A stretch of 64,000 bases of DNA from NCBI GenBank assembly GCA_964036045.1, contig OZ038381.1:115341790-115405789 (forward strand), written 5' to 3'. The notes under the pieces were generated by a model, which was not told the DNA's origin, did not search any database, and saw only the letters and a list, made by a program, of their open reading frames with translations. Numbering within the stretch: the first letter of the stretch is position 1; each line of letters opens with the position of its first letter. The position numbers were made by a program, and so were the translations under genes. Shown in pieces: positions 1 to 64,000 of this stretch. This stretch comes from Eutreptiella sp. 'Long Island Sound 2002' (lineage: Eukaryota; Euglenozoa; Euglenophyceae; Eutreptiales; Eutreptiaceae).

Positions 1-1865
1 CCCCGCTGCCTTCCAACCCTATAAAACGGGCAAAATTGTTCTTGCCGCACGGCGCAGCTTCCCAATGGGTTTCCGGAGGCAAGAGACTTAACGGCGGAAG
101 TCAACGCCAACAAATTGGCCGTGCGTGGACAGTCTAGGTTCTCAAGGATTGACTTGGTGTCAAGCGACCCCCCGTTGTACCTGGATAGCACAGCGCTACC
201 ACCCGCCAACTTGCTAAGGTCCTTGAGTCCCCCATCCCAAATATTGCTAAGTGGTGACGGTTTGCCATACCCCGGTTTTCTGCGCACACTATGAGTTGCT
301 GACATCCACGGCCTTGATTGGTCCACACTAATCGGATTAGTATCTTTTCTACTACTACCAGCCTTTTCACCGTCTCAAGATGAAGGGCCGTTTTTGGCCC
401 ACAAAACATATATCAAAAATGTCGTCAACATGCTTCGCGACGCCAAAAAGCAGGACAAGGGCAGTACAGTCTAGTTGGCCTATACCTCAAGATCGAATGT
501 AGCCGATGCCGAACTCGCCACCCTCTTAGATAGGCGCATCGACCTCATTCCATCGCTGCCTTTCCTGTTTTTGTCCGTAGTGTGCCCAGTGATACACCTA
601 GCGTACCGTCACACCGAATCGCGCGACATCATGGACTCTCCATCGCCCCATGATATGCCACTCATCATACTCCAGCTCACCTCATCCCAAATCCCCAAGG
701 GCCATGTGCCAAATGTCGTGGAATTTTGCCGAAAAACTCATAGCGACGACTCCCGCCCTGAAGCGCCTCTTTTCACACCTACCCAGTCTCTTTTTCAAAC
801 CCGCACAATAGATGGGCAAGAGACCAAGTGGAACATTAGTGGATCACTCCCACTGATGTTACTCATCAACGGGCTGTCCCCGGACGACTTGTCCACCATG
901 CTCCACAACCTCACCGCCCCCCGCATCACTAAAGCCCATTGCCCGTAGCTGTGTCATCCCCCCCCGAGGGCTATAAGGTATATGATTTCCATGTGCCGAT
1001 GGATGTCCTCACTAAGTTTTATGAGGAACAGTTGGCTCTCGCCGACATGGACATCCGGTTTGGCCTCCTACACTCGTCCATCAAAGAGGCCTGAGTGATA
1101 GTCACCCACCAGCCCCCATACCGAAAGGGTGCGCCGCGACGCAGCAAGATGCCTGCAAACGAGATCCGCACAGCGATAGAAATGAACCCTCATCTCTAAA
1201 AAAAACGGAAGTTTGCCATTTTCCTCAACAAGTATGACCTCCTGGTCATGGTGAAGGAGGAAATCCTCCTGCACCCCAGCATACAATAAATCGAGGAGTT
1301 AGGTGACATGCTGGTCATATCTGCAGTCACCCAACAACGGATTCATGCTAGAGACGTTGTGCGCTCGGTTGAGCCGCGTCAGGCCCTTGTGCGGTTCTGC
1401 CCGGCTTACTCCCTGCCGGACGTCCTGAAATCGGTCGCGACCTTTGGCCCAGTGCACTCACATCAACTCTGCCAACAAGCCGGCCTTTTACTCGTCAGAT
1501 ATCCGTCAAACGAGTCCGCGTACTTGGCATACGGTGCTACTCTACCTTGGCCCATCTTCGTGACATCAGGGACCTATGGCCTTGACTTGACTGATAGCAT
1601 CTCTTAGCGCCTTGAAAAGCTAAGTCTTTCATTGCTTCCCCCGCCGGCGCTCAATGAATCCAATTTGGCAGCACTTGCCCCTAGGGCCCCACTCAACCTA
1701 CCTGAATTCGTATGACCTTCGCGCACTGATGATGCACCAAAGTCGCCAGTCCCATCCATGTCTGGGATCGACCAAGATGATGAGCGCATCACCTCCCTAG
1801 TCAAGCGTGGTCGCGATGAGCCCGGCTCGCCGCCAGACGACGGTTCATTTCTTCCCTCCCACCCC
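1..1865 (+). pseudogene. Non-LTR retrotransposon ORF1 remnant with RRM-like domain, 5' end outside the window
   Basis: A protein-like reading path runs from the window edge to about 1860. It uses one frame up to a C run at 957-965 and the next frame after it. Between about 1380 and 1545 the translation has the pattern of an RNA recognition motif: a strand ALVRF, a helix LPDVLKSVATFGPV and an RNP1-like strand GLLLVRYPSNESAYLAYG. RRM-bearing ORF1 proteins bind element RNA in L1-like retrotransposons, and the endonuclease, RT and RNase H remnants follow at once, which supports this reading. It is dead: in-frame stops lie at 292, 472, 1092, 1197, 1287, 1605 and 1713 (all three stop codons), besides the frameshift. 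The RRM call is by eye; the order of parts makes ORF1 likely. Confidence 0.6.
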
Positions 1866-2479
1866 TGAAGCTCAACCCCCCTCCACCGCCCTGCTGCCGC
1901 CCTGCCTTGTTACAGCTCTACGTCGATGTCCCGTACCGTATGAGACCCTCCTACGTCACCCGCGCAGACTGGTGAGAACCTATGATGCACTCAGAATAGC
2001 CATTCACGCTCTATCCTCTCCCTCCCCCTCCTGCGCGCGCACGCCATGGTACCTCGTTGTTGCGGTGGACATTTCCACGTTCTGCAACTACCGTTATTAC
2101 CGCGCCGTCATCACTGGCATTACCTGTTTATACGCAACACTGATACACTTAGCTGGAGCTCTGTTCCTTAAACATACACAACCCGCCAGCAGCGGTGCAC
2201 ACAAGACCCCCTTGCTTGACGTACCCTGCCCCCCCTCGCCACCTTGCCCCTCACCGGAGCGCGCTGCAGGCACGCCCTTACGAGCTGACCCCGCAGACGC
2301 CGCCTCACCCATACCCGCACAGACAGCCACCCGCCCACAGCCACCCGACACTGGCCACGTGGTCTCCAAGACAGGCTCAGCCCTCATGCACGCCTCCCTT
2401 AATGTCGGTGGACCAGACATCACCCCGAATCGTTTCTGCCACCTTCTCTCTGGTTTCCAGCCACTCCCCCATACCATAT

Positions 2480-2706
2480 GCCTCTAGGAGTTCAAACCAT
2501 CGCCCACTGCACACATCCGCGACTTCGAGCGGGTTGCGCTCCACGGGAGCTTCCACCTGCTCCACAGCTCCCCCTCCTCCAAGAACGGAGTAGCCATACT
2601 CGTACACACATATATCTCCCCCAAACCGCCCCCCCCTCTACGTCCACATCCCAGGGGTACTCATCTTTGTTGAACTCCATCTGCATCCCAATCCTCTAGT
2701 GCCGCC
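2480..2706 (+). pseudogene. Endonuclease (EEP/APE-type) N-terminal remnant
   Basis: A short open stretch reads like the start of an exonuclease-endonuclease-phosphatase domain: SSKNGVAILVHTYISP, then GVLIFVELHLHP, the usual 'NGVAILV...GV.V.VEL' strands. These endonucleases nick target DNA for target-primed reverse transcription. The catalytic C-terminal half (GDFN, SDH motifs) is missing and the sequence passes almost directly into reverse transcriptase, so an internal deletion near 2700 is likely. The stretch from 1866 to 2480 has open frames (1807-2487) that I cannot assign and that may be the ORF1/ORF2 linker. Confidence 0.4.
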
Positions 2707-4036
2707 TATGCACCTTACCTGAAATGGGTGAAATGGGTGATTGCGGTCATGCTGCTGCAGATTCAAGATGTGATGCAGGCTATCACCCCGTCGTCGCAAA
2801 AGGGGTTCCTGCGCGGGAGGCAAATGGTGGAACATGCCATCGAGGCGGTATATTTTTGGGGTCGTAACCGCCGCTGTGTGGTCGTAGCCATTGATTTTCA
2901 GAAGGCATACGACAGTGTGCAACATTCTTTTGTCTAGGCTATGCTGCGCTACTTAATGATAGGTCAGGATTACATTGCGTTGTTGGTGCAACTATCGACT
3001 TCGGAGTTGATTATCGAGGTGTGTGGGGAAGTAGTGCCGACAGCAGTGGTACGGCCTCGCACCGGTGTGCGGCAAGGAGATCCTCTGTCGCCGGCATTGT
3101 TCTCTGCTTTGACTCTTGCTTTAGTGTATGATGTATCTCGGCTCCATGCGGATGTCGAGATTTTGCTTTATGCGGATGACATACTTCTGCTCTTTCGAGG
3201 CAGTGGCCGCCGTACAATGGGTAATGTGGAGGCGGTGTTGTATGTCCTTGGCATATTCGGCCACTAATCTAGGTTAACGATCAACAGGGGCAAGTCGTAC
3301 GTGTTAGTCAAGACGAGGTCGCGGGAGTGTCCGATGCACATTGCCGGCCTCCAGGTGCAACAGAAGCTCAAGTACTTGGGTGTGCTGCTAGGCCATGTCT
3401 CGCCGTCGGAAGTGTATGGCCCAGTCATCTCCAAAATGATGCTGCGCAACCTCTCCACGTTGCCGCTGCCACTAGAGGAGAAGACCGCGTTGCTGCAAAT
3501 GTGGATATCACCGTGTTGCTACTTGACGGCGAGAGTCCATCGCCCTAATTTGCACGTGGAGCGCCATATGCACGTCATACAGGCTACTGCTTTGAGTATG
3601 AGCTGCTGGGGCCTGACTAGAGGAATCTTGGTGGAGCCTGCTAGTCGTGGGGGTGTCGAGATGGCCAGCGTGGCGGCCTACATCCAGTGGGTGCATTCCC
3701 ACACTTTCGTCCTGTACGCCCAGGGGGTCTTTCGCCTCTCGCGGGGTCTGACTCAACCTTTTGAGGACTGGGCCCATTCGGTGGGGTTGGTATACAACAG
3801 TGTTACATTACCGTACCTATAGCTATCGCCGGTGGGTGAACGGCCGCCGGGATACCCCGGGGGTTCTCTACGATCGTATTCCGAGGTGCGCAAGGGGATG
3901 CCAGTGCCGCCGCCCCCGCCGCCAATGCGGACAGGAGTCATGGGGCTTTGGCATAATGCGCTTTTCAGGAATGTGCAGCGTCAGAACATATGCCCACATG
4001 CCGTCTGTACGTCAAGGGGCTTTTCTGTGAGAACAT
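2707..4036 (+). pseudogene. Non-LTR reverse transcriptase, broken
   Basis: The translation carries the reverse transcriptase blocks in order: SSQKGFLRGRQMVEHAIE, DFQKAYDSVQHSFV (first catalytic Asp), GVRQGDPLSPALFSALTL, the catalytic YADD at 3169-3180 in ILLYADDILLLF, then LKYLGVLLG and LPLPLEEKTALLQMWI of the thumb. This is the non-LTR (LINE) type. The frame is cut by TAG at 2935, TAA at 3265 and TAG at 3820, yet the same frame stays meaningful past each of them. A frameshift near 4030 separates it from the RNase H region. It belongs with the ORF1 remnant upstream and the RNase H frame downstream. A minus-strand relative of the thumb lies near 28.3-28.9 kb. Confidence 0.9.
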
Positions 4037-5698
4037 TTGGTGCAGTCAAAGGTGCTACAGCCAGTAGCAGTGCAGACGATGGCGCCCACTTTTCGCTTCA
4101 AGTACCCCTCAGTGGTGCAGGTAGTCCTAGCGGTGCATTCCGGGGGGGCGCAGTGGCGTGCTGATGCTCCCTGCGACATGGGTAAGTGGGCACAGGCGTG
4201 GAGATCGAGGTCTCTGCTGCTGGCGGCCACCAGAGACAAAATGATCTTTCGCCCTACTGGTGATCGGGTTTGGAAGGTCTTCTTGCGGCTCAGAGTCCCA
4301 TCTTTTGACAGAGATTTCATACGCCGAGCTCTGTGGCGTAAGCTTACTGTGGCACAACGGCTGTGTGCCATGACACGGCAGGACAACTGTCCGTTTGAGC
4401 CGTTGGTGGAGACGCATCAACACTTCGTTGAGGGTTGCCAGTTCACAGAGTTCTTGGGATCATCAATCGGGCACTCTTGTGGCCAGGTGGGGCTGGAGGG
4501 CGGGAGGTGGGTGGCAGTGAAACACTTGCCTTATCGCCAGACAGAGCCGAGCCTAACCACCACGCAGGGTCTCGTGTATTGGGCGGGGTTGGCCGCGGCG
4601 TGGTCACTGCGGTGCCAGCGATTGTTCATGGGGACATTGTTTCCTGTTTTTGAGCTTGTGGCGGCATTGGTGTGTAAGCTGCAGGTGTGGCTCCATCTGC
4701 AAAACCCCACCCTGCCGCGGGCGGAGTTGCCGCCGTATTTGGATAACCTACTAGAGTGGCAGCGCACACGCCGGTTGGGCGCGAAATGGAGGTCCCCCAA
4801 AGGGCCGAGACCAATCCTATCCCTGACAGCGGAATTGAGGACCGAGTGGAAAAAGCAGAAGTACGCACAACACATCGAGCAGACCCTCACTACGCTCGGG
4901 GTGCTGCAAGAAAAGGTTTGGGATGTCGTGTTTACGGATGGATCCTCCAAAAGGGTACGGGGGTGGGAGCAGGCGGGGTTTGGGGGTTTTTACGGGGAGG
5001 GGGATGAGAGGAATTTTGCGTGCCCCCTTGACCCCCAGGAGATACAGACCAATTGCAGGGCAGAGGTGCGCGCAGTCCTATTTGCCATGCGCCAATGCAC
5101 TGGATCTCGCCCCATGGCGATAGTGACAGATTCAGAGTTCTGCTTTAATGGATTGACGAAACACATCCTCCTTTGGGAGAGACGGGATTGGCTGGGGATC
5201 TCCCATTATGATCAGTGGGTACAGATACTGGGACTGGCCAGGGACTCGTCCAGGCAGTATAAGTTTTTCTGGGTGCCGTCCCACGTCTCCATAGAGGGTA
5301 ATCAGGGAGCAGACAGGCAGGCAGAAGAGGGCATGCTGCTGCACGAGTATAATTTGCGCCCGTTACAAAAACGCCAACGCTTGAATCCTCCGGAAGTGGC
5401 AAATTCAGACGACATGGGGAGGGGGGGGAGAGAGATGACCCCCCTGCCGCAGGCCACATTGTGGCTGCTGTCCGAGGCTTCGTTTGTGTTGGAGGGCGAG
5501 GAGGAGGGGCTGCCTGATGTGCGAGGGGAGTCCCCACAGGGCCTGTCAGTGATCACAATATCGGAGGACGAGGAGGGGGGGGGGGGGGCGTCCGATCAGT
5601 CTTCGGAGTCAGGGGACGAGCCCCCGGTAGACGAATATGAGGCGTTCCTGGCCCGGTTCCTGGTGCTGAGTCCCAAGCGGCGCAAGGGCGACGCGTGA
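4037..5698 (+). CDS. Retrotransposon C-terminal region with complete RNase H domain
   Basis: This 553-codon frame is uninterrupted. It starts with the connection region of a LINE polyprotein; RALWRKLTVAQRL and a Cys/His patch, CPFEPLVETHQHFVEGC, lie near residues 95-135. An RNase H domain follows with all four acidic residues: D301 in FTDGS, E343 in NCRAEV, D365 in VTDSEF and D426 in GNQGADRQAE, with the usual WVPSHVSIEG. RNase H removes the RNA strand after reverse transcription. The C-terminal ~100 residues are acidic and of low complexity, and the frame ends in TGA. The ATG at 4037 is probably not a true start, because the frame continues a broken RT upstream. RNase H places the element in a LINE clade that keeps this domain (I, Tad or L1-plant-like); I cannot say which. 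Confidence 0.9.
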   Translation: MVQSKVLQPVAVQTMAPTFRFKYPSVVQVVLAVHSGGAQWRADAPCDMGKWAQAWRSRSLLLAATRDKMIFRPTGDRVWKVFLRLRVPSFDRDFIRRALWRKLTVAQRLCAMTRQDNCPFEPLVETHQHFVEGCQFTEFLGSSIGHSCGQVGLEGGRWVAVKHLPYRQTEPSLTTTQGLVYWAGLAAAWSLRCQRLFMGTLFPVFELVAALVCKLQVWLHLQNPTLPRAELPPYLDNLLEWQRTRRLGAKWRSPKGPRPILSLTAELRTEWKKQKYAQHIEQTLTTLGVLQEKVWDVVFTDGSSKRVRGWEQAGFGGFYGEGDERNFACPLDPQEIQTNCRAEVRAVLFAMRQCTGSRPMAIVTDSEFCFNGLTKHILLWERRDWLGISHYDQWVQILGLARDSSRQYKFFWVPSHVSIEGNQGADRQAEEGMLLHEYNLRPLQKRQRLNPPEVANSDDMGRGGREMTPLPQATLWLLSEASFVLEGEEEGLPDVRGESPQGLSVITISEDEEGGGGASDQSSESGDEPPVDEYEAFLARFLVLSPKRRKGDA

Positions 5699-5744
5699 GG
5701 CGATGCAGCGTTGATGTACTGAATGTGTAGACCAGAGTGCAGGT

Positions 5745-5820
5745 AACAACTCGTCATAGCACAGCGGGTATACCGCACCTCTTCTGTCCTGTGGAGGTGG
5801 GTTCGAACCCCGGGGGGGAT
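5745..5820 (+). repeat. tRNA-like SINE head, module 1
   Basis: An RNA polymerase III type 2 promoter is visible: A box tagcacagcggg at 5757-5768 fits TRGCNNAGYNGG exactly and B box ggttcgaaccc at 5800-5810 fits GGTTCGANNCC. The 31-base gap between them is normal for a tRNA. The 3' acceptor strand does not pair with the 5' strand, so it is not a working tRNA. A tRNA-derived SINE head is the best reading. Confidence 0.6.
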
Positions 5821-5969
5821 AGAGATACACCGAACGTCCCGAACGCCCCTTTATGCGAGAGAGAGGGCGCGATAGAGAGGGACGCAGTGGGAGGAGGGCC
5901 AGAGCGCAGTAGGTAGAGAGCAAGGGATGAAACCTGTAGATGCGTCTTCGTACTGGACAACATGGTAAG

Positions 5970-6045
5970 GGAGGCAGTGTGGCATAGTGGTAACCATTGT
6001 TGGCTGTCGTCGCATAGATCGCCGGTTCCAACCCGGCCTGTAGCA
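5970..6045 (+). repeat. tRNA-like SINE head, module 2
   Basis: A second module lies about 220 bases on: A box tggcatagtggt at 5980-5991 and B box ggttccaaccc at 6024-6034. The T arm (gccgg/ccggc) can pair but an acceptor stem is not obvious. It is a different tRNA-like sequence from module 1, so this looks like a cluster of heads rather than a duplication. Confidence 0.55.
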
Positions 6046-6284
6046 GTGCTCCCTCCCACCGGCCTCGCCCGACCGGGGACTGGGGCCCCTCCCGCTTTTG
6101 CTCATTTTAACCACACCACAGTGTACCCCTGATGGGCAACTACAGAACTCGGGTCCACGGCCACATAGGACATGAACAAAAAATGAGCTCAGCCACCTGC
6201 AGCAGTGCGCCCCACCACCGCCCCCGCTCGACGGGAGGCTGCCACGCCACCCGTTGCTTGCCTTTGCCCGAGCCGCCGCTCCGG

Positions 6285-6362
6285 CGGCTCCGACAGCGGG
6301 ATTCGAACCTGGGACCAGCGGCGCTGGCGTCCAGGGTGCTTCCACTGAGGCACATGGCGCTG
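6285..6362 (-). repeat. tRNA-like SINE head, module 3, minus strand
   Basis: On the minus strand a perfect B box ggttcgaatcc (6299-6309) follows an A-box-like tgtgcctcagtgg (6342-6354). The arm before the B box (gtccc...) is tRNA-like. The A box is one base off the consensus. The remaining sequence from 6365 to 6640 shows no gene. Confidence 0.5.
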
Positions 6363-6639
6363 CAACCTACCTAGGATGCACCAGGGCCTGGAGGAGGGAC
6401 ACCCGACCTCACCCGACCTTCCCACACCGCGCTTCGCTTGGGCGCCATCCATAAGAGATCAAGTGTGCCTAACCAGATGTATGTAGTGCAAGCACTTTGC
6501 AGTTGTATGTGTGCAAAAGCTATTGGCTTGGGCCACAGCACTTTGAATGGGTTCGGCCCTTGGAACTGATTTGTGCGGAGCCGGATCCTGTGAGCGGGGG
6601 TACCCGGTTAGCCAAGTATCCGTCTCTATGCCAGCCTTA

Positions 6640-7400
6640 CCTCATTTTATGGCCCCCACACCCTAAAAGAGAAACGTGCGTGTGAGCCATACCTTGACGC
6701 CATGACCCGAGACTCCTACCTCATCATGGGTGACTATAATGGCACCACACACGTGTCCCACACAACAGCCCTGCGCGCAAATGTCTGGCCCTGGCTGGCT
6801 GCTAAGGAGAAAGCGGGTTCCCTGGTCGACCTGCTCATACCCCACACCGATAGTACCCCGTACACCGGAGTGCGACGCTTCGCGGGCACCAAAAGTTACA
6901 TTGGCCGTGCATACGGCACACGACTGTATCATAATTCATCCGAAGTGTCGTCGGCACGGGTAATTGACTTTTCCTCCGTCCATGGTGCCTCTGACCACGA
7001 TCCAGTAGCTGTCTCCACCATCCCGTGGAGTGCACCACACCTCCCTGAAACACGCTGGGCACAATGGAACAGACGAGATGTCCAGCTCTACCGGGCACTC
7101 GTCTTCCGTGCATTGCAGGACGCTGAGACCCTTGAGTCGTTTCAGGATGTCGAGGGCTGCCACAGCAAGATCACCGGGTGTATGCTGGCTGCAATGCGCC
7201 AGGTCAATGCCTCCCGCCCCCCGACCACACACCCCACACCAGACGTCTCTGACTGGTACCGGTTGGTCAAACAGCTTGCGCGCCAGGCGAAGCGACACTC
7301 AACAACATTTTTTCGACGTGTCAAACACACGCTCCTCACACCCCTGTCCCCATCCACCCTGGGAGGCCATATACGCCTTCGACATGTATCACGCCTTTGA
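6640..7400 (+). pseudogene. Second non-LTR element: endonuclease C-terminal half
   Basis: The frame reads as the C-terminal half of an APE/EEP endonuclease: SYLIMGDYNGTTH (the GDxN motif), then SYIGRAYGTRLYHNSS, VIDFSSVHGASDHDPVAV with the catalytic SDH. It continues into a helical linker. The N-terminal half is not convincingly present, so the element is probably truncated at its 5' end. The next recognisable piece is already in the RT palm, so the RT fingers have been deleted around 7370. Confidence 0.75.
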
Positions 7401-7765
7401 CAGTCCGCCAAAATTTTTGATTAGGGAGGTTCTAGAAGGCATGGGGACGCCATCCAAGCTACTGCAACTAATCCAAAGGGTGCTTGAGCATGGGTCCACA
7501 TACATCCGAGGCAGCCCAGATGAAGTTTTTCGGACGGTGCCCCCTCTTCTGCTTCCTTTTTGTCCTGGTTTTCGAGATCCTCCTCAGGTACCTCCAGTCC
7601 TAGGGACTCACCATCTCAGCCTATGTTGACGATGTGTCCACACCCATTTCGCATGGCAAAGGAAGTCTTACCGCATCTCTGGTACAGCAGGGGTTAAACC
7701 TGATTGGCTGCCAACTCAACGTTGCCAAGAGCGAATGTCTACCCCTCCTGCGCCCCCCCCCCCCC
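7371..7765 (+). pseudogene. Second non-LTR element: reverse transcriptase palm remnant
   Basis: DMYHAFDSPPKFLIREVL gives the first catalytic Asp region and LTISAYVDDVSTPISHG the YVDD box (7622-7633), followed by LVQQGLNLIGCQLNVAKSE. A frameshift separates the first part from the YVDD part, TAG at 7601 interrupts the second, and a run of C at 7753-7766 shifts the frame into the downstream open frame. The GVRQG block is degraded. Together with the flanking endonuclease and RNase H it forms the pol region of one element. Confidence 0.8.
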
Positions 7766-9473
7766 ACTGCCTCCCTCGCTGCCCAAGTACGCTCAACCCC
7801 CTGATCCTGTGCAGGCCGGCCCCATCTACTGGTCCGTCGAGCCTTGTGTGTCCTTGCCCGAATGGGCGGACACCACCGAGCATCCCATGCTAAAGGTATC
7901 CCACCTGATGCACTTCAGCCACCCGCTGCCAGCCTACATGGCCCAGAAAGCAGGTTATAAGATAATTGTTGACGAGCTACTCAATCAGTTGGCTAACCTC
8001 AATGCACACCCCATACAAACGCTAGATAGGGTGCTCCTTGTCAACACGATGGTCCTGCCCCGCCTCTTGTACCGATGCAAATGCTACCCTCTCACTGGTA
8101 CACAGCTTCAGGAACTCTCCCCAGCGCTGGAACGTTTTGTGTTTGCGGTCTCGGATTTGCCGTCACTCGTGGCCAAGAAAACTCTGTACACCCACCGCTT
8201 CAGGGGACTTGGCCTTGGCTGCCTGATGGTCCTGTATCCCACCCGTGTCCTTGACTCCCTGCACAGGAACCCCCTGCTTGATGAGCTGCGCGTGTCCTCC
8301 CCCTCGAACATCTCTCCGCGTGTTCTTTTCACCCACGCCCTCTCCTTGTTGGGACCCCCCCCCTCCTCGAGCATGCTCCCCCTCACCATCTCCCGGAGAT
8401 CCAGACAGGCCCTACGTGGCGCCACTGAGATCGCCTCAGTGGCAGGTCTAGCAGCGTATGTGGTGCCCAACTCCGGCCCCTCGCCTGACTATACCTATAC
8501 CGATGGCAGCCGTATCGGGTCCCCCCCGGCGTCTGGCGCGTCTGCCGTCCTTCGAGATGGACGTATCGTCCTCTGCCGCGTGCCAGGCAACCCCAATTCA
8601 TACAAAGCTGAGGTCGTCGGTATATTGCTAGGTTCCCACTTCTCCCCCCCCAATGCAACGCTACGGGTTGACTGCAAGGGTGCTATTGCCTCCACCACGG
8701 GTACCAAGCGACCCGTCCGCCAGTCCAGGTGGGTCCTTCAGGCTAGGCACTCCTTCCTGTCAAAAAACCAGTCTCTGCAATGGATTGAAGGGCACACAGG
8801 CCACGTGCATCAGGAAAAATCGGACGATTTCGCCAAGTATGGCTCCACACTGCCTCCCCCCCCCCCCGACACGGCATGGACACCGTGGGATGTCATCTAC
8901 CGAGGCGAGCTCATGCTGCCCCCCCACAAAGTCTGGACTCACGACTTGGTTGCACAGCACTCCCACGACCACTTTCACCCCTCCACCTGGTACCCCCTGA
9001 AGTTCGGTCGACTCGCATGGCACAAATGGCTCTTCAGCCTTCAATCACGGAACAACTACTCCCACTACGCGAGTTTCTGGAAGGATGAGTGCCCCTCACA
9101 CCCATGCTCCCACTGTCGCCTGCGAAACAACCTCAGTGTACACGGTGTCCTTGCTCACTGCTCCCCCTCCCACCCCCTCGTCCACGCCTGGCTATCCTCA
9201 TGGCCACAGCCTGCTCTGGTTGCCAGATGGCGGAGCACTGCGCTCCACCGCGACCTGCGCATCGCTGGGCGACTCGCTGTACCTTGTTCCCTCTATCAGC
9301 ACCTGCTACTGTCCTTGGGTGGGTCGAGAGCTGCAAAGAGGTTCATTAGTCACTACCATAAACATGCAGTGGACGCCATCACGCTTGCCCTAGCTGATGA
9401 CGTCCCCACCTCTTCCTCTAAACCCAACCCGTTTCATTCGCGGGACTGGCTCCACTCGCCCCGCCCCGTATAA
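7704..9473 (+). CDS. Second non-LTR element: RT thumb, RNase H and C-terminal region
   Basis: This 589-codon frame is intact from the C-run shift to a TAA stop. It begins in the RT thumb (LDRVLLVNTMVLPRLLYRC) and holds a complete RNase H: D267 in YTDGS, E303 in YKAEVVG, D323 in RVDCKGAI and a D374/D375 pair after WIEGHTGHVHQEK. The C-terminal ~170 residues have a Cys/His pattern (HPCSHCRLRNNLSVHGVLAHC) typical of the end of such polyproteins. The printed start lies in the overlap with the RT frame and is not a natural start. The element is close in design to the first one but clearly different in sequence. Confidence 0.88.
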   Translation: MAANSTLPRANVYPSCAPPPPLPPSLPKYAQPPDPVQAGPIYWSVEPCVSLPEWADTTEHPMLKVSHLMHFSHPLPAYMAQKAGYKIIVDELLNQLANLNAHPIQTLDRVLLVNTMVLPRLLYRCKCYPLTGTQLQELSPALERFVFAVSDLPSLVAKKTLYTHRFRGLGLGCLMVLYPTRVLDSLHRNPLLDELRVSSPSNISPRVLFTHALSLLGPPPSSSMLPLTISRRSRQALRGATEIASVAGLAAYVVPNSGPSPDYTYTDGSRIGSPPASGASAVLRDGRIVLCRVPGNPNSYKAEVVGILLGSHFSPPNATLRVDCKGAIASTTGTKRPVRQSRWVLQARHSFLSKNQSLQWIEGHTGHVHQEKSDDFAKYGSTLPPPPPDTAWTPWDVIYRGELMLPPHKVWTHDLVAQHSHDHFHPSTWYPLKFGRLAWHKWLFSLQSRNNYSHYASFWKDECPSHPCSHCRLRNNLSVHGVLAHCSPSHPLVHAWLSSWPQPALVARWRSTALHRDLRIAGRLAVPCSLYQHLLLSLGGSRAAKRFISHYHKHAVDAITLALADDVPTSSSKPNPFHSRDWLHSPRPV

Positions 9474-10148
9474 AGGCGTTGCCCTCCCCTGCTCTTGCCG
9501 ACCACGCCCACCCTTTTCAGGTCTGAAGTGAATGCTGCGCCAACTCTCTGCCCTAAAGTAAGTGGGAGATCGCCATCAGGGCCCTCTACATACCTCAAAG
9601 TAAGTGGGAGATCGCCATCAGGGCCCTCTACATACCTCAGGCGCCAACACAGTGTTCACTGCAGTCCATATTTGTTCCAGCCTGCTCTCCCCTGTCCTGT
9701 GTGTGCTCCTGCCTCCTGCCTTTTTCTATTTTTGTTTGCCTTTTTCTATTTTTGAACCGACTAGCGCCGAGTCGGCCCTTCCCTGGCACACCAACACCTA
9801 CATTAACGCCCTGGATGTGGACATCCCTGCTCTTGCCCCTTCCCGCGTCCTGTATGCATGACTGGAGTCTGGCAATGGTAGCTGCCAGCCCCCTGGGCAC
9901 CCCCATGGTTGACCATCACCCCCGGGGATGGCAACGGGGCGACTGTACGCGGGGATACCACCTCTGTTTTCATCATTGCACCTTGCACTAACCTTCACAC
10001 TTCAGCGACACGCCGGTTTGCCTTCCCACCCACCGACCTGCTGACCCATGACCCTGGGGTGTGGGTCACAAATCTGTATGATGGGCTGGCCTTCCTATTC
10101 AGCGGACCGTTGCACTGTGAACTGTGTATTTCGAAGAAAAAAAAAAAA
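9474..10148 (+). other. 3' untranslated tail of the second non-LTR element, with 42-bp duplication and poly(A)
   Basis: After the RNase H frame ends there is a non-coding tail with a near-perfect tandem duplication of 42 bases (9559-9600 and 9601-9640, sharing taagtgggagatcgcc) and finally an A12 run at 10137-10148. A poly(A) end is what target-primed reverse transcription leaves, so 10148 is the likely element boundary, only ~97 bases before the H2B start codon. Confidence 0.6.
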
Positions 10149-10244
10149 GAACATTAGGATATGTCAAAGCCATCAGGAGTGACCATACTGATGGTTCACA
10201 CCCCCTTCCCTATCCGACCCATTTCCCTCATTTTGCAGCACAAG

Positions 10245-12003
10245 ATGCCTGCTAAAGCCGGTGGAAAGGCTGGTGGCAAAAGGAAAGGGGCCAAGACCAA
10301 GACTCCCAAGGTCAAGGGAATCAAGAAGGGTGGCAAGAAGAGATCCGTGCGGACTTAGTCTCTATACATCTTCAAGGTGTTGAAGCAAGTGCACTCCGAC
10401 ACTGGAATCAGTAACAAGGCGATGAACATCATGAATATTTTCACAAACGACGTTTTTGACCACTTGGCTACGGAAGCGAGTATGTGCATTGTGATCCCGT
10501 CCACCCAAATCATCAACACTTTTCTTTCACCTCGTCAATTGCATTTGTTAGACGGGGTCGGAACAGGTTTATGCACTAAAAATGCCAAATCCAATCAACC
10601 CCCAACAACAATAATTCTTTCTCGCTTACTTCGTTTGTCTGTGCCTTGTGCCACCTCCATGGAGCATGAGAGGAAACAAGAAATAGCAAGGGATGGTCCT
10701 CTTGTTTCTTCCCTGACGGGTCTACTAGCAACGTGCATGGATTCTTCCGGTACTTCGTCCAGCAATACGTTCAGTTTGCTTGCAACAGCGCTCAAGGGTG
10801 CTGTGGAAGGACCACGGGGGGCGTTCAGACTCAGATCTTGACCCTGCCCCCCCCCTTGGGAGGTCCAATTTGTTGAGGTGGTCTGGACCACGTTTGGCCC
10901 AAACCTGGCGCCAAAAGCGCCGGAATTTATTTTTTGGTCCATGGTGGAGTTTGAAAATTTACTTCACCCTCTGTGTGTATGCCCAAAATGCTCAGAATTT
11001 CGTGGGGAATTCAACTGTGCATGCAAAACGGGTAAATTTTTTCACCTCTGACCTTCCCCCCCAGCCCCCCCCCCCCCCCCCGAAAGAAATCTGGCTGCTG
11101 GGACTGGACCCTCAGTGGGTTAATTTATTTTTCAAGAACCCCACATGTGTGTGTTCAAAATGATGAGCGCAACAACGGGACATTTTGAGGTATGTATGTT
11201 GGGGCACACCGGACCCCCCCCCCCCACCGGGGGCCCCCAACCCCCCCCAAGGACCCTCCCCCCCCTCCCACCCCCTCCCACGGGGCCCAAAAAGTTTAGG
11301 GGGGGCGGGTTGGAGTCAGGATTTGAGTCTTAATGCCCCCTGTGGGAAGGGTGTTTTAGTTCACAGTGATGACCCGATTAACATGCTGGCAAACAAATCA
11401 CAGCGGAACGGTGGGGTGGGGGGTAGGGCGCAGGTTCTTGTGGGTGTACTGTGATCCATTCTTTGTGCCCAAAACACGCCAGTACACAGAATCCCGACGG
11501 CATCACACATCAGGCCAAGGAGAGTACGTTGGCGCGCTGGGCAAAGTTTTCCCCTATTTTCCCAATTGTCCCCCCTTTTTCCCATTTTTTGTCCCTGTGT
11601 TGGGGACCCCCGAGAAGGCAGGGGTGATGTAGCCATTCTGCACACACGTGGGCCCCTGAGACGGCAGGGGTCAGGTAGCCTGGGCTGGAGGAGGGAGTGA
11701 TGTCTGGGTGTAAAGTATTGGGATAGATGGCCGAAGCATTGGTTTGGATGCCGCGCGCCGGGCAAACGTACCCTCGAGGGACCCTTGCCTCACTACTTGC
11801 CCCAAACTACTGATGCCTGGGTTGTGGAATCTGCAGCAGAGTTGCCCAACTTTTCCGTAGGCAAGTTGAGCAAGATCAATAAGACCAAGACGCTTTCGTT
11901 GCGTGAGATCCAGACCGGGGTTCGGCTCATGCTGCCTGGAGAGCTTGCCAAGCACGCCATGAGTGAGGGCACCAAGGCGGTTGCAAAGTATACATCTGCT
12001 TAA
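10245..12003 (+). CDS. Histone H2B, two exons, with one in-frame TAG
   Basis: Exon 1 (10245-10479) encodes a Lys/Gly-rich N-tail and the first part of the histone fold ([31 protein letters not shown]). Exon 2 (11861-12003) encodes [20 protein letters not shown] and [13 protein letters not shown] before TAA. The 1381-bp intron has GT at 10480, AG at 11860 and joins in phase 1 as [11 protein letters not shown]. The 125-codon length is normal for H2B, a nucleosome core protein. The single defect is TAG at 10356-10358, at the well conserved Tyr of the 'TYSxYI' stretch. A few other core positions are unusual (MNIF for MNSF, SLREIQT for SSREIQT). It could be a young pseudogene, a sequencing error or a read-through gene. 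ctcattttgcag just before the ATG may be the acceptor of a 5'UTR intron. Confidence 0.85.
11560..11685 (+). repeat. Dispersed pyrimidine/'gagaaggcagggg' repeat in the H2B intron
   Basis: A C/T-rich leader of cccattttt-type runs is followed by ggggacccccgagaaggcag and ggggtgatgtagcc (to 11640), and a weaker second copy (gagacggcaggggtcaggtagcc) follows at once. The same leader-plus-motif occurs at about 12910-13014, and the motif again near 23811-23852. Confidence 0.55.
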
Positions 12004-13100
12004 AGGTCCCTAGTTCACAGTGTTTTTCAAGGCCATCAGCAGGTCGATGATGGACACCTAGGATTTTGTCCTGTGTTGTACATCTCATTGTTGGTACCTT
12101 TGTGTGTTGATGGTGGGTCAGTGAGGGTGTTCAAATTAATTTGATTATGCCACAACGCCGAATGCGCATATTGCTTGCATCGTTTAGCACCCTGCTCCAT
12201 GGGGTGATAAGCATGGTGAAGATGGCTGCTTTATGGCTGTGTTATGAAACACTTATGGAACATCGCTGTTGCATCGAGTATCGACTTGAATGTCTGGTGG
12301 TGCACACTCGTCTGCCTTCAAGGGTCTAGGGCAGGACGTCTGTCCACAAGCACATGATATCAGGCCAGACACTATCTTGTAAAACAATACGGGCCCAGTG
12401 GGCAAGATGTGGGCATCGTTTGTCAGGCATGAAATCGACTCCGCAGTAGGGCAGCAGTGAAATTGATGCCGTGGCGTCCTTTTCAGCCGACGGGTTCCAA
12501 CAGAAGATACCCCATATGCTATGCCTGATAACAGGAACTGCAGATGCAAAATTGCACCTACCAAACCAATGATTTGTACAGTCCATTTGCTTGGCCGCTG
12601 TCAGACGATTATTCTTGAGGAAGGTGGCATGCTGAGTCAGGGGAAAGGGCACAACGATGATGCCTTCCCTGCCCAGTGAGCTTTTGTACGTCACAGGTGA
12701 CCAACTACGATGGTCAAGTCTAGGGAAAAAGCATACTTTGGGACTAGTGGGAATGCCGTGCACACACGCCAGTGCGCACGCAGTGTGAAGTTTTGGATGT
12801 CGGCGAATACTCGGACCCTACTTTTGGCCCCTTTTGACAAGTTTTTGGTTCCATCCTGGAGTTTTTTTAGGTTCCCATGCATTTGGGATGTGGCACATTT
12901 GAATTATCACCCATTTTTGCTCATTTTCAACCATTTTTTACCCATTTTCCATCCCCCATATTGGACTCTCCTCATCATGGGGACCCCGAGAAGGCAGGGG
13001 TGATGTAGCCATATTGAACTGTCCCCACTATGGGGACCCCTTCAACTCAACCTTCTTGTGCTGTTGACTGTTCGGATGACGTGTATATGCGAAATGTTTC
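12004..13100. other. H2B downstream region, no recognised gene
   Basis: I recognise no gene here. A 145-codon minus-strand frame (12326-12763) has mixed Cys/Trp content but no family I can name. A copy of the dispersed 'gagaaggcagggg' repeat lies at 12910-13014. Part of 12830-12870 resembles sequence in the H2B intron (10905-10960). Confidence 0.4.
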
Positions 13101-13209
13101 CCGTGTTTGAAGCTTGTTGAATTCCATGGTAGATGACATTTGGTGTGACGAGAGACTTTCTCCATACAACCATAATCCCCACTTCCCGCATTTTGTAACA
13201 CATTTTGCT

Positions 13210-13920
13210 GACAGCATGCCCATATGCTCGGTGGGTCTCGAATTGTCTGATGTCCCTTTCAATCCCAAGTAAGTGGGAATATAGTATGGATATGCGACCT
13301 TATGCCGGGAATCTCTGTGGATGTTGTGATTTGGGATCAACGTGGTCCTTCGCAAACACATGGACGGTTTTTCGATTTTCGAATAGGTGCGCATGACAGC
13401 GCCTATAAGGGCCACTTGCACCCTGCTCTACCTTATATTGGTCGAATAATTTTGAGTGAAGACCAACAAGAGTTTAACGATATTCATTGCTTCTATCGTG
13501 CAAGGGTGGTGCACCTCTTTGCACGGTTGTGGCAATGGAGGATTGTCCGCAATGTTTGGACGGGCTCTGCATTGGAGCTGCATGGCCATGTGCGTATTTT
13601 GCGCCACCTTGCTCACTTTTGTATTCGCAAGCATACTAGGTATCAACCCTATGCACCTTGCCCTCATGTGCCTGAGTCGGTGTGAGCAGAGGGGGAGGTA
13701 ACCATTGAGGAGGAAGAAAATGATGATGGTGTTTGTTGCCAAATGTGTGGCCACCGTCTTGGTGATATATACGAGTGTGGCACTTGCCACTTGAACGTGT
13801 GTGCATGGACTGTTGCTGATGGAGTAGATGTGCAATTGTTCAAAACTATGTGGGGCTGCAAGAGGAAGTTTTACACTGTCCCTGTTCAGATGAAGGGGCA
13901 AGTACAAAACGGATGAACGG
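13210..13920 (+). pseudogene. DDE-superfamily transposase C-terminal remnant (PIF/Harbinger-like)
   Basis: The frame gives SGNIVWICDLMPGISVDVV, then FFDFRIGAHDSAYKGHLHPA and IHCFYRARVVHLFARLWQWR, the layout of the DDE_Tnp_4-like transposase core (a PG...D segment, 'HD...YKG', and a final 'FN..H..YRARVEH.F..L' block). These enzymes cut and paste DNA transposons. A TGA at 13683 interrupts, after which a Cys-rich CCQMCGHRLGDIYECGTCHL tail continues in the same frame. The N-terminal half is absent or unrecognisable. A related fragment with FFHFEVGGHDGAYKG lies on the minus strand near 41.4 kb, which supports a transposon family. Confidence 0.55.
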
Positions 13921-14400
13921 ATGCAGTGCATTGAGAATTTTGCTTATGTGCAGACCGCACATGGTACCATTAGCATCTATGCATGTCCATGTGTATCCCA
14001 AATCCTTGGGCGACTTACAACAAGCAACTGACCGGCCTTGAATTCTACATAGTATGTGCCGGTAAGTAGTTGGTTGGGGGTGTTGTCCATCCCCGCACGC
14101 GGGGGGAGGGGGGGGTCACTTGGCTTCGTCTCCGGGGGCGGGAGATGGGCACCGGGCGGGCTGGAGTGTATGAACATCTTATGTGAAATGCCATTTCTCA
14201 TCCAAAATGTTGGCCAAATCCCATACTCCATGAGCACTCTTTGCCCACACCAGCTCCATATTCGATTCACTATTCACTATCACCGCCGTCTTCCATACCA
14301 CTTGGAAGGCCACAATCGGCGATGTGAAAAATTCCAAACCTACATATAGCATGAACAGCAAAACCAGTACCACTGGGGTGTGTGCCACTACGATCCCATG

Positions 14401-14460
14401 TTTCCCGGGAAACCCCAGTTTGGTTTCACTGCCTCTCTTCTCCACAGTGTGCACTATGTA
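14401..14460 (+). repeat. ~58-bp dispersed repeat, copy a
   Basis: Contains ccccagtttggtttcactgc and ctcttctccacagtgtgc. First of four copies (a, b left of the ubiquitin/RT element; c, d right of it). Each ends in a pyrimidine tract plus ccaca(g/t)tgtg, which resembles a splice acceptor. Confidence 0.7.
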
Positions 14461-14785
14461 TTTTTGTGGTCATGCACCTATCACCCACATCCAATGGCTT
14501 GTTAGACAAGCTTGATGCTGCCACCCACACAGACTTCGCGCGGACTGCGGCAGAAAGGGGCGTGCAATGCTTCATCACCCTTGCGGAGGTCTCCCCTGAG
14601 TTATTCGCCCCCCACTCGAGGGACATTTTCGCGCCCTCTCCAGAGATCACCCAGTCCACGGCCCTCGACCCCAGCTTGCGCCGCTTGGCCTTCGAGCTCA
14701 CCATCATGATGGCGGAGACGGAGGATTTGACTAACGCCGGAGAGCTGCAGACGCTGCAGAGTACAAAGCTTGCGACGACCCCATT

Positions 14786-14966
14786 GCTGCCCCTCTTTCC
14801 CCCCGGCGGACTGCCCGAGGTGCAGAGCCAGGGGGCTCCTCCCAACGCGGGTCCAGCCCAACCAGTGACCCCAGTGCTGCCCCTCTTCCCTCTCCCCCGG
14901 CGGATTGCCCGAGGTGCACAGCCGGGGGGCTTCTTCCAACGCGGGTCCAGCCCAACCGGCGGCCCC
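14786..14966 (+). repeat. Tandem pair of ~90-bp units
   Basis: Two adjacent units share ctgcccctctt, a C-rich block, cggcgga, tgcccgaggtgca and aacgcgggtccagcccaacc. They lie just before copy b of the dispersed repeat, inside the left part of the retroelement. Confidence 0.7.
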
Positions 14967-14972
14967 GGGTGT

Positions 14973-15030
14973 CCCCAGAAACCCTAGTTTGGCGTCACAA
15001 CCTCTCTTCTCCACATTGTGCGGTATGTGC
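14973..15030 (+). repeat. ~58-bp dispersed repeat, copy b
   Basis: Contains ccccagaaaccctagtttgg, cgtcacaacc and tcttctccacattgtgcggt. It lies about 570 bases from copy a. Confidence 0.7.
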
Positions 15031-16025
15031 ACGGCGGCGCGTGGTGTGACTGTCCGGAACGCAACGGCAGCGGCAGCGGTACTGACAAATGCCACGATGG
15101 AGTACAAGCTGCGCGCTGGGCCTCTGAGGATCGCCCTGCCGTTGGCAGCGGCCCAAACGGGTGCCGTGGTTGCGTTAGGGAGACCGGAAGCGGCGCGTGC
15201 GCTGGTAGCGGCCCACTCGGGAGCTGTGGCGCACGCTGTGCGGCTGGGCTTGGCAGCGGGTCCATCAAGGTCTACCAAGACACAACTTGCCAACAAATGC
15301 TCAGCGGACCTCCCCGTGGAAGACGTCCTGCCGTGCGTGGACTACCTCGACAAGTTCGACGCCGATGGATCCGCGGCGGCCCGCTAAGTAGGGACTGTTG
15401 GAGTAATCGACAAGCAGATGAGCATCGTGATGGACCAGGTGCTGCCCCACCCGGGTGCTACGCATGCGGACTGCAGGGGTGCAAGACTGCAGGACACCGT
15501 GGCGAAGCGGAGCCACAAAATGAACACCGACATGACGACACAGCGAGTGGGGAAAACCCCGACACAGGGAGCGGCCAAAAGAGCGCCGCCGGTGGGTCCG
15601 GAGAGCGCGCGCACGCCAGCAACAAGTGCCGTGATGCGCGAGGTGCAGCAGGATCCAGCAGGGGGGGCCCTAAGGTCGACGATGCGCGTGATGATCATGA
15701 ACGACACGCTAGCGGCTGCCATTGTTTGGGTCGTCCCGGAGGCCACGGCCCTATGTGCACGGCAACGATTCCCCTGTGCGCCTGGCGCACAACGCTCTGC
15801 CGCCTCCGCCGCCTCGGACGATGCCCCCACTTCGGCCGCCTATGGCGGCACCTGCACCACTAGCTCCGTCATCCCCTTCACGTGTACTGCCGCCGCCCCC
15901 GCCGATTCGGCCAACCGAAGCCCAATCGGTGTGCAGGGCGATATCCGATGCTCGTGCGCGGCTTGGACCCGGCGCCGCCTACGCCGTCTTCGACACCCAG
16001 CTTTGAACCCTACAGCTAGTGCGGT
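15031..16025 (+). pseudogene. Retroelement Gag-like N-terminal region, frames mixed
   Basis: Several overlapping frames are open here and protein-like composition moves between them, as in a decayed Gag region. In the frame open from 15018 to 15863 two Cys/His clusters are seen: CYACGLQGCKTAGH (about 15460-15500) and CHCLGRPGGHGPMC (about 15718-15760). The second is one residue short of the classic CCHC knuckle spacing. Zinc knuckles bind RNA in Gag proteins. No capsid fold can be claimed by eye. It precedes the ankyrin, ubiquitin-like and RT parts of the same element. Confidence 0.4.
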
Positions 16026-16799
16026 GTGCCAGTGACAGCCTTTGCGCGCGCTCGGGACGCAGCGGCCGCAGGGGTGCTAGCACATCGGCGGAGCAAGCCC
16101 GGAGACGATAGGGGGCCCGTGACACGATGTACACAATGCAAAGAGTATGTCCAGACCTTGACTTCAGGGGGCTTGCGGGCACTGGGGCACCTCAAGCTGG
16201 TCCACAAAGCCAGCCGACTTGCGCGTACAGGCCGCCGGCGTGCCAGGGAACGCGGAGCTGATCACCTGCTAATGTGGGCCCAGCGTAGAGTAGCTGTCAT
16301 CGTTGAGAACAAACAGGGGTATACACCTCTGCACCTGGCGGTGCTGCGGCAGCACGGACGTCCTGCCGATTGCAGCACCGGCGCTGGTGCCAGTGCAGTA
16401 GCAATGACGCGTGACAGTGCTCCTGTTGCGTTCATGCAATAGACGTTTCGAAGAGCGGCAACAGTGGGTGGGCCACTCGCCCAGCAGCGTTCGGAAAGTC
16501 TTCTCCCTATCGCTCCAAACCCTGGACAACTGGATCTCGCCAGCTCATTAATGGACGTGCCCATGGGCTGCAGTGGAATAAACATGTCGGGACTTCAAGT
16601 GCTCCCACAGCGCGCCCCGTCAGGAATGCAGAGACCTGCGACCCCAGGAGGTGCGCAGTATCACGTCACCCTGCGGGTGGGCGCCGGAGCAATGGCACCG
16701 GGCAGCAACGCGCGTCCCGCCCACGGCCACCCTCTGGGTGGATTCCGGCAAGACAATCTCGGACGAGAACCGGCGAACCGCCGGACTTTAGCGGTGTGA
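16026..16799 (+). pseudogene. Retroelement segment with C2H2-like finger and ankyrin repeat
   Basis: One frame runs through this segment with a single TAG at 16440. It has CTQCKEYVQTL...GHLKLVH (16128-16206; C-x2-C-x16-H-x4-H, a long-loop C2H2 pattern) and one ankyrin-type repeat, NKQGYTPLHLAVLRQHGRPAD, then GAGASAV (about 16305-16400; consensus 'G.TPLHLA...G....LL..GA'). Ankyrin repeats bind proteins. Finding one here is unusual for a retroelement and may be host sequence captured by it. After the TAG the same frame runs on without recognised motifs to TGA at 16797. Confidence 0.5.
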
Positions 16800-16947
16800 C
16801 AACCAGGGGCAGCGACAGAGCACCAGTTGCCGGCCTAGCGCTAAGGCCGCGGCCGGTGCCGGCCCTTATGGCAGCAACTACGGCGACATGGCTGCTGACG
16901 CGTACAAAGCAGTTGACACAAATTGTGGCAGCAGTTCCGAACCAGTA

Positions 16948-17181
16948 CGATAAGTCTTCGTCAAAATGCAGACGGGTTGCACCTTGGCGATCCGCATCCA
17001 CTCATGGCATGACCCCGTCAGCAGCATCGAAACACGCATCCGTGAAAAACATGGTGTGATGACAAGTCAACAGTGGCTATTGTTCGCGGGCAAAGCAATG
17101 GCACAAGATGAATGGCCACTGGCAAACTACGGTATTAGGGCCTGCTCCACCCTCGAGGTACTGGGCCGCTTGCGAGGCGGC
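16948..17181 (+). pseudogene. Ubiquitin-like domain within retroelement polyprotein
   Basis: The translation aligns with ubiquitin over its whole length with only two single-residue insertions. VFVK, then TGCT (ubiquitin TGKT), IRIHS, IREKHGV (IQDKEGI), QQWLLFAGK (QQRLIFAGK), LANYGI (LADYNI), CSTL (ESTL) and the exact C-terminal RLRGG, here at codons ending at 17181. A peptide MPAQ... follows directly in frame, so LRGG sits where a deubiquitinase would cut. The Lys48 equivalent is kept; the positions of Lys11 and Lys63 are Cys and Ala. The frame is open upstream into a Gly/Ala-rich peptide, except for TAA at 16951, which falls on the ubiquitin Gln2 position. So it looks like an internal fusion rather than a free ubiquitin gene. 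The sequence match is clear; the function is inferred. Confidence 0.82.
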
Positions 17182-17712
17182 ATGCCAGCGCAAAGCGATG
17201 CTATGAAGGGACACATGGCCATGACACCGGCGGAAACGACCACCAACCCCACGGCGGCCAACTCCTTCCTACTTGCATGGGCAAAATGGGTACAGGGCCC
17301 ATACCAGGCCCTGCTGAAAAACGCCCACTTTGAGCAGCAACTCGATGTGTGGGAACTTGGATTCCTACAGGCCCTCACACAGCAAGAAGTGCCAAAAGGG
17401 GCGATTGCTGCTATGACCTTGCGGGCGGGAATGGCCCTGGTTGTGGGGGGGGCCACGCGCGCAATGGCGGCCTACATTGCCCGCATGTGCCCAGGGAATG
17501 CATAGGGAGGCCAAAGACACCAAATGGGGCCCCAAACACTCTGGGTTAGTAACAACCAGGCCTTTGACATGAAAGCGCCGCCCCCAAGCCTATGCAAGAG
17601 ATGTGGGCAAATGCACTCGGCCCAGTTCCCGTGCTGCCAACCTTCGCCGGTTGCTGCCGCCATTGCCACCGCACACAAGCCTAGAGGCAACAACACACAT
17701 GCAATGGACTAG
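17182..17712 (+). pseudogene. Gag-like protein following the ubiquitin-like domain, with zinc-knuckle-like motif
   Basis: The same frame continues for ~107 codons of helical sequence (FLLAWAKWVQGPYQALLKNA, then a run of Ala/Met-rich helices), passes TAG at 17503, and reaches CKRCGQMHSAQFPC (C-x2-C-x3-H-x5-C), a zinc-knuckle-like pattern with off-consensus spacing, before TAG at 17710. A helical segment plus a Cys/His knuckle after it is the usual order of Gag, so a nucleocapsid role is inferred. No family match can be claimed. Confidence 0.5.
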
Positions 17713-19619
17713 AGCGCAGCCCTGCTTCACTTGCTCCAGCAACAAGGAGGGCAGTCCCCCGAAGCCTGAACCGCCAGCTCCCCAACCCCCCCAGGCCCGA
17801 CCCTGCCCAACAAACCCCATTGGCTGGCCAAGGGACGACCACAGTGGCTGCCGCGTGGGACGCATACCGCGCAGCGCTCAGTGCTGGGCTCTGAGAGAGC
17901 CTTGCAGACACGCTCGCATTCGCCACGCGGGCGTTCGCCAAGGGCGCGCGGAACACCTACCTTGTGCGCCGTCCACACCACGCTCATGGATAACGACGAC
18001 GACACCGACAACGTAGTGGGTCAGTGGCTCGCAATACCGTGTCTGGATTCCAGATGCTGGCCAAACTGCAGTTACTCCGGGAAGTGGTTACCGCCAGAAT
18101 GTGGCTCCAGGTGCGGATCTCGACAAAGGCACTGCACACCTGGCCAAGCCCCGAGTCTGGGCCATAGGGCAGGCCCTTGAGCGACTGCGGTGATGCTGCC
18201 ACCACTGGGAATGGGCCAGAACCTTCTTCGCCGTGGTTTGTGTAGCCGTATTCGCCCTCCTCGTCAGCGATGTCGGCAGCTTCATGTGGGATGGCATCGC
18301 CACCCCACGATTCATCATATTCTGGGACCAAAAACGTCAATGCTGAGTGGGTCACTGGGCCGCTCAGCCCGTCCCTAGAGCGATGGCGAGCCTACATCTG
18401 CCGGTTCCGACGGCCGGACCAACTCCCCACTACACCCCTCTTCCCCGGCGACGGATTGGCAGCACAATGCCTCCACGATCCCCTAGGGCCCACATCACGT
18501 GGCACCCATGGAAGCGGTTCTCGGCGGCGGCATACATCTGGCTCGGGGGCACCACCGTGGGCCTCCAGCAATGGGCCAGGTGGTGGTCCCCCCGGCAAGC
18601 CCGCCACCAACCTCGCCACCCACCGACATGGACGCTCCAAGACACCCTGTGCCTGCCCCTCCGTGCCAGATACACTGGCTCACCCGCTAGAGAGCTCGAC
18701 TATGGCATCCTCAGCACCAAAGATGTATGGCCACGTGAAGCCTGGGCCCCTGTCACAGCCCGGGCGCCGCGCAAAGCACCCCTGCCTGCACACGTCGTCG
18801 GCAACCCACACCTTAATGACCATGATTAGTCAGGCTCGGGCGAGGAGTTTGTGGACTACGATGTGCGGCGCCACTCAGACCGTGACATCCAGCCCCGAAT
18901 CGGTCAACTGCCAACAGATGCGCCGAAACCGGGCCACAACGATGCGACGCGCACAATGTTGTGCGATACACGACAACCCGGAGCAGATGATTCACAGCCT
19001 GCTAAAACCCTGTCAACACACGATTGCCCGCCAGCACCTGCGACGGTATGAGCACATAGTGACAACATTAACACGTGCCACCGCAGCCTGATGGTCCAGC
19101 TAGAGCCCATCCGGGCACAGACGTCGACGTCGATGCAGACGCAGCCTGCACAACCTACAGTGCAAGAGCCGAATTTGCAGCATGCTCCCCCGTGGGTCTG
19201 GTTATGCCATCCCTCATGCAATACATACCCACACAAAGCGGGCCACGCCCACCACCGGGCGCACCGACCCCTGCACGAACACATAGGGCAGGCACCTGCC
19301 CTCATGCACGCTGCCGAGCGAAATCAACCCCAACCCTAGTGGCCCCCACGACCACCGCGACCAGCCCATCTACGTGCCCCAGAAGGGAATCTAGCATGCA
19401 CCGACATCCGCAAACGGTGCAGCAAGGGAGGGAACAACCAGAGCACCATGGGCGACAGGGGGGCCCTCCAACTAGCCACACGTGCCACCCCGACCGGACA
19501 AACGGCCGCACATACCCACGGGCGAAACACCAGCCCCACAAAGAAAGATGTGACTGGTTCCTCTGCAAATCCCACCTCCGGCCCCACCTTCCGACGTCTA
19601 GGAAAGGGGCACGGTACCT
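17713..19619 (+). pseudogene. Retroelement middle region, decayed, with a hydrophobic segment
   Basis: Protein-like pieces occur in changing frames: VAAAWDAYRAALSAGL and SLADTLAFATRAFAKGAR (about 17840-17960) and, at 18170-18345, WARTFFAVVCVAVFALLVSD followed by FIIFWDQKRQC. The latter holds a likely membrane-spanning stretch (18224-18283). Its frame continues after a TGA to 18829, with a second moderately hydrophobic piece (FSAAAYIWLGGTTVGL). I cannot assign a protease or envelope. It lies between the Gag-like and RT regions, so it is taken as part of the same element. Confidence 0.35.
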
Positions 19620-21355
19620 GCCGTGGAACTCGGGACCCCTGCCACTGTCACAATTCGACAAAGCCGCATCAAATGACCGCTTTGCCGCGTTACGGGGTCC
19701 AATACATAGGGCGGTGCAACACATGTCCATCAAAGGGCCCCTGATCGGCACGATTGTGCCCCTTCTGGAAGACATGGCTATGCTCACCATGAATTGGGCA
19801 TGGGACAGCTGAAGAGGTTTGTGCCGTCATGCCGGTCCTTGCTCAGCGCGACTCCGGGGAAGACGATATCTCGCCTTTTGCGGACCCCGCCCCCCGGCCC
19901 AAGCAGAACACCGGCGATACCTTGCCTTTACATGTCGCCAGCAAGGGCATTGGGGCAGCAGGCTCCATCCCTATCCGTGCCGATGTGTGGAACAAGCACC
20001 TCCCTAGAGACATGAAACGAGCGCTCATCGTGGCACCCGACCTAGGTGATTTGCATCACCAGGCGTCTGCTGTTCTCGCCAAGGCCATGCACAGGGACGG
20101 CCTCCTCAAAGGGGCCCTAATTGCAGACATGCGCTTCTTGAATGCCATGACGGGGCCTCCGCCACGCCCGTTTGAGCTCCCTAGCATGGCGCAGCTCGCG
20201 GTGCTCCTTGAGCTACCACGGTCCCAAAATGTTCAGGCATATTTAACCAAGCTGGACGCTTCTAACATGTTATGGTCGGTACTCCTTCCTCCGGAGTACT
20301 CTACCAGCTTCCGGTTCCGCGTGAAAGGGATCACGTACACGATTCCTCCCCTTCAGCTGGACTGCTAGTCCAAATAAGGCAGTCGAGGTATTGGCCGCTT
20401 ACCTCACGCTCCACTTTCTGGGGGAAGTGATCCTCATCCAATACGTGGATGATATCCTGCTGCTGTCTGCGGACACACGCCGCCTACGCGTGGAAATTAC
20501 CATGCTCATGGACAAGATGCGCACGGCTGGGTGGGTCATCAACGCAAAGTCCCAGGTGAAACCAACCACCGAACTGACATGGATGGGCAAACACCTGAAT
20601 GGGAAGCGGTACACCCTACGGCAGTCCGCCGAGTACATGGCCACGGCCACAGCCATGTGGGTGAAACTGACCACAAAAGGGTACGAACATCGCACCATGC
20701 ATCGCCTAAGCGGAAATTTGGTGTGGGCTTTGCGGCCGGGACGTGGAGCCATGCCATTTCTGGCGGGATTCCTGGTGTGGCTGAAATGGCGACCCACGCA
20801 GTCCAAGTATACCCCACCAGTGGTCCTACGGGGACTTATGGAAGCTCTTGCACTCGGTATCACCCCGCAACGGAGGAAACATGGTACGTTGACGTGGCCT
20901 ACGACACCAACCGGTGGATGGCGGCGTTGTGGACTACTGACCGCGGCATGCGCATCTGCCCACCGCCGCCCTGGGTCACCACCCAGCAAGGGGCCGAGCT
21001 CGCGGCCATCGAGATGGCAGCCAATTTTGCGGCTTATGAGCGACTGACGCAACTCCACTTCGTTGCTGACAACATGTCCGCCATCTGGTCCACTATCTGG
21101 AACAAGAGCAACACACCAAGCCCGACACGAGCACACCAGTTGCGCCGGATTGCGGGCGCATTGCGCTGGTCCGGCCTTCGGATGCGCCTCAGCTGGATTG
21201 CTTCGCGCTTCAATCCCGCGGACTGCCCATCCCCGGCATCCAAGTACGACTCTTTTGTCCACATGGCGGCAGATACTGAGGCCACCTACCGCGCGCTGCA
21301 ATGCTTCCCTGAGCACACACCAAAACACATGGGGTGGGCCCACCGAAGGGGTTGA
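19620..21355 (+). pseudogene. Reverse transcriptase-RNase H of a DIRS- or pararetrovirus-type element
   Basis: RT begins near LIADMRFLNAMTGPPPRPFE and has YLTKLDASNMLWSVLLPPEY (first catalytic Asp) and FRFRVKGITYTIPPL. After a frameshift near 20360 comes SPNKAVEVLAAYLTLHFLG with YVDD at 20442-20453, then GWVINAKSQVKPTTELTWMG and HRLSGNLVWALRPG. A second frameshift near 20870 leads to RNase H: DVAYDTNRWMAALW, AELAAIEMAANF, VADNMSAIW and FNPADCPS, with all four acidic positions. The short palm and the NPADxPS ending are features of DIRS-like and pararetroviral enzymes, not LINEs. No tyrosine recombinase or integrase was found, so the class stays open. The last frame ends in TGA. Confidence 0.82.
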
Positions 21356-21529
21356 CTGCCCCGCCTGGATCGGGCTGGTGCTTGTGGCTTCAGTGGGTTC
21401 TGGGCGGCAGGTACCTTGGGTCTCTAGTTGTGTCTGGTGCAGCCACGTCTTTGGCCACAGAGTCAGTGGAAGCCTGTATGCACTCATCTTCTTCCGGCAA
21501 GCCGGTCTCTGCAGTGAATAACCCAGGTT

Positions 21530-21590
21530 CCCCAGATGCCCCAGTTTGGCGTCACTGCCTTTATTTTCCACATTGTGCTGTATATTATGT
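21530..21590 (+). repeat. ~58-bp dispersed repeat, copy c
   Basis: Contains gccccagtttggcgtcactg and ttccacattgtgctgtatat. It lies about 170 bases after the RNase H stop, so it marks the right side of the retroelement. The sequence from 21600 to 22360 shows no gene. Confidence 0.7.
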
Positions 21591-22362
21591 GCTGACCGTC
21601 TGTGGGTTGCCACACGTGCTGTCGCACCATTTTGCGCTTGGATTCTTCTATATGTGTTACAGGGCTTTCGGCCTCTTGCGCAACCCGCACTGCGGCATGG
21701 CCAGCAGGAAGCAGACCAACAAACAGAGACCGCATTCTTTGATGCGCAAGCCACCAGCGTGGCGCGCTATTGGGCGAGCCTGCACCCGCGTCGGAGTGCA
21801 GACAGCAGACAGACAGGCAGACGGACAGGCACCCAGGTGCACGGACAGACATTCACAAACGCACACACAACCCAGCACTCTTACTTGCCTTTTCTGTGCC
21901 GCGGCTGCAGGTCCTGGGTGTTGTAGGCACACACTGTTGTTGTGCTTCCCCCCCCCCCCCTCTCAACGCAAGCGGGGGTGCTCTGTTCCCTGAGTCGTGT
22001 GGTCCCTGCGGCATGGCCTCTTGCGTCGCCGGACCACGTGACGCGGGACTGCACTCTGCCTCGACCCTGCATCGCCTCGGTCCCTGTAAGCATGCTGTCT
22101 TTTCCCACCCTGTACTTGTCTGAAACTAACTTTTCGCATGGCGGCGGTGAAGGTTGCGCGCCCGTTACTATCTTTTCTCCAACCGTTGGCGGGTTGGCCC
22201 GCCTGTGGATCCTCTATCCCTGCCCGCACACCACAGGTGTGGAATTCCACCCCCAGCGCACCGAAACACTGCATGCAGTCTTCTATCCTCCCCCCTCTAT
22301 AGGTACAGGCTCATTGCGGCCATGCCGGCTAATGCATGCGGCCGGTGGTGACAGGGTGTGAC

Positions 22363-22660
22363 AGGGCGGGGCCGCGCGCGCTCCCGCCCATCAGATGGTT
22401 GTTCGACTTATACCGTGCCTGTGTCTTGAGGGAGCGGGAGGTCCAGGGAACCAACCAAACCCAGGTCTCCCCAGAACCCCCAGTTTGGCGTCACTGCCTC
22501 CCTTCTCCACAGTGTGCAGTATATTTTACTTCCCACCCAACCACCCCCGAACCCGCGGCATCCTACCCTAACCGGGGCGGGGCCGCGTGCTCCCGCCTGT
22601 TCGACTTATATTGTGCCTGTGTCTTGAGGGAGCAGGAGGTCCAGGCAATCAGCCAAACAA
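22363..22660 (+). repeat. Direct repeat pair enclosing copy d of the ~58-bp repeat
   Basis: Two ~90-bp copies (22363-22460 and 22576-22660) share gggcggggccgcg, ctcccgcc, gttcgacttata and tgcctgtgtcttgagggagc. Between them lies copy d (22464-22529: ccccagtttggcgtcactgc, ctccacagtgtgcagtatat). The A-B-A layout suggests a terminal-repeat structure, or nested duplications, at the right end of the element. Confidence 0.65.
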
Positions 22661-24976
22661 CATTCATGGCTGAAATTGCAAGAAACTGAGTGATCTGCAT
22701 GATACATGGAGAGATGCGCTGTCTAAGATGCGACACAATGTGTAAATGATATTGCCACATGAGCAAGTGCACAGAAATTCTACCACAATGAGAACAACCA
22801 CTGTTCTTGTGTAAATCGAAAAGGTCTGGGTGACGGCTCCCTTGCCTCCCTCAGGGAAACACAAGGATGGTTGCATTGCAAGACAAGGAGTAGGCACCAT
22901 GGGGATGTTATCCAGTTGCAATGGCCAAAAGAATTACACCGTGCAAAGAATCTCAACTCTCTCACTTTTGAAACCCATTTACCTGTTTCTCCATCAGATA
23001 TGTTGCTTCTAACGCCAATAACGTTTTGGTCATTCCTTACACCAACGTCTGTCTTCTTTTCACTGTGAATTTGTCTTTTTTTCCCCAAATGGTGTTTGGC
23101 GACCTACACCGTGTTGACAACCAATGGGTTTTTGTGGAATGTGCCCAGGAATTGAACAGCTTGGTTCAACTGCCAGCTCAACTAAGCATGTTCAGTTCTT
23201 CAAGGTGAAATATCCCCGCTTGAAAAAGTGGCACAGATCCCATTCCACAATAGACCTGAGCACACACACTACCATAGTCTTTCATGCTTCTTTTGCGCAT
23301 GGTATGCCCTGTGTGCATTTGTCGCTGTATGCCACGCGTTCCTTGTTGTTCGTTGGTGGGGGCAAGGGAACCGTCTTTTTGGCATTGTTCACTGGGGGGT
23401 TTGAGTGAACCGTTGCGCACCACTGATTACATTGCAAGGGGAGGGGTTGGGGTACATTTTCATTTCCCAACCCACAATCAAAATCAGCCATGAGGGCTAC
23501 ACCCCTGCGGCGCCTGCAGTGCGCTTGCGGCGCGCGTTAGGAATAATCCCGACAGCAAGGCAGGCAATTCAGTGTTATTGGATTCACTACTTTTTCACAC
23601 CCCACCCCTTTGCACTATGCAATACATTTCTTTTTTGAGCCTCCCCCCCCCCCCCCCCACCCCCATTGACCCGTGTGTGTTGGGGCTTGGGGTTGAGGTG
23701 ATGGGGAATGCTGGGCTATGTAGCCGTTCCGCCCACTGTCTATGGGTACCAAGTTTGCTTCCTCTACATTTTGGTGCATTTGAAGGGTTTGATAAAATAG
23801 TTTAGCCCGTGTGGTCATGCTCAAGAAGGCAGGGGTTATGTTGCTACTTGAGAAAGAAGGGGTTCCCCTTTGCTTCCCTATCATCAAACGTCCATGCTTT
23901 GAGCGCCAGATTCGCAAGACGAGGCGCAATACAAATGTTGTTCGTTGGTCAGTGAAGATCCTTCATTCGGAGCTCTTCCCCGGCTCAAGTGCGGTCCTTG
24001 TGCTGTTCACTGAGTGGGTTTTGTACAAGCAGGTACTCCAAATGGTCATGGAGTGGTGTTTTCTCCTTCTTGTACTTGTAGAAATAGTGCAAGTTTCACT
24101 GTTTCTACATTTTAAGAGGATTATTCCTGCCCTGCGGCACCTGCGGCGTGTAGGTGTAGCCCCCAATGCCTTCATGAGCGAATGCATGGTTGTATGGCCA
24201 GAATATGCATTGCTAGGGCAAGCGAAGGTGCTGGACGATCCTGACTAGGTGCCCGCGTGGCGCTGCTGTCAGCTGCTTTTGCAGCTGATGCCAACTGCTT
24301 TTATGAGCTTTCCCCGTCCTATCCAACAACCTCTCCCTTCATGCCACGCCTGGCATGCACACTCATATAAACCACAACACAAGTCTGCACCGCTGACCAA
24401 GAAGGGGATGGGTTGTTCCCATCCACATGCTGACAGGTGCAGAGAATGCGGTGTGTGTTGGAGTGGCTGGTGAGGGGCCCCCGGAGGCGCTGGGCAGGGG
24501 CAGCTGTTGGGGTCCCTTTGTAGTGTAGGGCCATAGGCTCCTGAAAGTGGCCGTGACACACCGCAGTAGGAGCGGCTGCGCGAACCCCAGACCAGGGGTA
24601 GCGCCTCCGTGTGCTTCCTTTGCCACCGTTTGCTGGCCTTCACCCTTTTCGTCACAGCACATTGTGGCGCTGTCAATGTTCAGGTGAGGCGTGTATGAGC
24701 GGGATGGACATAGTGTCTGCTGTATGCCTCCGTGCCCAAGATGGGCTTGTAGGCAACTGCGGTGTCAGTTCCCTCGTTGGCAAAACCTTCATGACAGTTG
24801 CAAGTTATTAAAAAAGCGGCAAAAGAAAACACACCTATGACCCCATGTGACACCTCATTCGCATGTTGGATATGACGCGAATTGCTTAGGTCAGATGCGA
24901 ACGTGCCCATGTGTAAATATGTGTTGTTTGAGTGCCCATCATGGCAAACTCAGGCATCTATTTCTCCCCGTTTCAG
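22661..24976. other. Region upstream of DGAT2 exon, no recognised gene
   Basis: I see no assignable gene. A 145-codon plus frame (23811-24248) has a hydrophobic core WCFLLLVLVEIVQVSLFLHF but no family I know. A C18 run lies near 23642-23659 and a copy of the dispersed 'gaaggcagggg' motif at 23811-23852. An upstream DGAT2 exon or promoter could be here but cannot be pinned down. Confidence 0.35.
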
Positions 24977-25440
24977 CACAGCCATGTTTGTGTTTGTCTT
25001 CACATGGCTGATGTACGTCGCATGCTCCCTCACTTGGTCTATGGGGTGGGTGATGACATTCCTGTTCACGTTGTGGTTCATGCGGATTCTCTACCGTGAC
25101 AATGCCCGGTCCAACCTACAGTTCGTCGCCCGCTGCTGCTCCGCCATTGTCATTGCATCCATGGGCACAATATTCATCATCTACATTAAACACGAGCCCC
25201 GGTCTCGCGACTCAATCCGCGCCATTGTGCTCTCGTCTGTGGCAGGCTCAATGCTTGGCTTCCTTTCTGCCATCCTGTACATGGGTGCGTACTACGATCA
25301 GAACCAGTTTACTGGGAAGCGTGTGTGGCCGGCACTGCGGCAGAGCTGCTTGTGGTCCATCTGCCATAAGTACTTCTGCCTTAAGATCTGCTTTGAAGAC
25401 CGCGGCGTCATTGTGAACGCACTGCGCATGCCCTGCAAAG
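24977..25440 (+). CDS. DGAT2-like acyltransferase, exon with N-terminal membrane segments
   Basis: The exon follows the acceptor tttcag (24971-24976); ATG at 24984 is the likely start unless an upstream exon exists. It ends in donor AAAG|GTAAAA, phase 1. It encodes several hydrophobic stretches (FVFVFTWLMYVACSLTW, WVMTFLFTLWFM, CCSAIVIASMGTIFIIYI, VAGSMLGFLSAILYMGAYY), then KRVWPALRQSCLWSICHKYF, which fits the DGAT2 'WP..R.S.LW....YFPI' region. DGAT2 enzymes make triacylglycerol from diacylglycerol and acyl-CoA at the ER and lipid droplet. Three to four hydrophobic stretches are more than the one or two usual in the family. The ORF runs past the donor to 25535, which is intron sequence. Confidence 0.82.
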
Positions 25441-26572
25441 GTAAAACCCACACTTTGATTTTTGGGTACCCTCCCCCTTGCAATCCCCCCCCCCCCCCGG
25501 TGCGAGGGGAGACCATCGCTTCACTGTTTTGCTAGGCTATATCTATTGCGGTAGCTTGTGTTCCCCATCTGTCACACGCACACTCTTGCAGTGCTTTCCC
25601 ATTACTTCAAATCTGTCAGCTGTGTGTATTCTGTGATGTTCTCTCTCCAAAGGCGGTGTACAGGGTGTCATGTCCCTTTTTCAGACCCAAGATGTTTTCT
25701 CCCAGTGACCGTGTGTGATACCACTTCCGCACTCTTGGTGCACATGTGTTGGCCATGGCGGCGGCTGATGGTCACTTGGATCTGGGATGCTTGGGAGCGA
25801 ATTTCTGATGAAAAAATTCTGCGTGCCACTGAGACAGTATTCTCGTACTCAGAAGCTTTTTACCGTTCCTTTGGACCCCCAATAACATTCGTGTTACATG
25901 TGTCATGTTGGCAGAGCATCAATGCAAAACTCGCTTCACCTGTGTTCTGTTTGCTTGCATCAGTGGAGCGTACCGCAGTTTGCCCTGAAATACCCTTGCA
26001 ATCTCCCCCCCCCCCCTTGGGGGGGTTGACCGTCACCGTGACGGTCTCCCCCCTCCCCCCAGGGGGGGGGAGACCGGGGGACATTTCAAGGGGGAGGCAG
26101 GGTATATCCGTGTGTGGAGGGTGCACCCTCTGACCAAAATTGCTCTCCCCTTGACAGTTTGCCAATTTTCTGCCCCAATGAGCAGTGATAAGCGCCGAGG
26201 CGCACCAACGTTGTGAGGACCAAGTGTGTCCATAAACAGTGTCCCCTGGGTTGGCCGGCTTGTGTTTTCTTGCCCTTATCCCCCACCACCCGTCGAGATA
26301 CTTGGTACAGGTGCCCCCGGACACAGCAGGAAGTCTGTGTACTCCATCACGGGGGTGGCCCGACAAGGCACACAAAACGCTTTCGCCCTGGCAATGCTGC
26401 ATTTGATGGGTTGGGCAATGGAGCTCGCCGCCCCGACGTAGGATATCGTGCGGAGGCGTCCTTGGACTGGGCCCCGGACCGTCCTCAGGGGACACGCTCC
26501 TGCCACGCTTGAAGCTTTTTGGAGCATTTGGCCGCTTAAGGTTACGCACATGCATGTGCCTCATCTTTTCAG
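25441..26572 (+). other. DGAT2 intron (1132 bp)
   Basis: Donor gtaaaac and acceptor tcatcttttcag join phase 1 as tgcaaag-gcacaccg. The intron contains two long C-run clusters (about 25487-25498 and 26005-26066). The large minus-strand open frame over 25860-26843 is an artefact of this C-rich sequence and the exon antisense. Confidence 0.8.
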
Positions 26573-26954
26573 GCACACCGGAAACGGACACCAACACGCG
26601 GATCGAGTTGCCGTTCGGGCGGGAAGGGGATGACGTATCCCCGCAGCGGCTCCCCGGCATCTGGGCCATCCATCCACATGGGCTCCTCAACGTGGCCCCC
26701 ATTTTCGGGTTTGGGGCGTATGGGCCAGCCCCTGATCCTGTGATCAAGGACATTGTTTTAGGGGCCACGTCGGTACTCTTTGCAATCCCGGCCGTGCGCG
26801 ACGTGTCGTTATGGCTGGGAGCCATTGACGTCAATCGCGACACCCTCCGGCATCAGCTCACAGAGGGCCGGTCAGTGCTGCTGCTGCCAGGGGGACTGCA
26901 GGAGTTCATTCTCAACTCGCGATCCTGCCTGAACATTTACACAAAGCACACCGG
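26573..26954 (+). CDS. DGAT2-like acyltransferase, catalytic exon with HPHG
   Basis: The exon encodes the family's catalytic core: IWAIHPHGLLNVAPIFGFGA (HPHG is the diagnostic active-site block), then VLGATSVLFAIPAVRDVSLW (the 'F..P..RE' region), LGAIDVNRDTLRHQL and GRSVLLLPGGLQEFILN (the 'PGG.QE' block). It starts in phase 1 after ttttcag and ends in phase 2 at CACCGG|GTTTGCC. No stop, frameshift or odd codon is seen. The order and spacing of blocks match DGAT2/MGAT proteins; which acceptor is used cannot be told from sequence. Confidence 0.93.
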
Positions 26955-27337
26955 GTTTGCCTCGCACAGAGAAAGGGCGGCAGAGAAGGCAGGTGGGATG
27001 GAAGGAGGGCAGTCAGTAGGTCAGGATTGGGTTGGACTGCACGATGTCGTTTTTGGCCGGTGTTACCTGTTCCTCCATGGGCTGCTTGCACCCTGGTAGC
27101 ATGTGTGCCTGTCAAGCTACCCCACCCCAATCAATTTTGCGCTCTTGGCTGGACAGTGTAGGCTCCATCAAGAATATAGAAATGATCACACTAGGTGCAC
27201 AAGGTCGACTCATCCCAGATACCTTGTGCTGATGCAGAGCATAATTATCCCCACAATGTTTGGGGTGCTTCACAATCTTGCTGTGTGTGGCGAAAAGCCC
27301 CAGCCAAGGCTCACTGGGAGCCGGTGATGATGCTCAG

Positions 27338-27383
27338 CCAGGTTGGCTGCAAGAACGATGCCAGGTTGGCTGCAAGAACGATG
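27338..27383 (+). repeat. 23-bp tandem duplication
   Basis: The sequence ccaggttggctgcaagaacg plus atg occurs twice in a row without mismatch. The surrounding stretch 26955-28330 is intronic with no gene recognised. Confidence 0.85.
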
Positions 27384-28339
27384 CGCACATGTGAATTGAG
27401 AGCTCTCCCACAACGGTGATGGCCCTCATGCAGCAATGACCATCAGCAGGTCTGTTTTGCCAACCTATGCTTTTGGCTGCAGAATGTGGAACTCCTCAGG
27501 GATGTTGAAGCAGCCAGACTATGACAATTATCCCGAAATGTGAATTGACTGCAGGTCATCTGAGTGGAACAATGGCCCTCAGCATGTCTGCCTCTGCCAT
27601 CTTGCTAAAGTGTGTAGTTTATTCAAACATGCGATGAATTAGTTAGTGGGGTGGCATCCAGCCCCAGGGCCACCACCATCGTGAGAGGGCCATTTCTGAT
27701 TTCACATGTGGGGATAGAGGTCAGTGCTCCACCAGGCTGCGTGATGTGCTAAGCAGGCAAACCAATTGCTGCCTGGACACAGGTCAGTTAAGACAGAGTG
27801 TGCCCAAGCTACTACAGGTGCAGCTCGAATTGAGGAAACAGAAATGGCTAGGACGTTGGTGCAAAGGGGTGACGTCCATTAGCAAACACCACCATTTTGA
27901 ATGCTGCTTGGGGCGTCATGCGCATGCGCACAAACACAGGCACCGGCCATACCCACACAGAGTGTGTGCACACAGACATGTAGGGGTGAGTGAAGATGCA
28001 AGGCTACATGGAGCACTGCATGGCACACACCAGCTACCACCCTGCCCTCGTGCTCAGTCAAGCAGCAGGGGGTCCAGCATTGCTGCTCTGCAGGGGGCAC
28101 CAAAGGATATGCATGGTAGATACCAGGAGCTGAGACGCTACGCCACAACGTTGGGCTTTTCATTTTCCCGCACGTCCTCCCCCCCCCCCCGTGGTCATGG
28201 ATATGTGGGCCAGCAGAAACAAGCTGGAGCCATGGCAGGTCTGCCAGATCCGCAGGAATGCCAAACCCTTTTCATTGACCCATCAAAATGTCGGAACCAG
28301 ATGTGGCTCAATCCATGAGGTGACAAAGTGTGTTGCATG

Positions 28340-28927
28340 CTACCATAACAAATATAGGCTGGGCTTGGGGAGCGACAACCATTCAAGCTTGGGCTGTAGT
28401 TGGAGAATGGGTAGGGTGAGCCCCCAGCTACTAACCCATAAGGTGATACCATACACATTCGCAAGTTCCTTGCTGCCCTCTTTTGTCGGGAAATATGCCC
28501 TGGCGGGGTATATTGGGAGCGGTAGGATCATCTGCTGCAGCTGTACTGTCTTTGGAAGAGACAGTGGTAGCATTGTTGTGAACTGTGCATGCACAAGCGC
28601 TTGTGCCGGGTGTGGTGCATATGTCTCCTCTGCTGTGACCTCACCAAAAAGCTTTTTGAGGTATTTGACCTTTGTTCTGATCACGATCCGTGTCGCAGCT
28701 AGCTTCGTTTGTTGTTGGATAGACCAGTATCTTTTTAGCAAGAAGACTGACTCGTCCAAATTGATCTTCAGCCCCACAAATCTTTCATATGTTTTCAATA
28801 CTTGCATTTTGGAGGGGGTGTTTTCAATATTTCCTCTTCTACCAGGGGAGGCTGGTCGGGGTCGGGGGGCATCATGTTTCCTTCTCAGACCCAACCCCGT
28901 CACCCAACATCCATGGTGTTTTCCCAA
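28340..28927 (-). pseudogene. Non-LTR reverse transcriptase thumb fragment, minus strand
   Basis: The 195-codon minus frame contains LKTYERFVGLKINLDESVF (the 'FS.LSGLKIN..KS' block after YADD), VKYLKKLFGEVTAEETYAP and TTMLPLSLPKTVQLQQMILP, then a Tyr/Pro-rich helix YPARAYFPTKEGSKELAN. The spacing matches the thumb of the first element (LKYLGVLLG...LPLPLEEKTALLQMW), so both are one clade. The catalytic YADD part upstream on the minus strand is not recognisable. Frame open, element truncated. Confidence 0.75.
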
Positions 28928-29429
28928 TGTCCATCCCCTCGCACAATGTGTGCGCTACCTGAGGTGATGGGCGGGGATCGGTCTTGTGGTAGGTGATGTG
29001 GGTTTGGACTACCCATCCCCTTGGGCACATACCCTTTTTTAGGCACGTCAGCGAAAGCCTTTCCAATCCTCCCCAAACAGGTTTCTATTGTCCCACCAAA
29101 TGTAGACCAGCTGCAGAGGCCGGGTTTTCGATACTCTGTCCTTTACTATATAATTATGAAGAAGAGTTCTTCTTGCTCGAAACTCACAAGGGCAAGCATC
29201 ACACGCATATCCTAGCTCACACCACAGCTTCAAGCCACACTATTGCCCACATGGGTCCCCACATATCAGTCTCAAATGCGGCAAACATGCCCCCCCCCCC
29301 CCCCAAGAATCCTCGGCTATTATTTTGGGGAGGGTGGAACACTGCAAAGATGCAGCACTGCCTAATCCACCAACAACCCCCGGATTGCAGGCAAACCCTA
29401 GAAGTGTAGCAAGCCCCGACCAAACTGTC

Positions 29430-30520
29430 AATGCCACCAAAACACCTCACCTACATACAAACATTACTATGGAAGAAATTTCTAGTGGGACTCATTGTGG
29501 CAAACAGGCTCCCACACAACATCCCCTGCCCCGTTGATGGGAAGAGGGAGGATGTAGCACATGCAATCTGCGACCGTCGCTTTCATGTACCTTGCCTCCC
29601 AATGTATGGGCCCGGCGATTCTCGGCGATACACGAAGCATGACCCCAAGGTCATTCTCTGCGAAGTGTGTGCACTCTACCTACAGACACCCCTGAGACTG
29701 AACTGCGGGACAGCAATCACGGCAAAAAATTTGTGCAATCTAGTCAAGTTCCATGCCTCTCCCAGTGGATGAGCATACCGGCAAGACCGTATGAACACTT
29801 GACAGGGGCACTCCCCAAAATAGAGGTCACCTTGCTGCACTCTGCACTGCAATCATTAAAGGAGACAGGGAAACTTCAACACCCACGTAGCAATGGCTCC
29901 GTCCAACGATACCCTCCCAAATTGCAATAGACCCAAGCCCATGAGGGAAAAGAAACACATTCACGGAGCTGCTGTAGCAACATAATCACAACGCATCATT
30001 CCTAATTATGAACAGGGATGTTGGGAGGTGGCATACACGGAAGGCTCTTCGTAAAAACACTCACACCGTGGCATGTTGGGGGGTTACAGGTTTTCTACGG
30101 GGACCATACGGAAACGGCCAAGCCCCTCCCTGTCAATGGAAGACGAACTAACAACCAAGGAGAGCTCCCTAAGGCACTCTATGCCATTCACACGAGCAAC
30201 CCTACAAAATGAACAGTCATCCGCTCCGACTTGGAGCTAGTGGTCATGGGCGCCACCGGAAAAGCCAGCAATTGGCACTGTTATGACTCAAAAGGGTTGA
30301 GGGCCCTGTGGGATATGTGGACCTGTGGGAACAACTCCTCTGGGAAATTGAACCGGCAGGCCCAAATGTGCGATCACCCGTGGGCAACCGAGGCAACACA
30401 AAAGCGGATACGCTTCAGTTATTGGACGTAAGACGTCACCGTTCCTTCAGGGCCGGCCCACTGTAACGCGGACATGCACATCACAAAGCTGGGAAGATGA
30501 CAACGATGCGGAGTTAGACC
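29430..30520 (+). pseudogene. Retrotransposon connection region and RNase H fragment
   Basis: KHLTYIQTLLWKKFLVGLIV followed by CPVDGKREDVAHAICDRRFH (29445-29620) matches the Cys/His connection region seen in the first element before its RNase H. Then GGLQVFYGD, RRTNNQGELPKALYAIHT (catalytic Glu), IRSDLELVVMGA (catalytic Asp) and, past a TAA, PAHCNADMHITKLGR (final Asp) give an RNase H from about 30070 to 30500. A TGA at 30210 and TAA near 30429 break it. It lies on the opposite strand from the RT fragment at 28.3-28.9 kb, so the two come from separate insertions or from a rearranged one. Confidence 0.65.
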
Positions 30521-31539
30521 TAGAAGAGGCCCTTCAAAGGTCCCCAGAAGAGAGAGGGGGGGAAGGGGATAGACTTCTCATGCCCCCCCCCCTCCCCCAC
30601 AACCCCCAGCCATCTTGCCGGCACGCCCGATGGGCTTATCTCGCACGACCCCTGATCGCACAAGCACCACTCCTGTGCTGGATGTGGAGCATTGCACACC
30701 GGCTTCCGAGCAACCAGGGGTTTCAATGAGTGGTGGAATTTCAGCCACCTAATAGTGCTCAAGGGCCGTTCCTTGCTTCCCACGCGACCATCCACCCACC
30801 CGTGGCACAATACAAGGGCTTTTTATTGACCCCAACACATCACCACCCCCGCACAGAGTTGATGCAAGCAATGATGATGAATGCCTTGCGCCACTGTCAC
30901 AAGACACAACGTCCACAGCGACATTCAACACAGAAGGCTCGCGCTGCTGCACCCCAATTGCGCACACACATCACCTACCTTCTTCCAATGCCTGGTGTCC
31001 TATACATTCACCGCAATATGTGTGGATGTGTGTTTTGACTAGCAATTTTCCACTGGGGGTTTTCAATCCCAAGGCCCACCTTTACAACTATGGTTGGTGG
31101 CAGCGACCAGGGTGGTTGACTTGTGACCTAAACCCCGTACTCCCTGTGACCCGGTTCTAGCCAAATAAAAGGGGTGTGGCTGAATGGGTCCAGCACAAGC
31201 AAGCACCCCGGCCAAATGATAGGAAGCCACATGGAACACAAGCAATAAGCCACGGCCCAACACAAACCGTTGGTAGAACCGCGGGCGCTAAAGCCCACAA
31301 GTTGGAGACTACTACCTACTTTTACCCCACTAATTGAGATGAGGCAACACAATGGACTGGATATCCTGACAGCTTAGATCAAACAATGAAACTGGTGTTG
31401 CAATGAAGGGCAAGTGCGGCCAAAGCTAAGTGGCGGGTCCACACCTCACATTTTTATAGCCCCCAAAATGATGCTTCCACACACACACACACACACAAAC
31501 GACATTTGGTTGCCAACCAAGCGTTGTGTCCACCACTAG
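30521..31539. other. No recognised gene
   Basis: C-rich runs near 30581-30600 and an (AC)n stretch at 31480-31498 are the only features. No coherent coding frame was seen. Confidence 0.4.
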
Positions 31540-31983
31540 TTGGCAGAGCGCCGTATGAAAGTGTCACGGTGGTCTTGTGTGCTAGGGGCGTCCCTGGACT
31601 TGACAGGACTCATCGCCCGGTCCGCTGTTGTTGAGCCTGTTGTTAAGTCCTTCGAATCACCAAGGCCACATCTCATGACACTCAGCAGCTTTGAGAGGGC
31701 ACACGCTTCACCCCTGGTGCACACCCCAACGTCCTCAATATACCCTACTGCGGCGAGGTCGTTGGCGCAGAAGCCAGCTTGTTCTATTTACTTGCGTGTG
31801 GCTCGATTAGTCACACCGAGTCCCGTTTCCTCAATCTGTCCCCGCATAGCCAAGTCGATGACACCGAGCCCCCCTATGCTGCCCTTGCTAGTGTGCTCAC
31901 CCTTGGTGGGGTTGCTCACACCCACACGGCATTGGTACGCACACCCGGATTGGGCGGCATTGGTGCGCAACAATGACACTTAG
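31540..31983 (+). other. Open frame with three 16-residue repeats, unrecognised
   Basis: The 147-codon frame contains three tandem imperfect 16-residue repeats (about 31735-31880): SIYPTAARSLAQKPAC, SIYLRVARLVTPSPVS and SICPRIAKSMTPSPPM. The DNA copies have diverged more than the protein pattern S-I-x-P/L-x-x-A-R/K-x-x-T-P-S-P, hinting at past selection. No family is known to me, and it lies inside the presumed DGAT2 intron. It ends in TAG. Confidence 0.3.
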
Positions 31984-32579
31984 GGAGGGCACGGGATATG
32001 GCACCAGACTCTACCTCATCCGTGCAGCCAGCCAATCAAAAGAGAGCCTGGTGCCCATTCGACTACTCTATAGCGCATTTCTATGTTTTTTTCTGTGGCA
32101 CACTACCTAGTTGAGCACGCAATTTGCTGCTCAAGGCTGCGTTGCTGCTCCCAAATTCTCTTCCACCCCCCTATGTGGATCATTGTGCTCGTGGATGCCC
32201 TCCTAGCGAGCTTGGATGAACACTGAACTCATGGTTTCGCTCATGTATTTTAGGGAACGTAGGAATGTTGAACCTCGTTGTTGGAGGGGGCAAGGAGGTG
32301 GTTACATCTCCGACCAACAGCGCCAGGTTAGTCATTTCACCGCCGCGCGCACAGGTGCAAGCTTGTCCTTGCGGACCCTTGGGAAGGCCGAGGGGCATGC
32401 AGGTGGGGCTGCAGGGCGCATTAGTGGTGCTTGGAATGCGCATACTTTTGAGGTTGTGGTGGTAGAGAGGAACGGCTACTCGGGCGGTGACAAAATACAT
32501 TGATGCACTGCAAACGGAGCTGTAGGCGGGGTGTATCATAGCGAGCGCTATTACTTTCGTTGAACATTTCCGAGTTCGG

Positions 32580-32580
<1 letters not shown>

Positions 32581-32608
<28 letters not shown>
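32581..32608 (+). repeat. (AC)14 microsatellite
   Basis: Perfect dinucleotide run. Other AC/GT runs occur at 31480, 42234 and 44500. Confidence 0.95.
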
Positions 32609-32611
<3 letters not shown>

Positions 32612-32949
32612 GACAACGGTAACGTTTGGCAGAAACCGGCCCTATATGACCCGCAACTGAAAAATGACATGTTTTCAACCCCCCCCCAAAAAAAAAACGC
32701 TATAGTTTTGCACATGCAACCTCACCGTCAAAACTTATGCCCAAAGGGTACTATATCAACAGAAAGTGTTACACCCCCAGAAAAAAACAGGCACCAGAAA
32801 CAGAGAAAAAGTTCCGCAGTCCGTATCCTAAGGATGTACTGTACATCAATGACATGTCACACCACTGATCGATGTCTTTTTGTGTTTGTTGCCGCCCGTG
32901 GCATTGCCTCCGTGGCTTTGCCCCACTAAAACTCTGAAGAACATGATAC

Positions 32950-33600
32950 ATGTCGTTGCGGAATTTCACAACAACACACCGTCACTTGTAAGCTTTCTCC
33001 AACCTCGGTGTGTCTCGTATGGTTGCAACATTCTGCATTGAGACATTAGGGTTTATGTATACTTTTATGAAGGGGCAAAATGTGGTATGACGAAACATCG
33101 CAAGTGCACCTGATGCATGATGGCTAAATTACGAACTCCAAGTGATGCGTCCCTACGAAATTCTCCAACGACACAAATAAATCTCTTCCAACCCGAAAGG
33201 TTAATATGTGTCGTTGCAAATTTTCGCAACGCCACAGCACATGTCGTTGCGAAATTTCACAAACATAGTATGTCGCTGCGAGATTTCGCAACGATATACT
33301 GTGTGTCACTGCGAAATCTCGCAACGACACACCCTGCGCTGTTGCGGAATTTCACATTGAGACATCTCTCATACGTCTCCACATGTATTAAGGTGTGCAA
33401 TACAAGTTCCTTGTACCAGAAACATAAGCAAATATCTTGTCCTCATCACCAAAGTGTGTAGAAGATTGTAGTAATACAGTAGCACTCCCAAACACAGTGT
33501 GCCGTTGCGACTTTTTGCAGCCTCACCCAGTCTGCCCTTGCGAAATTTCGCAACGAAACACACGATGGCGTTACAAAATTGAGCAACGACACAAATCTCT
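32950..33600. repeat. Cluster of palindromic 'gtcgttgcgaaatttcgcaacgac' repeats
   Basis: Units built on the palindrome ttgcgaaatttcgcaa, often extended to tgtcgttgcg...cgcaacgaca, recur about every 35-45 bases at 33190-33350, with others at 32955 and 33500-33590. Most copies carry a few mismatches but keep both arms. A second cluster lies at 42645-42850. Each unit can fold into a hairpin. Confidence 0.75.
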
Positions 33601-33963
33601 CATCACATATCGTCATTTATGATATGCAATCCCAGTTTTCTCTCACAGAAAAATAAGCAAGGGCTTCTTCCTCATCAGTGAAGTCCATTGAAGAGTCAAT
33701 TGTAGTAACAACGTAACAAATGAAACATGTGAAGAGGCTTCTAGAACGAACGCAATCCGCAATTGGAATCTAAATACGACGATATCAATTACAAGGTGAT
33801 GCATCCAAGACATCAAACAGCTTACCTTGCATCCGGTTTATATGTACTTTGCATTATTAGTTCACAATGCCATGCCGATCACACCAAACGAACATTAGGT
33901 ACAGCAACAAGGACCATAAAGTATGGAAGTACTATACAACTCTGTTTTTGAAAAAATTTCCTC

Positions 33964-34614
33964 ATGGATGAATATGCCCGTTTTTTGTCTCTCCACCTTG
34001 GACAGCATGTTTGCGCAAATGGGCTCGAAATTTTGCGAGATGCTGTACGTTGTTGTCCGTGGCTGATGTTTGTTCAATTCCGCACAGACCTCCAATATGT
34101 GCGACTTAACATTCACTCTTTTGAGGACTTGTGGAGCGCACTGCTTGAACGAGCACACCCCAGATGGTTGAACACTTCCACGCAACAAGTGTTTCACATC
34201 TGGAGGGTATTGCACAACCGTGGCAGGTCCTGCAATCAACGGAATACAATTGTCAAGATCAGGATGTTGTTTGTTGGCATGTGGAGGTATGGTGCACGCA
34301 CAAGAGACAACACATGCATCCCAATTTCCTGCCATTATTGCACGGGCATGGGAATGGATGTCGAATCACCAAGTTGCTCTGCCGATAGAAGATTACAAAC
34401 GTGCTCGCCGGTCACTGGATCCCGCTGGAGTAGACATTACATTGGACTCGACTGTACAGCAATTGCAATTGTTACGATCACCAAACCTCCACGACTGCCA
34501 ACATATGGTGGTCATCCAGTGCTCTACAAAATGTTGTCTAAGGTCGGAACCAGTGCCGCGGAGGTTGTTGTGCGTCTGCAACGGGGGTCTAGGCGTCGGT
34601 TAGGGCAGTTTTAA
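33964..34614 (+). other. Protein-like frames, unrecognised, frameshifted
   Basis: A 216-codon frame opens with helical sequence (FEDLWSALLERAHPRWLNTS, VFHIWRVLHNRG). From about 34300 the overlapping frame (34220-34603; ARAWEWMSNHQVALPIEDYK) reads more protein-like, so a frameshift is likely. It could be a transposon capsid- or transposase-type protein. I recognise no motif. Confidence 0.3.
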
Positions 34615-34942
34615 GGGTTGGAAACCACCAAAAGTGGGTGGTTGCGGGTGGATTAGGTGCGCTCGGAATCACTTTTTGAGCCAGGTAGCCCAAGGTATGG
34701 TCGGTCTTCGGTTTGGGGCTATCGGCGGCTACTGTGCACGAAGTCTGGGATTTTGGGGGCCTTTCGGGGGCGGTTCGCGGACATTTTGTGGAGTTAGAGG
34801 GGCTTCCATATCATAACAACGGGGGACGGAAGGATGCACGAGGTCTTGCTAATGGCGTTTTTTTTGATTGCTTGAAACACGGAGGTTACGTCGGATGCTG
34901 GCGGTTTTATACCAACAAGGCAATGGTCGCGGCAGCAGGGGT

Positions 34943-35307
34943 TTGAGGCAGAGGCAGAGGCAGAGTTAGAGCGACCAGAGAAGGTACATGCCGCGGACTA
35001 GCCACAAGCACAGCCACAGCGACCAGAGAAGGGAGATGCCGTGAATCAAGCACAAGCATAGGCACATGGACATGCCGCGGATCAGCTAGAAGCAGAGAGG
35101 GTAGCACAAGTATCCACAAAATTGACGCAAAAGCTTTTGAGCGCACCAAGCCCCCCAAAAGATCGGCCCCTTGAGCCAAGAAGGCAAGGGCCAGCCCGCC
35201 ATGAAGAAGGTGCCGCACACCCGCGTCCTCACCATTGGTGTTGGAGTCGACACAGAGTAGTCGGAGTCAGAGGTTGGCGGAATTGCCAGCCGAGTGCAAG
35301 AATCTAG
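34943..35307 (+). pseudogene. Glu/Ala/Gln-rich low-complexity coding remnant
   Basis: One frame reads EAEAEAELERPEKVHAAD, PQAQPQRPEKGDAVNQAQA and AHGHAADQLEAERVAQVSTK with TAG codons at 34999 and 35059, each in a place where Gln would fit the local repeat. RPEK and HAAD each occur twice, so it is an internal duplication of a coiled, low-complexity protein. It continues to TAG at 35305. No function is assigned. Confidence 0.35.
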
Positions 35308-35959
35308 GCCACACTATCAACATGTTTTCCGACAAGGCGAGAGAGCACAAACAGAGAGGGAGACAGAGAGAAACAACAAGGGCGGAGAAACATTCCCTAA
35401 ATGCGTGGAGAGGACCGGAAGCTCTTCAATGAGTTGATGCACACGCACAAGAGGACGATTGCGAACAGCGACGACGAGGCCTGGATCGAGGACGTAGGAT
35501 TATGAGCATTGGGTCTTTTTGAGTCCATTTTCGCAGCCTCTCAACGATGCCCCGGCACCCCCCCACTGACATGTGGCTTCCCTCGGGGACCAATGAGGGG
35601 GCGATTACACGTGCATCTATGCGCCATGCAAAGTTTTATTCCATACTTCGACAGTCCGTCTATACCATGACCGAGGGATGAGGGTGTGCCAATTGCATGA
35701 TGGGCTAACCCTTTGGCCTTGGTGGCCGTGAACCGGGGCCGTTAAACTTGTGCTACCAAGGGGAAAAAAGGTTCTTGGATTGCGAGCACCAGCGGACCAA
35801 GACCTTGGGAACTAGGTGTACGGAGCAGGTGTCCACCATGTGTGCCCCGTCGTAGGCGCAGTGTAACGGTCAACTTCAAATTGCCAGGACCCGACCTAAT
35901 AAAGGAAGCTGCTACACAGGCTGCAAGGGACGTTGTAGCCGGCAAGCTGGCTGCCTGCA

Positions 35960-36960
35960 GGGCGCACCGGCCGCATGCCTAATTTTCCAATCGCGCACCC
36001 TAGCCCACGTGATGAAGGGCCCCTCCGCCCTTCCAAGCCTAGCCGCCACTTGTTTGTGCTTGTTTGTGGTGGTTGTGGACCGGGAGGGCGAGGAGGCGTG
36101 GATCGTCGATCCGCTACTCTTGCAGCTGGCGGAGGACATGGCGGTCGGCTTTCAGCGTGCCGTCTTTATCGTGCATTTCGTGGAAAAGGGCTACACGCAG
36201 AAGGTGGTGCAGCGGCAACAATGCTCGTACCTGGTCGTTAAAGCCGCCAGCTCCTTCATCTACAGTCCCACGGACGACTGAGGATTCCCCAACCCGGCGA
36301 CCTCTTCGACAAGAACACGATTGAACAGCACAGGGAAGAGTAGCGTTCCACTCTAGAATGCGTCTAGGAATGGAGCCAAATCAAAGCGAAGCCTCGGTCA
36401 AGGGCACGTGTGCTGTACATCCCCAAGCGCCCCTACATCGTCATCCATGTCGAGGCAACACAACAATAGGGACTGTTGTCCCAACGAGTAAACATCGCTT
36501 CGCAAGGAGGCCATGATGGCGGCCTTGGCAAGGCGTAGTGGACGTGCCCATGACGTGATGAAGAGAGTGGCAGCCGACCCGGAACCCGTGGTGAGGCCGA
36601 CAGACGCAGCCATGGAAATGATTTACTGCAGCACCACTCGTGTGCAAAAGCTCCTTGGATCGGTGCGCCCAAGTCAAAAGTGGAGCAAGACCTGGATGCA
36701 TTTGGTGGTGAAGAGGCAGTGGGTGGTGTTGCTCGTCAATGAGACGGAAAGTGACGTGGCCATGTACGTGAAGCCACCTGGGTGACCAAGGAAAAACACG
36801 CCCGAACAGAGCAAGCAAGAAGCAAAGAAACAGACCAAGCAAGCAAGCAAGGTACACAAGAGAAAGTAGGAAAGTACGGAGGAAGAAGAAGAGCATGAAC
36901 GGCACAAGCCTAGGAAAGAAGAAAGCGCAAAAGAGGAAGAGGAGGTAAAAGATACGAAGA
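35960..36960 (+). other. Weakly coding-like stretch, unrecognised
   Basis: Frames at 36009-36281 (VVVDREGEEAWIVDPLLLQL, VGFQRAVFIVHFVEKGYTQK) and 36513-36785 (TRVQKLLGSVRP, WMHLVVKRQWVVLLVNETES) look protein-like and are followed by a Lys/Glu-rich tail. Stops separate the parts. I cannot name a family; retroelement remnant is the default. Confidence 0.25.
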
Positions 36961-38207
36961 GAGCAAAATCGGATGGAGGACAGGGACAGAGGTCATCGCA
37001 CCACGGCACTGGGCGCTGCTCTGTGCCATGGGTCGTAGATTTGGCGTTGGTTCATGCAGCCTGCCATTGTCTGGTTTGGACGACAAGCACTACACACAAC
37101 CCCCCTCCCCCGTCCCGGGCTCCGCCACCTAAACAAAAATTCATTGAATGCCGTGGATTTTTGTGCAGCCTGCCCCGGCTACCACGGCCACGCGTGGCCA
37201 ATCACATGCCCCCGATCGCGGGGCAGACTCATGGAGCGCGTGGTTCCCAACCCCCTAGCCCACCGCCATTCCCCTTGCCCCCTTCCCTCCGGTCCCTCTA
37301 TCCACCATCTTCCCTGTTGCCTCCCCTTCTCGCTGCCCCCCATGTCGCCTCCCTTCCTCCATGTTGTGGGTCACGGTCACTTGGCATGTTTGCTTCCTTG
37401 TCTGTACCTTGTGGTTGTTGGCCAGCTCTATCGTGTGCAGTAGTTGGTCATACTGCACAAGCACACTGTTCTCCTCCTCCCTCCTCCCCACCCACCTCGG
37501 GTTACCTGGTGATCCGTGTGGCTGCCACAGTTAGGCCCAAAGGGTCCTTCGCACATCGCCAGTGCGGCGCCCTTGCATCGCACATGCACCGCCCTTGCAT
37601 CGCCCCCGCATCACCCTTGCATAGCCCGCTTCCAATCAACTGCCGACTCCCATCGGCTTCCCTTTTCCCCTTTTTCCGCTTCTCTTGCTTCTCTGCTGCT
37701 TCTCCGTTTCCCATCTGCACCCCTATCCTCACAGTCTACGTCCAGCAGCCCCAGCAATGAGGCCACCCCATGGCACACGTCGCCCCGGAGTGCCCTTTGG
37801 CACATGGAAGTTTAGCCGCATGTGTAAAGTAACCACTGCTTTCCTTCATTTGGCCGCTTTCAGCTGGTTCTAGGGCGGTTTTGGGCAAAATAAGGCTGAT
37901 CTTGGCCCTAAATTGCAGGTTTTGAAATGGAGGTCCGGCACTTGCGACACCCGTTCTTAGCCGCCACTGTTGAGTCTGTGGCTCATACTTTATGTGGTTG
38001 TCCGTCACACCCATAGGTAGCATCCATCGAAATCTTGGCCGAATCTGAAGCACCACGACGGAGCTCTGGTTTTTGCCCATTTAGCGTGTGCTTGCTGCTT
38101 GCTTGCTCGCTGCTGCCTGCTGCTTGCTAAACCTAGTGGGTCCACCCTAGACAATAAAGAGGGTTATAGAACCGAGAGTCGTTCCACCAGCTCGATGACC
38201 ACGCCAT
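36961..38207. other. No recognised gene
   Basis: C/T-rich sequence without a coherent coding frame. An aataaa at about 38152 (gacaataaagaggg) near the telomere-like repeat may be a poly(A) signal of an old insertion. Confidence 0.3.
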
Positions 38208-38228
38208 AACCCTAACCCTAACCCTAAC
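38208..38228 (-). repeat. Interstitial telomere-like repeat (CCCTAA strand)
   Basis: Three and a half perfect taaccc units. The TTAGGG-type unit is common in protists and animals and differs from the TTTAGGG usual in plants and many green algae. Confidence 0.9.
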
Positions 38229-38359
38229 ATTTGCAGCGAACCGGTTCAGCCAAGCCAGTCATGTTGATTAGTCCGAACAGGAACCCCCTAATTTCGTTCA
38301 TAGCTGCTTTTGGCACATCATCGCTCTCCATTTTGGACCCCAACAACAACGCTGACCCA

Positions 38360-38845
38360 ACCCCAGGGTTAGAGCTGGGGCCAGGGTTAGGGCTTAGGTG
38401 AGGGTTAGGGACAAGGCTAGGGTTCGGGTTACAGGGAGTATCTGTGCCGTGCGCTACTTTTCCAACGTGTTTATCCGTAAGCGGCTAGCTTTGAAACATC
38501 TCGCAAAATGCACCATAAGGAGACATAACCCTTGGGTACCACATGCCGTGGCCCAACTCCAAGGGTAGGATCTTCAAAGAGCAACCAACGGCATTTCTAT
38601 AACGCCTAGTCTTGCACGATCTAGCGCTCATCGCATGGACGGTGTGATGGAACAATTTAGTGCAACTCAAGAGTACCAAGGAATAGGCTCAAAACCCCTA
38701 GACAAGGGACCCCCAGGTTATAAATTGCAGCCGCTTGGTAAGGCCAGACGGCTAAAGCTTCGTGCTACGCGCGTGCCGCGCCACGTGGTCCCCCTTATGG
38801 CTAGGGCTAGGCTTAGGGCTAGGGCTAGGGGTAGGGGTACGTGCA
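38360..38845 (+). repeat. Degenerate telomere-like repeats (TTAGGG strand)
   Basis: Two patches of diverged units, 38360-38435 (gggttagggcttaggtgagg, gggttagggac) and 38795-38845 (ggctagggctaggcttaggg), run in the orientation opposite to the perfect block at 38208. They alternate ttaggg with ctaggg variants. Confidence 0.65.
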
Positions 38846-40069
38846 CGTCTTGGATTACGACGAGGCTGAGGGTTGGGGAGGGTGCTAGGGTCAAGTTTGG
38901 GTGTTTCAAGACAACACTAGGGTGCAAAGTGGACAAAATTTTCTTCTCGGCGTCCTTTGTGCCGATGGAGCGTCGGGTGCATTAGGCGCCCATGGACTCC
39001 CAAGGGCGGCACCTATGGCAACTGAATGCTTGCGAGACACCCTGCAAGGAGTGCGGGGGGGCTTGGCGTACTAGGACTGGCGGAATCGCCCCCGCCAGGG
39101 CAAACTATCCGTGTGTGCATTTGCGTGCTTGTGTCCCTCTCCATCACTTACAAACACCCCCTTGTCTAGCGGACGTTTAGATAGTCATTGACACCCACTC
39201 TCCCCGCTCACACAACGGTCGGACCAGTTTGACTAAGTATGTCATTGAGCACCTATGGGCGAGGCGTGACCACAAAAGAATGGAGCATTGATGGAATGTT
39301 CTAGTAGAACAACGCGCTTCACATGCCGTCATATGGCCTCAACTCCAGTCCCAATGATGCAACTATATTCCTTTTGATTGATTGAACTGTCCACTCTTTA
39401 ATCAAAGGAGGTGCAAAGGAGAACACAATCCCCTCCCCCTTGGAAGGCCTATCAAATAGGTCTATCACCCCCTCAATGTACGATGTGCAAAAGCTGCCCG
39501 ACACCTAGCAATACGATGTCTCCTGCTCGGAGCACCCCTTGCCACGATGGAGTTGGACACTACCCGCCGCTTGTATTATTGTATTCGAGACTTCACATGA
39601 TGAAGCACACAAAGGGATGTCTAATACTGTTTCACCCATGTCGGCTGTGTGCAGCATTGCTTTTTGGAATACCGAAAAGGCCGCTAACGAGGGTCACTAT
39701 ATGGGGCCGTGTTTCCGTAGGCAACAGGTGCCAAGCAGAGGGCGTTAGCTGCAACCATAGCTCCGGAGCCCGGTCCCATCACCACTCTCGCAGTGCCCAA
39801 AGATCCGTCAATAGTAAAATAAACACAAACAAGGCAACGAATGTGTACACAACACAAAGTCGTCTACTGTTCCTGTATCAAAAACCTCCTTGCCCAACTT
39901 TTGTTGTCAATCAGAATAGGGCAATCCCGATTTCTAACACCAATCACGGCATATATCGCCATGTTTGCAATGATCCACTTCCTCCGTGGGAAAGAAATAC
40001 AACACTATGTGGTGAATCACCGGATATGCACAAGCTGCACTTTTTTTGTTGGAAATAGCGGCAACGGCA
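38846..40069. other. No recognised gene
   Basis: Several short frames are open, but none has motifs or consistent codon-like composition. The RT fragment on the minus strand begins to the right. Confidence 0.3.
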
Positions 40070-40850
40070 TCATAAACTAGGCTTTCTCTTGTAGCTTGCC
40101 CAATAATCTGGGGTGTTGCCCACACACTGTTGGGTCCCCCAACCATGTACCTACATACTTAACCTTGGGCGCTCCTACCGAACCCAAAAACCCTGTTACC
40201 TCGTTTGGCTGTTTGATGTTCAAGAGTACCATTTCACATTTTGTAAGTTTCAACTAGTAACATGACATCTCTTGTTACTTATCAAGTACTTTTTGTGTAG
40301 GTGGCAAGGAACGATGCACTTCCTAGAAAATGACTAGTAGAAACAACATCGTGTCCTCTACATACAAATAACGTTGTGCTTGCAGCCAACACGCTTCGAT
40401 TTTATACCAATCCGGCTTTCAATAGCGAAAATATAGTGGGGAACGGGTGTCCCCTTGTTTAATCGCCAAGTCGAGATGGAGGGTGGGGGATGCCAGCTAG
40501 TTACCCACAAGAAAACTCACTGTTCCTCGCAAAAATTGTTTCAATCCCTACACCCAAGCCCCAGGCTGTTCCAATTCAATTGAAAACACTGACGTTAAGT
40601 CATGGTCGGTACCGTCAAATGCCTTTCGAAAATCTATGCTCAACAACAAACCCTGATATATTCCTCTCCAAACCACTTGAATTGTTATGAGGTGTGAATC
40701 CATGCACGTATTCCGCATGAAGCCTTTTGGTTCTAGAGGCACTAGACTCTCTACAAGATTGCCGAGCGCTAATGCCAAGACCCTCGTCAGGCACTTAATC
40801 TTAAAACCCAGGAGGGTGACATTGCGGAGGTGGTCTACCACAATTCGTCC
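40070..40850 (-). pseudogene. Non-LTR reverse transcriptase fragment, minus strand, YVED box
   Basis: Reading down the minus strand: VDHLRNVTLLGFKIKCLTRV and LLLSIDFRKAFDGTDHD (first catalytic Asp) at 40550-40841, then QRYLYVEDTMLFLL (catalytic box YVED at 40353-40364) and KVKYVGTWLGDP with PRLLGKLQEKA near 40080-40190. The order matches a LINE RT. The YxDD box is YVED, losing the first of the two catalytic Asp, and frames change several times, so it is dead. The GVRQG block was not found. Confidence 0.65.
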
Positions 40851-41329
40851 CGCACATCCTCAGGGTTTCATCCGGTCATGCCTTCCATGCAGCCACTCAT
40901 CGACATCCTTGTACGCTACACACGTTTAATAATATCATGCAGACATAGAGAAAGTGCCGTTTTACAGCCTTCGTAGAATGCACCTATGAAGCTGTCGAAC
41001 CACGGAGCAGACGAGGGATCTACATCGGTGAGTACCCAGTTTGCCACTCCTATCATTGGTTGGTGCCAATTTTTGGACTCTACTCCCTTCCATCGGCATG
41101 GTAAGTCCGCAAAGTGATGCTTACAATGTTGTATGGTCGTTCATGTTATCTTCATTGTGGTCGGCCAACAGTGCAACAGCTCATGGGCTACGGTGTGACT
41201 CTGTTTGGATAATTCGGGCATTTTCGCCTCCCATGAGGGTACATTTGCCCGGTACGCGCACGGCGCGCACAACATCCAAAGAAATGTTCCAGCCATCTAT
41301 CACAATGCTTGACCCCCAAACATCACCCC

Positions 41330-41560
41330 CTCCTGTGGCCCAGGAACGCTACGCACAAGCACATGGTATAAATGTCAGCAATCAAATGACTTCCCATTTT
41401 TTCTCCCAACAAATGGGACAATCACATGCACCCCACCCTTGTAGGCCCCATCATGGCCACCGACCTCAAAATGAAAGAATCCCCCTCGTTTGCGTGACGG
41501 ATCAGTCAAATGGCCACACCGAGAAGGGGATTGCTTAACCACTACTCCAGGGGCCACACC
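41330..41560 (-). pseudogene. DDE transposase fragment, minus strand
   Basis: The minus frame has PSRKRGGFFHFEVGGHDGAY directly followed by KGGVHVIVPFVGRKNGKSFD. This matches the relic near 13.3 kb in FF-F-x-x-G-x-HD-x-AYKG-x-x-H-x-x-x-P-x-x-GR, so two divergent copies of one transposase family are present. The part after the stop at 41377 (VRSVPGPQEGV...) may continue it in shifted frames. Confidence 0.5.
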
Positions 41561-41928
41561 AAAGTGTGGGAATACTTTGCCTGGCGCGTGCGCGGCGCGC
41601 TAACGTCCTCTCCATCCCTTCATCTTCTCTTGCCCCATTTGCTTTCGGAAAATGCCTGAGCCTTGCTCGGGATTGTGAAAAACTTTATCGATGTCCTTTA
41701 ACGCCGTCTCCGCCAAAGCGCTCAAGCAATGTGGAGCAGACACTACAAGCGCCTTCTTCGCGTCTGCAAAATACCCTCATACCATCAACATATCTTTTTT
41801 TTAACAGTGATTGCCAGCTCTCTTGCCGCATCTAAGACCAACTCCCACCATATCACCCCCTAACCCCCCCTCAAAACGTGATAAATGCTCCTTGTTACCC
41901 TGTACAAACCCATATTGCCCCAGTAGGT

Positions 41929-42256
41929 AAAAGGTGAAAGCATAGAATGCACAAACATCATCCAAGAACCTGAACTCAAACGCCGTTTGGAAGTCACTTA
42001 TCTAGTTATTCACAAGTTGCTTGATGTAGTTGTCGACCTAAGCTATCCCACCCCCATTGGTTCCCCACTCTTGCTATCACTTGTCCTGGGGAATCTATCC
42101 AAACTATATTGTTGCACACAAGGGTGTGATATCCAAGGCAAATTTTTATGCCCCAATCGGGGTTCAACTCCCAAGCTTGTTTCATACAGCAATGACCATG
42201 TGCTCATCCTTGGAAAGCCCTCCCGCTAGGACTTGTGTGTGTGTGTGTGTGTGTAG
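41929..42256 (+). repeat. Terminal inverted repeat, left arm
   Basis: The sequence from the catagaatgcacaaaca region to a (GT)n run at 42234-42255 is the diverged reverse complement of 44500-44860. Matching blocks in order: atagaatgcacaaaca, catccaag, aagtcacttatct, ttgctatcactt, cacaagggtgtgat, caatgaccatgtgctcat. The ~2.9-kb unit they bound has a (GT)n/(AC)n at both inner edges. Confidence 0.8.
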
Positions 42257-42343
42257 GATGGTTGAAACTTCTGGCACAAATGAATACCCACAGGCAGACC
42301 AAAACAAACGTTCGAAAAAGAATCCTCCAAAAACATATGCATT

Positions 42344-42361
42344 TCGGGGGGGGGGGGGGGG
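42344..42361 (+). repeat. G-run of about 17
   Basis: One of only two long G runs on this strand (other at 5577-5587); most homopolymers in the window are C runs. Confidence 0.9.
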
Positions 42362-42639
42362 TAAACAAACGGTAGGCAATAAAAGGTGGTCCAAAACCAA
42401 CGTCTTTTAGAAGACATCGAGGAAAATAAAAAGAAAACGGTCTAAACAATTACGTGAAAAAACGAAGAAACACGTTTCTAAAAGAAGAAAAAACCAAACA
42501 AAATCTCTTTTATTTCAAATCGCGTGCTTCGTTGTACTTCCTTCCATGGCGAGCATACGAAATACAGTAAATGATGATCAGCTACAACAGCAGTTCTGAC
42601 ATTATCACCACAGACAACCCACCACTATTTTGATAAGGT

Positions 42640-42860
42640 GTCCTTGCGAAATTACGCAACGACACGCAGTGTGTTGTTGCGAAATTTGGCAACGACACAC
42701 TGCCTGCTGTTGCCAAATTTAGCAATGACACTGTGTACGTTCACTGTGTACCTCTAGTGATGGACGCACAACTATTCTAAAAAGGTTTGATTGCCAAATT
42801 TCGCAAGCACACGGAGTGTGTCGTTGGGAGATTGTGCAACAACAAAAACCCTCCAGCGGC
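42640..42860. repeat. Second cluster of palindromic 'ttgcgaaatttcgcaa'-type repeats
   Basis: Five or six diverged units (ccttgcgaaattacgcaacg, tgttgcgaaatttggcaacg, tgttgccaaatttagcaatg and others) lie between the inverted repeats, related to the cluster at 32.95-33.6 kb. Confidence 0.7.
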
Positions 42861-42884
42861 CAAGGGCGGTGTAGGGCATGGGAA

Positions 42885-43950
42885 CGGTGCGCAGACCCTA
42901 ATCTTGCCATTGGAGACGTGGGCCGACTTAGTCCCAAGAGCAAACACCACGGTGTACTCTGACGTAACAGCGCGCCCAGAAGCAGACGAGGGAGACGGCA
43001 TTGGCCTGGGCCTGGTCACCACGATGGGGAAGAAATGGTCGGGTGCTGCCAGACCCCCGGAGAAGTGGGTGAGCAACACGACCGCACAGCTTTAGGGAAT
43101 CGCCGTGGGGCGACATGTCGCAGCCCACCTACACCAGATGGGCGCACAGGCTATGGAACAAGGGTATGACGCACAGGCAGCCGCTATGCTAGCAGAGGCG
43201 CGCCAAAGAGATAGAAGCACCCCAACAGGAAGTTGGCAGCGGCCCACCACGGAGTGAGCTCCCTAGTATCCGAGGGAAACTTGCGCAAGATGGGCAACAA
43301 CCTGGCGGACGCCTAGGCCACAGACGCGGTGCGGCGCAGCGCACGCGGCGAGAGAGTGGCTGTGCCACTTCAGCTGCAGCCGACGTTCGAAGTGCGCCCC
43401 ACGGTGGAAGGGGCAGCCAAGATGGAATGGCGCATCCATGCGCCACAGAAATGGAGACCGCCGCTGGCCATCCATCCGAGGATGGTGCAGCTTCTACGTG
43501 GGAACCCCGAAACAGGGATGGCGCTCGTGCCCCTACACCTTGGTGTGTGACACCCCACCCCGGAAGCGTGCCCTCGTTGCGAAAGGCATGAAGAGGTTAC
43601 CTACCACCAGGTTCAGGTGCCCCTGTCATAGGCCCAGATGGCGTAGGGCCCTGCGGACTGTGGACCCCCCATGGCGACTCCACTTGGGGGCTACGTTGCG
43701 CGTTCTCAACGGAGTGCCGAGGAGCCGCACCTGTATCGTGGCCGTGGCCGGAAACACGTATGACTAGGCACCCGTACCGGACGACCATGTGTATGTGCTG
43801 CCGGTGATGCACGACGTTGAGTTCAAGCAGCGGGCGGCCACTGTGCGGTCTTTTGTGGCAGATGCACAACCACGTCAGTGGGAGGGGCATGGACAACTCC
43901 AAGCAAAAAAGGGCGAACTGCACAAAGCAGAGTGAAGGCCGTACAGAACA
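42885..43950 (+). pseudogene. Retroelement RNase H-like fragment
   Basis: TTVYSDVTARPEADEGDGIG gives the first catalytic Asp in RNase H style; then EKWVSNTTAQL and, past TAG at 43093, GIAVGRHVAAHLHQM fit the 'SN..AEL.GI..A' helix. After a frameshift, AAAHHGVSSLVSEGNLRKMG followed by NNLADA gives the His and final Asp (about 43235-43313), with TAG at 43314 and 43765 in otherwise sensible frames. The second catalytic position reads Q (AQL) where Glu is expected, so the enzyme is probably dead. The family differs from the other three. Confidence 0.45.
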
Positions 43951-44498
43951 AAGGCTAACAAGAATCACATTGCACTCCCATGCCTTAGGTCGGGTGTGCA
44001 CAGCGGCACGCCCCAGACCGCAGGCCGAGTGCCGACCAAAACCAAAACCAAAACCAAAGCCACCCCCCCCCCCCTTGCCCCTCCTAGAACCCCCCCTTCC
44101 CCCCAAAGGGGCCTCCGGCCAACAGTTAGTTGGGGGGGTAGTTGGCATCCAAAACCGAGGAGTCCGCCTCCCCCCCCCCCCGGTTGTTTGCCTAACAGTG
44201 GCAACACATGGTTTGTTAGTTGCGGCATTTCTGCATTCTGACTGGTTTGCAGCATTATGCACTGGCGGGTGGATGAGGTGCACTGGGGCCAGTCCAAGTC
44301 ATTTTGACTCTCTAGAACACAGAGACCCTATCCCGAAGCTGTGAATCGGTGTGCCGGAGCAAGGTCAGGAAGCTGTGCATCAGTGTGCAAGTCGCTTGCC
44401 TGCCAACGAGGCCCTTTGTCTCATGGTTTCGCTGACGATTGGAAGCAATTTAGGCTGTCGAACCTCGCAGTTTGGGCATGAATTGAATTACTTGGGCG

Positions 44499-44499
<1 letters not shown>

Positions 44500-44551
<52 letters not shown>

Positions 44552-44860
44552 TGTCCTTCCAGGCCTTTCCAGGATGCTGAGCACATGGTCATTGCTGTAT
44601 GATAGGAGCTTGGGGAGTTGACCCCCAATTTGGGCATGAAATTTGCCTTGGGCATCACACCCTTGTGTGCAGTAATGTAATTTTGATAGATTCACCCAAG
44701 AGAAGTGATAGCAAGAGTGGGAAACAGATAGGGGTGGGGGGCCTTAGGCCGACAGCTAAATCAACCAACCTGTGAAGGAATAGATAAGTGACTTGTAGAC
44801 GCCCTCGAGTTCTGGTGCTTGGATGCTGTTTGTGCATTCTATTACTTCACTTTTTGCCAC
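44500..44860 (-). repeat. Terminal inverted repeat, right arm, abutting the DGAT2 splice acceptor
   Basis: Starts with (AC)n at 44500-44550 and pairs with the left arm through aatagaatgcacaaacagca (complement strand), ending within about 10 bases of the acceptor ctgctcag (44860-44867). The arm therefore supplies most of the branch-site and pyrimidine region of the DGAT2 acceptor. Confidence 0.8.
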
Positions 44861-44867
44861 TGCTCAG

Positions 44868-45168
44868 GTTTGCCAGGCTGGCATTCGAAGAGCAGGTTCC
44901 CCTCATCCCGGCGTTGGCTCTTAATGAGAACCGGGTGACGTTTCAGTTGAACATCTTCAATGGCGTTCGCCGCTGGTTCCTATCCAAAATTGGCCATGCA
45001 TTCCCCACGTTCTTCATCGGCCCATTCCCCGTCCCTATCACAATCCGCGTGGGGCTGCCTCTGAAGCCATCGGACTACTCATGCTGGGAGGAACTGCATG
45101 CTGCATACTACCGCCAGGTGCTGGACCTGGTCAACAGATACGAGGGCCTGCCATACAAGTTTCATTGA
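44868..45168 (+). CDS. DGAT2-like acyltransferase, last exon
   Basis: Begins in phase 2 after ctgctcag and ends at TGA (45166-45168). It encodes FARLAFEEQVPLIPALALNE (the family's 'GFVRLAL..GA.LVPV..FGEN' block), then a membrane-associated stretch and FPVPITIRVGLPLKPSDYS with ELHAAYYRQVLDLVNRYEG, the usual DGAT2 ending 'G.PI.....P....V..LH..Y...L..L'. It completes the protein begun at 24984 and 26573. The combined length (about 155+127+100 residues) is close to the usual 330-390. Confidence 0.92.
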
Positions 45169-48100
45169 TATATGGTCCAGCAGCGGCACTGCTCAGAACA
45201 ATCTTCACCCTGCAGAGAGAGGGATAGAAGGATGCAAGCAGGCACTTAAGAGAGGGACGAGGGTCTAAGGGAAAGGAGCCACCCAAGGATGCATAGGTCG
45301 GGCTGCAATGCCTGAAGGATCTTTCAGGCGCCTGGTAAATCACGGCATTAAGTAGGATAGGCTTCTCTCCTTAGGATTTGATATCTCGTAAGGGTGGGAA
45401 GTAGCACGCGGAGGCTTTGGTATACCTCCGGAATCCCCCCTGCCCTCCCACTTGTTCTATGCCCCCCCCCCCCCCCACCTACGCCAACGGGTCGGTAGGC
45501 AATGAAAACTGGGTGCCAGTCCCCTCCCATCCCTCCCTCATGCAGGCGCTGGGGTGGCATGGGAACTCGCTTCAGCCAAGGGCGCACAGTGAGAGGGCAG
45601 AGAAGCAGCAGGTTTAAATGTGACGGTGGAGCCTCAATTGGTCTTGCCTTTTTGTATCGGGTGTGTGCAGCCCTCCAGTTCACATGGGTTACAGACCCTC
45701 AAAGACCTTTGGGATAGGCACCAAGTGACAGTGTGACCCGACCCAAACCGGCTAGCTGCCCCGCCTCCAACCGTTTGTGAAGTGGACCATTTATTTATCT
45801 TCAGTGACTCTTGTTGTGGGCCGTCGGATGGATGGCGAGCTCCCGGAGTGTATCATCCCTCCGAATCACACCCCTGCCCGCCCTCCTCGAACCCGGAATT
45901 TCTGAGACTCTTTTGGGCCCCCATACAACACAGCCAGAAGCCTCACCCAGTTGTTGAGTGTCCTGCAACGAGTGATCCCTTGACGAGGGGCTTTGCTCCG
46001 GCCACATCATATCGAATCGGTCCCGTAATGCCCCTTCCTTATCTTTTGCCCCCCCCACTTTATGGTTCACCCCCCCCCCCCCCTCCTCAACGGAGAGGCC
46101 ATTCGGGTGTGGTGCCCTCTGGGCCCCATCGTCTACGCGGGCTGTAGCGCCGCAGCCAGTGTAGCCAGCACCGGTGGCACCCAGGGCAGGGAAGCACTCT
46201 TTGCGCCCTGGTGCCCCTCCACCTGCCCGCGGTACACCCTCGGCCGTGGGGAGCCGGACCCAGCCCGCGTGGCAGCACCACCTGTGCCGAAGGCAGTCAA
46301 GGAGTGCGGGTCTGACCCCAGTCGTGCCACGTACCACCACCTTCCCGTGCCAACAGGCAGTCGTGGAGTGGTTGGGTAGCATGTCCTTGTGACGTGGAGG
46401 TTGCGAGCCCAGGCCCACATCTCCCCCGGCGGGCTCAGAGTCAGGCTCTCCAGCCTCCCTGCCGGGGCCTGGAGCACCAGGCACACACTTCCCCGCGCCA
46501 TGTGCGCCAACGCCGAACAACAATGGAGCAAGCAGGTGTGCCACAGCCCCCCCCCCCCCCCACAGACGCACAAGGGCACATACACACAGGCACGGCGGCA
46601 TCTCCCGCCCGCGAGCGCCACTGCGGGGTCTGGGGGCGGTCAACAGTCCGGTAGGCCTTGTGACCGGACACCCGGGTACAGCCGCCCAGTCGGGTCCGGC
46701 AGGGAAGGCGGCGCGGACCGTGGGTGGGCGACCAGGTGAGGCCTTCACCCAACCCAACCCAACCCCCCCCTCCTGCCCCGTCTTGCTTTTGGGCCCAGCT
46801 GTGCGTACTGACTAATGGTATGGCCTGTATGGTCCAGCCCCTCTTCAGCTGCCTCACCAGCCCTTCAAGTATGGCCCCGTGGTATGCTTTCTGGCCTTCT
46901 ATTTTGTTGCACATGACAGAGGCCATCCATTGGCTGATTGGCTGCTTGCACGCACTTGCCCAACACAGATATGCTGTGAGGACATTGTTGCCCTTTTGCG
47001 GGGCAACATTGCATTGGCTCAAAGAAGTAACCCTCCTTGTGGCATATCCCTCTTCACCCTCCCCCCAACTCAGCTCCTGCGCTGTTCTGGCTTCCCGGAT
47101 CCAAGTTCCCCACCCTATCACTTTGCAAACCATCAACACTGAGCACCCTCGTCCCGCGGCTGCATGGCGTGACTTGCGAATGTGTGGTCCTACATCGCGA
47201 ATCAGAAACGCCTGTCGGCAAACCTAGACAAATTTGCCAACGGGTGCCTAAAAATGGCAGTCCTGCTGCGTGATGTGCACTGTGAGGGCGCCATGTGCCC
47301 ACCCTCTGGGTACTGCTGGGCGACAGGTGGTACCAAGATATGTTGGCGGTGGCATGCGAGGCCGGCGAGGGTGGTCAGTGCAGGATGTTAGCGCCCCAGG
47401 CATCGCCCCGCCCCCCCCCCCCCCTTCGAGGGCATGGGGGCGTCAGTGCAAAGAGGGCCGCCACCTCCACAAGCAGAAAGAGTGAAGGAAAGGGAAAGTA
47501 CAAGGGCAGGGGGATCTGCTCAGGCCAGTCATGGGGCGCCATGGGGGCAATCGGCACCTGCAAACGGGTTCCTCCAGGCCGGGCAGGGATGGGGGCCATG
47601 CGGTCCAGCAGTTTGCTGGCCCTGTTCACACGGGGATTGCCACGTCCGATACAGGGGGCCTTGGGGCCACTCAGCGGGCCAACAGGCCAGGGGGCAGGTC
47701 CAGGCCCACTCACAGAGGGAGGCGCATAGGCGGGCCACAGAAATAGAGGGTGACACATGAACTCCACATACGGTCCCTCTATCGCCTCTCCCTCAAGAGG
47801 ACAGTGCACGGCCTGAATCCCAGCTTTGCCAGGCGGCCAAGGCCTGAAGGTGACCCAGGACAACCGCGGTATGGACAAGAAAAGGCTCAGTACCCCTATA
47901 CCTCCGTAGCACCAGGGACGCCTGTCATACATCAGCGAAATGCACTGAACAGGAAGCGATTTGTGGACGCTCAACATACTTTGCTCTTCAAAAACAAGTC
48001 GACACAGCATTTGAAAAGGCTACTCTGGGGGCCTGCTTGTAAAAAAAAACTAGCCAATGTCACCATTTTTGTCCTTGTCCTAGCACCTCAATGTATTTGT

Positions 48101-50117
48101 AAGGAGGGTTTTGCGGTAAAGAATTGCGAACATCACCCTGACCCACACCAAAATCATTCCGTCATTCTCATATCCACCGCTGGGCTGTCCCTGAAGGCAG
48201 ACGGTTCATGGTGAGAGCACACCGCTGCTGGTGCCACGGAAGCATGCCCATGGCCCTCAGCTCAATATGGGGAGCATTGATACCGCCTCTCATCGTAAAT
48301 GTGAGGGGTTAGGGGCGGGTTCATCGCTCCTTTTGTGGGGGGTTTCTCTCCCTCACCACCTTTTGGGTGTGGCCTCTGGGGATATCTGCTTTGCAAAACT
48401 GCTGATTTTTGTTGATTCCCAACGTGTTTTCGGTGAACATATCATGGTATTGAAAATGTCATGAGTGACAGAGCTCAGTCCCATTCCATTCCACAACGTG
48501 ACCAATGTATGCACAATAAAGCAAGTGTCAAAAAAGCGCAGCCGCACCTCCTGCCACTCATGCACGTGCCATCCGCACCATCATGGTAGTGGGCACTCTT
48601 TTGGCTCTGACTTGTCCACTTATCATGTGTTGTGTCTATCTACACGTGTGTCTGAAAACAATTCAAGGAAGGGATGTTATAGAGGACGCTACAGGTGTCT
48701 CCTGTTCGTATGTCAACACAGAGAATGTGGCATATTTCGTGCTGTTGCGGAGTTGCCAAGTGTTTAATTGGCATGAGGGTTGGAGTATTGGCCTCCTCAC
48801 ATCAGATTGCTCAGATTCCAGGCCTCCACATTCACCGGAGCATTCCTGAATGAAGGCATTTTCGTTCCTCTTCTATCAGCTAAGTGGCAGGACTGCATTC
48901 AATTGATGTTTGGCTGTAATGTTGAAAATGACCTTGAGGTTGCTCTTGTCCTCTGGCGGCGGCGCGTGCAGGCGGCTGCGGGGGGCGGGCGGGGAGGGCT
49001 GGCATGACGCGTGGATGGATTGCTGTCTGAAGCTGAGGCACCTATTGGCCCCTTGCCACTCCCCTGTTTCTTTCCTTGACCCCTTTCCCTCTGTAGGTGG
49101 CAGTGCCCATCAGCCTCTCACCACATAGTGCCTTTGCTCTCTCGCTCTGGCATATCCTTACCCCACTACACATCCCATATTACGCACGTAACAACCTGCA
49201 GTTTGCCCTTTCCTGCACTCAGTACTACTTTTGGCCACACACCCCCTGGCCCAACTATGGGGCAGGGATAAATTTGTGGGGAAATTTCATGAAGGAAGGT
49301 GGCAACGTTTCCCCCTGGCAAATTTTAAGGGTGTCTGCAAGGCAGTGGACATGCCAATTGCACTACATTCTGTCGGGGGGTGGGGGGGGAGTCAGCACAG
49401 CGCGTGCACAGAGTGCACATGACAGGGAGAAATTGGGTTTTTGCTACGGTTGGCAATATTCTTGGCTATACAGACCATACTACACCCCCACAATGTTGGA
49501 AAGCCTCATAATGCAATCCTGATTCTTTTCGTCCTGATAGCTCCAAAGGTACGGAGAAGAGGCCATCACCAAAACCACACTGTACGCCAAAAGGGCCAGT
49601 CCATATCCCCAACTGGAAAGGGACCAATTCAAATCCAAATTCTTGGTAGATACCAAAAACCTAAAGGAAAGGATGCAACACAACACACACCAATACACTA
49701 GAAATGAGGGCAAAGCATGCAAGCAACTCATATAGGGGTAGCGTACTAGGCACTACTATGCAGCTTGGGTACGGTCCTCTACAGATTTTGTGCATAGCGC
49801 GCGCACACAACACACAGTACGCCCCCTGGGTCTTTGGAACAGTTGATCCTTTTAGATGTTGTGAACTAATGCTGCTTTTAGTGGCATTTGTATTTGCAAG
49901 TTTTTCTGATTCTGAACAAAGCATGGGATTGCATGTTGCGGTGTGTGTGAGGCAGTTGGTGTTTTGGGATCTCCAAGGGTGGCAAACTTGATAGTCCGCA
50001 CGAATTCTCCCCCCCCCCCCTTTAGCCCCCCCCGCCAAGCCTCCCTCCCTGTACCCCCCCCCCCCCTCCATGTGCTTTCCCCCCTGTATCCGCTCCCCTC
50101 CCCTCCCCCACGCCCAG
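45169..50117. other. Mostly unassigned region between DGAT2 and the next exons
   Basis: Long C runs occur near 45463, 46070, 46548, 47411, 50011 and 50057. Open frames at 45801-46757 (minus), 46724-47227 (plus), 47375-48010 (minus) and 47295-47729 (plus) have GC-rich, low-complexity translations and no motif. A short peptide frame, VAVPISLSPHSAFALSLWHI, after the acceptor ctctgtag near 49096 and before a donor at 49187 could be an exon of the gene ending at 50676. That is a guess. Confidence 0.3.
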
Positions 50118-50316
50118 GTACCTCTGGGGCTGGTGACCTTGTGGAAGAGGGTTCCGGCGGCAAGGGGGAGCTCTGGCTGTTTGACTTTGCCCAGCAGACG
50201 ACGGCCAGGGCGGGCCCTGGTCGCCTTAAGTTGCCCGACAATGCCGGCTTGACTGCATGTGGACCGCTGGAACCTGTGACACTGCCCAACTGGCGTTCCG
50301 AGCGCAGGGGTTTCCT
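50118..50316 (+). CDS. Internal exon of an unidentified gene
   Basis: After acceptor cacgcccag a frame reads GAGDLVEEGSGGKGELWLFD, FAQQTTARAGPGRLKLPDN and LEPVTLPNWRSERRGF, ending at donor TTCCT|GTACGTG in phase 2. It is free of stops and of C runs, unlike its surroundings. It joins in frame to the exon at 50472. I do not recognise the family. Confidence 0.45.
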
Positions 50317-50471
50317 GTACGTGCCTCCTCCTCTCCTTCACCACCCCCTCCCCTCTTCTCGGCACCAGGTTGCCATATTGACCTGCGGCACCCGTCGTGT
50401 GTTGCCGCGCGTTGAGTTGCCCCTTGGGTAGTAGCCTGGGGGATTAGCATGTTTCTGTTGCAGAGCAACAG

Positions 50472-50676
50472 AGAGATCCCTGCCTCCCTGCCCCCACCCT
50501 TCATCCCTCCTGCGAGTGAGAATGCGGATGATGCCCGCTTTATTACACTGGGCGGGGCCGGTGCGCTATCACTGCCGATATGGGTCCTCTGGGGTGTGCC
50601 AAAGCACTGTCGCGGCCCGCAGTATACCCGTTGGCTGGGTCAAGGACAGGGGAATGTATTTGTTCAGACGCACTAA
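50472..50676 (+). CDS. Last exon of the unidentified gene
   Basis: Starting after gcaacag in phase 2, the frame reads EIPASLPPPFIPPASENADD, ARFITLGGAGALSLPIWVLW and ends NVFVQTH with TAA. Gly/Leu-rich GGAGALSLPIWVLWG and the Cys-containing tail are the visible features. An acceptor at ttgcag (50463) is possible with a different upstream exon. Function unknown. Confidence 0.45.
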
Positions 50677-53020
50677 GCAAATAATAAAACCTCCAAAAAA
50701 TAGAACAAAACATCTGCAATGTAATACAGTGGTATCCCGCTTTTAAGAATACCGTTTCCCCACTGGCTAGGTTAGCAAATATTCTTATTTTTGCAATGGG
50801 CCAAAGTGAGAAGAACCCAGAATTCTGGCATACAATATTCTTATCGACATTTTCCTAATACTGCAAAGTATTGTACAGAACGTTCAAAAGAGGTGTCAAA
50901 AGTGACTCACATTTTAGATGGTTTTTTCTGTCTTACATTAAAAAAACATTAAGGGAACAGACCTCGGGATCTAAAAAAAAACAACACTTGTTGTAAAAAA
51001 TATATCAAATAACGGATAACGTTACTCCCACGTCCGTGCCCTGCTCTATCGGCATCATACAATAGAAACCGCTAAATCACACTGTTCGTCGCATATGGGG
51101 AACACATGGTACTACGGCCAACAAGACTGTTTGGTGCCATAGTGCAGGTGGGTTCGGAATATCCAAACGTGCTGTTTTTTAACACAGTGCATTAGGTGAG
51201 GATGAGGTCACGCATTTGATGACGTAGGAACTTGCCACTCTGCAAGGGTTGCACAAGACACTATCTTTGTGGGCAAGGGCTGAAGTTTTGTGGATTTCGG
51301 GACAGATAAAAATTGACCATGAAATGATGGGCAACATTGTGCAACCACTGACTAGTGGTTGGAAACCTTTTCTAAGAGGCAAAACCATTCTCCTTGGCGC
51401 ATGGAAAGATGCCTATGAACAAAGCCTGAGCAAGCAATCCAAAATTCAGGAATGATTAGGGAGATTGCAAAAAAAGCACAATTTGATCAAATATTGCAGG
51501 AATGGATGCGTTCGGATGCAAGATTTTGAGGGGTTCATCACTATGGCTGTGAGACAATGCATCGGAGGTCCCACAATGCACTGCAAAACAAATGAGCAAA
51601 AAGGCGATTCTTTTGATTAAAGTATAACCAAGGAATCCGGAGCTTGGCAAAGGATGAGCAGTGTGCAAAAGCTACGCAAAAGGAGCATATAAGGCACGAA
51701 TGGATGTGTGGGAATGCAAGTGTGCCCAAAGTCACTTGTTATGGCATTTCACACAAAGACACAATATACGTGCAATTGGGAAGCACGTTGCTTCGTAGAA
51801 GAAACAAGCGGAGGGGGGCTACACAAGAGGAGACATGGAAGTTGAGTGGCATGAGAGTTATATTTGTTACGGAGTTTGGCCGGGCCATGGAGTCACATTG
51901 GATGATGTTTGGTGTATAATGATGTATGCATATGTGATGTATGTATAAATGGGATTGTTGATGTGAGAGACAAATGGCATATGTGGAGCAATGTTGCTCA
52001 TGCCACTGGTGAGTGGTGGGCATGTATAGAAATGGATGCATATATAGGAATGGAATGGCAATACATACATGACATGACAATATCATACAAGCATGCACAT
52101 GATATGATATATGGTAGATGGACAGGCCGTAGGAGAGCACTCCCATGGGTGGCAAATATTGCCAGGCATGCATGGGTAATGCCTACCCAAGTCAATCGAC
52201 ACATCAAGATGTAAAAAGATGAAACAATGGTGCATGTGCTCTCAAATCGATTCGTTTGTTGTAATGTCATTTCTTCCATATTCTCATTACTATGCAGCCC
52301 TTTGTTGATGATTCTGGACTTTTTTGAATCACGTGATCGTGTTCTGGCCTCGCTCGTCGCCGCCGCCGCTCCTACGCTTCGTCTTTTTCTTGATTCTTTT
52401 TGAGTTTTTAACAGGGATGAACATGATGAAACAAATGCACACAAGACACCATACATGAAATCAGGTAAAAACTTTGTACAAAGGAAAGTCGACATTAATT
52501 TGTTCTGCTTCGTTCGGCTTTTTGTTGTACCAAGCACAATGGAAAGAAAGGCTTTGCTACAATAAAACACTTCGTGTTCTCACTTTGAGTGTATTATTTA
52601 TATCGAACAGGGTTGCTAATAGCAAGTAAGAAGGAACTACTTTATGTTAAGCAAAGAGAATGCAGGTATTTCATCCGATAGCTTGTACCACCTACCTTCA
52701 CCAAAGAAAGGCAGGCCAACTGAGCAAAATGACACACATGGTGTCAATATGACACGCACCAAAAAATTCGTAACTGAGGCCTAACGCGTCAGGTTTTGAT
52801 GCAGCAATTTAGGGCGGCCTTGACCATCGAGGGCTAACACTAATGATGGTGACAGCTCGGACACATTGCGTTTGGTTGAGGTAGCTTCTGGTGCTTTGGG
52901 GTAGATTGGACACAAGCGGAGGGTTAAAGACGATGACGGTGCTGGGTGGAATGGGGACTGGGGGTTGGGCTACGACCTCATGGTGTGCATTATGGTACAT
53001 TATGTAGCTCAGGGTATGTG
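50677..53020. other. AT-richer island, no recognised gene
   Basis: Base composition is clearly more A/T than the flanks. Frames at 51249-51455 (LWISGQIKIDHEMMGNIVQP) and 51644-51919 (HIRHEWMCGNASVPKVTCYG, VIFVTEFGRAMESHW) look weakly protein-like in changing frames, as in a decayed transposon gene. A minus frame at 51998-52570 is repeat-like. The tat/cat-rich stretch 51905-52110 is a degenerate simple repeat. Confidence 0.3.
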
Positions 53021-53289
53021 GTGATTGCAAAGGGCGAAAATTTGGTTACTTGTTGAATGCTTCGGATGGCTAGGGTTGTATTGGGCCGGGTTGACACGCC
53101 TTGGGTTCGCTTGCGATATGCCTCAGCTCATTGGCAAAACAAGGAACATTGAGAAGCTCTATCTGGCCAAGGTGGTCTCTTGCAGCGGCCTTGGCGCGCA
53201 GACCTTCCCACAGCCGGCCCCGCCTACCCTTCCGCAGGGGCAGGGCCAGGAGGCACTGCTGCAGGGGCCCCCGCTCGACGCGATAGCCG

Positions 53290-54540
53290 CGGTGCAGTAA
53301 AGCAGGCACCGCGATGCGGACAGGGCCGAAACGGACTGCACGAACTGCGGGGTCGCGGCCTGGACCGCGGCCTACAGGCACCTTGCCAAGGACACCACGG
53401 GACTGAGGCCGTACCGGGCGCACCGCACGGCGCTTGCTTCCACGGTGGCGGCTGTTGCCATGGGGCCCGTGGCGGCATGGCCGGCGCGCTTGCTGCCCCA
53501 AGTTACCTGCTAGGGTGCGCGGCCCCGCCAACCCGCCGCGACACACGCACCAACGGCGCCCCTCACGGAGGAGCAGCTGTACGCTGTTGTAGCGGCGCTG
53601 ATGGCGGACGGCGGGGAAACCTTTGTTCACCAGCACGGCCCGGCGCAGATCATGGGCAGCATCCAGAGGCCGCAACGCGATGCGCCCCACCCGTGGCGCG
53701 CCACGCTCAGTCAGCGCAGCCGCATCAGGGAGAGGGACGGCGGAACACCCCCTCCCGAACCTCAGCATGGGGAGGCGATGGTGATGCAGGCGGCTGGCTA
53801 CCAGGCGATCCTGCATGGCCACGCCGGGGGTTACCGGTCACACGTCTTGGCGAAAAGCAAGTGGACCATCTGGCAAGGCGCCACCACTTAAGGGGCCTTC
53901 CCGCCCTACGTCGATTGGCGGCAGGCGCCCACCCGGGCCTACTATATGGCGGCGGACCCCTAGCCGCTTGCAGTCTTGCTACACATCATTAGCACCCCAA
54001 GCAAGCGGCAATAGCCGGGATGGGCCAACCCCCCCAAGTTGGTGTGGAACCCCGACCAAGAGGAACATCTGCGGGCCGCATGGCACGGCGACACCTTCCA
54101 CACCACGGTTGTCCCAGACCTGCACGCGTGGCCCATCATGCACGCCCGTCCGGCAGCCACCCTCGCAGTGTCGCAACTTGGACAGCAGAGCCCGAAGTTG
54201 GTGGTCTGCATGTTCAGCCCAGTGGACGCGCACATCGCCATCCGCGACTCCCAACGCCTACCAGGGCCTGAGGCCATAATCCACGCGGTGGGCTGCCCCC
54301 ACGTGATCGTCAAGGCACTGCGAGAGGGCAACTACCACACCCTCCTGCTCCAAGCCTGCCTAAAGGACCACGCCAAGGCGGCGAAACCAGGGGTGTGGCC
54401 AGCGGTGGCGGTGCCCGCCGACCTGGACCTCCAGCTGGCAATCCCGACCATGGTGTACAACTGGCAACATGCCTTCCATGACCAGCAGTGGAGAGCAAGC
54501 CCGACCGCCAAATCGGCGCCACGCACTGGCAGGAGTGGTT
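53290..54540 (+). pseudogene. Third non-LTR-like element: ORF1/Gag-like region
   Basis: One frame stays protein-like through 1.2 kb: CTNCGVAAWTAAYRHLAKDT near the start (a Cys pair followed by His), LTEEQLYAVVAALMADGGET, AMVMQAAGYQAILHGHAGGY, VWNPDQEEHLRAAWHGDTFH and VVCMFSPVDAHIAIRD. It is crossed by TAG at 53511, 53961 and 54012 and TAA at 53889. The translation is helical with no enzymatic motif. Its place before a zinc finger and RT makes it the element's ORF1. Minus-strand frames over the same sequence are shadows. Confidence 0.5.
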
Positions 54541-54699
54541 GTAGGCGGACACGCAGCACGCCGCCATCCGAGACCCCGGACCCGCGCCAACCGCGAGGGC
54601 CCTCGATGCGTCAGCCCTTGGCCGCACGCTGGCGCCGCACACGGTCCCGCTCGCCAACCTACCCTTCGACCCGGCGGCGGCGAGCTCCATCCGCAAGTC

Positions 54700-54860
54700 A
54701 GTACCGCTCCCTCCGACGAGGGGGGCGACAGAGCCCACGAAATGCCTCTTGTGTGCAGACAAATTCTACACAAGTGGGCCGACGCTGGATCACTTGGCGT
54801 GGCACGCGGTGCACGCCGCCGCCCCGGCAGAAGACAGGGAAGCGGCCTCCCATGCCCTCC
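54700..54860 (+). pseudogene. C2H2 zinc finger of the third element
   Basis: CLLCADKFYTSGPTLDHLAW-HAVH has exact C2H2 spacing, C-x2-C-x12-H-x3-H (Cys at 54743 and 54752, His at 54791 and 54803), with the Phe and Leu of the finger core. Such fingers occur at the N-terminus of R2-like and some other non-LTR proteins and bind target DNA or RNA. It is in a different frame from the ORF1 region upstream, so a frameshift lies between. Confidence 0.65.
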
Positions 54861-55169
54861 AAGGGCGGGCACGGAGGTCTCCGTGGCACGCCCCCCACGC
54901 CCAGCGCCACCCTCCCTCAGGCGTTCGACAATGCGGTGGCCCCGGGGGAGGGAGAAGAAAATGCCGACGCTCCCCCAAGGGAGAAACCGTCGCCGACCGA
55001 CGCAGGCCCGGGGGTTGACGGTGCAGCCCACCATGGATCCATCCCCGCAGGGCTGGCCACCGCCCCCCTGTGGGCCCTTGGGAACGGGCTCCCCGGACCC
55101 CCTTGCCCCCGTGCCCCCAGGGGACCTGGCAGCTCCGGCGGACCCCGTGGCGATGCCGGTGAGGGACAG

Positions 55170-55690
55170 CTGACTCTAGGAGGACGCGGCGGAGGACACC
55201 CTCCGGGTCCTCTCCTGGAACCTGCGCAACATCCTCGTCCCGCCGGACCGGTCCCTCCAGGACACACTCCGGCGGCGCCGGGGGCCGGCAGCGTGTACTA
55301 CTCATCACCGGCATGCTGCCCCAGGATGGAGGCTTTGCCATAATGCTCGAGGAAACAGGGACCGCCACCCGTAGTGGGAGATGCACTTGGCCGCGGCGCT
55401 CCCAAACAAGGGGTACTCCCCCTTCCTCAGCAGCCGCCTGGCGGGGACGGGCTCCACCTCCACCTCGCAGGGGGGAGGCCTCCTCACCGTAGTCAGCAGC
55501 AAGCACGTGGCCGAGCACGAAGTGCTCAGCTTCACGGAACTCGTCCCCGGGAAGGCCGCGGCCCTGGAAGCCAAGCCAGCCAACCAGGCGGGGCCCGCTT
55601 CATCAAGGCCCTCCCGGCACCCTCCCAGTGGCTCCTTGTCCATTCCTACCGGGCCACCCTCCGTGGCGCCCCGCCGCCGACCCACTGGAG
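55170..55690 (+). pseudogene. Third element: endonuclease-like remnant
   Basis: Pieces in alternating frames (LPQDGGFAIMLEETGTATR near 55318; GGGLLTVVSSKHVAEHEVLS near 55469, then FTELVPGKAAALEAK) resemble the first half of an EEP endonuclease ('GG..I.......V......ELVPGR...'). The catalytic SDH end is not found before the RT. The frame at 55381 continues directly into the RT. Confidence 0.35.
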
Positions 55691-57162
55691 AGATGCGCAC
55701 ATTTGGCTCCGCCAAACTGGGGGACTACCGGCCCACAGCCCTGTGTCAACTGGACATGAAGCTGCTCACGGGTCTCCTCACCGAGCGGATCACGGAGGTG
55801 CTCAGACGACACGGCGTGGTCAGCGACTGGCAGCAGGGGGCCCTCTCCGGCTCCAACACCGGACCCCCCCTGTTCATGGCGCAGTAGCAGCTCCAACGGG
55901 GGAGGCCCAACTACGTCTTCTCCTTCGGCGCCTGCAAGGCCTTCGACACCGCCCCGCAAGGCGCACTCCAGCTCACCTTGCGCCACCTCTCCGTGCCGCC
56001 GGCGGTCATTGACCTCCTGCTCTTCCTCCACCTGGCGGCCAGGCTGCCCATCGCCACCGCGCACGGACCCACGCGGGTGATCCACATGCTGCGCGTCGTA
56101 CAGCAGGGCAACCCCGAGAGCCCCCTGCTGCATGCACTCCTCTCGGGGCACCTAGTCCGGGCCCAAGGGAACCAGCTACGCCCGCCAGGAGAGGCAGAGA
56201 GAGGCCTCATCCAGGCCTATATAGACGACCTGCTGGTAGTGGCCCACACGCTGGAGCAATTTGTGGAGGGCATGGAGGCGGTCGCCGCGTACCTGGGGAC
56301 GATGGGCTTAACCCCCGAAAGTGCGCCATGGCCAGCACAGAGGGAATCCGGCGTCTGCACCTGGGTCTCTGCCCCCACCTGGAAAACCACTGGTACCCGG
56401 TGCCGGCGGCGGACTCCAACCCCTATCTGGGACTCCAGCTGCAGCCAGACGGGGAGTTCCCCCTGCAGCGCAAGCACCGGCTGCGCCTGGCGGCGGTGCA
56501 ACACTGGTGTCTCAACACCCTCGCGCCGCCCAAAGGATGCAGGACCTCATCCTCGCGACTCTGGGGGGGGGGTGATCCAGTACGTTGCCCCCTTCATCGC
56601 TGACGACCCTGACACCGCGCGCCACCAGGACCACATTGCGGTCCAGGTCGCGAAGGACAAAGCGAGGTACGCCTTCGACGCCTCTCGGGGTAGCCTACAG
56701 GATGACCGGACCCTGGGGCTGGCGCGGGTGCCCACACAGTGCCAGCAAGCGGTGCTCGTCAACCACCGCTGGGCCTCTGTGCGCGCCGGGGCCACCAGGA
56801 TGTTCTGGGAAATCGGCGGTGCACATGGCATCTGCCCCGAGGTGCACTATCTGGTCCCGGAGTTCGCGGCCCTGGCGGGGGGCGACTGGGTCAATTGCAT
56901 ACCCCGGGCCCTGGTCACCTTCGGGGTGGGGCTCTACAACCCCATTGAGTGCCCCCGGGCGGCCCACGTCCAGCTGCAGTCCCTTCCAGGCAATGTCGTA
57001 ACGCTGCGCACCGCCAGGCTGCGACACCGCGACACATGCCGCCTGAAGGTGCCGCACACGACACACATGGCACGGGCACCACGGGCCGCACCACCCCTTC
57101 CCGGACAACGACGACCTGTGGCCGGCGACAGTGCGGGAGTGCCTCAACCGGTGCGCCAATGA
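55690..57162 (+). pseudogene. Third element: reverse transcriptase with YIDD box
   Basis: YRPTALCQLDMKLLTGLLTE, ITEVLRRHGVVSDWQQGALS, then past TAG at 55885 FSFGACKAFDTAPQGALQLT (catalytic Asp normally in 'DF.KAFD' is replaced: the residue is FGACKAFD), VVQQGNPESPLLHALLSGHL (for 'GVRQGDPLSP') and AYIDDLLVVAHTLEQFVEGM (YIDD at 56218-56229). The layout is a LINE RT, but GNPESP for GDPLSP and FGA for xDF are unusual. A frameshift near 56320-56570 precedes the frame to 57162. One frame (55381-57162) carries only one stop. Confidence 0.75.
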
Positions 57163-57462
57163 GCACCTCTGCGCGAACCAGGGCCCACCGACCACCCCCG
57201 GTCACGCGACGCTCTGGCTTACTTGTTCCACACCACCGGAACGCGGGACCCCCGCCTGAGGCTGCTCCATCCCACGATTGCCAAACAGGACGCCCACACT
57301 GGCCCGCGCGTGACTCAGAACGGCCTGCACCTCCGCGTGGGGGGCTACCGCCCTCAGGGCACCCTGTCCCCTCCGACGCAGGGGGTGCCGTACCACGCAC
57401 CGGCGGCCCTCATGTACATCCTCCGCGACCTGCTGCCCTGGGAACCGGTTTTGCCCAAGTAG
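57163..57462 (+). pseudogene. Third element: C-terminal fragment
   Basis: After a frame change near 57200 an open stretch reads LFHTTGTRDPRLRLLHPTIA, GLHLRVGGYRPQGTLSPPTQ and ends ALMYILRDLLPWEPVLPK with TAG at 57460. It may be the end of the element's polyprotein; no motif is seen. Confidence 0.3.
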
Positions 57463-58143
57463 ATGGCGGCACTAGTGTGCAACCCCTGTGATGAAGTGTG
57501 ACATAGGTCACTTGCACGCCCCTTGCACACCGAACCCAACCTTTCATTTCACCCTCTTTTTTGGTGGTTTTTTAGTGCCACCGAATATCCCATGGCATAT
57601 TCCATTAGTGGACTATGACCCAAACCCCTCAAATGCCTCATAAGTGTGTCCCATATTCATGTAACACCTCCCCCGAAAATTTCCAAATGTGGGGGTTGTG
57701 TAACCGCCCCCTTGCACAACCATCCCCTTGGACATGCCATCCTACCCAAAGGGACCTTGCTTCCACGGTTTGCTTGTAATGAAAAGGTTGTTGAGAAAGG
57801 AGAAAAAAGGTATCCCCGATCGAAATCACCAATGGTGATTTCGCCGGTGAGAGCACAATCATCGTGGCGATGAGTATGAAGGTTCATGGGGGCTCTCCCC
57901 GCGCCATGCACAAGAGCAATGCTTGTGTAGGACAAATGGGGGAGGTGTCGTCGCACAAATCCATTTATACATCGCACCAATGGCTCCATTTTGGAGGTCC
58001 GTGCGGAAATTGCAATCTCCTTGCGAAAGCTTGGAAATGCCTTAACGGCCCAAAGGAGGAGCCTCCGATAGTGAGTGCCATGTCTCTCGACGTTCTCCCA
58101 ACCCCTTGCATGACGTAGCCTTTGAACGAGGGGTGTTGGCTAG
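57463..58143. other. No recognised gene
   Basis: Mixed composition, no coherent frame. It may include the 3' tail of the third element and downstream sequence of the minus-strand gene. Confidence 0.3.
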
Positions 58144-58675
58144 TCATTGCGGAGGTGGCGAGCTCCATAGCGTTTGCGATGCATCCAAACCCTCCCTGTT
58201 CGGCATGTTTGTCTTGGCTGCCTCATCGTTCTTCCCCTCCTCCGCCACTGCCACACTTGTGTCACTTGGGGTGGCGGGCTTGTCGTTGACATCCTCCGTG
58301 GGCTTTGCCACTCCTCCTTGCTCTCCCTCTTCCAGGGGTTCATCCACTTTTTTCGTGCCTTCCCTTTCGTCGGTACACACCATTTCCTCATCGGCCTTGG
58401 GTGGGGACTCCCCTTCGTCCATTTTTCCCGTGTCACCGTCACCGTCACCGTTGGGCTCCATCACGCCTTCGCAATGTGAAGGGTCCCCGGCCCCACTCGA
58501 CGGGTCAATGCCATCCCCATCGGGTTCGTCACCACCACCCATGGCCTCGGCATCCGGCAGCGTCTCTTTTTCTTTGTCCTCTGTGGCCTCCACCACTTTG
58601 TCATTGTCCTCTTTGGCTTCCGCCACTTCGGCATTGTCTTCCTTGCGAACGCCCTTGTCCTTGTGCCCCTCGTTT
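58144..58675 (-). pseudogene. Acidic low-complexity protein, C-terminal part (left of insertion)
   Basis: Reading on the minus strand from the insertion: NEGHKDKGVRKEDNAEVAEA, then Asp/Glu/Lys/Pro-rich sequence (KVVEATEDKEKET, GDEPDGDGIDPSSGAGD, EREGTKKVDEPLEEGEQ) to a TAA at 58144. No fold is recognised. The ATG-initiated frame starting at 58767 includes ~30 codons of inserted sequence, so that start is not natural. Precise removal of the insertion makes this frame continuous with LKKINEGHKDKG on the other side. Confidence 0.5.
58660..58675. repeat. 16-bp direct repeat, left flank of the inverted-array insertion
   Basis: cttgtgcccctcgttt, identical to 62725-62740. The length is on the high side for a target-site duplication of a cut-and-paste transposon and normal for a LINE/SINE. 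Confidence 0.85.
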
Positions 58676-59039
58676 GAGGTTTGGGGTTTGAGGTTTGTTT
58701 TCCCGGGTACTAGACGCCTTTCGGCCCCGGGGGGCCACCTGGTCGGGCCAGGTGATATCCTCCCCACCGGGTCCTAGTGGGGGGCCCTTCATGACGCACC
58801 TCCTGCCTGGTGGCGGAGTCCCCCGGGTTCAGAGGGCTCGGAGCCCCGTCCCTCCCCGGCTTCCCCATTTCGCCACTCCCCGGTCAGTGAATCACTTACC
58901 AGCCGTGGCTGCGGGCGCTTACCCACCGCGTCGCCCCCCTGCTGCGTGGTCGCCCGGGGTGCCGGCGCCGCCGGGCCCGTGCTACTGGCTTGTCGCCAGT
59001 GGGACCCTCCTTGGCTGGCGCGGAGGCTGCCTAGCCGTG
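58676..59039. other. Left unique part of the insertion
   Basis: About 360 bases between the left direct repeat and the first array unit. It begins with a ggtttggggtttgaggtttg short repeat and is GC-rich; no gene. Confidence 0.5.
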
Positions 59040-60640
59040 AGAGAGCGCCCAACCCCGGGCGCCCCACACCCAGGCAAGAGGCGCCCCCCCCGGGCGCACT
59101 CGTGCCGCCCCCACAGCGCGCAAAGCCAGCTCGCAAGAGCGCGCGATGTGGGGTTGGTGACGGGTCCCCACGCCCGCACCCCCGCACCCACAGCCAGTAA
59201 GCAGTGGGCCCCGGCCGCACGCCCCAAAGGACGAGTGGTCGGGGGTGGGGGGGCGGCCGACCGCGGACGCCCCACACCCAGGCAAGAGGCGCCCCCCCCG
59301 GGCGCCCTCGTGCCGCCCCCACGGCGCGAAAAGCCAGCTCGCAAGAGCGCGCGCTGTGGGGTTGTTGATGGGTCCCCACGCCCGCACCCCCCGCAACCAC
59401 AGCCAGTGGGTAGTCGGCCCCGGCCGCACGCCCGAAAGGACGAGTGGTCGGGGTCGGGAGAGCGCCCGACCCCGGACGCCCCACACCCAGGCAAGAGGCG
59501 CCCCCCCCCCGGCGCCATCGTGCCGCCCCCACAGCGCGCAAAGCCAGCTCGCAAGAGCGCGCGCTGTGGGGTTGGTGACGGGTTCCCATGCCCGCATCCC
59601 CCGCACCGGCGGTGAGTGGGTAGTGGGCCCCGGCCGCACGCCCGAAAGGACGGGTGGTCAGGGGTGGGAGAGCCCCCGACCCGGACGCGCCACACCCAGG
59701 CAAGAGGCACCCCCCCCGGGCACCCTCATGCTGCCCCCACAACGCGCAAAGCCAGCTCGCAAGAGCGCGCGCGGTGGGGTTGATGACGACTCCCGACGCC
59801 CGCACCCCCCGCACCCGCAGCCAGTGGGTAGTGGGCCCCGGCCGCACGCCCCAAAGGACGGGCGGTGGGGGTTGGGAGAGCGCCCGACCCCAGACGCCCC
59901 ACACCCAAGCAAGAGGCGCCCCCCCCGGGGGCTCCCTCGTGCCGCCCCCACAAAGCGCAAAGCCAGCTCGCAAGAGCGCGCGCTGTGGGGTTGGTGACGG
60001 GTCCCCACACCCGCACCCCCTGCACCCACAGCCAGTGGGTAGTGGGCCCCGGCCGGACGCTCCAAAAGACGGGCGGTCGGGGGTGGGAGAGCGCCCGATC
60101 CACGGACGCCCAGGCAAGAGGCCCCCCCCCCCGGGCACCCTCATGCTGCCCCCACAGCGCACAAAGCCAGCTCGAAAGAGCGTGTGCGGTGGAATGGGTG
60201 ACGGGTCCCCACGCCCGCACCCCCGCACCCACAGCCAGTGGGTAGTGGGCCCCGGCCGCACGCCAGAAAGGACGAGTGGTCGGGGCTGGGAGAGCGCCCG
60301 ACCCGGACGCCCCACACCCAGGCAAGAGGCGCCCCCCCCCGGGCGCCCTCGTGCCGCCCCCATAGCGCGCAAAGCCAGCTCGCAAGAGCGCGCTGTGGAG
60401 TTGGTGACGGGTCCCCACGCCCGCACTCCCCGCACCCACAGCCAGTGGGTAGTGGGCCCCGGCCGCACGCCCGAAAGGATGAGTGGTCGGGGATGGGAGA
60501 GCGCCGGACCCCGGACGCCCCACACCCAGGCAAGAGGCGCCCCCCCAGGGCACCCTCATGCCGCCTCCACAACGCGCAAAGCCAGCTCGCAAGAGCGCGC
60601 GCGGTAGGGTTGGTGACGGGTCCCCACGCCTGCGGCCACC
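59040..60640 (+). repeat. Tandem array of about eight ~209-bp units (forward)
   Basis: Unit landmarks ccacacccaggcaagaggcg recur near 59062, 59270, 59480, 59690, 59899, 60105, 60312 and 60520. Each unit also holds agccagctcgcaagagcgcg, ttggtgacgggtccccacgc, agccagtgggtagtgggccc and cgaaaggacgagtggtcggg. Units differ by scattered substitutions and by C-run length. Long open frames on both strands here (for example 58789-60525 minus, 59654-60607 plus) are by-products of the GC-rich repeat. Confidence 0.93.
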
Positions 60641-61149
60641 TCACGGGGAGCGCGCAGCCCAAAGCCAGGTAGGGGGAAACGGGACCGGGCCGCCCCCCCC
60701 CAAGCAAGCCAAACGGAGCACGGGACCGAGGCAGGACAGGCGGAGGGGCACAGACTGCGTGAGACGGCCCTATCAGCGCCCAGCACCGGGACCGCGCGGG
60801 TTGCGCACACCACAGCGACGCAGGGAGGGGGGCGCGGACGCCGCGAGAGCGCGGGCGCACACACACACAAAGGACACACGGGGAAAACCAGAAGGGTAAC
60901 CGGACCGAGCCCGCGGAACGCACAGACCGCATGGAATGGCGTACCAGCGAGCGAGGATAAGGGACACCCGGACGGGACGGCCCGCCACACACAGCGCAGG
61001 AAACACGGGGCAGAACAGGGGGAAACGGGGAAGACAGAACACCCGGTACCGGCCCCGAACCCCCCGAACCGGCCGCGAGCGCCGCACACACACGACCAGG
61101 GCACTGCCCCCGCCAAGGCAGTAGTGGCGCACTGCGCCACGCACCAGCC
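60641..61149. other. Unique spacer between the opposed arrays
   Basis: About 500 bases of GC-rich single-copy sequence, with (CA)5 near 60859, rich in ggaccg, ggcggagggg and aaacgggg words. No gene, and no self-complementarity that I can see. Confidence 0.6.
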
Positions 61150-62724
61150 ACCCCCGACCACTCGTCCTTTTGGGCGTGCGGCCGGGGCCCACTATCCACT
61201 GGCTGTGGGCGCGGGGGGTGCGGGCATGGGGACCCGTCACCAACCCCACAGCGCGCGCTCTTGCGAGCTGGCTTTGCGCGTTGTGTTGGCGGCATAAGGC
61301 GCCCGGGGAGGGCGCCTCTTGCCTGGGTGTTGGGCGTCCGGGGTCGGGTGCTCTCCCACACCCGACCGCTCGTTCTTTTGGACGTGCGGCCGGGGCCGAC
61401 TACCCACTGCCTGTGGGTGCGGGGGATGCGGGCGTGGGGACCCGTCACCAAGCCCACAGCGCGCGCTCATGCGAGCTGTCTTTGCGCGCTGTGGGGACGG
61501 CACGAGGGCGCCCGGGGGGGGCGCCTCTTGCCTGGGTGTGAAGCGCCCGGGGTTGGGCGCTCTCCCACCCCCGACCACTCGTCCTTTTGGGCGTGCGGCC
61601 GGGGCCCACTACCCACTGGCTGTTGGTGCGGGGGGTGCGGGCGTGGGGACCCGTCACCAACCCCACAGCGCGCGCTCTTGCGAGCTGGCTTTGCGCTTTG
61701 TGGGGGCGGCATGAGGGTGCCCAGGGGGGGGCGCCTCTTGCCTGGGTGTGGGGCGTCCGGGGTCAGGCGCTCTCCCATTCCCGACCACTCGTCCTTTCGG
61801 GCGTGCGGCCGGGGCCCACTAGCCACTGGCTGTGGGTGCAGGAGGTGCGGGCGTGGGGACCCGTCACCAACCCCACAGCGCGCGCTCTTGCGAGCTGGCT
61901 TTGCGCGCTGTGGGGGCGGCATGAGGGCGCCCGGGGGCAGCGCCTCTTGCCTGGGTGTGGGGCGTCTCGGTCGGCCGCTCTCCCACCCCCGACCACTCGT
62001 CCTTTGGGTCGTGCGGCCGGGGCCCACTACCCACTGGCTGTGGGTGCGGGGGGTGCGGGCGTGGGGACCCGTCACCAACCGCACAGCGCGCGCTCTTGCG
62101 AGCTGGCTTTGCGTGCTGTGGGAGCGGCACGAGGGGGCCCGGGGGGGGCGCCTCTTGCTGGGTGTGGGGCGTCCGGGGTCGGGCGCTCCCCCACCCTCAA
62201 CCACACGTCCTTTCGGGCGTGCGGCCGGGGCCCACTACTCACTGGCTGTGGGTGCGGGGGGTGCGGGTGTGGGGACCCGTCACCAACCCCAGAGCGCGCG
62301 CTCTTGCGAGCTGGCTTTGCGCGCTGTGGGGGCGGCACGAGGGCGCCCGGGGGGGGCGCCTCTTGCCTGGTTGTGGGGCATCCGGGGTCCGGCGCTCCCC
62401 GACCCCCGACCACTCGTCCTTTCAGGCGTGCGGCCGGGGCCCACTACCCACTGGCTGTGGGTGCGGGGGGTGCGGGCCTGGGGACTCGTCACCAGCCCTA
62501 CAGCGCGCGCTCTTGCGAGCTGCCTTGCGCGCTGTGGGGGCGGCATGAGGGTGCCCGCGGGGGGGCGCCTCTTGCCTGGGTGTGGGGCGTCCGGGGTCGG
62601 GCGCTCTCCCAGCCCCAACCACTCGTCCCTTCGGGCGTGCGGCCTGGGCCCACTACCCACTGGCTGTGGGTGTTCGGGGTGCGGGCGTGAAGACCCGTCA
62701 CCAACCCCACAGCGCGCGCTCTTG
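61150..62724 (-). repeat. Tandem array of about seven ~209-bp units (reverse)
   Basis: The same unit in reverse complement: cgcctcttgcctgggtgtgg-type landmarks near 61312, 61521, 61731, 61939, 62149, 62359 and 62567. The array stops exactly at the right 16-bp direct repeat. With the forward array it forms an imperfect palindrome of ~3.7 kb. The 507-codon plus frame at 61261-62784 is a by-product. Confidence 0.93.
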
Positions 62725-62740
62725 CTTGTGCCCCTCGTTT
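62725..62740. repeat. 16-bp direct repeat, right flank of the inverted-array insertion
   Basis: Identical to 58660-58675 and directly adjoining the last array unit (gcgcgctcttg). Confidence 0.85.
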
Positions 62741-63195
62741 ATCTTTTTGAGTGCTTGCACCGTGTCGTCTTTGTTTGTAAATGAGGTCTTTCTCGGAACG
62801 AGGCATGCGGACCACATGACGTCCGCCGCAACCTCCTCATCATCTTCTCATTGCGGTGGGATTCAGACAAACTCTTGGCCTTTCTTCGGGTTTTTGTCAT
62901 CTTTTTGAGGTTGGCGTTTGCCACCGACGGCAAGTGGGTAGCCACCATTCGGTCCTTCCAACAGTCACCATCGTACACAACAACCGGGCGGAAGGCCAAA
63001 CTTCTTGCACGCCTCCGCACACTTGTTCTCGGCCTCCTTCCGCCGTTGCCTCACCACGTCCTACGCAGTTAGGATGTGCAACCGGTGTGCAAATGTGTGC
63101 AACCGCGCGAAAGTGAGTGCTTGCACAAGTTGCACAAGGGTTGCACACTAGTTGCACAAGCTACGTAACATCGAATGCGAGTAAACACGACGGTG
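62741..63195 (-). pseudogene. Middle part of the interrupted minus-strand gene, frameshifted
   Basis: Three protein-like pieces in two frames: CAEACKKFGLPPG, VVVYDGDCWKDRMVATHLPS with VANANLKKMTKTRRKAKS, and EDDEEVAADVMWSACLVPRK then TSFTNKDDTVQALKKI just before the direct repeat. A frame change near 62850 separates the last piece from the one before it. A spliced intron could also explain the change. Family unknown. Confidence 0.4.
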
Positions 63196-63990
63196 TCACA
63201 CCTTCGCGGCGTCGGGCGCAGCCGGCTCTTTCGCATTTGGTGTGCCATGGTCACTTGCTTCATTTGAGCTCTCTTCTTCTTTTGCATCTTGGTTCGGGCC
63301 CTCATTTTCTTGGCGCGCTTGCGGTTGTGGCGGTATGCTGGCCTTTGCTTTTTCCCTCTTCTTTGGCGCCTTCGGTTGTAGGCTCTTGCCTCCGTCTCCA
63401 TTCTTCTTCTTCGATGCGGGCTTCTCCTCGTGTGCCCCACCCTCGGATGTCATATCGCTATCCGATTCCACCGCAAGTCTCTTCTGTTTGGTGGCGTTCA
63501 CCCAACGCCCATCCTTCTTCTTTTTGGTCTTCTTGGTGTCATTGATGGCCACACGTTGCTTCAATGCGTGTTGGGGTTTGAGCATCATCATCTTCGGCGA
63601 CACGTGGGATGCTTTTTGGCTTCCTCCTTGCGGACCGGGCGGTGGCCGTGGGAGTGCGTGCTTCTGTTGCATCTCCATCTTCATTGGCTTTTGTTCCGTA
63701 GGGGGCGCCCAATCACTCTCATCCACAATGGGGTTGCCCAATTCTCTATCGTTCTCAAACCTTTCCTCGAGCTTCATTGCCAAATCCAATGGAAACTCAG
63801 TCGGGGAAGGGAGTTGAGGCACGGCCTTCTCCAACCGAACCCGTTGTTGCGTCGTTGCCGAATTCAACGGAAGCTCACCTGGAGAAGGGAAGTGAGGCGC
63901 GGCCTTCTCCGACCAGACCCGTGGTTGCAATTTCGTCTCTTGATTCGGGCTTCCGATACTCCCGTTCAACTCCCGTAGAGCGGCCTTCAT
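63196..63990 (-). CDS. Lys/Pro/Glu-rich protein, N-terminal part of the interrupted gene, possibly running off the window
   Basis: The 264-codon minus frame is open to the window edge; ATG at 63990 is the first seen. Two ~26-residue repeats near the N-terminus share EKAxP, PSP and PL (EKAAPHFPSPGELPLNSA and EKAVPQLPSPTEFPLDLA). The rest is charged and disordered-looking (KKTKKKKDGRWVNATKQKRL, EKPASKKKNGDGGK). Nuclear or chromatin association is possible but only a guess. It ends in a stop at 63196, so an intron or frameshift must link it to the parts on the left. Confidence 0.5.
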   Translation of the reverse strand: MKAALRELNGSIGSPNQETKLQPRVWSEKAAPHFPSPGELPLNSATTQQRVRLEKAVPQLPSPTEFPLDLAMKLEERFENDRELGNPIVDESDWAPPTEQKPMKMEMQQKHALPRPPPGPQGGSQKASHVSPKMMMLKPQHALKQRVAINDTKKTKKKKDGRWVNATKQKRLAVESDSDMTSEGGAHEEKPASKKKNGDGGKSLQPKAPKKREKAKASIPPQPQARQENEGPNQDAKEEESSNEASDHGTPNAKEPAAPDAAKV

Positions 63991-64000
63991 ACCTTTTTTC

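Follow-up and report, generated by a model that had tools for sequence, protein, structure and literature searches.

In host genes, ubiquitin is found at the N-terminus of the eL40 and eS31 ribosomal fusions, where true ubiquitin, ending in GG, is followed by an unrelated protein and is thought to aid the folding or the expression of this partner. Ubiquitin can also be found inside the polyprotein of cytopathogenic pestiviruses, RNA viruses in which it is an occasional insert, almost unchanged from that of the host; cellular ubiquitin hydrolases cut it and so give the next protein its N-terminus (PMC5308820). Some mobile elements are tied to the ubiquitin system in another way, e.g., the VTD and OTU Helitrons, which encode a deubiquitinase (PMC9741609).

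Among retroelements, the tyrosine-recombinase (YR) retrotransposons of the DIRS and Ngaro types carry a reverse transcriptase (RT) and an RNase H, and are described as lacking both an aspartic protease and a DDE integrase; the word "ubiquitin" does not occur in either text (PMC3783388, PMC3266345). The VIPER and TATE elements of kinetoplastids, whose hosts belong to the Euglenozoa, encode a Gag-like protein (with a CH-box in some cases), a tyrosine recombinase and an RT/RNase H as overlapping ORFs, and neither "ubiquitin" nor "protease" occurs in the text of the corresponding paper (PMC6681497).

Here, we describe in Eutreptiella sp. 'Long Island Sound 2002', also a member of the Euglenozoa, a case of a retroelement with its own heavily diverged ubiquitin. 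The element resembles VIPER/TATE in its gene order. Like the ribosomal fusions, it joins ubiquitin-GG to an unrelated protein, but it is not a host gene and does not start with true ubiquitin. Whereas the pestiviral ubiquitin is a sporadic acquisition, that of the element is a diverged part of a retroelement present in several lineages; and where the deubiquitinase-encoding transposons carry the cutting enzyme, the element carries the substrate. Among the titles and abstract openings listed in our literature search, no retroelement with ubiquitin before Gag was found.

The window copy and its ubiquitin domain

We analysed a stretch of 64,000 nucleotides of contig OZ038381.1 (hereafter, the window), the features of which are collected in Table 1. 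A preliminary description, made from the letters, had recognised a ubiquitin fold pattern with two single-residue insertions and an RLRGG ending, and this is what a Pfam profile search recovers: residues 3–76 of ubiquitin match PF00240 with an E-value of 1.1e-10 and 41.6 bits (cut-off 25.4), and copies from elsewhere in the genome also pass this cut-off (L019, 41.1; L020, 42.9; L027, 35.7; L062, 57.1; L059, 42.2 bits). Of the solved chains matched, 315 in all, the best 60 comprise ubiquitins, their fusions and engineered forms, a few of them bearing other labels. Taken together, the Pfam score and the solved-chain matches rule out a chance resemblance.

Table 1. Features of the ubiquitin-bearing element (window coordinates, except in the last row, where positions are those of the copies named)
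Feature	Position	Strand	Basis and remarks
68-nt repeat D1, upstream	14964..15031	+	Further copy at 14395-14462
50 codons upstream, ubiquitin frame	16801..16950	+	Relative in 1/20 fetched copies (L018, 73% identity); no Pfam match
TAA, in-frame stop at ubiquitin position 2	16951..16953	+	Sequence
Ubiquitin domain, residues 3-76, two one-residue insertions	16954..17181	+	Pfam, solved-chain matches, decay simulation, alignment-based model
RLRGG tail, presumed deubiquitinase cut site, then Met	17167..17181	+	Sequence, constraint, tails of other copies
First part of Gag, joined directly to ubiquitin	17182..17502	+	Homology to other copies; no Pfam match
In-frame stop; about 0.8 kb of the Gag of other copies absent around here	17503..17505	+	Comparison with copies
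Zinc-knuckle-like C-x2-C-x3-H-x5-C, CKRCGQMHSAQFPC	17593..17634	+	Motif; region has relatives in 20/20 fetched copies
Tyrosine-recombinase-like protein remains, two frames	17877..18631	+	45.8-56.0% identity to L027
Reverse transcriptase, two frames (19805-20353, 20346-20867)	19805..20867	+	58.8 and 69.0% identity to L027
RNase H-like region	20876..21349	+	70.3% identity to L027; no Pfam match
68-nt repeat D1, just past RNase H	21521..21588	+	Further copy at 22460-22527
Chlorophyll a/b-binding protein gene pieces	L019 2189-3820; L020; L027 2006-3856		Upstream of ubiquitin, same frame

The domain is identical to ubiquitin at 29 of 74 residues, the insertions being a W after residue 19 and an A after residue 50. 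Most ubiquitin lysines are gone and Leu71 is replaced by Gly in the element (Asp in one group). The aliphatic state is kept at all 14 core positions. In an in silico simulation of neutral decay, run until ubiquitin had fallen to this level of identity, an open frame, the 14 core positions and RLRGG were jointly retained in none of 4000 runs (singly, in 14.8%, 0.05%, and 1.1%, respectively). Therefore, most of the divergence arose while the protein was in use. As for the fold, proposed to be a beta-grasp, the model built from the single sequence is too poor to use (pLDDT 48), whereas residues 1–71 fold like ubiquitin when an alignment of real ubiquitins is supplied, an alignment which itself leans that way.

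The window copy is a broken relic of the element. Besides the stops at ubiquitin position 2 and in Gag and the missing part of Gag, frame shifts occur further on, and the recombinase-like and RT/RNase H pieces sit in shifted frames. The RT retains YVDD (20445-20456) and reaches 21 bits with RVT_1, below the cut-off of 29.6. An NCBIfam search gave no match and PHROGs gave weak ones only. Several earlier proposals have to be read in this light. The Gag-like protein announced after LRGG is indeed directly joined to it, but the zinc motif is not, the in-frame stop and the lost Gag segment lying in between. An RT and an RNase H-like stretch are present downstream, as described, but in pieces split over two frames. 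As for the frame said to be open upstream, it is closed by the TAA in this copy; other copies are open over up to 825 codons, so that an internal fusion fits the element family.

Copies of the D1 repeat, which contains a pyrimidine tract with CACAG at its end, are scattered around the element, and D1 is a candidate terminal repeat or splice acceptor; in the window, it stands both upstream and after RNase H, while in most of the fetched copies it was seen upstream only, and in other copies it lies near ubiquitin and chlorophyll-binding pieces. Elsewhere in the window, the ORFs at 4031-5695 and 7704-9470 match RNase H (65.7 bits and 25.2 bits, the latter just below the cut-off of 25.8) and show no relation to the ubiquitin element by tblastn; the ORF at 55888-57159 gives a sub-threshold RT match (26.5 bits); a core-histone fragment (PF00125, 31.6 bits) lies at 10359-10838; and a 208-nt tandem repeat forms two mutually inverted arrays (59037-60630 and 61148-62725).

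Copies, gene order and lineages

The 183-aa ubiquitin-Gag ORF of the window served as query against the genome (2.28 Gb, 2205 contigs). The flagellar rod family PF05149, known from Euglenozoa, has 39 matches in this genome (best, 1.2e-105) and none in 14 control genomes. Along with the chlorophyll-binding sequences described below, this result indicates a photosynthetic euglenid as host, and a prasinophyte, considered at first, was discarded on the strength of the flagellar rod matches. The ubiquitin-Gag search gave at least 154 matches, and the copy counts are lower bounds because 150 of 776 candidates were scored. Near-full-length matches (from residue 1 or 2 to at least residue 170) number at least about 35 among those listed, the window included, plus fragments; two of them, located on small contigs, seem to duplicate a third, and much of the remainder corresponds to host polyubiquitin arrays on one contig. 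The ubiquitin-Gag fusion is thereby shown to be multi-copy. No relatives were found in genome_contigs, viral_contigs (ubiquitin-Gag and RT), phages or plasmids.

We fetched 20 copies at 10 kb, chosen by their ubiquitin-Gag match. All 20 contain, besides the ubiquitin-Gag by which they were selected, the knuckle and recombinase-like regions, and many of them the first RT part (17/20), the second RT part (14/20) and RNase H (12/20), some of the pieces being broken, displaced or inverted. In L027, an unbroken frame of 1971 aa (frame 2, 2006-7918) spans the upstream leader, ubiquitin, Gag, the recombinase-like protein and, ahead of the latter, a CCHC knuckle that scores 21.3 bits against a cut-off of 20.8; the RT-RNase H follows in an overlapping frame (frame 3, 5655-9554). 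The element order is, hence, ubiquitin, Gag, CCHC knuckle, recombinase-like protein, RT, RNase H-like. RVT_1 passes its cut-off in L027, L062, and L060 (44.6, 48.6, and 31.9 bits); RNase H was recognised by motifs, its Pfam scores in L062 staying below threshold (RVT_3, 16.3; RNase_H, 13.3).

The recombinase-like region was located in the window through its homology to other copies, and it is likely a tyrosine recombinase. Its Arg, Lys, His, Arg/Lys, His/Trp and Tyr positions line up with those of lambda integrase, with an alignment score of 21.9 against a maximum of 17.0 in 20 shuffled controls, also exceeding the Gag and RT controls, but with an HHalign probability of 1.2% (2.8% over 24 columns when the distant rows are left out). 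Phage_integrase reaches 12.1 bits in L059, under the cut-off of 27.1. The protein has no Pfam match in L027 and L062, no recombinase is found among its 8 solved-structure matches, and a YR-signature regular expression, absent from the window as well as from 60 Markov windows, does not discriminate. Among the Pfam matches of the scanned ORFs, in which unrecognised regions remain, there is neither an aspartic protease, nor a DDE integrase, nor any protease family. The element family is most likely of the tyrosine-recombinase kind.

The same order is found in a more divergent group with DRLCGG tails. L062, which belongs to it, is identical to L027 at 56% in Gag, 70% in the recombinase-like protein and 64% in RT-RNase H; in its subfamily (L043-L045, L047-L049, L054, L062), the tail is mostly DRLCGG-MPSAK, with Cys for Arg74. 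The more distant loci L059 and L060 combine ubiquitin with other Gag-like proteins and with recombinase-like regions 29% identical to L027; L060 also has a CCHC knuckle and an RT (32% identity to L027) that both pass the Pfam cut-off, and in L059, a 110-residue RT match shows 31% identity. The ubiquitin-Gag fusion is common to these two distant lineages, and RGG-Met is kept in both (L055/L059 and L056/L060). In a fourth type, L061, ubiquitin alone was found within 6.5 kb. The IMG/VR contigs L005-L008 encode ubiquitin-like proteins behind a signal-peptide-like start, those of L006-L008 having a C-terminal tail without GG that resembles a bacterial sorting signal.

In a ubiquitin tree, a single branch (97/92), recovered in 98% of bootstrap trees, parts 30 element ubiquitins from seven others, i.e., host polyubiquitin, one host ubiquitin-like protein (a label assigned in the analysis) and four sequences from virus contigs; L055 and L056 are long branches placed next to the host group. 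The tree fits one capture of ubiquitin by the elements, and stops short of proving it. It also bears, with the dispersed copies, on the idea that a host polyubiquitin pseudogene decayed beside a retroelement by chance, which the preliminary description had named among its own refuters. The window copy is broken, as such a pseudogene would be, but the fusion is repeated at many dispersed loci, none of the simulated neutral decays matches it, the element ubiquitins stand apart from host polyubiquitin, and the domain is under purifying selection (see below); we thus reject this idea as practically excluded. That ubiquitin is fused into a retroelement Gag, as first described, is upheld by the dispersed copies with their recombinase-like and RT regions, by the distant lineages and by this constraint.

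Constraint, tail and leader

A comparison of dN/dS between copies, suggested with the original observation, reveals purifying selection on the domain. L027 was compared with three close copies. Before ubiquitin, where two of the pairs align well (0.88 and 1.16) and that with L026 poorly, the pooled pN/pS is 0.96; for the other parts, it is 0.25 in ubiquitin, 0.29 in Gag, 1.75 in a 48-codon linker (18 changes), 0.52 in the recombinase-like protein and 0.38 in RT-RNase H. Among 21 copies, the pairs with usable dS give a median ratio of 0.34 for ubiquitin (190/210) and, for the first part of Gag, of 0.14 (93/210); no p-values are given, because the pairs are not independent. In ten-codon windows along 11 copies, pN/pS is 1.30, 1.49, 1.92, and 0.64 before ubiquitin, and 0.20, 0.68, 0.87, 1.45, 0.18, 0.38, 0.02, and 0.04 from ubiquitin on. 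Amino-acid constraint thus sets in at ubiquitin, eases mid-domain, and is strongest in the last strand and RLRGG-Met, where the value for RLRGGMPAK is 0.05 with 11 copies and 0.11 with 20. Whole-ubiquitin pN/pS is 0.46 over 20 copies, decayed ones included, and 0.65 in group C alone; the first half is weakly constrained (0.50, 1.20, and 1.12 in three groups, i.e., above 1 in groups B and C).

The tail was followed in 39 copies, namely the 21 longer-read ones, window included, and 18 short loci picked among weaker matches. RLRGG is found in 18 of the 21, with Met directly after in 20 of the 21; among the short loci, some tails of which were read by eye, exact RLRGG is found in 3/18 and GG in 14/18. 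Overall, GG is present in 33/39 and exact RLRGG in 21/39 copies, GG being absent in L022, L037, L040, L046, L049, and L052, and residue 74 is not Arg in 11/39 (Cys in 9, Gln in 1, Tyr in 1).

Two readings are judged against this pattern. The domain could stay uncut and work within Gag, e.g., by recruiting ubiquitin-binding host proteins, as the retained hydrophobic core, the conservation of Arg42 (18/20 copies) and Lys48 (20/20) and the six copies without GG would allow; RLRGG-Met would then be needless, yet it is precisely there that constraint is so strong, and we consider this reading quite unlikely. Alternatively, the element could make a free ubiquitin-like modifier, conjugated to host ubiquitin or competing with it. 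In favour of such a modifier, Arg72 and Gly75 are kept (19/20 and 20/20), but the replacement of Leu71, the absence of Met1 and the loss of most lysines in the window copy make it very improbable.

On the upstream side, Met1 of ubiquitin is absent in 39/39 copies, and therefore something is presumably translated before it. No start codon was found at one conserved place upstream. An in-frame ATG follows the last upstream stop in 19/21 copies, and in 16 of these it lies 22–36 codons before ubiquitin, so a short leader may suffice. In 15/21 copies, no upstream frame is open over a greater length than that of ubiquitin (median 249 codons vs. 72 and 43), and 212, 267, and 415 stops are found over 600 upstream codons in the three frames; hence, a long upstream frame is far from universal. 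Some leaders nevertheless contain pieces of a chlorophyll a/b-binding protein (E-values of 2.7e-45 in L019, 2.5e-45 in L020, and 1.7e-23 in L027), none of which was found in the window copy. The amino acids of this part drift, and it is 91–95% alike between L019 or L020 and L027, against about 70–72% for the ubiquitin-Gag and RT parts; judging from these identities, it was probably exchanged between element families. What is translated before ubiquitin may thus be a short leader or a long passenger, and for both, ubiquitin is a natural place for their removal.

Possible role of the ubiquitin domain

Host deubiquitinases had been proposed as the processing enzyme from the outset; we still infer their use, now with better circumstantial support. 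We propose that a retroelement family captured ubiquitin, which has since diverged, directly in front of Gag; that a leader or passenger would be translated ahead of it; and that host deubiquitinases would cut after GG, freeing Gag from the leader with an N-terminus Met-Pro-Ala-Lys. In this way, ubiquitin would take on the processing job done by an aspartic protease in many other retroelements. Cleavage after GG is probably the job of the domain, and the likeliest one, given two published observations: YR retrotransposons without an aspartic protease (PMC3783388) and the host hydrolases acting on the pestiviral polyprotein (PMC5308820). Against a processing role stand the copies without GG (6/39) or with a changed Arg74 (11/39), the replaced Leu71 and the weak constraint on the first half of ubiquitin.

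Ubiquitin could also serve mainly to help Gag to fold or to be expressed, and be cut off without leader release being the point. The layout of ubiquitin, GG and partner, in many cases with a Met following GG, is the same as in eL40 and eS31, but in the element ubiquitin lacks Met1 in every copy, and so is not the N-terminus as in these fusions, and constraint is tightest at the tail instead of being spread over the fold. A role as folding partner thus appears unlikely.

If cleavage by host deubiquitinases is retained as the preferred reading, a broader and tentative picture, which we hold as possible and no more likely than that, is one of a clade of protease-less euglenid retroelements in which an ancestral captured ubiquitin would serve as cut site, while upstream host passengers such as the chlorophyll-binding pieces would be swapped. 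The element could carry and exchange such coding passengers because the cut would make Gag independent of them. The in-frame ATG at 22–36 codons from ubiquitin in 16/21 copies makes this picture somewhat less likely, a short leader being perhaps sufficient. If our reading is true, borrowed host deubiquitinases would give a directly testable answer to whether and how the proteins of YR retrotransposons are processed, and the element would represent a stable, multi-lineage counterpart of the pestivirus ubiquitin inserts.
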